Assembly: GCF_038502225.1 (NCBI RefSeq)
Contig: NC_091312.1
Span: 29,739,910 to 29,803,909, forward strand
Length of the DNA stretch: 64,000 nucleotides
Direction of reading: 5' to 3'
DNA from: Cherax quadricarinatus
Lineage: Eukaryota; Arthropoda; Malacostraca; Decapoda; Parastacidae
Shown: piece by piece, positions 1 through 64,000 of the stretch
How positions within the stretch are numbered: the first letter of the stretch is position 1
Layout of the letters: every line of letters begins with the position of its first letter
Position numbers and translations under genes: made by a program
Notes under the pieces: model-generated
Seen by the model: the letters and a program-made list of their open reading frames with translations, nothing else
Databases searched by the model: none
What the model was told of the DNA's origin: nothing

Positions 1-3000
1 GGGGAGTGAGAACTGGGGAGTGAGAACTGCGGGGTGAGAACTGCGGAGTGAGAACTGGGGAGTGAGAACTGGGCAGTGAGAACTGGAGAGTGGGAACTGG
101 TGAGTGAGAACTGGTGAGTTAGAACTAGGGAGTGAGAACTGAGGAGTGAGAACTGGGGATTGAAAACTGGAGAGTGAGAACTGGGGAGTGAGAACTGGAG
201 AGTGAGAACTGGGGAGTGAGAACTGGGGAGTGAGAACTGGGGAGTGAGAACTGGGGAGTGAGAACTGGGGAGTGAGAACTGGTGAGTGAGAACTGGTGAG
301 TGAGAACTGGGGAAGGAGAACTGGGGAGTGAAAACTGGAGAGTGAGAACTAATGAGTGAGAACTGGTGAGTGAGAACTGGTGAGCGAGAACTGGGGAGTG
401 AGAACTGGGGAGTGAGAACTGGATAGTGAGAACTGGGGAGTGAGAACTGGAGAGTGAGAACTGGTGAGTGAGAACTGGGAAGTGAGAACTGGGGAGTGAG
501 AAAAGCGGAGTTAGAACTGGAGAATGAGAACTGGTGAGTGAGAACTGGTGAGTGAGAACTGGGGAGTGAGAACTGGGGAGTGAGAACTGGGGAGTGAGAA
601 CTGGTGAGTGAGAACTGGAGAGTGAGAACTGGGTAGTGAGAACTGGAAAGTGAGAACTGGTGAGTGAGAACTGATGAGTGAGAACTGGGGAGTGAGAACT
701 GGGGAGTGAGAACTGAGGAGTGAAAACTGGAGAGTGAGAACTGGGGAGTGAGAACTGAAGAGTGAGAACTGGGGAGTGAGAACTGGGGAGTGAGAACTGG
801 AGAGTGAGAACTGGAGAGTGAGAACTGGTGATTGAGAACTGGGGAGTGAGAACTGGGGAGTGAGAACTCGGGAGTGAGAACTGGGGAGAGAGAACTGGTG
901 AGTGAGAACTGGTGAGTGAGAACTGGTGAGTGAGAACTGGGGAGTGAGAACTGGGGAGTTAGAACTGGAGAATGAGAACTGGTGAGTGAGAACTGGAGAG
1001 TGAGAATTGGGGAGTGAGAACTGGGGAGTGAGGACTGGGGAGTGAGAACTTAGGAGTGAGTACTGGGGAGTGAGAACTTAGGAGTGAGTACTGGGGAGTG
1101 AGAACTGGTGAGTGAGAACTGGGGAGTGAGAACTGGGGAGTGAGAGCTGGGGAGTGAGAACTGGGGAGTGAGAACTGGGGAGTGAGAACTGGGGAGTGAG
1201 AACTGGGGAGTGAGAACTGGTGAGTGAGAACTAGGGAGTGAGAGCTGGGGAGTGAGAACTGGGGAGTGAGAACTGGGGAGTGAGAACTGGGGAGAGAGAA
1301 CGGGGGAGTGAGAACTGGGCAGTGAGAACTGGGCAGTGAGAACTGGGCAGTGAGAACTGGGGGGTGAGAACTGATGAGTGAGAACTGGGCAGTGAGAACT
1401 GGGCAGTGAGAACTGCGCAGTGAGAACTGGGCAGTCAGAACTGGGCAGTGGGAACTGGGGAGTGAGAACTGGGGAGTGAGAACTGGGTAGTGAGAACTGG
1501 GGAGTGAGAACTGGGGAGTGAGAACTGGGCAGTGAGAACTGGAGAGTGAGAACTGGGCATTGAGAACTGGGAAGTGAGAACTGGGGAGTGAAAACTGGTG
1601 AGTGAGAACTGGGGAGTGAGAACTGCGGAGTGAGAACTGGGGAGTGAGAACTGGTGAGTGAGAACTGGGGAGTGAGAATTGGGGAGTGAGAACTGGGCAG
1701 TGAGAACTGGGCAGTGAGAACTGGGGAGTGAGAACTGGGCATTGAGAACTGGGCAGTGAGAACTGGGGAGTGAAAACTGGTGAGTGAGAACTGGGGAGTG
1801 AGAATTGCGGAGTGAGAACTGGAAGTGAGAACTAGGGAGTGAGAAATGGGGAGTGAGAACTGGGGAGTGAGAACTGAGGAGTGAGAAGTGGACAGTGAGA
1901 ACTGGGGAGTGAGAACTGGGGAGTTAGAACTGGGGAGTGAAAACTGGTGAGTGAGAACTTGGGAGTGAGAACTGCTGAGTGAGAACTGGGAGTGAGAACT
2001 AGGGAGTGAGAACTGGGGAGTGAGAACTGGGGAGTGAGAACTGGGGAGTGAGAACTGGACAGTGAGAACTGGTGAGTGAAAACTGGTGAGTGAGAACTGG
2101 TGAGTGAGAACTGGGGAGTGAGAACTGGGGAGTGAGAACTGGGGAGTGAGAACTGGGGAGTGAGAACTGGGGAGTGAGAACTGGGGAGTGAGAACTGGTG
2201 AGAGAGAACTCGTGAGTGAGAACTAGGGAGTGAGAACTGGCGAGTGAAAACAGGGGAGCGAGAGCTGGGGAGTGAGAGCTGGGGAGTGAGAACTGGGGAG
2301 TACGAACTGGGGAGTGAGAACTGGGGAGTGAGAACTGGGGAGTGATAACTGCTGAGTGAGAACTGGGAAGTGAGAACTATGGAGTGAGAACTGGGGAGTG
2401 AGAACTGTTGATTGAGAACTGGTGAGTGAGAACTGGGGAGTGAGAACTGGTGAGCGAGAACTGGGGAGTGAAAACTTGTGAGTGAGAACTAGAGAGTGAG
2501 AATTGGTGAGTGAGAACAGGGGAGTGAGAACTGGTGAGTGAGAATTGGGGAGTGACAACTGTTAAGTGAGAGCTGGGGAGTGAGAACTGGGGAGTGAGAA
2601 CTGGGGAGTGAGATCTGGGGCGTGAGTACTGGTGAGTGACAACTAAGGAGTGAGAACTGGGGAGTGAGAACTGGGGAGTGAGAAGTGGGGAGTGAGAACT
2701 GGGGATTGAGAACTGGTGAGTGAGAACTGGTGAGAGAGACCTGGTGAGTGAGAACTGGGGAGTGAGAGCTGGTAAGTGAGAACTGGGGAGAGAGAATTGG
2801 TAAGTGAGAGGTGGGAAGTGAGAACTGGGGAGTGAGAACTGAGTAGAGAGAACTGGGGAGTGAGAACTGGTGAGTGAGAACTGAGGAGTGAGAGCTGGTA
2901 AGTGAGAACTGGGGAGAGAGAATTGGTAAGTGAGAGCTGGGAAGTGAGAACTGGGGTGTGAGAACTGAGTAGAGAGAACTGGGGAGTGAGAACTGGTGAG

Positions 3001-5103
3001 TGAGAACTGGTGAGTGAGAACTGGTGATTAAGAACTTGGGGTGAGAACTGTGGAGTAAGAACAGGGGAGTGAGAAATGGGGAGTGAGAACTGGGGAGTGA
3101 GAACTGGTGAGTGAGAACTGGTAAGTGAGAACTGGGGAGTGATAACTGGTGATTAAGAACTTGGGGTGAGAACTGGGGAGTTAGAACAGGGGAGTGAGAA
3201 ATGGGGAGTGAGAACTGGGGAGTGAGAACTGGTGAGTGAGAACTGGTGAGTGAGAACTGGTGAGTGAGAACTGGGGAGTGAAAACAGGGGGTGAGACCTC
3301 TTGAGTGAGAACTTGGGAGTGAAAACTGGTGAGTGAGAACTGGGGGGTGAGAACTAGGGAGTGAGAACTGGATGAGTGAGAATTAGGGAGTGAGAATTGG
3401 TGAGTGAGAACAGGGGAGTGAGAACTGGTGAGTGAGAATTGAGAAGTGAGAACTGTTAAGTGAGAGCTGGGGAGTGAGAACTTGGGTGTGAGAACTTGAG
3501 AGTGAGAACTGGTGAGTGACAACTAAGGAGTGAGAACTGGGGAGTGAGAACTGGGAAGGGAGAACTGGGGAGGGAGAACTGGGGAGGGAGAACTGGGGAG
3601 GGAGAACTGGGGAGTGAGAACTTGGGAAGGAGAACTGGGGAGTGAGAATTGGTAAGTGAGAGCTGGGAAGGGAAAACTGGTTAGGGAGAACTGGGGAGTG
3701 AGAACTTGGGAGGGAGAACTGGTAAGTGAGAATTGGTAAGTGAGAACTGGGAAGGGAGAACTGGGGAGGGAGAACTGGGGAGGGAGAACTGGGGAGTGAG
3801 AACTTGGGAGGGAGAACTGGGGAGTGAGAATAGGTAAGTGAGAGCTGGGAAGTGAGAACTGGGGAGTGGGAACTGGGGAGGGAGAACTGAGGAGTGAGAA
3901 CTGCGGAGTGAGAACTGGGGAATGAGAACTGGGGGTGAAAACTGGGGAGTGAGAACTTGTGAGTGAGAAATGGTGAGTGAGAACTGAGGAGTGAGAGCTG
4001 GTAAGAGCTGCAGAGTGAGAATTGACGAGTGAGAACTGGTGAGTGATAACTGGGGAGTGAGAACTGGGGATTGAGAATTGGTAGGTGAGAACTGGGAAGT
4101 GAGAACTGGGGAGTGAGAACTGGGGAGTGAGAACTGGTTAGTGAGAACTGGGGAGTGAGAAATGGGGAGTGAGAACTGGTGGGTGAGAACAGGGGAGTGA
4201 GAACTGGTGAGAGCTGGGGATGTGAGAACTGGGGAGTGAGAACTGGGGTGTGAGAACTGGTGAGTGAGAACAGAGGAGTGAGAACTGGGGTGTGAGAACT
4301 TGGGACTGAGAATTGGGGTCTGAGAACTGGGGAGTGAGAACTGGGGAGTGAGAACTGGAAAGTGAGAACTGGGGAGTGAGAACTGGGGAGTGAGAACTGG
4401 GGAGTGAGGACTAGGGAGTGAGAACTGGGGAGTGACAACTACGGAGTGAGAACTTGTAAGTGAGAGCTAGGGAGTGAGAAGATGGGAGTGAGAACTGGAA
4501 AGTGAGAGCTGGGGAGTGAGAACTGGGGAGTTAGAACTGGTGAGTGAGAACTGGGGAGTGAGAACTGGGGAGTGAGAACTGGGGAGCGAGAACTGGTGAG
4601 AGCTGGGGAGTGAGAACTGGGGAGTGAGAACTGGGAAGTGAGAACTGGAAAGTGAGAACTGTGGAGTGAGAACTGGTGAGAGCTGGGGAGTGAGAACTGG
4701 GGAGTAAGAACTGGGGAGTGAGAACAGCGGAGTGAGAACTTGTGAGTGTGAACTAGGAAGTCAGAACTGGGAAGTGAGTACTGGGGAGTAAGAAGTGGGG
4801 AGTGAGAACTGGAAAGTGAGAGCAGGGGAGTGAGAACTGGGGAGTGAGAACGGGGGAGAGAAAGATGGGGAGTGAGAACTGGGGAGTGACAACTAGGGAG
4901 TGACAATTGGGGAGTGAGAGCTGGGGAATGAGAACTGGGGAGTGAGAACTGGGAAGTAAGAAGTGGGGACCGAGAACTGGTGAGTGAGAACTGGGGAGTG
5001 AGTACTGGGGAGTGAGAACTGGTGAGTGAGAACTTGGGCGTGAGATCTGGCGAGTGAGAACTGGGGAGTGAGAACTGGTGAGTGAGGACTGGTGAGTGAG
5101 AAC
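1..5103. repeat. 14-bp minisatellite, subfamily A (left block)
   Basis: An uninterrupted tandem array of a 14-bp unit, GGGGAGTGAGAACT, about 360 copies, starting before the window. Units differ by point changes at preferred sites (GGGG to GGTG, GGAG or GGGC). A few have indels (AACTGGTGAGAGCT-type fusions near 4208 and 4593). The plus strand is strongly purine-rich. Local higher-order duplication is visible: the block beginning at 2771 recurs at 2897 (126 bp, nine units) and that at 3025 recurs at 3150. The long open frames on the minus strand are by-products of the repeat, not genes. Confidence 0.97.
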
Positions 5104-5466
5104 TGTGGTAGCGTGGCCGAGCGTATGTAGACAGCCTGTACTGTCTGCACAGACAGCCCATGCTGTCTGCCAGCTTAGTTCATATTTCGCGCCATGCTGG
5201 TGCTGCCACCTATAGGCCTTGCCACTTCAGTATGCCCAGACTTGCCTCACTCTCACTCTCACAGCGGCCTAGCAGGAAGACACAAGGCCTACTCCTCTCT
5301 CTCTCGTGGGTTGGTCCTGCCCGGGCCATGGGCACAACACACAAGCCTGTGTGCCCACCACGACTTAACAATAAAGTAAGAAGCCTCCGAAGACAACATT
5401 TTCAATAAACAAAGATATATCATTGAACTACCCGCTTTCAGCTCTACCAATAAATCTTGTTCAACA
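5104..5466 (+). repeat. 5' LTR of the non-autonomous element
   Basis: It starts TGTGG and, if it runs to the primer site, ends CAACA, giving the usual TG...CA ends and a length of 363 bp. AATAAA lies at 5370-5375. The first 17 bases after the start (5107-5123, GGTAGCGTGGCCGAGCG) match, from memory, the 5' end of metazoan tRNA-Leu(AAG), including its A-box-like GTGGCCGAGCG. Only 5107-5394 is shared with the right copy. 5395-5466 is assigned to the LTR by inference from the primer site. Confidence 0.6.
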
Positions 5467-5467
5467 T

Positions 5468-5482
5468 TGGTAGCAGCGGTGG
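5468..5482 (+). other. Primer-binding site, tRNA-Leu-like
   Basis: TGGTAGCAGCGGTGG lies one base after the putative LTR end. Its complement ends in CCA and matches, with one mismatch, the 3' end expected for tRNA-Leu(AAG) (CCACCGCTGCC-A-CCA). The tRNA identity is from memory and is therefore an inference. Confidence 0.55.
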
Positions 5483-6036
5483 TCGCAGCAGTTGTTTGCC
5501 CGGAGAGAGGAAGGAAGAGGTATGAAGTCATCTTCACTTCATCACCCTACACAAGAAGCATCGGTCTCTCAACGAGTTATCCTGATGTCGTGTCTGCACG
5601 TTTCAGCATCCAGACACAGGTACAAGCAGGATCTAGCCGAAATTAGCCGTATTTCTTCGAGAATTGTAAGTGGCATCCCTGTGACCCCACGCTACAGCGT
5701 CCCACGCTGTTTCTCAAGTCACATGTTCAGCGTCACTTGTATGTTGCTGTTCAGCTCAGCACAGCTGTTTCAGCAAGCCAGAGGTGAGTTTCGTGGTGAT
5801 TTCTGCGTCCAATGTATTTTCCTGTGTTTGTGGGTGGGAGGAGGAGAGACGGCCAGATGCTCCCTCGCCATACACTCACACGCTCCTCGCCACCACACTA
5901 CCATACGTTCACCACTACTCACTCCCTCTGCTGTGTTTTCTGCTGTTTTTTGTGTGATTCATTGCCAGAGCTGTGTATCTGAGTGCCCGAGGCCACTCGA
6001 AGCTACGTGGATCAGCATGCCACGTAGATCACGACG

Positions 6037-6061
6037 CCACGTGGATCACGACGCCACGTGG
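6037..6061. promoter_or_regulatory. Paired E-box palindromes CCACGTGG
   Basis: Two perfect CCACGTGG palindromes (6037-6044 and 6054-6061) lie inside a short tandem of ACGCCACGTGGATC-like units at about 6001-6100, with degenerate relatives (CCACGTAG, CCACGTGA) on both sides. CACGTG is the classic bHLH-binding core. Function here is untested. Confidence 0.4.
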
Positions 6062-6148
6062 GTGTGGGCGATGTCATGTGGATCTACAGGCCACGTGAGT
6101 TACCAGATGTCCAAGGCCTCATGCTGTGGTCTGCTGCCTGCATCTCAT

Positions 6149-6228
6149 TGACGTCACCGACGATGCTGCCCGACTACATGACGTCACGATGTCTGCCTGA
6201 CGTCACCTCGAGATGTCTGCTGACGTCA
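6149..6228. promoter_or_regulatory. Cluster of four CRE palindromes TGACGTCA
   Basis: Perfect TGACGTCA occurs at 6149-6156, 6179-6186, 6198-6205 and 6221-6228. Degenerate TGACATCA/TGATGTCA copies follow up to about 6265. TGACGTCA is the full CREB/ATF site. Four in 80 bp is far above chance and suggests a cis-regulatory block or a decayed short tandem repeat with that core. Confidence 0.5.
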
Positions 6229-7404
6229 CCTCGCGACATCACGCCTGACATCACATGATGTCACATCGAGTGTTTCTAGAAATTATTTCAGTATTGTCGA
6301 GAAGATTGAGAGAAAATATATGTCGTGTGTTAATTAATTCCTCTCAGTCAGTGTTCTGACATTTTAGTATGTCTTAGTCAGTTTTATGCACAGAAAAGCA
6401 TCATTTGAGCCATGTTGTACCGCAAGTACCGCGGGTGTGTTTAAAGTTTCCGTGTGTCCAGTGAGGTCTGAGCCAGACCTGAGTAGCACCACTGTGCTAA
6501 GTCACCCGATGAGACCATTGCGTATGACAGCTGATGTCAAGACAGCCCCGAGTGACCGAGCCCTCTTGTACAGAAAGCTTTTATGCTCGTCGCTCGTGAT
6601 GTTCTGCAGAATCGTACCTGCTACGATTCCCATCGAGATTTGTTTCACTTCACCTCCAGACCGTCAGAGTGCAGTTATATGTAGAGAAAAAAGTCTGGGG
6701 ACGCTTAGACTAACATCTGCTATAACTCCAACTGCCCAGAGAATGACACTCGCCAAGCCGCAGTTAGCCACTGTCGGCAGGCGCTGTGTCAGCCTCGTGT
6801 CACAAGCTTCAGAGAGCAGCCTGCAAAAAGAAGATGTCACTTTGACTGCTAGCTCGCTCACTGCAGTCTGGTGTATGATGTTACGACTCCCAGATGTTTC
6901 GCCCAGTCGTCTCTGCCACGATTCGCTCCACAACTCGCTCCATGCTCGCCAGCAGTGACAGCCCAGCGACAGTACCAGTCGAGAAGTGTCCTCCTGAGTC
7001 GCTTGCCAGAAGTCCTGCCCAGTTGCCGAGTTATGTCGACGCCTCACTCGAGGGCACTAGCATGTCGTGCCCAAGGTTGAGTGAAAACCTGCAGCGACTC
7101 CTACGATGACTGCTTCACCGTTCCAGATGAGACCGTACCCTGTTACGTCACAGCTCAACCGCAGCGAATGTCTCCCGTGTTGCAGTATCTGTCCAGACGC
7201 AGGAAGGCGCGCAGTGATGCCCATCAACACTCACTGCCTTTGACCACGATGTTTAGCACACCCCACATGTTTTTTCTTCCCTGTAGGAAGTTTTTTTTCC
7301 ATGTCCATATGTATATATATGATTTTATTTTGTGTTCTGTGCCCTGTTCCCACGAGAGAGAGACCGAGTTTCTTTTACCACCAGTATTGTCGCGTCGGGA
7401 CGAC

Positions 7405-7694
7405 GCGCGGTAGGTGGCCGAGCATATGTAGACAGCCTGTACTGTCTGCACAGACAGCCCATGCTGTCTTCCAGCTTAGTTCATATTTCGCGCCACTCAG
7501 GTGCTGCCACCTATAGGCGTTTCCACTCCAGCCTGCCTGCCCTTGCCTCACTCTCACTCTCACAGCGGCCTAGCAGGAAGACACAAGGCCTACTCCTAGC
7601 TCTCTCTCGTGGGATGGCCCTCCCGGGCCATGGGCACAACACAAGCCTGTGTACCCACCACGACTTAACAATAAAGTAAGAAGCCTCCGAAGAC
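7405..7694 (+). repeat. 3' LTR copy of the non-autonomous element (3' end lost)
   Basis: Direct copy of 5107-5394. It differs by scattered substitutions, a small deletion in the tRNA-like head (GGTAG-GTGGCCGAGCA) and loss of one CA dinucleotide. AATAAA is at 7670-7675. Similarity stops at CGAAGAC (7694). The next 46 bp (7695-7740) match nothing in the left LTR. Confidence 0.65.
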
Positions 7695-7740
7695 GTCTAT
7701 CATTTACTCCTGGCTACCAGAACGCCAAATAATCCTTTTA

Positions 7741-9430
7741 TAGAACTTGTGAGTGAAAACTGGTGAGTGAGAACTGGTGAGTGAGAACTGGGGAGTGAGA
7801 ACTGGTGAGTGAGAACTGGGGAGTGAGAACTGGTGAGTGAGAATCGGGGAGTGAGAACTGGTGAGTGAGAATTGGAGAGTGAGAACTGGTAAGTGAAAGC
7901 TGGGGAGTGAGAACTGGGGAGTGAGGACTGGGGAACGAGAACTGGTGAGTGAGAACTGGTGAGTGAGAACTAAGGGGTGAGAACTGGGGAGTGAGATCTG
8001 GGGAGTGAGAACTGGGGAGTGAGATCTGGGGAGTAAGAACTGGGGAGGGAGAACTGGGGAGTGAGAACTGGGGAGTGAGAATTGGTAAGTGAGAGCTGGG
8101 AAATGAGAACTGGGGAGCGAGACATGTGGAGTGAGAACTAGGGAGTGAGAACTGCTGAGTGAGAACTGGGGAGTGAGAACTGGTGAGTGAGAACTGGGGA
8201 GTGAGAACTGGTGAGTGAGAGCTGGGGAGTGAGCGCTGATGAGAGCTGGAGAGTGAGAACTGGAGAGTGAGAACTGGGGAGGGAGAACTGGTGAGTGAGA
8301 ACTGGGGAGTGAGAACTAGGGAGTGAGAACTGCTGAGTGAGAACTGGGGAGTGAGAACTGGTGAATGAGAACTGGGGAGTGAGAACTGTTGAGTAAGAAC
8401 TGGTGAGTGAGAACTGGGGAGTAAGAACTGTTGAGTGATAACTGGGGAGTGAGCGCTGGTGAGAGCTGGGGAGTGAGAACTGGAGAGTGAGAACTGGGGA
8501 GGGAGAACTGGTGAGTGAGAACTGGGGAGTGAGAAGTGGGGAGTGAGAAGTGGGGATTGAGAAGTGGGGAGTGAGAATTGGTAAGTGAGAGCTGGGAAGT
8601 GAGAACTAACGAGTGAGAACTGGGGAGTGAGAACTGGTGAGTGTGAACTAGGGAGTCAGAACTGGGAAGTGAGAACTGGGGAGTGAGAACTGAGGAGTGA
8701 GAACTTGGGAGTGAGAACTGGTAAGTGAGAGCTGGGAAGTGAGAACTGGGGAGTGAGAACTGGGGAGCGAGCACTGGTGATTGAGAACTTGGGAGTGAGA
8801 ACTGGTAAGTGATAGCAGGGGAGTGAGAACTGGGGAGTCAGAACTGGGGAGTCAGAACTGGGAAGTGAGAACTGGGGAGTGAGAACTGAGGAGTGAGAAC
8901 TTGGGAGTGAGAACTGGTGAGAGCTGGGAAGTGAGAACTGGGGAGTGAGAACTGGGGAGCGAGCACTGGTGATTGAGAACTTGGGAGTGAGAACTGGTAA
9001 GTGATAGCAGGGGAGTGAGAACTGGGGAGTAAGAAGTGTTGAGTGAGAACTGGTAAGTGAGAGCTGGGGAGTGAGTACTTGGGAGTGAGAACGGGGGAAA
9101 GAGAGATGGGGAGTGAGAACTGGGGAGTGAGAACTGGGGTGTGACAACTGGCGAATGAGAGCTGGTGAATGAGAACTGGGGAGTGAGAACTGGAAAGTAA
9201 GAAGTGGGGAGTGAGAGCTGGAAAGTGAGAGCTGGGGAGTGAGATCTGGAGAGTGAGAGCTGGGGAGCGAGAGCTGGGGAGTGAGAGCTGTGGAGTGAGA
9301 GCTGGGGAGTGAGAGCTAGGAAGTGAGAGCTGGGGAGTGAGAAATGGAGAGTGAGAGATGGAGAATTAGAGGTGTGGAGTGAGAGCTGGTGAGTGAGAAC
9401 TGGGTAGTGAGACCTGGGGAGTGACACCTG
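7741..9430. repeat. 14-bp minisatellite, subfamily A to B transition
   Basis: The same 14-bp unit resumes after the insertion. Units are mainly AGAACT up to about 9130. AGAACT and AGAGCT forms then mix, and AGAGCT dominates after about 9430. A larger duplication is visible: the word starting GAGCGAGCACTGG at 8765 recurs with its context at 8957 (192 bp). Confidence 0.95.
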
Positions 9431-12400
9431 AGGAGCGAAAACTAGGGAGTGAGAACTGGGGAGGAAGAGCTCGAGAGTGAAAGCTAAAGAGAGAGAGCTG
9501 GGGAGTGAGAGCTGGGAAGGGAGAGCTGGAGAGTGAGAGCAGGAGAGTTAGAGCTGGGGAGTGAGAGCTGGGGAGTGAGAACTGGGGAGTGAGAGATGGA
9601 GAGTTAGAGCTCTGGAGTGAAAGCTGGGGAGTGAGAGCTGGGGAGTTAGAGCTGTGGAGAGAGACCTGGGGAGTGAGAGCTGGAGAGTGAGAGCTGAAGA
9701 GTGAGAGCAGGAGAGTTAGAGCTGGGGAGTGAGAGGAGGGGAGTGAAATCTGGGGAGTGAGAGCTGGGGAGTGAGAGCTAGGGATTGAGAGCAGGAGAGT
9801 TAGAGCTGGGGAGTGAGAGCAGGGGAGTGAGATCTGGGGAATGAGAGCTGGGGAGTGAGAGGTGGGGAGTGAGAGCTGTGGGGTGAGAGCTGGAGAGTGA
9901 GACCTGGTTAGTGAGAGCTGGAGAGTGAGACATGGGGACTGAGAGCTGGAGAGTGAGAGCTACAGAGTGAGAGCTTTAGAGTGATGGCTCTAGAGTGAGA
10001 GCTGGTAGTAAGAGCTGGGGAGTGAGAGCCGGAGAATAAGAGCTGGGGATTGAGCGCAGCAGAGTTAGAGCTGGGGATTGAGAGCAGGGGAGTGAGATCT
10101 GGGGAGTGAGAGCTGGGGAGTGAGAGGAGGAGAATCAGAGCTGGGGAGTGAGAGCTGGAGAGTGAGAGCTGGGAAGTGAGAGCTGCAGAGTGAGGGCTCT
10201 AGAGTGAGAGCTGGGAGTGAGATCAGGGAGTGAGAGCTGGGGAGTGAGAGCCGGAAAATGAGAGCTGGGGATTGAGAGCTGGGGAATGAGAGCTGAGGAG
10301 TGGGAGCTGTGGGGTATGAGCTAGAGAATGAGAGCTGGGGAGTGAGAGCTGGGGAGTTAGAGCTGTGTAGTGAGAGCTGGGGAGTGAGAACTGGGAAGTG
10401 AGAGCTTGGGAGTGAGAGCTGGAAAGTGAGAACTAGGAAGTTAGAACTGATGAGTGAGAGCTGGAGAGTGAGAACTGGGAAGTGAGTGCTATGGAGTGAG
10501 AGCTAGGGAGTGAGAGCTGAGGAGTGAGAGCCGGAGAGTGAGAGCTGGAGAGAGAGAGCTGGGGAGTGAGGGCTGGGGAGTGAGAGCTGGGGAGTTGAAG
10601 CTGTGGAGTGAGAGCTGGAGAGTGAAAGCTGAGGAGAAAGCTGAGGAGTTAGATCTGGGGAGTGAGAGGAGGGGAGTGAAAGCTAGGGAGTTAAAGCTTT
10701 GGAGTGAGAGCTGGACATTGAGAGCTGGAGAGTGAGAACTGGTGAGTGAGAGCTGGTGAGTGAGAGGTATGGAGTGACAACTTGGGAGTGAGAGCTGGAG
10801 AATGAGAACTGGGGAGTGAGAACTGTGGAGTAAGAAGTGGGGAGGGAGAGCTGGGGAGTGAGAGCTGGAATGTGAGGGCTGGGGAGTGAGAGCTGGAGAG
10901 TTAGAACTGCGAAGTGAGAGCTGTAGAGCGAGAGCTGGAGATTGAGAGCTTTAGAGCGAGAGCTGGGGAATAAGAGCTTGGGAGAGAGAGCTGCGGAGTG
11001 AGAGCTGGATAGTAAGAGCTGTAGAGTAAGGGCTGGAGAGTGAGAGTTAAAGAGTGAGAGCTGGGAAGTGAGAGCTGGGAGGCGAGAGCTGGAGAGTGAG
11101 AGCTGGAGAGTTAGAACTGTGGAGTGAGAGTTGGGGGGTGCAAACTGGGGAGTGACAGCTGGGGAGTGAAAACTAGAGAGTGAGAACTTGGGAGTAAGAG
11201 CTGGAGAGTGAGAACCTGAGAGTGAGAGCTGATGAGTGAGAGCTGGGGAGTGAGAGCTGGGAAGTGAGAGCTGGAGAGTGAGAGCTGGGGAGTGAGAGCT
11301 GGAGAGTTAGAGCTGTGGAGTGAGAGCTGGGGAGTGAGTGCTGAGGAGTGAGAGCTGGATTGTGAAAGCTGGGGAGTGAGAGCTGGAGAGTGAGAGCTTG
11401 GGACTGAGAGCTGGAGAGTGAGAGCTACAGAATGAGAGCTGCAGAGTGAGTACTGGGGAGTGAGAGCCAGAGAATGAGAGCTGGAGAGTGAGAGCTGGGG
11501 AGTGAGAGCTGGGGAGTGAGAGCTGCGGAGTCGGAGTTGTGTAGTGAGAGGTGGAGAGTGAGAGCCTGGGAATGAGAGCTTGGAAGTGAGAGCTGGAGAG
11601 TGAGAGCTGGGGAGTGAGACCTGGGGAGTGAGACCTGGGGAGTGAGAGCTGGGGAGTGAGAATTAAGGAGTGAGAACTGGGGAGTGAGAGCTGGAGAATG
11701 AGAGCTGGGGACTGAGAGCTGGAGAGTGAAAACTGCAGAGTGAGGGCTGGGGAGTGAGAGCCGGAGAATGAGAGCTGGAGAATGAGAGCTAGGGAGGAAG
11801 AGCTGGGGAGTGAGAGCTGGGGAGTCAGAGCTGTGGAGAGAGAGCTGGAGATTGAGATCCGGGGAGTGAGAGCTGGGAAGTGAGAGCTGGAGAGTGAGAG
11901 CTGGGGAGTTAGAGCTGGGAAGTGAGACCTGGGGAGTGAGACCTGGGGAGTGAGAGCTGGGGAGTGAGAACTAAGGAGTGAGAACTGGGGAGTTAGAGCT
12001 GGAGAGTGAGAGCTGGGGAGTGAAAGGTAGGACGTTAGAGCTGTCGAGTGAGAGCTGGGGAGTGAGAGCTGGGGAGTTAGAGCTGTGGAGTTCAGAGCTG
12101 GTGAATGAGAACTGTGGAGAGAGAGTTGGGGAGTGAGAGCTGGAGAGAGAGAGCTGGGGATTGAGCTGGAGAGTGAGAGCTGGAGACTGAGAGCTGGAGA
12201 GTGTGAGCTACAGAGTGAGAGCTGCAGAGTGAGGGCTCTAGAGTGAGAGCTGGGAATGAGTGTTAGGGAGTGAGAGCTGGGGACTGAGAGCCGGAGAGTG
12301 AGAGCTGGGGAGTGAGATCTAGGGAGTGAGAGCAGGAGAGTGAAAGCTAGGGTGTGAGAGCTTTTGAGTGAGAGCTGGAGAGTGAGAACTGAGGAGTGAA

Positions 12401-15400
12401 AACTGGGGAGTAAGAGCTGGAGAGTGAGAGGTAGGGATTTTGAGCTGTCGAGTGAGAGCTGATGAGTAAGAGCTCCCGAGTTAGATCTGGGGAGTGAGAG
12501 CTGGAGAGTGAGAGCTGGGGATTGAAAGCTGGAAAGTGAGAGCTGAGGAGTGAGAGCTGTGGAGTGTGAGCTGTGGAATGAGAGCTGAGTAAGAGCTGGG
12601 GAGTGAGATCTGGGGAGTGAGAGCAGGGGAATGAAAGCTAGAGAGTGAGAGTTTTGGATTTAGGGCTTGAGAATGAGAGCTGGAGAGTGAGAGCTGGAGA
12701 GTAAGAGCTGGAGAGTGAGAGGTGGGAAGGGAAAGCTGGAGATTGAGAGCTGGAAAGAGCTGGGGAGTGATATCTGGTTAGTGAGAGGTGGGAAGTGAGA
12801 GCTGGGAAGCAGGAGCTGGAGAGAGCTGGGGATTGAGATCTTGAGATTGAGAGCTAGGGAATGTGAGCTGGGGACTGAAAGTTGGGGAGTGAGAGCTGGA
12901 GAGCGAAAGCTGGATAGTGAGAGCTGGGAAGTGAAAGCTGAGGAATGAGAGATAGGGATTGGGAGCTGGGGAGTGGGGACTGGGAAGTTAGAACTGGGGA
13001 ACGGGGGCTGAATGAAAGCTGGAGAATGGGGACTGCGAAGTGGGGGCTGCAGAGTGATTGCTGGGGAATGGGGGCTGAGGAGTGACAGCTGGGGATTGGA
13101 GCTTGGGAGTGGGAGCTGGGGAGTGGAGCTTGGGAGTGTGGACTTGGGAGTGGGCGCTGGAGAGTGAGAATTTTTGAGGGGGCTGGGGGCTGGGGAGTGA
13201 GATGTTGAGAGTGAGGGTGGGGAGTGAGAGCTGGAATGTGGGGGCCGTGGAGTGGGCGGTGGGGAGTAATGGCTGGGGAGTGAAAACTGGGTGGGGCCGG
13301 GGAGGGAGAGCTGGAGAGTGAGAGCTGGGGAGTGAGAGCTGGGGAGCGAGAGCTGGGGAGTGGAAGCTGTGGAGTGAGATCTGGAGAGTGAGAGCTGAGG
13401 AGTGAGAGCTGAGGAGTGAGATCTGCGGAGTGAGAGGAAGGGAATGAAAGCTAGGGAGTTAGAGCTCTGGAGTGAGAGCTGGATATTGAGAGCTGGAGAG
13501 TGAGAACTGGTGAGTGAGAGCTGGTGAGCGAGAGCTGGGGAATGACAACTGGGGAGTGAGAACTGGGGAGTAGGAAAAGGGAGGGAGAGCTGGGGAGTGA
13601 GAGCTGGGGAGTGAGAGCTGGAATGTGAGAGCTGGGGAGTGAGAGCTGGAGAGTTAGAGCTGCGAAGTGAGAGCTGGAGAGCGAGAGCTGGAGAGTGAGA
13701 GCTGGAGAGTTAGAGCTGTGGAGTGAGAGTTGGGGAATGAGAACTGGGGAGTGACGGCTGGGGAGTGAAAACTGGAGAGTGAGAACTGGGGAGTAAGAGC
13801 TAGAGAGTGAGAACTTGAGAGTGAGAGCTGAAGAGTGAGAGCTGGGGAGTGAGAGCTGGGAAATGAGAGCTGGAGAGTGAGAGCTGTGGAGTGAGAGCTG
13901 GGGAATGAGAGCTGTGGAGTCAGAACTGTTGAGTGAGAGCTGTGGGGTGAGTGCTGAAGAGTGAGAGCTGGATTGTGAAAGCTGGGGAGTGAGAGCTGGA
14001 GAGTGAGAGCTTGGGACTGAGAGCTGGAGAGTGAGAGCTACAGAGTGAGAGCTGCAGAGTGAGTGCTTTGGAGTGAGAGCCGGAGAACGAGAGCTGGAGA
14101 GTGAGAGCTGGGGAGTGAGAGCTGCGGAGTTGGAACTGTGTAGTGAGAACTGAAGAGTGAGAGCCTGGGAATGAGAGCTGGGAAGTGAGAGCTGGAGAGT
14201 TAGAGCTGTGGAGTGAGAGCTGGGGAGTGAGACCTGGGGAGTGAGACCTGGGGAGTGAGAGCTGGAGAGTGAGAGCTGGGGTCTGAGAGCTGGAGAGTGA
14301 TAGCTACAGAGTGAGAGCTGCAGAGTGAGGGCTGGGGAGTGAGAGCCGGAGAATGAGAGCTGGAGAGTGAGAGCTAGGGAGGAAGAGCTGGGGAGTGAGA
14401 GCTGGGGAGTCGGAGCTGTGGAGTGAGAGCTGGAGAGTGAGAGCCGGGGAGTGAGAACTGGGAAGTGAGAGCTGGAGAGAGTGAGCTGTGGAGTGAGAGC
14501 TGGGGAGTGAGAGCTGGGGAGTGAGACCTGGGGCGTGAGAGCTGGGGAGTGAGAACTAAGGAGTGAGAACTGTCGAGTGAGAGCTGGAGAGTGAGAGCTG
14601 GGAAGTGAAAGCTGGGGAATGAAAGCTGGAGATTGAGAGCTGGAGACTGAGAGCTGGAGAGTGTGAGCTACAGAGAGAGAGCTGCAGAGTGAGGGCTCTA
14701 GAGTGAGAGCTGGGAATGAGTGTTAGGGAGTGAGTGCTGGGAACTGAGAGCCGGAGAGTGAGAACTGGAAAGTGAGAGCTGGGAAGTGAGAGCTGGGGAG
14801 TGAGAGCTGGAGAGTGAGAGCTGAGTAAGAGTTGGGGAACGAAATCTGGGGAGTGAGAGCAGGAGAGTAAAAGCTAGTTTGTGAGAGTTTTTGAGTGAGA
14901 GCTTGAGAGTGAGAGCTGGAGAGTGAGAAGTGGGGAGTGAAAACTGGGGAGTAAGAGCTGGAGAGTGAGAGGTAGGGATTGAGAGCTGATGAGTAAGAGC
15001 TGCGGAGTTAGATCTGGGGAGTGAGAGCTGGAGAGTGAGAGCTGGGGATTGAGAGCTGGAAAGTGAGAGCAGAGGAGTGAGAGCTGGGGAGTGTGAGCTG
15101 TGGAATGAGAGCTGGAGAGTGAGAGCTGAGTAATAGCTGGGGAGTGAGAGCATTGGAGTGAAAGCTAGGGAGTGAGAATTTTGGAGTGAGGGCTTGAGAG
15201 TGAGAGCTGGAGAGTAAGAGCTGGAGAGTGAGAGTTGGGAAGGGAGAGCTGGAGATTGAGAGCTGGGAATTGAGAGCTGGGGAGTGATATCTGGTTAGTG
15301 AGAGGTGGGAAGTGAGAGCTGGGAAGCAGAAGCTGGAAAGAGCTGGGGATTGAGACTTGGAGATTGAGAGCTAGGGAATGTGAGCTGTGGACTGAAAGTT

Positions 15401-18144
15401 GGGGGTTGAGAGCTGGAGAGCGAAAGCTGGATAGTGAGAACTGGGAAGTGAAAGCTGAGGAATGACAGATAGGGAGTGGGAGCTGTGGAGTGGGGACCTG
15501 GAAGTTAGAGCTGGGGAGCAGGGGCTGAATGAGAGCTGGAGAATGGGGACTGCGAAGTGGGGGCTGCGGAGTGATTGCTGGGGAATGGGGGCTGAGGAGT
15601 GATAGCTGGGGAGTGCAGCTTGGGAGTGGGAGCTGGGGAGTGGAGCTTGGGAGTGTGGGTTGGGAGTGGGCGCTGGGAAGTGAGAATTTTTGAGGGGGCT
15701 AGAGGCTGGGGGCTGGGGAGTGAGATGTTGAGAGTAAGGGTGGGGAGTGAGAGCTGGGGGGGTCGTGAGGGAGAGCTGGAGAGTGAGAGCTGGGGAGTGA
15801 GAGCTGGGGAGCGAGAGCTGGGGAGTGGAAGCTGTGGAGTGAGAACTGGAGAGTTAGAGCTGAGGAGTAAGTGCTGAGGAGTGAGATCTGCGGAGTGAGA
15901 GGAAGGGATTGAAAGCTAGGAGTTAGAGCTGGAGAGTGAGAACTGGTGAGTGAGAACTGGGGAGTGAGAGCTGGTGAGTGAGAGCTGGGGAATGAGAACT
16001 GGGGAGTGAGAACTTGGGAGTAGGAAGTGGGGAGGGAGAGCTGGGGAGTGAGAGCTATGAAGTGAGAGCTGGAATGTGAGAGCTGGGGAGTGAGAGCTGG
16101 AGAGTTAGAGCTGCGAAGTGAGAGCTGGAGAGTGAGAGCCGGAGAGCGAGAGCTGTGGAATAAGAGGTGGGGAGTGAGAGCTGTAGAGTGAGAGCTGTAT
16201 AGCAGGAGCTGGAGAGTAAGAGCTGGAGAGCGAGAGCTGAAGATTGAGAGCTGGGAAGTGAGAGCTGAGAGAGGAGAGCTGGTGAGTGAGAGCTGGAGAG
16301 TTAGAGCTGTGGAGTGAGAGTTGAGAGAGCATTGGTGAGTGACAGCTGGGGAGTGAAAACTAGGCAGTGAGAACTGGGGAGTAAGAGCTGGAGAGTGAGA
16401 GCTTGAGAGTGAGAGCTGAAAAGTGAGAGCTGGGGAGTGAGAGCTGGGAAGTGAGAGCTGGAGAGTGAGAGCTGGGGAGTGAGAGCTGGAGAGTTAGAGC
16501 TGTGGAGTGAGAGCTGGGGAGTGAGAGCTGTGGAGTCAGAACTGGTGAGTGAGAGCTGTGGGGTGAGAGCTGGGGAGTGAGAGCTGGATTGCGAAAGCTG
16601 GGGAGTGAGAGCTGGAGGGTGAGAGCTACAGAGTGAGAGCTGCAAAGTGAGGGCTGGGGAGTGAGAGCCGGTGAATGAGAGCTGAAGAGTGAGAGCTGGG
16701 GAGTGAGAGCAGGGGAGTTAGACCTGCGTAGTGAGAGCTTGGTAGTGAGAGCTGGGGAGTGACACCTGGGGAGCGAGAGCTGGGGAGTGAGAACTAAGGA
16801 GCGAGAACTGGGGAGTGAGAGCTGTGGAGTGAGAGCTGGGGAGTGAGAGCTAGGAAGTTAAAGCTGTCGAGTGAGTGCTGGGGAGTGAGAGCTGAGGAGT
16901 TAGAGCTGTGGAGTTCAGAGCAGGTGAATGAGAACTGTGGAGAGAGAGCTGGGGAGTGAGAGCTGGAGAGTGAGAGCTGGGGAGTGAGAGCTGGAGAGTG
17001 AGTGCTGGAGACTGAGAGCTGGAGAGTGTGAGCAACAGAGTGAGAGCTGCAGAGTGAGGGCTCTAGAGTGAGAGCTGGGAGTGAGTGTTTGGGAGTGAGA
17101 GCTGGGGACTGAGAGCCGGAGAGTGAGAGCTGGAGCGTGAGAGCTGGGGAGTGAGAGCTGGGGAGTGGGAGCCGTGGAGTGAGAGCTTTAGATTGAGATT
17201 TGAGTAAGAGCTGGGGAGTGAGATCTGGGGAGTGAGAGCAGGGGAGTGAAAGCTATGGAGTGAGAGCTTTGGAGTGAGAGCTGGAGAGTGAGAGCTGTAG
17301 AGTGAGAACTGGGAAGTGAAAACTGGGAAGAAAGAGCTGGAGAGTGAGAGGTAGGGATTGAGAGCTGGCGAGTGAGAGCTGGAGAGTGAGAGCTGAGGAG
17401 TAAGAGCTGGGGAGTTAGATCTGGGGAGTGAGAGCTGGAGAGTGAGAGTTGGGGATTGAGAGCCGGAAAGTGAGAGCTGGGGAATGAGAGCTGGGGAGTG
17501 TGAGCTGTGGAGTGAGAGCTGGGGAGTGAGATCTACTGAGTGAGAGCAGGGGAGTGAAAGCTAGGGGAGTGAGGGCTTGAGAGTGAGAGCTGGAGAGTGA
17601 GAGCTGGGGAGTGAGAGCTGAGGAGTGAGAGCTGGAAAGTGAGAGCTGGAGAGTGTGGCTGGAGAGTAATAGCTGGAGTGTGAGAGCTGGGAAGTGAGAG
17701 CTGGAGATTGAGAACTGGAGAGAGCTGGGAAGTAAAAGCTGGGGAGTGATATCTGGTTAGTGAGAGCTGGGAAGTGAGAGCTGGGAAGCAGAAGCTGGAA
17801 AGAGCTAGGGATTGAGATCTGGAGATTGAGAGCTAGGGAATGTGAGCTATGGACTGAAAGCTGGATAGTGAGAGCTGGGAAGTGAAAGCTGAGGAGTGAG
17901 AGATAGGGAGTGGGTGCTGAGGAGTGGGGACTGGGGAGTTAGAGCTGGGGAGCCGGGGCTGAATGAAAGCTGGATGGGGACTGCGAAGTGGGGGCTGGGG
18001 AGTGATTGCTGGGGAATGGGGGCTGAAGAGTGATAGCTGGGGAGTGGAGCTTGGGAGCGGGAGCTGGGGAGTGGAGCTTGGGAGTGTGGGCTTGGGAGTT
18101 GGCGCTGGGGAGTGAGAAGTTTTGAGGGGGCTGGGGGCTGGGGG
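9431..18144. repeat. 14-bp minisatellite, subfamily B
   Basis: Tandem units of GGGGAGTGAGAGCT and close variants (GGAGAGTGAGAGCT is common). The units are more diverged than in subfamily A, with many one- or two-base indels. Distinct GTGGGGGCTG-rich blocks recur (about 12990-13290, 15500-15760, 17930-18144) as landmarks of a longer higher-order unit. There is no coding potential apart from repeat-driven open frames. Confidence 0.95.
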
Positions 18145-18280
18145 GACACTGCAGCATCATGGGATCTTGTTACAAAGAATTCTTCAACACTTGTTCAACC
18201 TTTGGACGAAGACCTACTTCGACTAGTGGATGGTACCACTATGACCCCGCCTCCATCTGCTTCACGTCACCTCACTACAG

Positions 18281-18288
18281 TATATAAG
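18281..18288 (+). promoter_or_regulatory. TATA box of the hammerhead unit
   Basis: TATATAAG preceded by a GC-richer stretch that includes a CRE half-site (CACGTCAC at 18263-18270). Transcription from here would start near 18310 and place the hammerhead about 90 nt into the RNA. Inferred from sequence only. Confidence 0.45.
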
Positions 18289-18398
18289 CCACGTCTACGG
18301 CCCTATGCTGTACATTCTACAAGATTGATGGACTGAACACATCGACTCCAGGCTGAGGGACTGATTACCTCATTCTCCTCCTCTCCTTACGCCTTCCT

Positions 18399-18451
18399 CT
18401 TTGTATTGGACTGATGAAGCCACTGTGTGGCGAAACGTTTCCTGAATAAAG
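18399..18451 (+). ncRNA. Type I hammerhead ribozyme with minimal palindromic helix III
   Basis: All conserved core elements are present in order. Helix I 5' strand is 18399-18410. The core CTGATGA is 18411-18417. One extra A (18418) follows. Helix II is GCCAC/GTGGC (18419-18423 with 18427-18431) with a TGT loop. GAAA is 18432-18435. The two-base palindromic helix III is C-G/A-T (18435-18438), position 17 is T18439, and helix I 3' strand is 18440-18451. Helix I forms 10 of 12 pairs (two wobbles, two mismatches). Predicted cleavage is after 18439. Helix III cannot close in cis, which matches the dimeric action described for Penelope-type hammerheads. The extra base before helix II has a precedent in a viroid hammerhead. 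AATAAA overlaps helix I. Activity is untested. Confidence 0.75.
18445..18450 (+). terminator. AATAAA poly(A) signal within hammerhead helix I
   Basis: The hexamer is part of the helix I 3' strand. Folding of the ribozyme would therefore mask the signal. Inference only. Confidence 0.35.
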
Positions 18452-18507
18452 ATTTCCATATGCTGCATAAGTGTCTCAATCTTCAACTTGTCGGTTTTTC
18501 AAACCGG

Positions 18508-20365
18508 GAAGTGAGATGTTGGGATTGAAGGTGGGGAGTGAGAGCTGGAATATGGGGACCGTGGAGTGGGCACTGGGGAGTGATGGTTGGGGAGTGAAAG
18601 CTGGGGGGGGTCGGTGAGTGAGAGCTGGAGAGTGAGAGCTGGGGAGTGAGAGCTGGGGAGCGAGAGCTGGGGACTGGAAGCTGTGGAGTGAGAGCTGGAG
18701 AGTGACAGCTGGGGAGTGAGAGCTGGGGAGTGAGAGCTGCAGAGTGAGAGCTGAGGAGTAAGAGCTGGGGAGTGAGAGCTGGAGAGTGAAAGCTAGGGAG
18801 TGAAAGCTAGGGAGTGAGAGCTTTGGAGTGAGAGCTGGAGAGAGAGAGCTGAGGATTGAGAGCTGGAGAGTGAGAGTTGGGGAGTGAGAGCTGGGGAGTT
18901 GGAGCTGTGGAGTAAGAACTGCAGAGTGAGATCTGGGGAGTGAGAGCAGGGGAGTGAAACCTAGAGAGTGAGAGGTTTGTAGTGAGAGCTGGAGAGTGAG
19001 AACTGGGGATTGAGAGCTGGAGAGTGAAAGCTGGGAAGTGAGAGCTTGGGAGTGATATCTGGTTAGTGAGAGGTGGGATGTGAGAGCTGGGAAGCAGAAG
19101 CTGAAAAGAGCTGTGGATTGAGATCTGAGGAGTGAGAGGTAGGGAATGTGAGCTGGGGACTGAGAGCTGGGGACTGGGGAGTTAGAGCTGGGGAGCGGGG
19201 CTGAATGAGAGCTGGAGAATGGGGACTGCGAAGTGGGGGCTGGGGAGTGATTGCTTGGGAATGGGGGCTGAGGAGTGATAGCTGGGGAGTGGAGCATGGG
19301 AGTGGGAGCTGGGGAGTGGAGCTTGGGAGTTTGGGCTTAAGATTGGGCGCTGGGGAGTGAGAAGTTTTGAGGGGGCTGGGGGCTGGGGGCTGGGGGCTGA
19401 GGAGTGAGATGTTGGGAGTGAGGGTGGGGAGTGAGAGCCGGAATGTGGGGGCCGTGGAGTAGGCGCGGGGGAGTGATGGGTGGGGAGTGAAAGCTGGGGG
19501 GGCGGGGAGTGAGAGCTGGAGAGTGACAGCTGGGGCGTGAGAGCTGGGGAGTGAGAGCTGGGGAGTGAGAGCTGGGGAGTGGGAGCTGTGGAGTGAGAGC
19601 TGGAGAGTGAGAGCTGAGGAGTAAGAGCTGGGGAGTGAGAGCAGGGGAGTGAAAGCTAGGGAGTGAGAGCTTTGGAGTGAGAGCTGGCGTGTGAGAGCTG
19701 GAGAGTGAGACCTGGGGAGTGAGAACTGGGGAGTGAGAGCTGGAGAGTGAGAGCTGGGAATTGAGAGCTGGAGAGTGAGAGTTGGGGAGTGTGAGCTGAG
19801 GAGTGGGAGCTGTGAAGTAAGAGCTGGAGAGTGAGATCTGGGGAGTGAGAGCAGGGGAGTGAAAGCTAGAGAGTGAGAGATTTGTAGTGAGAGCTGAAGA
19901 GTGAGAACTGGCGATTGAGAGCTGGAGAGTGAAAGCTGGGAAGTGAGAGCTTGGGAGTGATATCTGGTTAGTGAGAGGTGGGATGTGAGAGCTGGGAAGC
20001 AGAAACTGAGAAGAGCTGTGGATTGAGATCTGCGGAGTGAGAGGTAGGGAATGTGAGCTGGGGACTGAGAGCTGGGGAGTGAGAGCTGGAGAGTAAAAGC
20101 TGATGAGTGAGAGATAGGGAGTGGGAGCTGGGGACTGAGCAGTTAGAGTTGGGGAGTGGGGCTGAATGAGAGCTGGAGAATGGGGACTGTGAAGTGGGGG
20201 CTGGGGAGTGATTGCTGGGGAATGGGGGCTGAGGAGTGATAGCTGGGGAGTGGAGCTTGGAAGTGGGGGCTGGGGAGTGGGCGCTGGGGAGTGATGGTTG
20301 GGGAGTGAGAGCTGGAGAGGGGCCGTGGAGTGAGAGCTGGGGAATGAGGGCTACAGGGAAGAGAT
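18508..20365. repeat. 14-bp minisatellite, subfamily B (right block)
   Basis: The array continues directly after the hammerhead unit with AAGTGAGATGTTGGG, the expected next part of the interrupted higher-order block. GTGGGGGCTG-rich landmark blocks occur again at about 19190-19500 and 20140-20330. The array decays after 20340 into a short junction before the 13-bp repeat. Confidence 0.94.
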
Positions 20366-21750
20366 GAATCGTGAAAGCCTGCCATTGATGGCTACCAGTG
20401 AAAGCTACCAGTGAGGGTTAAAAGTGCGGGTTACCGGTAAGGGCTACCAGTGAGGGTTAAAAGTGCTGGTTACCGGTAAGGGCTACCAGTGAGGGTTAAA
20501 AGTGCAGGTTACCGGTAAAGGCTACCAGTGAGGGTTACTGGTGAATGCAACCAGTGAGGGCTACCAATGAAGGTTACCAATGAGGGATGCCAGTTAGGGT
20601 TACCAGTGTTGGCTACCACTGAGAGCTACCAGTGAAGATTACCAGTGAGGGCTACCAGTGAACGCCACCATTGAGGGCTACCAATGACGGCTTCCAATGA
20701 GAGCTACCGGTGAGGGTTACCAGTGAGAGCTACCAGTGAGAGCTACCAATGAGGACCACCAGTGAGGGTTACCCATGAGGGCTACCAGTGAGCGCTACCA
20801 GTGAGGGCTACCATTAAGGGCTACCAGTGAGGACTACCAGTGAGGGCTACCAGTGAGGGGTTACCAATGAGGGCTCTCAATGAGAGCCACAACTGAGGGC
20901 TGCAAATGAGAACTACCGGTGAGGGTTACCAATGAGGACTACCAGTGAGGGCTACCAATGAGGGCTACCATTGAGCGCTGCCGGTGAGGGCTACTGCTGA
21001 AGGATACCAGTGAGGGTTACCAGTGAGGGCTACCAATGAAGGCTACCAATAGGGGCTACCAATGAGAGCTACCAATGAGGGCTACCAGTTAGGACTATCA
21101 GTGAGGGCTACCAATCAGAGCTATCAGTGAGGGCTACCAGTGAGGGCTACCATTGACGCTACCAATGAGGGCTACCAATGAGAGGTACCACTGAGAGCTA
21201 CCTGTGGGGGCTACTAGGGAGAGCTACCAGTGAGAGCTACCAGTGAGGGCTACCAATTAGGGCTACCTGTAAGGGCTACCGCTGAGGGCTACCAGTGAGG
21301 TCTACCAGAGAGGGCCTCCAGTGAGGGCTATCGGTGAGGACTACCAGTGAAGTTACCAGTGAGGGCTACCATTGAGGGCTACCAATGATGCTGCCAATGA
21401 GTGCTACCAGTAAGGGATACCAGTGAGTGCTACCAGTGAAGGTTACCAGTGGCTGCTACCAGTGAGGGGGATACCGGTGAGGAGGACTACCAGTGAGGGC
21501 TAACAATGTAGGTACTCAATGACGACTACCAGCGAGATCTACCAGTGAGAGGCTACCAGTGAGGGCTATCGGTGAAGCCTACCAATGAGGACAACCAATG
21601 AGGGCTACCAGTGAGGGCTACCGGTGAGGGCTACCAGTGAGTTCTACTAGTGAAGGCTACCAATGAGGGCTACCAATGAGGGTACCCAATGAGGGCTACC
21701 AGTGAGTGCTGCCAGTGAGGGCTACCCATGAGGACTAGCAGTGAGGGCTG
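20366..21750. repeat. 13-bp minisatellite
   Basis: Tandem units of GAGGGCTACCAGT, about 105 copies. The commonest variants are AAT for AGT and GAGAGC or GAGGGTT for GAGGGCT. The first few units (20400-20530) include three copies of a longer word with GGTTAAAAGTGC. The unit shares GAG-GCT text with subfamily B but differs in length and in its ACCAGT half. Confidence 0.93.
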
Positions 21751-21811
21751 AAGATAATGACAGGTGATGGAGATGCTAACAAATCTTGAAGGTGTAGGAC
21801 TCTTAGGTCAA

Positions 21812-21922
<111 letters not shown>

Positions 21923-22092
21923 TTAGATTTAGATTAGATTTTGCCACCGAAGTGGCTAGTTTATTGTGCACCCCATATCCATCCTGTGGACGGTAGCGCG
22001 AGAGCATATGGATACACAAAAGGCCTAGGAACTAGGCCCCAAAGGGTTAACAGGAATACATATGGATTTATATCTACATATCTATAGTTCAC

Positions 22093-25000
22093 TTATCTGT
22101 TACAAGCAAATTTAGGAAATTTGCTTAGTATATCTGGTATCTTATTTTCATTAATAAGATATCTTGACATGTCACATAGGTTATTATACTGTCTGTCTCT
22201 GTATTCCTCAATGAGTGGACAATTAAGCACATAGTGTTCAAGAGAGTGACCATATGCCTGATCACATAATTTACATTTAGTTTGATCATCATCTGTGTGT
22301 CTCCCAAACTGCCAGAAGTACTTGTAACCAAGCCTAAGCCTGGCCACTACAACATCAGTCAGTCTGTTCACATTGCAAGTTGCTCCATAAACATACTTAT
22401 CTACGTTCATGTTATCATAGTGGGTTATAGATCTACTCAGGCTTCTAACTGCATTCCTATAACAATCATTTTCATTATTTACTTCTCTCCTAATATTATT
22501 CCTAATGCTAGACACAGTTATACCAAAGTTATATTCTACATTCTCCTTCTGGGTACTCTTCTTGGCTAACATATCAACTTTATCATGAAGGAGTAATCCA
22601 ATGTGTGATGGGATCCATAGCAATTGTACATTAATTCCTTTGTCCCTAATTTTTGAGTATCTATACCTGGCTTCCCCAATGAGCATGTTGTTGGAGTCAT
22701 TATATGAGTCAAGAGCCTTCAATGATGACATAGAATCAGTAATGATGACAGAGTCAAGCTCAGTGTCATAGGTTAGCTTTAGCGCCATTAGGATTGCAAA
22801 CAATTCAGTTTGCAGTGTAGACGCCCAGTTGTTAATTCTTATGCCTAACTCAACAAATTTATTATCGTTCTTAACTAGGGAGGTGGCAACAAGAGCAGAT
22901 GCAGCCCTGCCAGAAGACTCCTGTTTAGATCCATCAGTGTATATAACTTGTGATAACTTATTACTACCAGCTAGGTGAGAAATTTCTTCTTGAGCAGTTG
23001 CTCTAACAAGAGATTTAAGGAAGGGATTACTAGCAATGAGCTTCTTGGGAGGGACTTGTAGGTATGTGATATTAAATGAACACATCTTCCATGGAGGGGT
23101 GAAATGCTCTTGTTGCCTACAGTGATACAGTTCATGCAGGTTATAAAACTTAATGCAATTGCACGTTTTCACAATCCATTTAGATCTGTGTGTATTTACC
23201 TCTAGACACTTGGTAAGATTCACTGTGACAGTGTCTGGTTCGTTTCTCAACATTCTAATACCGAGTACAGTGTTAATTTCAACAATCCTATCACTGATAC
23301 TAGAAATACCAAGCTCCTTCCTCATGTTAAGAACTTTTGTAGATCTGGGACAGCCAAGAATAATCCTGAGAGCTTCATTTTGCATTAACTCCAAGGGTCG
23401 GAGAGAACTTTCTCTAGCTAATATCAACATGGGAGCAGCATAATCAATTAAGGACCTAACATAGGCTATGTACATCATTCTCACGATTCTCACATTAGCA
23501 CCATAGTTGGGATTGTAGCCAGCAACAGCTTTGAGAGCATTTAGCCTAGCTTTACATTTCTTGTTTAGTTGTGGTATAGTGGATTTGTTAAAGGGTACAT
23601 CTACACCAAGATATCTGTAAGTTTTAACGTAGCTAATGATTTCACCCTGCAAATAGATGGGTGGGGGATGTCGTTTGCTTGTTAATATCTTTGTTTTAGA
23701 GGAAGATATTATGAGGCCTAGTCGATTACAAATTGCTTGAACTTCATTAAGAATGGTATTCATCTTCTTATGCCCTGTTGTATGGATCATGATATCATCA
23801 GCATAGCTTATAGCTATATGTTTAGGTGAGGCAGGTAGAGCATTTAGGAGAGCATTAATCAGAATATTAAATAGCATGGGACTAAGAACTCCTCCCTGCG
23901 GTGTACCTAAAGACATTTCTTTAGAATCACTTCTGAAGCCTTGGTAAAGGACAGAGGATACTCTATTTGACAGGTATCCTATTATCCAGCAGAGTAAGCT
24001 ACCACCAATATTCATTTTGGCTAGTTCATGTAGTATAACGGTTCTGTTCGCAATATCAAATGCAGATTTTAGATCAAGAAAAGTGGTAAAACTAGTAGAG
24101 GTGTGTGCAGTGAGAAAGGTGGAAATACAGTTCTGCACACTTTTACCTTTCATGAACCCATAGAGGTAGGGGGAAAGTTGATGTCTGATTCTGTAGTACA
24201 GTCTGTTAAGCATCATTCTTTCAAAAGTTTTACAAAGACAACTAGTTAAGGAGATCGGCCTAAATGTATCAGGCTGTTGGGGCTTAGGGATAGGCACAAT
24301 GAGACTATTGGTCCAGGAAGTAGGAAGAACGCCCTCAATGTAACTGAGATTATACAGTGCCAACAAAGGGTTATCAGGCACGTGCCTTAGAGTTCTGAGA
24401 ATATCATAGGTTATACCATCCTCTCCAGGAGCAGTTGATCGACCTTTGGTTAATGCATTATCTAATTCATACTCGGTAAAGAGGCAATCACTCTCATCAA
24501 TATTTTGGCTCATAAAATTAATCAGTTTCAACATTTCTTCAGAAGTACTCTCTAAATTTTTTCTAATATGAGATGGAAGGCTTTCATGCCTGGATGTTTT
24601 GGACCAGTCATTTATGAGGTCATTTGCTTTTTCAAGAGGAAAGGGATGAGCAACATTGCCAGTCTTTTTCCTGGTTATTTTATTTATACCTTTCCAAGCC
24701 AAACTCAAAGGGGTGGACCTATTTAATCCACTAACAAACTGTTCCCATTCCTGTTGCCTAAGTTCTTCCTTTCTATTCCTTGCATTTGTTAGTGCAGCTT
24801 GGAACGTTCTGAGCAGGTCTGGGGTTCTACATTCACGGTATGCTTTACCAATCCTCCTAGCTGCATGTGTTAGATTGCGCAGCTGTGGATCATTATAGTA
24901 TTTACATTGGTTTTTATTGTTATTTATAGTGGAGGGTCTTTGTTTCCTATTCCTGCCCACTTGATCTGTGAGAACACTCTCAATAGTGGTAATTAAATCA

Positions 25001-25767
25001 TCATTAAATTTTTGTGTGCCAATGGGCTCGTAATTCTTATACCATTGATCCAAGTGGTTAATAAAGTTGTCTCTGTGTTCTGGTTTGAGAATAAGTTTCC
25101 TCCTTCTGTATTTAGCTCCTTGATTGCTGGAGATGTGATCAAGATTGACAGTTGTTAGTCTTGGGAAGTGATCAGATAGAAGATCATCAACTATGACAGA
25201 GTCATGCATCGTATATGATGTATTAAATCCAAGACACAGATCTAGTATGCCACCATATATGTGAGTAGGCTCAGTAGTGCCCACAATTCGAACATTATCA
25301 TGCTCATTTAGCAATCTCACTAGTTTAGTTCCATTGGTGTTTGTTATAGACCCACCAATATTCTTATGTCTGGCATTAAAATCTCCAAGAATGATGGTAG
25401 GTTCACTATTGATGCGATCTGGTAAAGCATCAGGTCGAAGCTGGTTCGCTGGGGCATAGAGATTAAAAATGTTTATGGAAAAATCGCCTGCATATACTTT
25501 GACACCATGATACTGCATGTTAACTCGACTCTGCAAGGAAAGGAGTGAATGTGGCAAGTTCTTTCTGACATACATCACACAACAGTTGGTTGACCTTAGG
25601 TTATAAGCTGCATATCCAGGCAAGTTTGGTGGAGGTGCTCCATCTTTCAATCTACATTCCTGCAAACAGATGACATCAATATTCTTGGTTGCACTAATAT
25701 GATGTAAGTCAGGCAACCGCTTCCTGATGGAAGCAATGTTCCATGAAAAGATTTGTAATGTATCCAT
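22093..25767 (-). CDS. LINE ORF2: endonuclease, reverse transcriptase, RNase H
   Basis: 1224 codons. The product nicks target DNA and reverse-transcribes its own RNA at the nick (target-primed reverse transcription). The N-terminal apurinic-type endonuclease shows FSWNIAS (N10), LQECRL (E37), LGDFNARH and SDHFPR. The RT has SAFD, GTPQGGVLSPMLFN and the catalytic YADD at residues 655-658. RNase H follows with YTDGSK (D945), an ELFAILMAL helix, TDSMSS, and IPSH...DKVDMLAKK. A cysteine-histidine motif (CKLC...H...C) sits at about 1165-1185, as in Jockey/I elements. Presence of RNase H argues for the I group. Length is normal for a full ORF2. The start ATG lies 45 bp after the ORF1 stop, which fits downstream re-initiation. 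No disabling change is seen. Confidence 0.93.
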   Translation of the reverse strand: MDTLQIFSWNIASIRKRLPDLHHISATKNIDVICLQECRLKDGAPPPNLPGYAAYNLRSTNCCVMYVRKNLPHSLLSLQSRVNMQYHGVKVYAGDFSINIFNLYAPANQLRPDALPDRINSEPTIILGDFNARHKNIGGSITNTNGTKLVRLLNEHDNVRIVGTTEPTHIYGGILDLCLGFNTSYTMHDSVIVDDLLSDHFPRLTTVNLDHISSNQGAKYRRRKLILKPEHRDNFINHLDQWYKNYEPIGTQKFNDDLITTIESVLTDQVGRNRKQRPSTINNNKNQCKYYNDPQLRNLTHAARRIGKAYRECRTPDLLRTFQAALTNARNRKEELRQQEWEQFVSGLNRSTPLSLAWKGINKITRKKTGNVAHPFPLEKANDLINDWSKTSRHESLPSHIRKNLESTSEEMLKLINFMSQNIDESDCLFTEYELDNALTKGRSTAPGEDGITYDILRTLRHVPDNPLLALYNLSYIEGVLPTSWTNSLIVPIPKPQQPDTFRPISLTSCLCKTFERMMLNRLYYRIRHQLSPYLYGFMKGKSVQNCISTFLTAHTSTSFTTFLDLKSAFDIANRTVILHELAKMNIGGSLLCWIIGYLSNRVSSVLYQGFRSDSKEMSLGTPQGGVLSPMLFNILINALLNALPASPKHIAISYADDIMIHTTGHKKMNTILNEVQAICNRLGLIISSSKTKILTSKRHPPPIYLQGEIISYVKTYRYLGVDVPFNKSTIPQLNKKCKARLNALKAVAGYNPNYGANVRIVRMMYIAYVRSLIDYAAPMLILARESSLRPLELMQNEALRIILGCPRSTKVLNMRKELGISSISDRIVEINTVLGIRMLRNEPDTVTVNLTKCLEVNTHRSKWIVKTCNCIKFYNLHELYHCRQQEHFTPPWKMCSFNITYLQVPPKKLIASNPFLKSLVRATAQEEISHLAGSNKLSQVIYTDGSKQESSGRAASALVATSLVKNDNKFVELGIRINNWASTLQTELFAILMALKLTYDTELDSVIITDSMSSLKALDSYNDSNNMLIGEARYRYSKIRDKGINVQLLWIPSHIGLLLHDKVDMLAKKSTQKENVEYNFGITVSSIRNNIRREVNNENDCYRNAVRSLSRSITHYDNMNVDKYVYGATCNVNRLTDVVVARLRLGYKYFWQFGRHTDDDQTKCKLCDQAYGHSLEHYVLNCPLIEEYRDRQYNNLCDMSRYLINENKIPDILSKFPKFACNR

Positions 25768-25812
25768 TGTAGTGAGTTATTACAATCTCTTGCTCATAAG
25801 ATGGTAAAACTA

Positions 25813-27420
25813 TTATGCTTTGACTACAGTGTGCAGACACTTAAGAGCAAATAGCATAGTTTGTACGTCTTTATCTTCAGGACCTTTATTTTTAAGCATT
25901 TTTCGGCATTTTGGCAGCCAGTTAAAAGGCAAGTCTTGAAGGCAAGAGTTATGGGCTTCTTTCTCACAAATTGCTGGAAGCTGAACGGAGATTGCTGCAC
26001 TTTTGACATCATCACCATGCTCAAGAGCATCATCCTGATTACATATATTTATTAAACTTGTCAGGATCTGTTCAAGATGCTCAATTTTTTTCTGGAAATT
26101 TGTTATAATATGAGGAAGGTCAGGCGAATCCAATGCCTCTCCGGAGGATGGCACTTCTGGGTTAGTGCTTTCTTTAACACCTATCACCTTAACAGGTACC
26201 ATGGTTACATTAGTGTTCTCTGTTTCATCATTCATTGCAGGTAGGTCCTGTGCATCTGACTCATCTCCAATTTCCAGGGAGGTTACCTGTGTGGTGTCCG
26301 TCTGACTGTTGTAGTTGTGTGTATTGGGAGAAATGACAAACTCATCCCCATATTCAGGTGTAGCCATAGGTATCTGTAGTGGTAGACCAGTAGTTCCATA
26401 TGTGCTAGCAGGGATGGCTAGCTCCTCCACAGCTGGTGTGTGTGATGGCATTCTGGTATCACCAGAATCCTTTGCAGTGAGGTGGGGTTCTTGCACACTT
26501 TGCAGAGGTTCAGTCTCAGATCTGGCTGTGGTAGACTGGATGGCCCCATCCTCAGTTACCATTAAAGGACTGTTATCAGGTTTACATCGAAGGTTGTTTG
26601 GGTTCTGACTGCAGTCCTTGTGGGAAACTGTAACCCCAACTTCTTTACAGTTAATACACTTAAATTTTTGGCTGTCAGGGCCTACTGTGCATTCTCTAGT
26701 GGAATGTTTCCCAGCACACTTACCACACCAAGAATGTAGTATTCCACAGTCTACTGCAACATGGCCATAGTGCTGGCATTTGTAACACCTACGTTTAGGG
26801 GGTAGGTACACTTCGATGTTTAGGAAACGTAAACCATGCACCCAGATATTCCGGGGGAGGGGCACAGGACCCACCCAACTGGCAATAATTTGGGATTTTC
26901 CTTTAAGTCTTTTAGGCTTGATGATATGCTCACTTAGAGTCAGATGGGATGGGTCCATGCAGAGAGGGTATCCAAAGATTATGATACTGACCCATTTTTT
27001 AAAGTGGTGAGTGTCTGATGGAGGTCGGAGCAGCTTAATATCCCCATAAGGTGTACTAAGTAGATCATTGATCAGTTCTTCATTCTTTTCCACAAACACA
27101 AAGTTGTGTGTGTTTTTCCTAAATTGGATCCTTGAGTTAGGATGCTTGTTTACAGCTGCCATTAGCCATGCACACTTAGCAGGCAGCGGGGTGTTGTCAG
27201 GGAAGTTCAGCTTAACACATTCTTCCTTTGAAGAAAGACTTCTTGCAGCCTCTGTGCACCAAGGACGTTTAGTATCACATTGTGTACGAGTCAAGTGAGT
27301 CTGACTACGTCGACGCTCTAGCCCTTTCTCACTTTTTCTCTTTTGTTTACTTTTAAAGGTCTGGAAGCTATCATCATTTCCATCACCTGCAGAAATAGGT
27401 TCCTCTATGACAGTTGCCAT
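25813..27420 (-). CDS. LINE ORF1: gag-like RNA-binding protein with zinc knuckles
   Basis: 535 codons. The protein should coat LINE RNA. A basic N-terminus (KSKQKRKSEKG) is followed by a structured region (about 60-200). Three cysteine clusters then appear: CYKCQHYGHVAVDC at about 211-224, CGKCAGKHSTREC at about 231-243, and CINC...SHKDC at about 255-270. This is the usual order for Jockey/I-group ORF1. The C-terminal half is acidic and Ser/Thr-rich, ending in a helical segment (about 440-535). It is paired with ORF2 45 bp downstream. The frame is uninterrupted. Family assignment rests on the zinc-knuckle pattern and the neighbour. Confidence 0.88.
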   Translation of the reverse strand: MATVIEEPISAGDGNDDSFQTFKSKQKRKSEKGLERRRSQTHLTRTQCDTKRPWCTEAARSLSSKEECVKLNFPDNTPLPAKCAWLMAAVNKHPNSRIQFRKNTHNFVFVEKNEELINDLLSTPYGDIKLLRPPSDTHHFKKWVSIIIFGYPLCMDPSHLTLSEHIIKPKRLKGKSQIIASWVGPVPLPRNIWVHGLRFLNIEVYLPPKRRCYKCQHYGHVAVDCGILHSWCGKCAGKHSTRECTVGPDSQKFKCINCKEVGVTVSHKDCSQNPNNLRCKPDNSPLMVTEDGAIQSTTARSETEPLQSVQEPHLTAKDSGDTRMPSHTPAVEELAIPASTYGTTGLPLQIPMATPEYGDEFVISPNTHNYNSQTDTTQVTSLEIGDESDAQDLPAMNDETENTNVTMVPVKVIGVKESTNPEVPSSGEALDSPDLPHIITNFQKKIEHLEQILTSLINICNQDDALEHGDDVKSAAISVQLPAICEKEAHNSCLQDLPFNWLPKCRKMLKNKGPEDKDVQTMLFALKCLHTVVKA

Positions 27421-27734
27421 GTTTGCCAGTGATGATATCTGGTGTAAGACTCACAACACAAGAATTCCTCGCTTATCTTTCCCTTATAGCTTATGCAAGA
27501 GCAAATATTCACTACAAAGTCAGAAGTCCAAAATAGACCACAAGACACAAGTGCTCAAGTTCAATGAACGCCTCCAACCATAATCAACCCAGACCACCAC
27601 CACTCAATACGACACACACCCCACCAAAAACACACTCAGAGACCTCTTGTATGTGTGTTAATAATATGGTACATATAATGATATAATGGATGGTACAGGC
27701 GAGGTCTTACACCTTATCACAAATTACAAAGATG

Positions 27735-27738
<4 letters not shown>
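27421..27738 (-). other. Likely 5' UTR of the I-clade LINE and flank
   Basis: No ORF. Plus-strand C/A-rich text at 27580-27640 is the likely 5' region of the element. The exact 5' end is not visible. Confidence 0.4.

Positions 27739-27780
<42 letters not shown>
27739..27780. repeat. (GA)n microsatellite, 42 bp
   Basis: Perfect GA dinucleotides. Open frames across it are spurious. Confidence 0.95.
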
Positions 27781-27782
<2 letters not shown>

Positions 27783-28949
27783 AAGTAGGTAATATTGAGC
27801 ATAAAATTAGAATTCTGTCATACATCACATTAAACAAGAGGTTCAAATTCAATGATAACTTCCACTTGAGTTAGTTCAGGCTACTGCCACCTAATGTACC
27901 TCACTGAAATAATAATATAGCAGACATCACAATGAATGCTGAAGACAACCTCTTACCCCAACCATAGATTGTAAACAGAATTACTAAAAAAAAAAAAAAT
28001 AAAATAAAAAATAAGAAAAAAAAAAAAAATAGGTAATGTTACATTGACAATGAGATAAATCACTCTGGTTGACTTCCTTGGTCCATCCTGGGTAACTCAC
28101 ACATTACTATGTTATACATGTATGCAAGCATAAGTGTGCAGCTGTAGATAGATGAACCAGTACCTAAACAATCTCACTTACACACGCGTTACTATGTATG
28201 ACAAGTGTTACCAAGTACACCAAATGTACACTTTATCACTTAGAATATACTTGTGTTGATGTAAATATAAGAGAGTGGTACACCGCTGGTCGTAATAAAC
28301 ACACTCAACTTCTCAAAGTCACACACTAGGCCCAGCTTCTGTAGAGGTACCAGCGTTTTAATATGTTTATTATGTGTCAGTGCGTGTCTGCAGTCATTAA
28401 ATTGGTGTATCAGAAGTTAAACACTACAATCCAGTTGATCAAATAGTCTAAAACAATTTACACAATGTATAATTAGAAGTATAATGACTGCAAATTGTTA
28501 CTATTACAATTTTAACTAGGCGCTAGACCCACTAGATGAGATGGCAAGGAACATAGATGTTAACAGGCTGACTCTTGCTTAACACAGTTGAAAGGTAACC
28601 GAATTACTCAAGTAAGAAAGTATTCATGAAACTGAACATTATGCAGGAGTAAGCTTGTTCACAGTAAAAATACAAAGCATAAGTTACACACTCACACCAC
28701 AGATGAACACTGCAATTTGAAATATTACTGGGAATTTAGCAGTAAAGTTTCAGTCTGAACGAGAAAATGTATTAGAAAACACAACAATGACACTAGGACA
28801 AGCAACTTAATTATGTAACCGTATTTAATAGTTCAGTTACACTGAGCAGAGCATGTATTACACTGATTTATCAAATGTAAGGAGTCACTACACTGAAGTA
28901 CACTCTGAGCCTTTTAAAGTCTTAATACAGGCTTACAAATGACAATTAA
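27781..28949. other. Low-copy-looking AT-rich DNA, no gene seen
   Basis: No ORF with recognisable content. An A-rich tract (27985-28030) is the only simple repeat. Nothing here resembles exons with splice sites that I could defend. Confidence 0.5.
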
Positions 28950-30560
28950 CTGATGGGGAAAGCAGCACTTAACACTTCTAGCACAAGTATGACAGATGAA
29001 TGTTCACTGTGTACAAGCCAATCACCACAAACTTACTATGTTTATAAGTGAACCTCTGGCATGTCCCACTCAAAATGTCAGCACTGCAATGCTCGTCAAA
29101 TTGTTCTCAAGCCACTACAGGAAACACTGGTATGCCAGCAGCACTGCAGAACATAATACACAGACATGCTGGGCCCTAGGACAGCTATAACTGCAGGCTG
29201 CCTTAGCTTGTTCTGGCTAGCTTTTAGTGCTGCCCTCAAGCTTGCTTGACTGTGCTCGCCAAGCCCGCGCCAACCACCCGGACACCTGCTTGCAGCAGGC
29301 AGGCAAGCACACAGGAGACACTCACAAGATGAGCGGAGTGCGGCACAGAGGACACGGGCACTCAAGCACCCATGTGGTCTGGCAAAAACCGCCTCTAGAC
29401 CACAAGCAAGTAGAGGCGAACGGCTGAGTTCCAAATCGAGGAAGGAGAAGGGACAAGGAGGGATATTCACCTCGCTAGACACAGGCAATATGGGTGTAGT
29501 GGCCTGCAGGTCGCAGTGCAATTTTCAAGGTCATTCACTGGGCCCACAGTCGTCTCGAGAGTTACCAACCCTGTACTACTTGTTAATTACTCCAAACCCG
29601 CAGCACTTAACACATCTAGCACACGTGTCTTGGAATGACAGACAAATTTTCACTACATAAGAACTAGTTCTCACAACACCGAAGGTACGGTTGGAACACT
29701 GTAGAACGTTCACAAAGGCATTCTGGGATTCAGAACAGATGTAGCCTTGGCCTTCACTGGCTGGCTTGGAGCGCTGTTTGGCCTGGATCAGCTAAACTCG
29801 CCCTTATCCCATATGTAGATAATGACGACGAGTTAAGAGATACCGGTGAATAGGACAGTCGAGGAAGGGACATTCACCTCACTAGACACACGCAGTATGG
29901 GTGTAAGTGGCATGCGGGTCTTATAGTGCCATTTTCAAGGTCACCCAGCAGGCCAGACATTCCTCACTCATTTTAAGCCTACGTAGGTACTGATGGTAGC
30001 ACAATGTCCTAAGTCAGCGTAATCCACTCATGCAAATAGTTACAACAAATCTGCAGCACTTGCGGAACTCACATATTCGAGTACCAGCGGGGCAGCAAAA
30101 TACACCTCTACACTGCACGTCGTTGATAGAGGCGAACGGCTGAGTTTAAAGGCGGAGAGTTGGGGATAGAGGAGAACAGCAGGGGTAACTGAGCACGCAC
30201 ATTCGCCTTTCTTCACATAGTCAATATGGGCGAAAGTCTCAGGCAGGTGATGCAGTGCCTTGCTCAAGGTCACAGGCTGAGGCAGACTTCTCAAGAGTTA
30301 CCAAACACTGCAATATTCGTACAAATTGTTACTCACTCCAAACTTGCAGAACTTCTAGCACACGTGTCTTGGAGTGAAAGACGAATTTTCAGTGTGTGGA
30401 CACCTGGGTTACCAACTCACGTAGGACTGCACACTCGTCGTTATTCCTCAGGTTGGTAAAGCGATGAGTTGTGAGCATTTTGAGAGGCACGAGTAGCAGT
30501 GGACTAGCAAAATTCGCCTCTACACTGTATGTTGATAGAGGCGAAAGGCTGAGGTCAAAT
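28950..30560. repeat. Degenerate tandem/dispersed repeat with recurring hairpin
   Basis: Similar modules recur, diverged. CAGCACTTAACAC...CTAGCACA-type text appears at about 28965, 29600 and 30348. ATTCACCTC...CAATATGGG-type text appears at about 29463, 29873 and 30199. GAGGCGAACGGCTGAG occurs at about 29414, 30131 and 30540. Before each of the last three lies a hairpin whose arms read CGCCTCTA/TAGAGGCG or a close form (29390-29418, 30105-30132, 30513-30545). The spacing is irregular (about 410 then 330 bp for one module). I recognise no family. Confidence 0.55.
30513..30545. repeat. Perfect 10-bp inverted repeat, 13-nt loop
   Basis: TTCGCCTCTA (30513-30522) and TAGAGGCGAA (30536-30545). The same stem occurs with 8 bp at 29390-29397/29411-29418 and 6 bp at 30105-30110/30127-30132. 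Confidence 0.8.
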
Positions 30561-30801
30561 GAAAGGCAGAGGGGAAGCAGAGGCCTGTGAGGGCCTTTGC
30601 AAAAAGGAAAACTATTTCCAGTGTTTCACTAGGTATATCCTTAGTCACAGCTCGCACATAAGAGTTCTCACAACACTGAAGCTGTCTTCCAACAGTAGGA
30701 GTTTTAATGATGACTTATCAGTCGGGAGAAATGGGTAGGCCTGCGAATTAGTAGGTCCAGATCCCCAGCACACGTCTACTCCCCTCAACCACTCAGCCGA
30801 G

Positions 30802-30804
<3 letters not shown>

Positions 30805-30871
<67 letters not shown>

Positions 30872-30893
30872 AGGGAGGGAGGGAGGGAGGGAG
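30805..30893. repeat. Compound (GA)n-(GGGA)n microsatellite
   Basis: GA dinucleotides to about 30865, then seven GGGA/GGAG units. 30894-31010 is short unclassified DNA. Confidence 0.96.
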
Positions 30894-31010
30894 GTAGCAG
30901 CTTGAGTTGCAATATTTACACTGCTGAGATAATCACAGAGGAGGTGAAATAATTAACCTGCCTGACACACTCTCCTCTCGGACCAACCCCAGCCAGCCTC
31001 TCAGCCTACA

Positions 31011-32888
31011 ATGTTCAGTAACTCTCTGAATTTCCAGGCCACCAGTGTTCATCTCTCTGAATTTCCAGGCCACCAGTGTTCATCTCTCTGAATTTCCAGG
31101 CCACCAGTGTTCATCTCTCTGAATTTCCAGGCCACCAGTGATCATCTCTCTGAATTTCCAGGCCACCAGTGTTCATCTCTCTGAATTTCCAGGCCACCAG
31201 TGTTCATCTCTCTGAATTTCCAGGCCACCAGTGTTCATCTCTCTGAATTTCCAGGCCACCAGTGTTCATCTCTCTGAATTTCCAGGCCACCAGTGTTCAT
31301 CTCTCTGAACTTCCAGGCCACCAGTGATCATCTCTCTGAACTTCCAGGCTACCAGCGTTCATCTCTCTGAACTTCCAGGCCACCAGTGTTCATCTCTCTG
31401 AACTTCCAGGCCACCAGTGTTCATCTCTCTGAACTTCCAGGCTACCAGTGTTCATCTCTCTGAGCTTCCAGGCCACCAGTGTTCATATCTCTGAGCTTCC
31501 ACGACACCAGTATTCATCTCTCAGCATCCAGGCCACCAGTGTTCATGTCTGAGCTTCCAGGCCACAAGTGTTCATCTCTCTGAGCTTCCAGGCCACAAGT
31601 GTTCATCTCTCTGAGCTTCCAGGACACCAGTATTCATCGCTCTGAGCTTCCAGGCCACCAGTGTTCGTCTCTCTGAGCATCCATGCCACCAGTGTTCATC
31701 TCTCTGAGCTTCCAGGCCACCAGTGTTCAACTCTCTTAACTTCCAGGCCACCAGTGTTCATCTCTTTGAGCTTCCAGGCCTCCAGTGTTCTCTCTGAGCT
31801 TCCAGGCCACCAGTGTTCATCTCTCTGAATTTCCAGGCCACCAGTGTTCATCTCTCTGAATTTCCAGGCCACCAGTGTTCATCTCTCTGAATTTCCAGGC
31901 CACCAGTGATCATCTCTCTGAATTTCCAGGCCACCAGTGTTCATCTCTCTGAATTTCCAGGCCACCAGTGTTCATCTCTCTGAATTTCCAGGCCACCAGT
32001 GTTCATCTCTCTGAATTTCCAGGCCACCAGTGTTCATCTCTCTGAATTTCCAGGCCACCAGTGTTCATCTCTCTGAACTTCCAGGCCATCAGTGATCATC
32101 TCTCTGAACTTCCAGGCTACCAGCGTTCATCTCTCTGAACTTCCAGGCCACCAGTGTTCATCTCTCTGAACTTCCAGGCCACCAGTGTTCATCTCTCTGA
32201 ACTTCCAGGCTACCAGTGTTCATCTCTCTGAGCTTCCAGGCCACCAGTGTTCATATCTCTGAGCTTCCACGACACCAGTATTCATCTCTCAGCATCCAGG
32301 CCACCAGTGTCCATGTCTGAGCTTCCAGGCCACAAGTGTTCATCTCTCTGAGCTTCCAGGCCACAAGTGTTCATCTCTCTGAGCTTCCAGGCCACCAGTA
32401 TTCATCGCTCTGAGTTTCCAGGCCACCAGTGTTCATCTCTCTGAGCATCGATGCCACCAGTGTTCATCTCTCTGAGCTTCCAGGCCACCAGTGTTCATCT
32501 CTCTGAACTTCCAGGCCACCAGTGTTCATCTCTTTGAGCTTCCAGGCCTCCAGTGTTCTCTCTGAGCTTCCAGGCCACCAGTGTTCATCTCTTTGAGCTT
32601 CCAGGCCTCCAGTGTTCTCTCTGAGCTTCCAGGCCACCAGTGTTCATCTCTTTGAGCTTCCAGGCCTCCAGTATTCTCTCTGAGCTTCCAGGCTACCAGT
32701 GTTCATCTCTTTGAGCTTCCAGGGCTCCAGTGTTCTCTCTGAGCTTCCAGGCCACCAGTGTTCATCTCTTTGAGCTTCCAGGCCTCCAGTGTTCTCTCTG
32801 AGCTTCCAGGCTACCAGTGTTCATCTCTAAGCTTCAAGGCCACCAGTGTTCTCTCTGAGCTTCCAGGCCACCAGTGTTCATCTCTCTA
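31011..32888. repeat. 31-bp minisatellite with higher-order structure
   Basis: Each unit holds CCAGTGTTCATCTCTCTG followed by AATTTCCAGGCCA (31 bp in all), about 60 copies. A higher-order duplication of 768 bp is clear: rare variants at 31137, 31323 and neighbours recur at 31905, 32091 and so on, in the same order. From about 32510 the units alternate between full and shortened forms (TCCAGTGTTCTCTCTGAGC), forming a dimer of about 58 bp. Confidence 0.96.
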
Positions 32889-32957
32889 ACCTGATCTGGA
32901 GAGGGTTTCGGGGTCAACGCCCCCTCGGCCCAGTCTGAGACCAGGCCTCGTGGTTAT

Positions 32958-33530
32958 TCAGAGTCTGATCAACCAGTCTGTTACTGTTGACCACACGTAA
33001 ACCGGCGTAAGAACCACAGCCGGCTGATCAGGTACTGGCTTTAGGTGCTTGTCCAGCGCCTTCTTGAAGACAGCCTTATGTATACTGGGAGGCAGTTGAA
33101 CAATCTTGGGTCCCTGACACTTAATGTGTTGTCTTTCAGTGTACTCGCGGCGCCCTTGTTTTTCATCTGGGGAATGTTGCATCTCCTGCCGAGTCTTGTT
33201 TTCATGTGGAGTGATTTCCATTTGTAAGTTTGGTACTAATCCCTTCAGGATTTTCCAAGTGTATATTATCATGTATCTTTCTCGCCTATGTTCCAGGGAA
33301 TACAAATCAAGAGATTTCTACCGTTCCCAGTAATTATGTGCCTTATCGTAATTTTGTGTGCCTTGAAAGTTCTTTGTACACTCTCCAGGTCAGCAATTTC
33401 GCCAGCCTTAAAGGAGGTAGTTAGTGTACATCAGTATTCCAGCCTAGAGAGAACAAGCGATTTGAAGAGAATCATCATGGGATTGGCATCCCTGGTTTTG
33501 AAGGTTTTCATTATCCATCCTATCTTTTTT

Positions 33531-33597
<67 letters not shown>

Positions 33598-35946
33598 GCA
33601 GATGAGGTAGATACATTGTTGTGGTCTTCGAAAGTGAGATCCTTTGATATTATCACTCCCAAGTCCTTCACATTACTTTTTCGCTCTATTGTGTGGTTAG
33701 AATTTGTTGTATATCCTGATACAGTTTTAATTTCCTCAAGTTTTCCATATCTGAGTAGTTGTAATTTCTCTTCATCGAACTTCATATTGTTTTCTGCGGC
33801 CCATTTAAAGATTTGGTTGATGTCCGCTTGGAGTCTTGTGGTGTCTTCGATGGAGGACACCGTCATGGTAATTCGGGTGTCATCCGCAAAAGAAGGCAGG
33901 GAGGTATGGATTACATCTCTGTTTATGTCAGATATGAGGATGAGGAACAGGATGGGAGCAATTACTGTGCCTTGTGGAACACAGCTTTTCACTGTAGCTG
34001 CCTCAGACTTTACTCTGTTTACTATTATTCTTTGTGTTCTATTTGTTAGAAAATCATAGATCCATCTACCAACTTTTCCTGTTATTCCTTTATCACGCAT
34101 TTTGTGCGCTATTACACCATGATCTCACTTGTGCAAGGCTTTCACAAAGTCTGTGTATACTACATCTGTATTTTGTTTATTCTCTAAAGCATCCAGGACC
34201 TTGTCATAATGGTCCAGTAGGTGGGACAGGCAGGAGCGACTTGCTCTAAACCCATATTACCATGATGTGTAATTGATGGGTATCTAGGTGGTTGGCGATC
34301 TTCCTTCTTAGAACCGTTTCAAAGATCTTTTTGATATGGGATGTTAGCTCTATCGGTCTGTAGTTCTTTACAATTGCTTTTCTGCTACCTTCCTTGAGTG
34401 AGGCCCTTGTGTCCATACTCTCTCTCCATAGAATATTGAAGGCTCATGACAGGGGCTTCTTGCAGTTTTTGATGAACACGGAGTTCCACGAATCCGGGTC
34501 CGGGGCAGAGTGTATGGGCATGTCATTAACTGCCTTTCCGAAGTCTTGGGGTAATAGGATAATATCACAGATTGTTGAAATGACCACTGAGTCGTATTGG
34601 GACTTTAATATCTCACTCATGTTTTTGCTGTCATCTTTGTAGGTCCCGTCTCGTCTAAGCAAGGGTCCAATACTGGATGTTGTTTTCCCCTTAGATTTGG
34701 CATAAGAGAAGAAGTACTTTGGGTTTCTTTCAACTTCCTTTATGGCTTTAAGTTCATCCTGAGAATCTTGTCTCCTGTAAGATTCCTTAAGCTTAAGTTC
34801 GATATTTCCTATTTCTCTGACCAGTGGCTTCCTTCGTATTTCAAATATACTGGCTCTTCTCAGCAGCTCTGTGATTCTTCGTCTTTGCCTGTATACAGAG
34901 CGTCTCTCTCTTTCTAGTTTACATCTCTTTCTCTTTCTTAATGGAATGTGCCTTGAGCAGACCTCAAGTGCCACAGAGTTAATTTTTTATTGGCAAAGGT
35001 TCGGATCCATATTGTTTATGATATCTTTCATTTAGGATACAGTTGACTCGTTCGTTCCCATGGTTTGTTTTACTTATTGAAGTTGAATTTTGTGAAAGCA
35101 CCTTCATAACGAATCCCATTTTTTATTTGTCAGGAGTCATGCGCATACATGTCTATACCTCTGTTATGTTGTGATCAGAGTGTATTGTCTTTGATATGGT
35201 TTTATCATGTATCAGATGGTCGTTGTTAGTAAAGATGAGGTCCAGCGTATTTTCTAGTCTTGTAGGCTCTATTATTTGCTGGTTTAAGATGAATTTGGTG
35301 CAGAGATGGGTGTGTAAATTTTCATCTGAGCTGCCTCCTGGGGTGATCTCTGCTAAAAAATTATTTGCTACACTCCTCCATTGTAGGTGTCTCAAGTTGA
35401 AATTTCCCAGTAGCAAGATGTGTGGGGTAGGAGTTGGGAGATTTGCCAAACAGTGGACAGTTTTCAAAATCTGTTCCTGGAATTGCTAGGAAGTTGCATC
35501 CGGAGGTTCGTATACCACCACAATGACAAGGTTTTGGTTTTCGGTCTTTACCGGCAAAACTTCAACTACATCATTTGAGGTGTTTAGTAGTTCTGAGCAA
35601 ATGTGCTTACAGTCCAACCCCACCTTGTTGCCTGTTTAGTCTGTTGTAACTGAATAGGTTATAACCTTGAATCCATATTTCATTGTCTAAATGATCCTTT
35701 ATGTGGGTCTCTGTGAAATCTGCAAACATTGCATTTGACTCCGTAAACAGTCCCTTGAGGCAAGGTATTTTGTTTGTTGATGGCTTTAGAGTTTAGACCC
35801 TGTAGGTTTGCAAAGATAAATGTCGTTATATTGATGGAATTTAGGGGGGCTTTGTTTGCTGGCATTAATATCTGTCGTTCTGGAGTGGAGGCCAATGACT
35901 GTTTCCGATCCAGAAGTGTTTTCAGTTGGTGTAGGATTTCTCTCAT
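32958..35946 (-). pseudogene. LINE ORF2 remains: endonuclease and RT, CR1/L2 type
   Basis: Read from high to low coordinates: endonuclease start (NLQGLNSKA, about 35840), a frame break, then endonuclease C-terminal part (LLLGNFNLRHLQW, IHSDHN) at 35467-35153. Next comes a charged linker at 34974-34444, then RT with YTDF (motif A, about 34160), PQGTVIAPILF and SFADDTRI (about 33890) and a thumb region ending in RRERYMIIYTWKI at 33305-32958. GNFN replaces the usual GDFN, so the endonuclease aspartate is changed. At least four frame breaks separate the pieces. A 64-T run sits within the RT thumb. CR1/L2 assignment rests on FADDTR and on the C-terminal text. Confidence 0.8.
33533..33596. repeat. 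Homopolymer of 64 T inside the RT remnant
   Basis: On the coding (minus) strand it is a run of AAA lysine codons between the palm (before) and IGWIMKTFKTRDANPM (after). It appears to be an expansion of a short AAA/AAG stretch, or a sequencing/assembly artefact. Confidence 0.9.
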
Positions 35947-36509
35947 TTCCCTCTAGTCTTTTCTCCTTCCTGGTACTAAAAAACCTTCTCTGGAGAGGTT
36001 TTGGTTCCCCTCTTTGGTTTCTCATGATCTGAGTGATCTGTATCTTCTTGTTTCCTTTACATGATGTGCCTGACGATACAGGTTTTCTTCCATGGACTGA
36101 CGAGTGACACATTTCAGGGTGAAATGTGTTCCAAGAAGAGTTACACCCTCCTGTTGTCATGTGGGTGCCGCATTTTTTGAGACGGTTAAAAATGCATGTC
36201 CCACCAGTTTTTCCAGATATACCATGCCTGCAGATAACCTAGGCATAGAATATGCATAGATTGGATTTTTGTTTGCCAGGATTTTTTTGTGGCTGTGTTC
36301 TCCACTGGTGAGCTTTTTTTTGTTTCCCAACTACCTACAGCCCCTGTACGGACATCAGTGCTTCCACCAGCTTCTACTGGCAATGAGTCAAAACTATTTC
36401 TTGAGGCTTCATCCCTTTTTGCTCCATCTCCGGCAGTATTCCTACATTGTTCCTCTGGAAGTTGTATAACGTTGTCTTTACCTGTTTCATCACAAGGGCC
36501 ACTATCTCC
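35786..36509 (-). pseudogene. LINE ORF1, C-terminal part with CCCH-like finger text
   Basis: After the coding minisatellite (minus reading), unique sequence contains GPCDETGKDNVIQLPEEQ and, in another frame, FHPEMCHSSVHGRKPV, which resembles the CCCH finger segment I associate with decapod L2-type ORF1 proteins. The finger lacks the C expected after GRK (P instead). A frame change separates the two parts at about 36180. 36160-35786 stays open to SSGSETVIGLHS-type text, then overlaps the endonuclease start. Confidence 0.55.
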
Positions 36510-38074
36510 ATTTGGTGCACTGTTCTCCAGGACAACATCAGCCCCTTCTGGTGCACTGTCCCCCATGACAACACCAGCACCATCTGGTGCACTGTCCTCC
36601 AGGACAACACCAGCCGCATTTGGTGCACTGTCCTCCAGGACAACACCAGCCCCATCTGGTGCACCGTCCTCCAGGACAACACCAGCCCCATCTGGTGCAC
36701 TGTCCTCCAGGACAACACCAGCCCCATCTGGTGCACTGTCTTCCAGAACAACACCAGCCCCATCTGGTGCACTGTCCTCCAGGACAACACCAGCCCCATC
36801 TGGTGCACTGTCCTCCAAGACAACACCAGCCCCATCTGGTGCACTGTCCTCCAGGACAACACCATCCCCATCTGGTGCACTGTCCTCCAGGACAGCACCA
36901 GCCCTATCTGGTGCGCTGTCCTCCAGGACAACACCAGCCTCATTTCGTGCACTGTCCTCCAGGACAACACCAGCCCCATCTGGTGCACTGTAGTCCAGGA
37001 CAACAGCCCCATTTGGCACACTGTCCTCCAGGACAACACCACCCCATCTGGTGCACTGTCCTCCAGGACAACACCAGCCCCATCTGGTGTACCGTCCCCA
37101 GGACATCACCAGCCCCATCTAGTGCACTGTCCTCCAGGACAACACCAGCCCCATCTCGTGCACTGTCCTCCAGGACAACACCAGCCCCAGTTGGTGCACT
37201 GTCCTCCAGAACAACACCAGCCCCAGTTGGTGCACTCTCCTCCAGGACAACATCAGTTCCATTTGGTGTGTTGTCCTCCAGGACAACACCAGCCCCAGTT
37301 GGTGCACTCTCCTCCAGGACAAAACCAGCCCCATATGGTGTGCTGTCCTCCAGGACAACACCAGCTGCATCTGGTGCACTGTCCTCCAGGACAACACCAG
37401 CCCCATCTGGTGCACTGTCCTCCAAGACAACACCAGCACCCTCTAGAACACTGTCCTCCAGGACAACACCATCCCCATCTGGTACACTGTCCTGCAGGAC
37501 AACACCAGCACCCACTAGAACACTGTCCTCCAGGACAACACCAGCCCCATCTGGTGCACTGTCCCGCAGGACAACACCAGCCCCATCTGGTGCACTGTCC
37601 TCCAGGACAACGCCAGCCCCGTCTGGTGCATTGTCCTCCAGGACAATACCAGCACCCTCTGTAGCACTCCTCCAGGACAACACCAGCCGCATTTGGTACA
37701 CTGTCCTCCAGGACAACACCAGCCCCATCTGACGCACTGTCCTCCAGGATAACACCAGCCCCATTTGGTGCACTGTCCTCAAGGACAACACCAGCCCCAT
37801 CTAGTGCACTGTCCTCCAGGACAACACCAACCCCAGTTGGTGCGCTGTCCTCCAGGACAACACCACCCGCATCTTGTGCACTCTCCTCCAGGACAACATC
37901 AGCTCCATCTGGTGCACTGTCCTGCAGGACAACAACAGCACCCTCTAGAACACTGTCCTCCAGGACAACACCAGCTGAATCATGTGCACTCTCCTCCAGG
38001 ACAACACCAGCCCTATTTGGTGCATTGTCCTCCAGGACAACACCAGCCCCATCTGGCTCACTGTCCTCCAGGAC
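36510..38074 (-). repeat. 36-bp coding minisatellite in LINE ORF1 (left block)
   Basis: Tandem 36-bp units, each encoding VVLEDSAPDGAG or a variant on the minus strand, about 43 copies. The unit length is a multiple of three and the array joins unique ORF1 text in frame at its C-terminal side. A few indels (near 37015, 37085, 37660) break the frame. Subtypes with LEDSVLEGAG/LQDS recur around 37430-37600 and 37920-37960. The gypsy element at 38075 interrupts the array. Confidence 0.88.
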
Positions 38075-38361
38075 TGTCGTGTGGGGTTCGGTAGGAGATT
38101 TTAGGGTTGAATGTAGACACACTTGTTAGATGGTAACACTATATATTGTCAGAGGTGGGAGCCCAGCCTGCCCTGTTCTTGCCTGTTCGTAAGTGGTCCG
38201 TCGAGTGAGAGCGAGGCAGCTCGTCTCACTCCCTCAAGCTGTACCCCGTGACGTCATACAGTCACAGGCCTAAGGGATCTTCTATATAAACACATGGATG
38301 GTACTATGATACTCAGCTAATCTATATAACACATATAAGGGGATCAGCAACTATGCTGACA
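38075..38361 (-). repeat. Gypsy 3' LTR (287 bp)
   Basis: It has TGTC...GACA ends. Compared with the other LTR it lacks 12 bp (ACTGTGGATGAG) and carries about 29 extra bp near 38322-38350 (AACACATATAAGGGGATCAG). It contains TGACGTCA at 38249-38256 and CTATATAAAC at 38282-38291. Confidence 0.88.
38249..38291. promoter_or_regulatory. CRE palindrome and TATA box in gypsy LTR
   Basis: TGACGTCA, then CTATATAAAC about 26 bp further on. The same pair is at 43739-43746 and about 43772-43781. The order CRE-TATA reads as a promoter on the plus strand, opposite to integrase, though the TATA core is near-palindromic. Confidence 0.4.
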
Positions 38362-38375
38362 GCTCGGTCATGTTA

Positions 38376-38396
38376 CGTATGTCGTCTCGACATACG
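38376..38396. repeat. 9-bp perfect hairpin, 3-nt loop
   Basis: CGTATGTCG, loop TCT, CGACATACG, just inside the gypsy 3' LTR, where a polypurine tract would be expected. 38397-38817 holds no ORF. Confidence 0.75.
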
Positions 38397-38817
38397 CTAC
38401 TATGCTATAGGCTGAACAGGCAGGTGGTTCTGGGCTGATTCTATACAATAACAAATTCATATATAACTTAGAACTAATGGATGGTATCATAATGGATGTT
38501 AACAAAATGAGTTTTATGTAATGGGTGTTAACGCAATCACTTTTAACGTAATGCATTACGACTTATAAGAACAATTCATTGTACAATATGGATGGAATTG
38601 ATTGATCGATCTGTATTCATGCACTCTACGGATTCTGAGGAAATAAATATATATAAATACAAGGTGAAATTAACAGCAAAGGCATCTGGTGCACCCAGAT
38701 CATTACTGTCAAATTCTCAGAATACGGAGGGAACGTGAACACGAAAAAAAAAATGAAAAAAAAACTGATCAGTTCATAACAAAGCACACAATTGACAATT
38801 TCTTTCATCTTGGACAT

Positions 38818-40425
38818 CTAATTATACAGACTATGTACATTTAAACCCAATTCTGCGAGGGTGAGGTTTACATATGCAGAATGGTTATCATCTCTGGGAG
38901 GATTGAATTCCTCTGCAATGGCTAACACATGCCTTGACTGAGGGAGATCTGAACGAGTATCTACAAAAGATACTTGTGGGTTTCTCATTACTTGTCGAGT
39001 ACGCAAGGAGTAACGACATTCAGGTTGATTATCTGACTGAGTATTTGAGGTAGAGGGTACAGAGTCAAGAGGATTTTCAGCATCTGTCACATTAGTCTGG
39101 GTAGCAGTATCATCAACATCGCATACTAATTTCATATGATCTAAATGCGATTCTTTGTACTTACCAGTACTAATTTCTCTAACCTTATACTTATTGCCTG
39201 TGATATGTTCTACAACTCGATAAGGGCCAACAAACTTTTGATCGAGCTTAGGCATTTCGGATGTTTTGTTGAAATTTGTCAGCATTACTCTTGAACCTAC
39301 TCTAACTTTTGATGGTTTAGCACGGCTATTAGTTACTCTAGTAAATTCTACTGTTGATTTATGAAGTGTTTCACGGATTCTTCTAAAAACACTCTGAGCC
39401 ATGCTTGTACGAGTTGCTACGAAATCATTAGGGTTGTAATTGGGTTTCGGAGTAAAATATAACAACTCATAGGGTAAACGCTTGTCTACACCATACAATG
39501 CATAATGTGGAGTATCACCTATGGAAGCATTGTAAGCAGAATTTATGGCACATTGAACATCTGGTATAACTTCATCCCAAGTTTCACTATTGGGGTTGAT
39601 AGTGGCTCTCAAAACATCAAGTACTTTCTTATTGGTTCGTTCCGCTAACCCATTGCTGGCAGGATGATGAGGAACAATGGTGGATTTAGAGATCTTGTAC
39701 AAAGTACACAAATTTTCAAGAATCTCATTACAGAATTCACCTCCATTATCTGCTACTAAGGACTTAGGGGTGGTATGCCTGCAGATAATTCTTTCTTTAA
39801 ACGTTTTAGCTACTGTCTCTGCAGTCTTATCTGCAATAGGAACTAACTCACAATATCTGGTGAAATGGTCTTCAGTAACACACAGATGTTTGTTGTCTTG
39901 GAGGGAACATTTAAAATTGGTTAACAAATCAAGGGCAACTCTTTCCCACGGTTCGCTAGTGGTTGGGTACACTTGGATTGGATTAGGACCATTGACATTT
40001 CCTTTATGTTGCATACAAACACTACATTTCTTAACATACTCTGAAATGTCAGTTGCCATACGTGGCCAAAAGTACTTCATTCTGGCTTGTTTCACAGAAC
40101 GATCCATACCAGGGTGTGCAACACCTGGTGCATCATGAACTAGCTGTAGAGCTACGTTCACTAGTGACTGTGGAATTACTAACTGGTAAACTCTTCTGCT
40201 TGGAGTACCCAATTCGGCTGTTCGATACAGTAATTCTTGGCTCATTACAAAGTCACTGATGGGTGCTGGTGGCTTCACAGTAAGAATAATATCTTCCTGG
40301 AGCAGGAATCGAATCACCAGAACACAAGGGATCGGCTCTTTCTTACTGGAGGAATGAACAAACTCGATGGAGTGGATGACTCTCCCCGGTTGAAAAAATA
40401 ATGCTGTAACACGCAATATGAGCAA
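38818..40425 (-). CDS. Gypsy integrase (C-terminal pol fragment)
   Basis: 535 codons, uninterrupted. Integrase joins the cDNA to chromosomal DNA. The HHCC zinc domain is H97, H104, C134, C137, preceded by a segment typical of the RNase H-integrase linker. The catalytic triad is D166 (VALDLLT), D226 (VADNGGEF) and E262 (SNGLAERTNK), with the diagnostic 35-residue D-E spacing. A C-terminal GPYRVVEH module (about 415-445) resembles the gypsy integrase tail, and there is a Ser/Asp-rich end. The RT part that should precede it is absent, so this is a surviving piece of a polyprotein and its start codon is arbitrary. Residues needed for catalysis are kept. Confidence 0.88.
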   Translation of the reverse strand: MLILRVTALFFQPGRVIHSIEFVHSSSKKEPIPCVLVIRFLLQEDIILTVKPPAPISDFVMSQELLYRTAELGTPSRRVYQLVIPQSLVNVALQLVHDAPGVAHPGMDRSVKQARMKYFWPRMATDISEYVKKCSVCMQHKGNVNGPNPIQVYPTTSEPWERVALDLLTNFKCSLQDNKHLCVTEDHFTRYCELVPIADKTAETVAKTFKERIICRHTTPKSLVADNGGEFCNEILENLCTLYKISKSTIVPHHPASNGLAERTNKKVLDVLRATINPNSETWDEVIPDVQCAINSAYNASIGDTPHYALYGVDKRLPYELLYFTPKPNYNPNDFVATRTSMAQSVFRRIRETLHKSTVEFTRVTNSRAKPSKVRVGSRVMLTNFNKTSEMPKLDQKFVGPYRVVEHITGNKYKVREISTGKYKESHLDHMKLVCDVDDTATQTNVTDAENPLDSVPSTSNTQSDNQPECRYSLRTRQVMRNPQVSFVDTRSDLPQSRHVLAIAEEFNPPRDDNHSAYVNLTLAELGLNVHSLYN

Positions 40426-43400
40426 GGGAGAACGAATCTACTATCTCACTGCAAGCACAGGGAAAAAGATGAGCACGGTGAACAATACTGATATTCAATC
40501 TGAGTCGCACACAGTGACACGAGGTATCAGCTATAAAGAAACTTCACTTACAAATGTTAACAACATGTGAAAGTTACTCGAGAAATAACTTCTTACATTG
40601 CACGAATTACTGTCAACTAGGATGGGATCACAATCTGGAACACAAGGAACACAACAGACACTCTAGTGAGAGCACTAGCCGCAACAGAGACGTCTTTCTG
40701 CATATGGCATGTGATATCAACAAGAGATGGCATTACTAGTTTCAAGTAATCATTTTCCGACAAGGCATTCCCTGTGGAGAAACTACTACTTGGACTAGTA
40801 GACATTGCAGGGATAAGCTGAGCACTCAAGGCAGTCTGAGTGTCCTCGGACACTTGAGGCAATACACTATCTTGCATGTCTGAAGGTGTAGGTGGAACAC
40901 AGATGGGAGTGACAGAGTTACTAGTGCCTGACTGCTCGGCTACGTTAATAAGTAATGAACGAATCTATAGGAACTTAATCTGAACTTCACATTTCGCAGC
41001 ACTTTAACAAATCTCAGATACAAGCTGTGAGAACAAACACATTGCTCAGGGGCTAGGTATTGTCTTTCAGTCAGTAAGGGAATATTGGTACTGTGGACTG
41101 ATTCATATTTACTTTGACTGGCATGATACACTAAGTGAACATTCAAAAGTGACTGGGACATGTTCTCAGGGAGCTTACTCAAGGGCAAAAGGCAAAAAAA
41201 AAAAAAATAGAAAAAATAAAGGAAAATGTAACTGAGGGACACACAACACAGTGAACTTAAATGGAAAGAAAATGCTTAACTATTCTGCATAAGTAATTAA
41301 AAAATTGACAGGACACACAGAAAGCAAGGAAACTAACACAAGAAAATACTCAACTGAATAAACAACACTTTGAAAATCAAGAGAACTTGTACTTTACTCA
41401 AATCTAATCTGCTCAAATTTACTGTAAAATTGAATGAATGGCACAGAGAGTTGTCTTTACTCTCAATGCAATAGGGAAATTCAACAATAAAATGATGAAT
41501 CAATCAAAAACTGTTAAATTGGACTCAATAAAGCTTGTGCAAAATTAAAACAAACTGGGAAACAATTCACTAAAAGAAAATAAAATGGCACACAAAGAAT
41601 AAAATATTATGCACAGAACAGAGCATAAGAAACTGCACTGAAATAAACTGTAGCAATATTGCAAATAACAATTGCTAATCAAGAGTACTGCACAACACTA
41701 CACAAAATTTCTGAAAGAAAAAAAATTAATGACAATACAAAGCTTGCACAAGAATTATTGCAAAATGAGTCAATGTGCAATAATAAAAAAAAATTACACA
41801 CACGAGAAAATACAGTTTACAAAATTAAAAAAAAATGTAGCAAGGAATGAACTGAGTGAACACTTTAACTCTTAACTGCAGCTTAAGCAACACTTAATAA
41901 ACAAAAGAACAATTTACTTTAAATGAACAACTTAAAAATTGCACTAAGAGTGAATTTGTTCAATGAAACATGAAAAAAATAATAGATGCAAAAAGAACAA
42001 AAGGTTTGAACACTTACAGTGATGCAGAACACAACACATCAATATAAACACAATACTAGAATTTTCTTGCTATGAAACTTGATGTGTGAAAAATTTGGAA
42101 AATAATTTCTTGCTTGCACAAAACAATGGCACTATTGTCTGTGGAGATAAGACAAATTAGACACTGGCTGAATGAAAAGAATTAACACAAAAATGTTCAA
42201 CACACAGAGAGAACAAAACAAGAATACACAAATGCTGGGAGGAAAATATAACAGACAACACTGAATTGTGATGCAGAATATTAGGTAATAAATTACTTCT
42301 TTCTTATGTTCTTATAGCAAAATACTGAGAACACAAGGTGATTCTGAAGTGTAAACACAAGTTCTATACTGCTCATATGTTGCACACACAACAAAGAAAA
42401 AACACTAAGTACTTACTTCAAGTGTATAAAAAAAAGAAGCACAACACAACAGATATGAAATTATGCATGAAAATTAACACTGAATTAAGAAGGGAAAAAA
42501 ATATTGCAATCAGTATATAATAAACACTGAGTCTAATCAAGAGTCACTGAATGTCACTAAGAAATCACTGGAAACACAAAAGAAATGTCTCAACACTCGC
42601 AAATGTCTCTATGAAAAATATTATCGCTGTAACGACTTGATAAAGAATGAGGTGAAAGGTGGTGGAGGATGTTTATGTCGTCTTGCGGCTGGCTACTGTC
42701 CTCTGCACACGTGATCGTAGAATTGCACTTACATCGACGATAGACTTCACACAGGAGGCTTTCAACGGTGGTGCCGATGACAAAAGACACACTCTAGCTC
42801 TTGACCCCCTATGTGGTCCTTAAAATATGGTACTAGTACCCGTAATAAGGGTACAATAACACAGTGGTAGTGGTTGGGTGAGTGGGCTGAAGCAGGGCTG
42901 AGGCCGGGCAGTGGTGAGACACACGTGGTGAGTGGGCCTATGGGATGAACGGCGTAAGCCTCACTGGGGACACCCACACTGGCGCGAAAATATTTCTAAG
43001 CTGGCTGGCTTAAAAACAAACCCACGAATTACTACAACACCACAGGGATGAAAAAGCACCTAGAATGGCTTGGAGCTTGAAGCACAAAGCGATGAGAAGA
43101 CTGTACCCACGTGGTTGCTTGAGTACTGGGTTAGTCACTTGGGTTATTTGCTGGCTGGCTTGGCTTATCTTAACCCTTCACACAGAATGGCTTGATAACT
43201 TCTCACGATGAGCACAGCAGGGGTGGAAAGCTGGCTTGGCAGGGAAAAACTGGATGGAGTAGGCTAGGCTGACTGACTCCCTCACCACAGACTGGTTGCT
43301 GGCTTATTTTGCAAACTCAGGTCAACCCCTCGGGAGTGATGCAAATAAGCAGATAAACACTAATACAAGGACTGACCAGTGTATATTGTAGAGGCTGGTA

Positions 43401-43533
43401 GAAGCTTGCGGGGGTAGCTGGCTGGCTTGAGGTAGATCGAGCATTACCCTGCCCGGCAGGCCTAGTCACAAGATGGCAGCCGGCTCAGTAGAAATTTATC
43501 TCCAGAAATCGCTGTAATCGTCAGGATTACAGG
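40426..43533 (-). other. Gypsy internal region without recognisable gag-RT
   Basis: 40440-42560 is AT-rich, A-rich on the plus strand, and has only short frames. One at 40877-40617 (86 codons) is Ser/Thr-rich with no known motif. 42560-43530 is more GC-balanced, with repeated GGCTGGCTTG words near 43000-43430. A full element should carry gag, protease, RT and RNase H here, so the region is either replaced or degraded beyond recognition. Confidence 0.6.
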
Positions 43534-43549
43534 CCCTCCGTTGCCACCA
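43534..43549 (-). other. Gypsy primer-binding site
   Basis: On the minus strand the sequence is TGGTGGCAACGGAGGG, three bases after the LTR end. Its complement ends in CCA as required for a tRNA 3' end. It is close to the tRNA-Leu-type site of the other LTR element but not identical. I do not assign the tRNA. Confidence 0.75.
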
Positions 43550-43552
43550 ATT

Positions 43553-43822
43553 TGTCATGTGGGGTTCGGTAGGAGATTTTAGGGTTGAATGTAGACACAC
43601 TTGTTGGATGGTAACACTATATATTGTCAGACTGTGGATGAGAGGTGGGAGCCCAACCTGCCCTGTTCTTGCCTGTTCATAGGTGGTCCGTCGAGTGAAA
43701 GCGAGGCAGCTCGTCTCATTGCCTCAAGCTGTACCCCGTGACGTCATACAGTCACAGGCCTAAGGGATCTTCTATATAAACACATGGATGGTACTATGAT
43801 ACTCAGCTAATCTATGCTGACA
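43553..43822 (-). repeat. Gypsy 5' LTR (270 bp)
   Basis: It has TGTCA...TGACA ends and is a direct copy of 38075-38361 with about nine substitutions and the indels noted there. CRE palindrome at 43739-43746. Confidence 0.9.
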
Positions 43823-44370
43823 GGTCAACACCAGCCCAATTTGCTGCACTGTCCTCCAGGACAACACCATCCCCATCTGGTGCACTGTCCTCCAGGACAA
43901 CACCAGTCCCATCTGATGCACTGTCCTCCATGACAACACCAGCCCCATCTGGTGCACTGTTCTCCAGGACAACACCAGCCCCATCTGGTGCACTGTCCTC
44001 CAGGACAACAGTTCCATCTGGTGCACTGTCCTCCTGGACAACGCCAGCCCAATCTGGTGCTCTGTCCTCCAGGACAACACCAGCCCCATCTGATGCACTG
44101 TCCTCCTTGACAACACCAGCCCCATCTGGTGCACTGTCCTCCAGGACAACACCAGTTCCATCTGGTGCACTCTCCTCCTGGACAACACCAGCCCCATCTG
44201 GCGCTCTGTCATCCATGACAACACCAGCCCCATCTGGTGCACTGTCCTCCAGGACAACACCAGCCCCATCTGGTGCACTGTCCTCCAGGACAACACCAGC
44301 CCCATCTGATACACTGTCCTCCATGACAACACCAGCCCCATCTGGAGCACTATCCTCCAAGACAGCCCTT
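43823..44370 (-). repeat. 36-bp coding minisatellite in LINE ORF1 (right block)
   Basis: About 15 more 36-bp units encoding VVLEDSAPDGAG variants (VMEDSVSDG, VQEESAPDG), on the 5' side of the gypsy insertion. They were continuous with 36510-38074 before insertion. Confidence 0.88.
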
Positions 44371-44600
44371 TCCGATCCACCAGTTTTATTTTCCCAGCCT
44401 TTATTCAAGGTTGACATGGTTTCTAAGAATGATATTTTATTGGTGTTCTTGTCTTTTAACAAAGATGTAATTTTCTCCCTCAGGTGTATCTAGTCTGGGC
44501 AGACAAAAAACATTTTTCTGATTTCCAAGCATGACTTCGTTTGTCACTCTTTCTACACACTACACAGATTTTCATGATTGTGGCCACTGACAACTTCTCG
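44371..44600 (-). pseudogene. LINE ORF1 N-terminal part
   Basis: Minus strand from ATG at 44573-44575: MKICVVCRKSDKRSHAWKSE then KCFLSAQTRYT, a C-x2-C...H...C pattern resembling a PHD-like finger, followed by a stop. A +1 shifted frame continues with REKITSLLKDKNTNKISFLE and runs into the repeat block in frame. One frameshift therefore separates finger and repeats. No obvious upstream start other than this ATG. Confidence 0.55.
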
Positions 44601-44980
<380 letters not shown>

Positions 44981-45210
44981 CTTTTAATATTGTTATTATT
45001 AATTTTATTATTGTTATATATTATTATTATTAATATAATGAGTATTATTTTCAGGCTGAAAAAATAAACCCGAAGGGGGTTATGCAGCTCTTGGGGAATG
45101 AGAAATAATGTTTGATCTAAATAAGAGGATGGTTTCTTTATGTCCATGGATCAGGAGCCTTTCAGGAGTACCAAGAGTCCGTCTTGAAGGAAAAAGATGT
45201 AAGACTTAGA

Positions 45211-47718
45211 CTGACTGGATGTTCCCTCAACTGACTGTATGGTACACCAACTGACTGTATGGTACACCAGCTGACTGTATGGAACACCAACTGACTGTAT
45301 GGTACACCAACTGACTGTATGGTACACCAGCTGACTGTATGGAACACCAACTGACTGTATGGCACAACAACTGACTGTATGGTACACCAACTGACTGTAT
45401 GGTACACCAGCTGACTGTATGGTACACCAACTGACTGTATGGTGCAACAACTGACTGTATGGTGCACCAACTGACTCTATGATTCACCAACTGACTGTAT
45501 GATACACCAACTGACTGTATGGTACACCAACTGACTGTATGGTACACCAACTGACTGTATGATACACCAACTGACTGTATGGTACAACAACTGAATGTAT
45601 GGTGCACCAACTGACTGTATGGTACACCAACTGACTGTATGGTACACCAACTGACTGTATGATACACCAACTGACTGTATGGTACACCAACTGACTGTAT
45701 GGTACACCAACTGACTGTATGGTACAACAACTGTCTGTGTGTTACACCAACTAACTGCATGGTACACCAACTGACTGTATGGTACACCAACTGACTGTAT
45801 GGTACACCAACTGACTGTATGGTACACCAGCTGACTGTATGGTACACCAGCTGACTGTATGGTACACCAACTGACTGTATGGTACACCAACTGACTGTAT
45901 GGTACACCAACTGACTGTATGGTACACCAACTGACTGTATGGTACACCAACTGACTGTATGGTACACCAACTGACTGTATGGTACACCAACTGACTGTAT
46001 GGTACACCAACTGACTGTATGGTACACTAACACTGTATGGTACACCAACTGACTGTATGATACACCAACTGACTGTATGGTACACCAACTGACTGTATGG
46101 TACACCAACTGACTGTATGTTACACCAACTGACTGTATGGTACACCAAGTGACTGTATGGTACACCAACTGACTGTATGGTACACAAGCTGACTGTATGG
46201 CACACCAACTGACTGTATGGTACACCAACTGACTGCATGGTACACCAACTGACTGTATGGTACACCAACTGACTGTACGGTACACCAGCTGACTGTATGG
46301 TACACCAACTGACTGTATGGTACACCAACTGACTGTATGATACACCAACTGACTGTATGGTACACAAGCTAACTGTATGGTACACCAACTGACTGTATGG
46401 TACACCAAGTGACTGTATAGTACACCAAGTGACTGTATGGTACACCAACTGACTGTATGGTACACCAACTGACTGTATGGTACACCAGCTGACTGTATGG
46501 TACACCAGCTGACTGTATGGTACACCAACCGACTGTATGGCACAACAACTGACTGTATGGTACACCAACTGACTGTATGGTACACCAACTGACTGTACGG
46601 AACACCAACTGACTGTATGGTACACCAACTGACTGTATGGTACACCAACTGACTGTATGGTACACCAACTGACTGTATGGTACACTAACACTGTATGGTA
46701 CACCAACTGACTGTATGATACACCAACTGACTGTATGATACACCAACTGACTGTATGGTACACCAACTGACTGTATGTTACACCAACTGACTGTATGGTA
46801 CACCAAGTGACTGTATGGTACACCAACTGACTGTATGGTATACAAGCTGACTGTATGGCACACCAACTGACTGTATGGTACACCAACTGACTGCATGGTA
46901 CACCAACTGACTGCATGGTACACCAACTGACTGTATGGTACACCAACTGACTGTATGATACACCAACTGACTGTATGGTACACAAGCTAACTGTATGGTA
47001 CACCAACTGACTGTATGGTACACCAAGTGACTGTATAGTACACCAAGTGACTGTATGGTACACCAAGTGACTGTATGGTGTACCAAGTGACTGTATGTTA
47101 CACCAACTGACTGTAGGGTACACCAGCTGACTGTATGGTACACAACTGATTGTATGGTACACCAACAGACTGTATTGTACACCAACTGACTTTATGGTAC
47201 ACCAACTGACTGTATGATACACCAACTGACTGTATGGTACACCAACTGACTTTATGGTACACCAACTAACTGTAAGGTACACCAACTGGCTGTACGATAA
47301 GCCAACTGACTGTATGGTACACCAACTGACTGTACGGTACAACAACTGACTGTACGGTACACCAACTGACTTTACGGTGCACCAGCTGACTGTATGGTGC
47401 ACTAACTGTATGGTACACCAACTGACTGTATGGTACACCAACTGACTGTATGGTACACCAACTGACTGTATGGTGCACCACTGACTGTATGGTGCACCAC
47501 TGACTGTATGGTGCACCACTGACTGTAAGGTACACCTCTGACTGTATGGTACACAAACTGACTGTATGGTGCACCACTGACTGTATGGTGCAGTACTGAC
47601 TGTAAGGTACACCTCTGACTGTGTGGTACACAAACTGACTGTATGGTGCACCACTGACTGTATGGTGCACCACTAACTGCATGGTGCACCACTGACTGTA
47701 AGGCGCACCACTGACTGG
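45211..47718. repeat. 20-bp minisatellite
   Basis: Tandem CTGACTGTATGGTACACCAA, about 125 copies, highly conserved from 45230 to about 47100 and degenerate at the right end, where 19-bp GCACCACTGACTGTATGGT forms appear. A rare variant with a 3-bp-shortened unit (ACACTAACACTG) at about 46023 recurs at about 46681, and the neighbouring variants recur too, giving a higher-order duplication of about 658 bp. Very long open frames on the minus strand follow from the lack of stops in any register. Confidence 0.97.
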
Positions 47719-47815
47719 CAAGTTCGCCACATCAGTAATACGGTTGTGCCCCAGCAGTGCAAATGACCTGTCACTGATAAAAAAACATGACTACAGTGAC
47801 GTGTACTGTGGTTAA
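47719..47815. other. Short spacer between arrays
   Basis: Unclassified unique DNA, no ORF of note. Confidence 0.5.
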
Positions 47816-49819
47816 TACTTACTGTAGTGGACTGTCACTGTTGTGGACAGTCACTGTAGTGGACAGTCACTGTAGCGGTCAGTCACTGTAGCGGTCAGTC
47901 ACTGTAGCGGACAGACGCTGTAGCGATGACTCACTGCAGTGGACAGTCACCATAGTGTACACTCACTGCAGTGGACAGTCACCATAATGGACACTCACTG
48001 CAGTGAACATGTACCATATTGGACATACTGCAGTGGACAGTCACCATAATGGACACTCACTGCAGTGGACAGTCACCATAGTGTACACTCACTGCAGTGG
48101 ACAGTCACCAAAGTGTACACTCACTGCAGTGGACAGTCACCATAATGGACACTCACTGCAGTGGACAGTCACCATAATGGACACTCACTGCAGTGGACAG
48201 TCACCATAATGGACACACTGCAGTGGACAGTCACCCTAATGGACACTCACTGCAGTGGACAGTCACCATAGTGGTCAGTCACTGGAGCGGACACTTATTG
48301 GAGTGGACATTCACTGGAGCGGAAACTCACTGGAGCGGACACTCAATGGAGCGGACACTCACTGGAGCGGACATTTACTGAAGCGGACGCTCACTGGAGC
48401 GGACACTCACTGGAGCGGACACTCACTGGAGCGGACAATCACTGGAGCGGACACTCACTGGAGCGGACGCTCACTGGAGCGGACACTCACTGGAGCGGAC
48501 ACTCACTGGAGCGAGCACTCACTTGAGTGGACACTCACTGGAGCGGACACTCACTGGAGCGGACACTCACTGGAGCGGACACTCACTGGAGCGGACACTC
48601 ACTGGAGCGGACACTCACTGGAGCGGACACTCACTGGAGCGGACACTCCCTGGAGCGAACACTCACTGGAGCGGACACTCACTGGAGCGGACACTCACTG
48701 GAGCGGACACTCACTGGAGCGGACACTCACTGGAGCGGACACTCACTGGAGCGGACACTCACTGGAGCGGACACTCACTGGAGTGGACACTCACTGGAGC
48801 GGACACTCCCTGGAGCGGACACTCACTGGAGCGGACACTCACTGGAGCGGACACTCACTGGAGCGGACACTCACTGGAGCAGACACTCCCTGGAGCGGAC
48901 ACTCACTGGAGCGGACACTCACTGGAGCGGACACTCACTGGAGCGGACACTCACTGGAACGGACACTGGAGCGGACACTCACTGGAGCGGACACTCACTG
49001 GAGCGGACACTCACTGGAGCGGACACTCACTGGAGCGGACACTCACTGGAGCGGACACTCACTGGAGCGGACACTCACTGGAGCGGACACTCACTGGAGC
49101 GGACACTCACTGGAGCGGACACTCACTGGAGCGGACACTCACTGGAGCGGACACTCACTGGAGCGGACACTCACTGGAGCGGACACTCACTGGACGGACA
49201 CTCCCTGGACCGGACACTCACTGGAGCGGACGCTCACTGGAGCGGACCCTCACCCGAGCGGACACTCACTGGAGCGGACACTCACTAGAGCAGACACTCC
49301 CTGGTGCGGACACTCACTGGAGCGGACACTCACTGGAGCGGACACTCCCTGGAGCGGACACTCACTGGAGCGGACACTCACTGGAGCGGACACTCACTGG
49401 AGCGGACACTCACTGGAGCGGACACTCACTGGAGCGGACACTCACTGGAGCGGACACTCACTGGAGCGGACACTCACTGGAGCAGACACTCCCTGGTGCG
49501 GACACTCACTGGAGCGGACACTCACTGGAGCGGACACTCCCTGGAGCGGACACTCACTGGAGCGGACGCTCACTGGAGCGGACACTCACTGGAGCGGACA
49601 CTCACTGGAGCGGACACTCACTGGAGCGGACAGTCACTGGAGCGGACAGTCACTGGAGCGGACACTCACTGGAGCGGACACTCACTGGAGCGGACACTCA
49701 CTGGAGCGGACACTCACTGGAGCGGACACTCACTGGAGCGGACAGTCACTGGAGCGGACACTCACTGGAGCGGACACTCACTGGAGCGGACACTCACTGG
49801 AGCGGACACTCACTGGTGC
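47816..49819. repeat. 16-bp minisatellite with three subfamilies
   Basis: The basic unit is CACTGGAGCGGACACT (16 bp). 47816-47930 has GTAGTGG/GTAGCGG forms. 47931-48255 has alternating halves (CACTGCAGTGGACAGT and CACCATAATGGACACT), a 32-bp dimer. 48256-49819 is the homogenised GGAGCGG form, about 97 copies. A rare variant (AGCAGACACTCCCTGGTG) at about 49290 recurs at about 49482 (192 bp, 12 units). ORFs across it are repeat artefacts. Confidence 0.96.
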
Positions 49820-50440
<621 letters not shown>

Positions 50441-50594
50441 ATTTCTCGATAATTACCACGCGGATATACGGGACAGGATAATTAACAGGTTCGTCAAAAG
50501 GCTTCGTGATTATAATAATTATATTGTAAACATTCTTAAGTAGTGTCATCATGTGATTATTTAAGGAGAGAGAGACGGTCATTACAGCCTCAGA

Positions 50595-53322
50595 CCTGGT
50601 GGTGTTGAAACCTCTCGGTGGTGGTGTTGAAACCTCTCGGTGGTGGTGTTGAAACCTCTAGGTGGTGGTGTTGAAACCTCTCGGTGGTGGTGTTGAAACC
50701 TCTCGGTGGTGGTGTTGAAACCTCTCGGTGGTGGTGTTGAAACCTCTCGGTGGTGGTGTTGAAACCTCTCGGTGGTGGTGTTGAAACCTCTCGGTGGTGG
50801 TGTTGAAACCTCTCGGTGGTGGTGTTGAAACCTCTCGGTGGTGGTGTTGAAACCTCTCGGTGGTGGTGTTGAAACCTCTCGGTGGTGGTGTTGAAACCTC
50901 TCGGTGGTGGTGTTGAAACCTCTCGGTGGTGGTGTTGAAACCTCTCGGTGGTGGTGCTGAAACCTCTCGGTGGTGGTGTTGAAACCTCTCGGTGGTGGTG
51001 TTGAAACCTCTCGGTGGTGGTGTTGAAACCTCTCGGTGGTGGTGTTGAAACCTCTCGGTGGTGGTGTTGAAACCTCTCGGTGGTGGTGTTGAAACCTCTC
51101 GGTGGTGGTGTTGAAACCTCTCGGTGGTGGTGTTGAAACCTCTCGGTGGTGGTGTTGAAACCTCTCGGTGGTGGTGTTGAAACCTCTCGGTGGTGGTGTT
51201 GAAACCTCTAGGTGGTGGTGTTGAAACCTCTCGGTGGTGGTGTTGAAACCTCTCGGTGGTGGTGTTGAAACCTCTCGGTGGTGGTGTTGAAACCTCTCGG
51301 TGGTGGTGTTGAAACCTCTCGGTGGTGGTGTTGAAACCTCTCGGTGGTGGTGTTGAAACCTCTCGGTGGTGGTGTTGAAACCTCTCGGTGGTGGTGTTGA
51401 AACCTCTCGGTGGTGGTGTTGAAACCTCTCGGTGGTGGTGTTGAAACCTCTCGGTGGTGGTGTTGAAACCTCTCGGTGGTGGTGTTGAAACCTCTCGGTG
51501 GTGGTGTTGAAACCTCTCGGTGGTGGTGTTGAAACCTCTCGGTGGTGGTGTTGAAACCTCTCGGTGGTGGTGTTGAAACCTCTCGGTGGTGGTGTTGAAA
51601 CCTCTCGGTGGTGGTGTTGAAACCTCTCGGTGGTGGTGTTGAAACCTCTCGGTGGTGGTGTTGAAACCTCTCGGTGGTGGTGTTGAAACCTCTCGGTGGT
51701 GGTGTTGAAACCTCTCGGTGGTGGTGTTGAAACCTCTCGGTGGTGGTGTTGAAACCTCTCGGTGGTGGTGTTGAAACCTCTCGGTGGTGGTGTTGAAACC
51801 TCTCGGTGGTGGTGTTGAAACCTCTCGGTGGTGGTGTTGAAACCTCTCGGTGGTGGTGTTGAAACCTCTCGGTGGTGGTGTTGAAACCTCTCGGTGGTGG
51901 TGTTGAAACCTCTCGGTGGTGGTGTTGAAACCTCTCGGTGGTGGTGTTGAAACCTCTCGGTGGTGGTGTTGAAACCTCTCGGTGGTGGTGTTGAAACCTC
52001 TAGGTGGTGGTGTTGAAACCTCTCACAGGTGGTGTTGAAACCTCTCACAGGTGGTGTTGAAACCTCTCACAGGTGGTGTTGAAACCTCTCACAGGTGGTG
52101 TTGAAACCTCTCACAGGTGGTGTTGAAACCTCTCACATGTGGTGTTGAAACCTCTCGGTGGTGGTGTTGAAACCTCTCGGTGGTGGTGTTGAAACCTCTC
52201 GGTGGTGGTGTTGAAACCTCTCGGTGGTGGTGTTGAAACCTCTCGGTGGTGGTGTTGAAACCTCTCGGTGGTGGTGTTGAAACCTCTCGGTGGTGGTGTT
52301 GAAACCTCTCGGTGGTGGTGTTGAAACCTCTCGGTGGTGGTGTTGAAACCTCTAGGTGGTGGTGTTGAAACTTCTCGGTGGTGGTGTTGAAACCTCTCGG
52401 TGGTGGTGTTGAAACCTCTCGGTGGTGGTGTTGAAACCTCTCGGTGGTGGTGTTGAAACCTCTCGGTGGTGGTGTTGAAACCTCTCGGTGGTGGTGTTGA
52501 AACCTCTCGGTGGTGGTGTTGAAACCTCTCGGTGGTGGTGTTGAAACCTCTCGGTGGTGGTGTTGAAACCTCTCGGTGGTGGTGTTGAAACCTCTCGGTG
52601 GTGGTGTTGAAACCTCTAGGTGGTGGTGTTGAAACCTCTCGGTGGTGGTGTTGAAACCTCTCGGTGGTGGTGTTGAAACCTCTCGGTGGTGGTGTTGAAA
52701 CCTCTCGGTGGTGGTGTTGAAACCTCTCGGTGGTGGTGTTGAAACCTCTCGGTGGTGGTGTTGAAACCTCTAGGTGGTGGTGTTGAAACCTCTCGGTGGT
52801 GGTGTTGAAACCCCTCGGTGGTGGTGTTGAAACCTCTCGGTGGTGGTGTTGAAACCTCTCGGTGGTGGTGTTGAAACCTCTCGGTGGTGGTGTTGAAACC
52901 TCTCGGTGGTGGTGTTGAAACCTCTCGGTGGTGGTGTTGAAACCTCTCGGTGGTGGTGTTGAAACCTCTCGGTGGTGGTGTTGAAACCTCTCGGTGGTGG
53001 TGTTGAAACCTCTCGGTGGTGGTGTTGAAACCTCTAGGTGGTGGTGTTGAAACCTCTCGGTGGTGGTGTTGAAACCTCTCGGTGGTGGTGTTGAAACCTC
53101 TCGGTGGTGGTGTTGAAACCTCTCGGTGGTGGTGTTGAAACCTCTCGGTGGTGGTGTTGAAACCTCTAGGTGGTGGTGTTGAAACCTCTCGGTGGTGCTG
53201 CTGAAATCTCTAGGTGGTGCTGCTGAAACCTCTAGGTGGTGCTGCTGAAATCTCTAGGTGGTGGTGCTGAAACCTCTAGGTGGTGCTGCTGAAACCTCTA
53301 GGTGGTGCTGAAACCTCTTGGT
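50595..53322. repeat. 22-bp minisatellite, highly homogeneous
   Basis: Units of CGGTGGTGGTGTTGAAAC plus CTCT (22 bp), about 124 copies. Nearly all are identical, apart from scattered CTAGG for CTCGG and a block of six CTCACAGGTGG units at 52021-52140. The right edge (53200-53322) degrades to GGTGCTGCTGAAAC forms. The 488-codon frame on the minus strand ([22 protein letters not shown] period of 22 residues) is a repeat artefact. Confidence 0.97.
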
Positions 53323-53518
53323 GATCCTCTATCACAAAATATAGATGCAACGAACAGTATAAATGACATAATATAAGCAAAAAATCTACTCCCAGGATTG
53401 AGAATACTACTGACTCCAGGTTTACAGGAATACGTTAACTGTTATAAGTGTCAGCACATACAGGAATGTTATTGAAGGAGGGAATGTAGATCTGGAGAGT
53501 TTACGTAGATGTAAAGAG

Positions 53519-53566
53519 GTTAACTAATTCAGATCACTTCGTCAACGTGTATCTGAATTAGTTAAC
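53519..53566. repeat. Perfect 16-bp inverted repeat, 16-nt spacer
   Basis: GTTAACTAATTCAGAT (53519-53534) and ATCTGAATTAGTTAAC (53551-53566). Related words follow to 53625, suggesting a decayed short tandem/inverted repeat. Confidence 0.85.
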
Positions 53567-53668
53567 GTGAATCTGACGAGGGTAACGTAGATCTGAAGAA
53601 AACACAGATCTGAATTAGTTAACATAAATTTGAAATAGTTGAAGTATATCTGAAGATCATGTAAATCA

Positions 53669-53740
53669 GAAATGTTTCGCCACTCCTGGCGAAACATTTC
53701 CTTTCATAAATATTCAGAACTGTGCACAAGTGTCCTTTTC
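53669..53740. repeat. 14-bp perfect palindrome made of hammerhead-type 3' halves
   Basis: GAAATGTTTCGCCA (53669-53682), loop CTCC, TGGCGAAACATTTC (53687-53700). The right arm and what follows (CATAAATATTC...CACAAGTGTCC to about 53734) resemble the GGCGAAACGTTTC...AATAAA...AAGTGTCTC part of the 18145-18507 unit. No CTGATGA core is present, so no active ribozyme is expected. Confidence 0.65.
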
Positions 53741-53980
53741 CGCAGTGTGTTGGCACCACTATATTACAATCACACACTGAAGAGGTTACGGTTGATCTGA
53801 AGAAGGTATCAAGTGCCTCTACCCCCCGACGGGAGAGGCAGTCAGCCTCACTACTGACTATAATGTTATAACAATGTGAAAACTTCCTGATGCTTCTAAT
53901 GTCGCATCCCGCGCCGATAACGAGCACTTTCTGTTGATATTTTGTAAACACCTTCATTTTTTGTGGTTTCGTCTCCAGAG

Positions 53981-54177
53981 CGTGTTGTTGTTGTTGGTGG
54001 TGATGGTGTTGATGCTGTTGTTGGTGATGTTGATGTTGTTGTTGATGCAGGCTGTGTTAGTGTTGTTGGCGGTGTTACTGTTGTTGTTGTTCGCAGTGTT
54101 AATTTTGTTGTTGTTGGCGGTGTTCATGTTGTTGTTGTTGTTGGCGATGTTGATGTTGTTGTTGCTGACAGTTTTAA

Positions 54178-54223
<46 letters not shown>

Positions 54224-54776
54224 GGCGATGTTAATGTTGTTGTTGTTGTTGGCAGTGTTAATGTTGTTGTTGTTGTTGCTGAAGGTGTTAATGTTGTTGG
54301 TGTTATTGGTGGTGTTAATGTTGTTGTTGTTGCCACTGTTATTGTTGTTATTGTTGGCGGTGTTGTTGTTTTGTTGGCGGAGTTAATGTTGTTGGTGTTA
54401 TTGGTGGTGTTAATGTTGTTGTTGTTGCCAGCGTTATTGTTGTTATTGTTGGCGGTGTTGTTGTTTTGTTGGCGGCATTAATGTTGTTGGTGTTGTTGCT
54501 GGCGGTGTTGATATTGTTGGTGCTGTTGTTGGTGGTGTTATGTTGTTGTTGTGTGATGGTGTTGGTGCTGTTGAAGGCGATATTGATCTTGGCGATTTTG
54601 GTGTTGTATTGTTGTTCTTATGTTTTTGTTGCTGCCGTCAACTTAATTTTTGTTCTTGTGGTGGTACTGTTATTGCTTTTATTAGTTGTATTGATGGTGC
54701 TGATGGTGGTAGTTGTGGTAGTGGTAATCATAGTGTTAGTTGTGATCGTGGTTGTGGCAGATGTGGTGGTGAATGA
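53981..54776. repeat. GTT/GGT-rich imperfect microsatellite
   Basis: Interrupted GTT trinucleotides with GGCGGTGTTAATGTT-type longer words. Val/Leu-rich open frames over it are artefacts of composition. Confidence 0.92.
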
Positions 54777-55215
54777 GGCGTCACTCATGAAAGCCCCGAA
54801 GGTACTCTTCAGTATACTGGGTGTTACTCAGGTACTCAGCGTCATCATTAAGAGTAGTAGCCGCTGGTTAAGAGAGCCAAGAGCCATCCAAACCTCAAAA
54901 CATCACAAGGTGGCGATTGAGGTCCCGGTTCCAGGTGACTGGTTACCTCAAACTACTTCTTCCACCGTCTCCAGCAGATTTATGAAAGCTGAGGGACTGA
55001 TCATCTAAAACTACTTCATGTCTTCCACAGTGTCCAGTGTTCTCTACATTAGCTTCAGAAAGTCACTGGCTGGCAAGAGAGGATCCCAATGTAAATACAT
55101 CACTTTGTCTGACTTTTTTGGGTTATCCCAGGTTCTCTTCACATGCTGCTACGTATAATAATTTATGTAACTGTATATGTGTATAGCTGAATAAACTTAC
55201 TCACATACTTACTTA
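54777..55215 (+). mobile_element. Retroelement 3'-end fragment with ACTT-rich tail
   Basis: 54960-55010 contains GCTGAGGGACTGATCA, also seen in the hammerhead unit (18352-18367). 55085-55215 then reads like the 3' end of a LINE-type element: GAATAAA at 55189-55195 followed by a CTTACT/CATACTTACTT tail. No coding capacity remains. The family is not certain. Confidence 0.45.
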
Positions 55216-55285
55216 GAGACCCAAGTATTGCACATGTGTCTTATTTATCAACTTGTCGGTTTTGTGTACCATTGATATAATACAA
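55216..55285 (+). mobile_element. 3' end of a second hammerhead-unit copy
   Basis: The text ATGTGTCTTATTTATCAACTT then GTCGGTTTTG parallels the 3' end of the first unit (AAGTGTCTCAATCTTCAACTT, then GTCGGTTTTT, 18469-18499). The ribozyme core is missing here, its place being taken by the LINE-like tail just upstream. Confidence 0.5.
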
Positions 55286-55353
55286 GGTAGAGGGCACTTA
55301 GGTTCCCCCAGAAGCGTCCACCACACAGAATTACACAGATAAATGCAGGGAGC

Positions 55354-55429
55354 ACGCACCTCGTCCACATGACTGCAGTAATTATATTGCTTCACTTAAC
55401 TGCATTATGGGCAGTAAAACGTAGCTATT
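55354..55429 (-). repeat. Inverted repeat, left copy (76 bp)
   Basis: Reverse complement of 57807-57882 with 9 differences in 76 bp. Weaker similarity continues outward on both sides (CTTCTGGGG words). 55430-55642 between it and the array is unclassified. Confidence 0.85.
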
Positions 55430-55642
55430 AAGTTATTGCAGCCCCAGCATGCGAGCAATTAAACAGTATAAATGAACCCGACTCAGCACTAGGGAGAACT
55501 GACCATCAACTTTACAAGAGAACAATGACAAGAGTTAACTCAAAATGCAATTTGATAATTTATGATGCAAATATTCTTATGTACAAAATTTATTTCTATA
55601 CTAAGCAGTAACTTTTTTATTTTTACTTTCACTGTTGTTTCC

Positions 55643-57417
55643 TTTGATCCTGGATTAGCAGCTGTGTTTCCCGTGATCCTTCCTGGATTAGCAGCTGTGT
55701 TTCCTGTAATCCTTCCTGGATTAGCAGCTGTGTTTCCTGTGATCCTCGATTAACAGCTGTGTTTCCCGTGATCCTTCCTGGATTAGCAGCTGTGTTTCCC
55801 GTGATCCTTCCTGGATTAGCAGCTGTGTTTCCCGTGATCCTTCCTGGATTAGCAGCTGTGCTTCCTGTGATCCTCCATTAACAGCTGTGTTTCCTTTGAT
55901 CCTTCCTGGATTAGCAGCTGCGTTTCCTGTGATCCGGGATTAGCAGCCATGTTTCCCGTGATCCTTCCTGGATTAGCAGCTGTGTTTCCTGTGATCCTGG
56001 ATTAGTAGCCATGTTTCCTGTGATCCAGGATTAGCAGCTGTGTTTCCTGTGATCATTCCTGGATTAGCAGCTGAGTTTCCTGTGATCCTGGATTAGCAGC
56101 TGTGTTTCCTGCGATCCTGGATTAGCAGCTGTGTTTCCTGTGATCCTTCCTGGATTAGCAGCTGTATTTCCTGTGATCCTTCCTGGATTAACAGCTGTGT
56201 TTCCTGTGATCCTTCCTGGATTAGCAGCTGTGTTTCCTGTGATCCTTCCTGGATTAGCAGCTGTATTTTCTGTGATCCTTCCTGGATTAGCAGCCGTGTT
56301 TCCTGTGATCCTTCTGGATTAGCAGCTGTGTTTCCTGTGATCATTCCTGGATTAGCAACTGCGTTTCATTTGATCCAGGTTTAGCAGCTGTGTTTCCTGT
56401 GATCCTAGATTAGCAGCTGTGTTTCATTTGAGCCTGGATTAGCAGCTGTATTTCTTATTATCCTTCCTGGATTAGCAGCTGTCTTTCCTGTGATCCTGGA
56501 TTATCAACTGTGTTTCCCGTGATCTTTCCTGGATTAGCAGCTGTATTTCCTCTGATCCTTCCTGGATTAGCAGGTATGACTAATTTTACACAGGATTAGC
56601 AGCTGTGATTCCTGTGATCCTAGATAAGCAGCTGTGTTTCATTTGATCCTGAATTAGCAACTGTGTTTCCTGTGATCCTTCCTGGATTAGCAGCTGTGTT
56701 TCCTATGATCCTATAGTAACAGCTGTGTTTCCTCTGATCCTGGATAAGCAGCTGTGTTTCCTGTGATCCTATATTATCAGCAGTGTTTCCTGTGATCCTG
56801 GGTTAACAGCTGTGCTTCCTATGATCCTTCCTGGATAAGCAGCTATGTTTCCTATGATCCTGGATTAGTAGCTGTGTTTCCTGTGATCCTGGATTAGCAG
56901 CTATGTTTCCTGTGATCCTAGATTAGCAGCTGTGTTTCATGTGATCCTTTATTAACAGCTGTGTTTTCTGTGATCCTGGATTAACAGCTGTGTTTCCTTT
57001 GATCCTGGATTAGCAGCTGTGTGTCCTGTGATCCTGGATTAGCAGCTGTGTTTCCTGTGATCCTATGTTAACAGCTGTGTTTTCTGTGATCATAGATTAG
57101 CAGCTGTGTTTCCTGTCATCCTGGACTAGCAGCTGTTTTTCCTGTGATCCTGGATCAGCAGCTGTGTTTCTTGTGATCCTATATTATCAGCAGTGTTTCC
57201 TGTGATCCTGGGTTAACAGCTGTGCTTCCTATGATCCTTCCTGGATTAGCAGCTATGTTTCCTATGATCCTGGATTAGCAGCTGTGTTTCCTATGATCCT
57301 AGATCAGCAGCTGTGTTTCCTGTGATCCTGGATCAGCAGCTGTGTTTCCTGTGATCCTGGATCAGCAGCTGTGTTTCCTGTGATCCTGGAACAGCAGCTG
57401 TGTTTCCTGTGATCCTA
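55643..57417. repeat. 29/33-bp minisatellite
   Basis: Units of GGATTAGCAGCTGTGTTTC plus CTGTGATCCT (29 bp), often with an extra TCCT (33 bp), about 58 copies, moderately diverged. The left third is dominated by 33-bp forms, the right by 29-bp forms. Duplicated sub-blocks (about 56760-56860 and 57178-57270) share rare variants (ATATTATCAGCAGTG, GGGTTAACAGC). Confidence 0.94.
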
Positions 57418-57806
57418 TTTCCTACGTTCACCTAATTAAACATAATTTACCTAATCGAATTCCACATTAAAAAAAATCGTAACTTTTTCTTTTCGTTTAT
57501 CAAATAATTATCCTTTTCCCTGAAGCGCTAAGCCCGAATGGGTCATTCGGTACTGGAAGTGGCGGAATTCTAATCCCCAGTCCGTAAAACCCGGCTTGGC
57601 TACTGACCAATCAGGCTGTTAGTAAAAGCAAATATCAGACAAATGATCTCACAACTTCATGTATGAAGCATGTAATTTTAATTTCTGCAAGACCCTTCAC
57701 CATCTGTTCCCCGGTCCATGCCAGCTGTTGACCATCTGTAGCATCCCGCCAGTTGTTGACCCTTTATAACGTACAAAAGTTCACGTATTTGGGAGTGTGA
57801 GGACAT
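57418..57806. other. Unclassified AT-rich DNA
   Basis: No ORF or known repeat. A GC-richer stretch at 57525-57620 looks like old dispersed repeat text, but I cannot name it. Confidence 0.4.
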
Positions 57807-57882
57807 AATAGTCACGTTTAACTGCCCATAATGTAGTTAAGTGAGGGAATATAATTACTGGAGTCATGTGGGTGAGGTGCGT
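57807..57882 (+). repeat. Inverted repeat, right copy (76 bp)
   Basis: Partner of 55354-55429, 88% identical in inverse orientation. The pair encloses the whole 29/33-bp array. Confidence 0.85.
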
Positions 57883-57901
57883 GAGCCTAGCAGTTATCTC
57901 T

Positions 57902-58110
57902 GTACACGGTACACGGTGCACGGTACACGGTACACGGTACAGCTTTTAGGGGTTGCGTTGTACCTTTTGGAGAATCACTGTAGAGCTTCTGGGGTTAGCG
58001 TAAAGTATTTGATTTTACGGTAGATCTCTTGGGGTCATGGTAGAGCTCCTGGGGTCCCGGTAGAGTTGCTGGGGCCACGGTTGAGGTCCTGAGGCTATGA
58101 TAAACCTCTT
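57902..58110. repeat. Short tandem GTACACG and degenerate 20-bp repeat
   Basis: Five 7-bp units (57902-57941), one with a T-to-G change. About six diverged 20-21-bp units of GGTAGAGCTCCTGGGGTC type follow to 58110. Confidence 0.75.
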
Positions 58111-58129
58111 GGGGGGTCTTGATATAGAG

Positions 58130-58174
58130 CTTCCCTAGTTTAGGGAAGTCAAGAATTTGCCTAAATTTCTTGAC
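58130..58174. repeat. Two adjacent hairpins
   Basis: CTTCCCTA-GTT-TAGGGAAG (58130-58148, perfect 8-bp arms), then GTCAAGAATTT-GCCT-AAATTTCTTGAC (58148-58174, 11 to 12 bp with one bulge). 58175-58696 has no recognised feature. Confidence 0.75.
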
Positions 58175-58694
58175 CTGAAAAGTTTAGTAAGACAATGAGA
58201 AATCCTGTTTTGTTAGTCCCTTGAAAGTTTTCCATGGAATTTTTGAAGTCGAACTGCTAATTACATTTTCCCCCCTTGATGCTAAATGGTACAGACATTT
58301 GAATGGTCCAAAAATAGACAATTAAATAATTTTCTGTATGAATTAGCTGTTTCAACAAGAAAGTTTGTGTTATTATATTACAGAAATTTCCTTAAAATTT
58401 ACATTCTCTTCAGAAATAATATATTTCAAAATCTAGAAATAAAAAAATGATCATAAAATAATGATAGTTGTGTCTGTAAAGTCCCATATAAAAAGTGTCA
58501 CAGTTTTATGTAAGGCGGGCTAGAAAAATGCTGAAATTACGATGACAATATATATGAAGCATGAGAACATCCCAGCAGTCAAATTCTCTGCTTAATCAAG
58601 CACAAGAATTTTTCGTCATATTGTGTGGGTAAAATCTGAGAAGATTCTTATATGCAAATCAGTTCTGTGTTTAAGAAGAATGTAATAGTCAAGT

Positions 58695-58696
<2 letters not shown>

Positions 58697-58792
<96 letters not shown>
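58697..58792. repeat. (TA)n microsatellite, 96 bp
   Basis: Perfect TA dinucleotides. 58793-58950 is AT-rich and unclassified. Confidence 0.97.
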
Positions 58793-58793
<1 letters not shown>

Positions 58794-58950
58794 CTTTTTT
58801 TACAGTCTGAGCATAAATCCAGAACTTTATAAACTATGTGCGTTTATAATTAATAAAATGTATGAGAATTTTAAGTTATGTTGACAAACTAAATCATTCT
58901 ACACGACATGCTACTCTTAACCTGACATAATCTATGGGTCAGTATAAATA

Positions 58951-59072
58951 TCCCAGATCTGGCTGAGTGGCGAAAGTACTGTGTACGTTGATATAGAGTG
59001 TGCAGGTTCGAGTCCTGTTGTAAAATGAAAGATAATGTTTGTTAAAGATTCGCCCGTTTGTGAATTGTTAGG
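58951..59072 (+). mobile_element. tRNA-derived SINE (Leu/Ser-like head)
   Basis: A pol III A box TGGCTGAGTGG (58960-58970) and a perfect B box GGTTCGAGTCC (59005-59015) lie 45 bp apart, as in a tRNA. The flanking text cannot form a proper acceptor or anticodon arm, so this is a tRNA-derived SINE head and not a tRNA gene. A short body follows, ending GAATTGTTAGGC before a (TA)n tail. Both ends are approximate. Confidence 0.65.
58960..59015 (+). promoter_or_regulatory. Split pol III promoter (A and B boxes)
   Basis: A box matches TRGYNNARNGG and B box matches GGTTCGANTCC exactly. Confidence 0.7.
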
Positions 59073-59109
59073 CATATATATATATATATATAAAGTTTTT
59101 CTTTTTCGG

Positions 59110-59163
<54 letters not shown>

Positions 59164-59176
59164 AATATATATATAT
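59073..59176. repeat. (TA)n tracts around a 20-bp insert
   Basis: TA dinucleotides (59073-59092 and 59113-59176) interrupted by AAGTTTTTCTTTTTCGGGCC. Confidence 0.95.
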
Positions 59177-62140
<2,964 letters not shown>

Positions 62141-62287
62141 ATGGAACCAGCAGAGGTCAGTCAGAGCAGAACAGAACAGCAAGGGCAAGCACAAACACAA
62201 CTATTCTCAGAACCATACAACCTATCACACCATCCCAACACACACTACAATCCAAACTCACAGCCTCCACCCAACACCGAGCTATAG
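62141..62287 (+). pseudogene. LINE ORF1 C-terminal remnant (48 codons)
   Basis: An open frame rich in Gln, Pro, Asn and His, ending TAG at 62285-62287, 11 bp before the ORF2 ATG. Its upstream part is missing because the element joins the minus-strand RLE element at about 62140. Most likely the tail of ORF1 in a 5'-truncated LINE. The ATG at 62141 may be internal. Confidence 0.5.
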
Positions 62288-62298
62288 AATCCCACAGT

Positions 62299-64000
62299 AT
62301 GCCACCAGGTCTCCCACCCTCACAGGCCCCCCAAACCACAGTGTTGGAAAGGAAACTGAAGGTATGGTACACAAACGCTGATGGAATAACAAATAAGAGG
62401 GAGGAGTGGCATGAAAGAGTCAAAGAAGCATCACCGGACATCATAGCTCTCACAGAAACCAAGCTTACAGGTATGATAACAGATGCCATCTTTCCAACGG
62501 GATACCAAATCCTGAGGAAAGACAGAGGGAACAGGGGGGGTGGAGAAGTGGAGTTGCTGATCAAAAATCGCTGGAATTTTGATGAGCTGGAGAGAGGAGA
62601 CAGCGGAGAAGAAAGTGATTACATAGCGCGAACACTTCACTCTGGAGGTCCCAAGGTGGTAATAGCAGTGATGTATAACCCACCACAGAACAGCAGGAGG
62701 CCAAGGCAAGAGTACGAAGAGAGCAATAGAGCGATGGTTGACACACTGGCTAGAGTGGCCAGAAGAGCTCATGCATGCAGGGCAAAGCTCCTGATCATGG
62801 GTGACTTTAACCACAAGGAGATCGATTGGGAGAACTTGGACCCACATGGGGGCCAAGATACATGGAGGGCTAAGATGATGGAGGTGGTACTGGAAAACTT
62901 CATGTGCCAACACGTAAGGGACACTACAAGAGAGAGAGGAGAGGATGAACCAGCAAGGCTGGACTTAGTATTCACCTTGAGTAGTGCAGATATCGAGGAC
63001 ATCACATATGAAAGACCCCTTGGGGCCAGTGACCATGTGGTTTTAAGCTTCGAATACACAGTAGAGCTACAAGTGGAGGGAGAAGCAGGAAGGCCAGGAC
63101 GAATGAAGCCAAACTACAAGAAAGGGGACTACACAGGAATGAGGAACTACCTGAACGGGGTTCAGTGGGACAGAGAACTGGCAGGGAAGCCAGTTAATGA
63201 GATGATGGAATATGTAGCAACAAAATGCAAGGAGGCTGAGGAGAGGTTTGTACCCAAGGGTAACAGGAATAATGAAAAAGCCAGGATGAGCCCATGGTTT
63301 ACCCAAAGGTGCAGGGAGGCAAAAACCAAGTGTGCTAGGGAATGGAAGAAATATAGAAGGCAAAGGACCCAGGAGAATAAGGAGAACAGTCGTAGAGCCA
63401 GAAACGAATATGCACAGATAAGAAGGGAGGCCCAAAGACAATATGAAAATGACATAGCAGCGAAAGCCAAATCTGACCCGAAACTGTTGTACAGCCACAT
63501 CAGGAGGAAAACAACAGTCAAGGACCAGGTAATCAGGCTAAGGAAGGAAGGAGGAGAGACAACAAGAAATGACCGTGAAGTATGTGAAGAACTCAACAAG
63601 AGATTCAAAGAAGTGTTCACAGAGGAGACAGAAGGGACTCCAGAAAGACGGAGAGGTGGGGCACACCACCAAGTGCTGGACACAGTGCACACAACCGAGG
63701 AAGAAGTGAAGAGGCTTCTGAGTGAGCTAGATACCTCAAAGGCAATGGGGCCAGATAACATCTCCCCATGGGTATTGAGAGAGGGAGCAGAGGCGCTATG
63801 TGTACCCCTAACAACAATATTCAATACATCTATCGAAACAGGGAGATTGCCTGAGGCATGGAAGACAGCAAATGTAGTCCCAATCTTTAAAAAAGGAGAC
63901 AGACATGAAGCATTAAACTACAGACCAGTGTCACTGACATGTATAGTATGCAAAATCATGGAGAAGATTATCAGGAGAAGAGTGGTGGAACACCTAGAAA
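62299..64000 (+). CDS. LINE ORF2, CR1/L2 type: endonuclease and RT start (runs off window)
   Basis: Open for 567 codons from ATG at 62299 to the window edge with no stop. Endonuclease: WYTNADG (N26), ALTETKL (E53), IMGDFNHKEIDW (D169, N171), LDLVF, and GASDHVVL (D245, H246), so all catalytic positions are present. A basic linker (about 310-420; REWKKYRRQRT) follows, then the RT fingers: SKAMGPDNISPWVLRE (about 480) and LPEAWKTANVVPIFKKGDR (about 520), NYRPVSLT (about 540). This arrangement without an N-terminal gag domain fits CR1/L2 LINEs. The start was chosen because it is the first ATG in the frame after the ORF1 stop. Whether the rest of RT is intact is unknown. Confidence 0.92.
   Translation, partial: MPPGLPPSQAPQTTVLERKLKVWYTNADGITNKREEWHERVKEASPDIIALTETKLTGMITDAIFPTGYQILRKDRGNRGGGEVELLIKNRWNFDELERGDSGEESDYIARTLHSGGPKVVIAVMYNPPQNSRRPRQEYEESNRAMVDTLARVARRAHACRAKLLIMGDFNHKEIDWENLDPHGGQDTWRAKMMEVVLENFMCQHVRDTTRERGEDEPARLDLVFTLSSADIEDITYERPLGASDHVVLSFEYTVELQVEGEAGRPGRMKPNYKKGDYTGMRNYLNGVQWDRELAGKPVNEMMEYVATKCKEAEERFVPKGNRNNEKARMSPWFTQRCREAKTKCAREWKKYRRQRTQENKENSRRARNEYAQIRREAQRQYENDIAAKAKSDPKLLYSHIRRKTTVKDQVIRLRKEGGETTRNDREVCEELNKRFKEVFTEETEGTPERRRGGAHHQVLDTVHTTEEEVKRLLSELDTSKAMGPDNISPWVLREGAEALCVPLTTIFNTSIETGRLPEAWKTANVVPIFKKGDRHEALNYRPVSLTCIVCKIMEKIIRRRVVEHLE

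Follow-up and report, generated by a model that had tools for sequence, protein, structure and literature searches.

The window, by which we mean the whole stretch of 64,000 nucleotides of Cherax quadricarinatus DNA under analysis, begins with a degenerate 14-bp minisatellite (GGGGAGTGAGAACT/AGCT) that extends over positions 1–20352 and is interrupted, between its stretches 1–17952 and 18506–20352, by an insertion of 362 bp at 18144–18505 (plus strand, as are all features of the window given below). Many more minisatellites fill the window, for example a 22-bp repeat with 98% matches at 50597–53307. Comparison with the genome identifies the insertion as positions 1–362 of a 378-nt unit, where unit positions are window coordinates minus 18143; the array period of 378 equals the 362 bp of the window plus 16 bp (363–378) that are missing from its copy. 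A first-pass annotation of this DNA had described a 363-bp satellite insertion lacking any ORF. The length is corrected by this comparison, and the lack of an ORF is borne out: the longest ATG frame fully within the insertion spans 42 amino acids (18159–18287; frames were listed from 30 amino acids upward). The window copy has no reverse transcriptase (RT) or endonuclease gene of its own, and is hence called non-autonomous. The ATG at 18159–18161 matches the place of the first ATG in the frame of a resident Penelope-like element (PLE), the stretch common to both being CTGTCGGACACYGCARCATMATGG, inside which the window copy begins. By motif reading, a TATATAA at 18281–18287 is a possible promoter box, and an AATAAA is present at 18445–18450, so that both of the flanking signals noted in the first pass were found.

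Between these two signals begins a hammerhead ribozyme motif. Positions 18399–18451 read CTTTGTATTGGA / CTGATGA / A / GCCAC TGT GTGGC / GAA ACGT T / TCCTGAATAAAG, in letter-for-letter agreement with the CTGATGA, the GCCAC/GTGGC helix II, the GAAA and the 12-position helix I with 10 pairs that had been proposed. The 5′ strand of helix I (18399–18410; motif reading, folding, covariation) pairs with its 3′ strand (18440–18451, which includes the AATAAA; motif, folding) at 10 of 12 positions, with A-A and U-U as the mismatches and an internal loop within the helix. Helix II (18419–18431; folding, covariation) is paired at 5 of 5 positions and carries the 3-nt loop TGT. The core is made up of CTGATGA at 18411–18417 (C3 at 18411, G8 at 18416), as seen from motif, folding, covariation and conservation, and of GAA at 18432–18434 (motif, conservation), and one additional A at 18418 marks the boundary between the core and helix II. 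Established hammerhead numbering predicts cleavage at 18439/18440 (unit positions 296|297), the same site as in the first pass. Of the marks of the hammerhead class, the CUGANGA...GAAA core, helices I and II, and an H at the cut are all present, and a helix III in cis is absent. The only possible helix III is the ACGT palindrome at 18435–18438 (motif, folding), which has no loop and would form, with just 4 bp, between units, in line with the earlier remark that the motif cannot fold in cis. According to three reports (PMC7761336, PMC6155905, PMC6466107), PLE hammerhead variants are said to be without helix III and to act as dimers.

We scanned both strands of the window with a descriptor demanding the core, an optional extra base, a stem II no shorter than 4 bp, GAAA, a self-complementary tetramer, a non-G at the cut, and at least 3 inner helix-I pairs. 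The motif is the single site found, and 1000 dinucleotide-preserving shuffles of the window gave 0 matches. An Rfam search with the window and with the insertion alone returned no hammerhead, either at the gathering threshold or at E up to 10, and the top low-scoring rows for the window were microRNA models on AT repeats. The lack of a covariance hit had been named in advance as a point that would speak against the motif; it probably reflects the fact that the models expect a closed helix III. Nor is the hammerhead the minimum-energy fold of the monomer (−11.9 vs. −13.6 kcal/mol), and the double hammerhead of two monomers (−22.3 vs. −33.1 kcal/mol) is less stable by 10.8 kcal/mol than the best fold predicted for the dimer. 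Because folding energy does not favor the hammerhead, it is left out of the support for the fold.

Hammerhead versions were collected by regular expression from 72 loci (L009–L080, some overlapping), resulting in 81 distinct versions when position 3 was restricted to C/T and position 8 to A/G, and 83 when both positions were left free. In both expressions UGA, GAAACGT, and the AA that follows position 8 are fixed, which builds in the invariance at these places, whereas the helix letters are free. From the 81 versions, 30 rows were picked to span the families, and the structure scored comprised 4 pairs of helix I, 6 pairs of helix II, and the 3-8 pair. For these 30 chosen rows, the covariation score is 0.423, compared to 0.191 ± 0.017 after shuffling (0/500) and 0.04–0.14 for slid structures; 87.7% of 308 cells are paired (74.2% shuffled, 35–53% slid), and 45 cells are doubly changed as opposed to 14.2 in shuffles (0/500). 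Two other measures fall within the shuffle range, namely the number of pairs with double changes (7, a value reached by 55 of 500 shuffles) and the number of further pair types (13, reached by 425 of 500). Pair 9-47 is unpaired in 18 of the 30 rows and pair 26-30 in 10, and RNAalifold recovers helices I and II unaided. Positions 3 and 8 likewise behave as a pair: with their letters free, the 83 distinct versions contain 61 C-G, 19 U-A, and one each of C-C, A-G, and U-G. This set gives the fairer count, because the 30 rows (16 C-G, 14 U-A) stem from an expression that allowed only C/T and A/G, under which three of the four combinations pair. Since the families share ancestry, the swap may have been one event. 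Covariation from C3-G8 to U3-A8 occurs in nature and is active in vitro, as described by Perreault et al. (PMC3088659).

Conservation was measured as divergence from the young unit in 66 of 72 units from L041–L070, mostly of an older subfamily, the 6 units below 75% identity having been dropped and some units being counted twice owing to the overlap of L066 and L067. In this sample, variation is 1.1% in the core, 1.5% at the extra A, and 0.95% in GAAACGTT, rising to 3.4% in helix II and its loop, 7.5% and 12.3% in the helix I strands, and 15.6% and 9.9% in the upstream and downstream flanks, respectively. The extra A had been thought uncommon; here it is the usual state, occurring in 279 of 281 motif instances (some from overlapping loci) when this letter is left free. 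A further point on which the motif could have failed, namely that other copies destroy the helices, went in its favor, given the covariation in the 30 versions and the conservation in the 66 units. We conclude from these sequence comparisons that the hammerhead is a real fold and that it is under selection. It is of the PLE type: its helix III is a palindrome without a loop and can form only with a partner unit.

When the insertion was searched against its own 3.95-Gb genome, 40 of the 240 first-look candidates were scored, and at least 138 matches had an E of 0.001 or less. A 34-base hammerhead pattern in which position 3 may be C or T and position 8 may be A or G matches the genome 44,807 times, compared to 0 for the reversed control, and the first 100 matches listed comprise 99 C3-G8 and 1 C3-A8. 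There are 5478 first-look candidates for the older subfamily and 2267 for a second family (40 scored for each), the latter with spacings of 429 and, in one pair of matches, 401. Among viral contigs, the hammerhead pattern matched 0 stretches and the PLE protein gave 4 pattern matches, none of which was confirmed; phage records gave no match.

The way in which the units are inserted was read from 32 loci (L009–L040), using only segments of at least 97% identity and omitting older segments of lower identity. Here, 25 insertions are head-to-head, with a minus arm preceding the plus arm, and 9 other segments are single or nested pieces. The arms are 0.07–6.77 units long, with a mean of 2.30 and 40 of 50 exceeding one unit, and these lengths are lower bounds, as three arms leave the fetched stretch. 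Arms typically start near unit position 373 and near 342, the interval between the two being the PLE “tail”. Indeed, 18 of the 22 insertions with both ends in view pair one end at 366–378 with the other at 336–348. The other four are L027, where both ends were assigned to the 366–378 class by script although the outermost fragment starts at 342, one insertion with both ends in the 336–348 class, and two with one end elsewhere. By our own arithmetic, the chance of at least 18 unlike pairs among 20 classifiable insertions is ~2e-4 under free choice. Flanks were compared as 23-base stretches (20 bases of flank and 3 of the element), and 8 nt or more are shared between an insertion’s own left and right sides in 18 of 22 cases, compared to 4 of 462 mismatched pairs. 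The family thereby displays what marks a PLE derivative, namely a 30–40 nt tail at one end, TSDs, and head-to-head copies; at the level of sequence, the ends, tail, flank duplications, and head-to-head form of the 378-nt unit match published PLE features.

The window copy, which is 99.7% identical to the unit at L025, is atypical in having a single arm of 96% of a lap that ends at unit positions 1 and 362. It contains unit positions 338–346 (18481–18489), where, judging from array ends, one arm starts in most insertions, and lacks the second arm-start region at 366–378. No clear target duplication was found for it, and the tail and head-to-head geometry are not seen in this copy alone; a later rearrangement within the minisatellite is a possible cause. 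A single arm is also present at L032:770–1144, where 375 nt run from position 373 back to 377, very nearly one exact lap, with no second arm.

The inner ends of the arms are compatible with a uniform distribution (Kuiper p 0.57), and 0 of 50 fall within 294–300, where only 0.93 would be expected, which argues against cleaved linear monomers, copied up to their ends, as the template. At the join, the arms overlap by 2–12 nt in 20 of 25 insertions; the 5′ points at which they meet are scattered, and in most cases a few bases are shared there. The predicted cleavage site is crossed by 151 array units, which contain no indel and 4 substitutions in positions 290–303. On a wider scale, the first 100 hammerheads listed on contig C1 have neighbors within 1 kb in the orientations minus-plus (24), plus-plus (8), minus-minus (5), and plus-minus (0), and 8 of the 13 same-strand spacings among them are exactly 378. 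Two young insertions speak for one source each: unit-wide variants are present in both arms at L040 (5/5) and at L039 (4/4, with the L039 variant also seen once in L037), and at L038 a variant is found in both units of the single arm. Mixed variants occur at L010 (2/4), L012 (2/4), L015 (2/6), L016 (2/4), L036 (3/4), and L035 (4/13 and, for another, 4/12). With these six mixed loci, partial variants are commoner than all-unit variants, which counts against one source. In old loci, opposite arms within 1.6 kb of each other have a median distance of 0.044 and a mean of 0.092 (32 pairs, which include unrelated neighbors and overlapping loci), compared to 0.103 and 0.129 between loci (2491 pairs), which again points to one source per insertion.

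A PLE RT frame adjoining one insertion led us to an abundant PLE with 32,952 first-look candidates, of which 138 were scored, many of them with an open frame of 801 amino acids. In one PLE stretch that we read (L072), RVT_1 (8.1e-10) and GIY-YIG (5.8e-5) are both above the Pfam cut-offs, and the tandem period is 2678. The sequence in common with an RT and GIY-YIG element that is expected of a non-autonomous PLE is found for unit positions 220–378 and 1–19, i.e., 178 of 378 nt, which match the pLTR of this PLE in the region that precedes its frame and reaches the first ATG. The common part has a score of 54.5, compared to a maximum of 20.1 in 500 base shuffles (blastn E 7e-11), and covers the hammerhead, the tail, the first ATG, and both start-site regions. 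Unit positions 20–219, on the other hand, are not significantly similar to the L072 stretch, with a score of 13.1 that is reached by 41 of 500 shuffles, and we therefore rejected the idea that the unit represents the complete pLTR of this PLE with the gene removed. Plain deletion of the ORF would also predict a rotation starting at 20, which scores 42.8, whereas the best rotation, starting at 222, scores 56.8. Given these two results, the unit cannot be just this PLE stripped of its gene: the rest of it comes from a diverged or other source, and a PLE that is nearer to the parent may exist. L050 and L071, which combine a PLE RT fragment with a neighboring copy of the family, were considered as the parent element and dropped, as the unit there looks like an adjacent insertion. 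The L071 fragment (L071:4283–5122) is ~81–82% identical to the abundant PLE and lies near a head-to-head 378-nt insertion.

The abundant PLE has a hammerhead of its own in the U3-A8 form, the exact 33-base version of which has 13,410 matches in the genome and 0 when reversed. The geometry of its RT places is the same as that of the unit, with neighbors within 8 kb among the 138 scored oriented minus-plus in 20 cases, plus-plus in 5, minus-minus in 2, and plus-minus in 0; the first 100 PLE hammerheads listed on C1 give 29 minus-plus and 2 plus-minus pairs. The first-pass annotation had linked the motif to Penelope, had required a dimer, and had proposed a genome search for tandem or Penelope copies. 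The link is substantiated by the 178 nt held in common with the pLTR of an RT and GIY-YIG element in the same genome, the tandem units could supply the dimer, and the search has yielded both tandem 378-nt arrays and the resident PLE. As a whole, that interpretation survives as to the Penelope-type hammerhead and the Penelope connection, but not as to the satellite, the rarity of the extra A, or the length.

In our view, the window copy is probably a non-autonomous PLE with a selected hammerhead that was moved in trans through the following cycle. Tandem or circular RNA of the 378-nt unit would be made, in which hammerhead pairs would act between units. PLE protein, acting in trans, would make staggered cuts in the two target strands, whose 3′ ends would each prime reverse transcription internally, one at unit position ~373 and the other at ~342. 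The ends, the tail, and the flank duplications are observed here, and the enzyme and the priming are modeled on the PLE literature. Each arm would then be extended past the cleavage site for a single lap or more, with a circle or tandem RNA as its template; the laps are observed, and the kind of template is our interpretation. Finally, the two arms would meet to produce the head-to-head arrays that are observed. The argument for a PLE origin is carried by the insertion signature together with the common hammerhead-tail part. As for the template, a circle seems somewhat likelier than tandem RNA: it would account for arms of several laps with no need of a longer parent, for inner ends that show no preferred place, and for units that pass seamlessly through the cleavage site.

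The main alternative keeps the element and dispenses with cutting. Here, the hammerhead would be maintained because its folded form serves the PLE protein or the priming step, with uncleaved linear tandem transcripts of existing arrays as templates. A study of an Anolis PLE hammerhead (PMC11167929) reports that it cut only with protein, that core mutants were still inserted, and that there were no RNA ends at the cut site, all of which suggests that cleavage may be dispensable; the lack of inner ends near the cut site in our data suits this explanation too, if measured against an expectation below one. However, conservation extends to the letters of the catalytic core, and the 3-8 pair exists as both C-G and U-A, of which U-A is compatible with cleavage (PMC3088659). 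The conserved catalytic letters and the paired 3-8 state count for a need of cleavage. Furthermore, a linear template cannot exceed its source array, so arrays should shrink with each round, and if linear transcripts were copied as far as their start, inner ends should favor one place, yet no such preference is evident. We hold this alternative to be unlikely, although a serious contender. Tandem units could also arise if the reverse transcriptase, on reaching the 5′ end of a cleaved monomer, jumped to the 3′ end of another, because perfect jumps between monomers ending at 296|297 should likewise yield seamless 378-nt units. Jumps by related reverse transcriptases often add bases, however, and both the indel-free passage of all the crossing units through the site, with its few substitutions, and the inner ends, none of which lies near it, speak against such jumps, which makes them improbable.

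Two more distant explanations abandon the PLE cycle altogether. Ordinary satellite DNA spread by unequal crossing-over, with a motif that resembles a hammerhead by chance, would suit the position of the window copy within a 14-bp minisatellite. A satellite would form long head-to-tail arrays without insertion boundaries, whereas this family has short arms, defined outer ends, and flank duplications; with its dispersed copies, PLE tail, and head-to-head geometry, it is a dispersed retroelement. Together with the absence of the motif from the shuffles and its covariation, these observations already contradict the satellite, which we consider to have almost no chance of being correct. A viroid-like circular replicon consisting only of RNA and accidentally copied into the genome would be in keeping with the unit size and the absence of an ORF, as animal retrozymes form circles of ~170–400 nt according to PMC7229834. 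Nevertheless, half of the unit is PLE pLTR sequence, the insertions obey PLE rules, and nothing points to RNA-to-RNA copying. On these grounds this explanation was rejected, and we regard it as exceedingly improbable.

Minimal dimer-acting PLE hammerheads were reportedly described by Cervera and de la Pena in 2014 and by Lunse, Weinberg, and Breaker in 2017. As portrayed in later summaries (PMC7761336, PMC6155905, PMC6466107), they resemble the present motif in their type I order, loop-less or missing helix III, pLTR location, and action as dimers; the difference is that here they belong to an RT-less unit forming multi-unit arrays. The animal non-LTR retrozymes (PMC7229834) similarly have no ORF, tandem units of 150–450 bp with a hammerhead in each, and a circle model, and by the yardstick of an ORF-less tandem unit of ~150–450 bp with a hammerhead our 378-bp unit and its arrays qualify as well. 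Their hammerheads are canonical type I, however, and PLEs are proposed as their helper, whereas this unit is half PLE pLTR and its insertions bear the PLE signature. Penelope of Adineta vaga, as described in PMC3846280, has head-to-head inverted pLTRs, a 31-bp tail at one pLTR, and TSDs of 8–10 bp, as here, and its pLTRs are sufficient to move other DNA in trans. In that system, the pLTRs flank an ORF and self-priming is favored, whereas in ours the arms are arrays of as many as 6.8 RT-less units, and we envisage a single priming event on each target strand. The Anolis element Poseidon PAc (PMC11167929) is similar in that both target strands are cut and extended, in that the tail is the interval between two internal RT starts, and in having its hammerhead at the pLTR-ORF junction; its starts are equal between strands in vitro, while here 18 of 22 insertions have one of each. 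Bdelloid rotifer terminons (PMC6431247) share the PLE-type hammerheads and tandem arrays but are telomere-attached, endonuclease-deficient, and up to 40 kb in size.

More tentatively, and with somewhat less than even confidence, we propose that RNA circles made by the hammerhead are read several times around by the PLE reverse transcriptase, simultaneously from the two sides of one target break, under a near-obligatory one-tail rule with one strand using each of two starts ~31 nt apart, and that in this way gene-less pLTR circles have become a mass-amplified class of retrozymes. If this is true, the PLE machinery is the helper of hammerhead retrozymes in animals. A review (PMC7761336) calls the in vivo role of minimal PLE hammerheads a mystery and treats PLEs as only likely helpers of animal retrozymes. 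In the titles and abstracts of the part of the open literature covered, we found no report of gene-less PLE-hammerhead multimers or of a one-tail rule. The genome offers tens of thousands of hammerhead copies, with many insertions that show start sites, lap counts, junctions, and template identity. As open-frame PLEs exist beside gene-less units in this one genome, the circle question and the one-tail rule become predictions that can be counted and tested at the bench.

Some individual loci deserve mention in their own right. At L020:557–1173 and L013:1006–1305, new copies lie within older copies of the 378-nt element, and the L020 insertion has the common flank ACTGATGAAGCC and sits inside an older hammerhead. 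L035:1–9901 holds two insertions of the 378-nt family together with a minus-strand frame of 988 amino acids that looks like a LINE-type reverse transcriptase. On contig C1 (G000, e.g., 5520–5585), 7 of the 29 minus-plus pairs among the first 100 PLE hammerheads listed abut exactly, with an offset of 33 bp; in each of these, the arms join at the same palindrome, AAGCTT, which borders the hammerhead core on its 5′ side and where the reverse transcriptase perhaps tends to stop or to prime itself.
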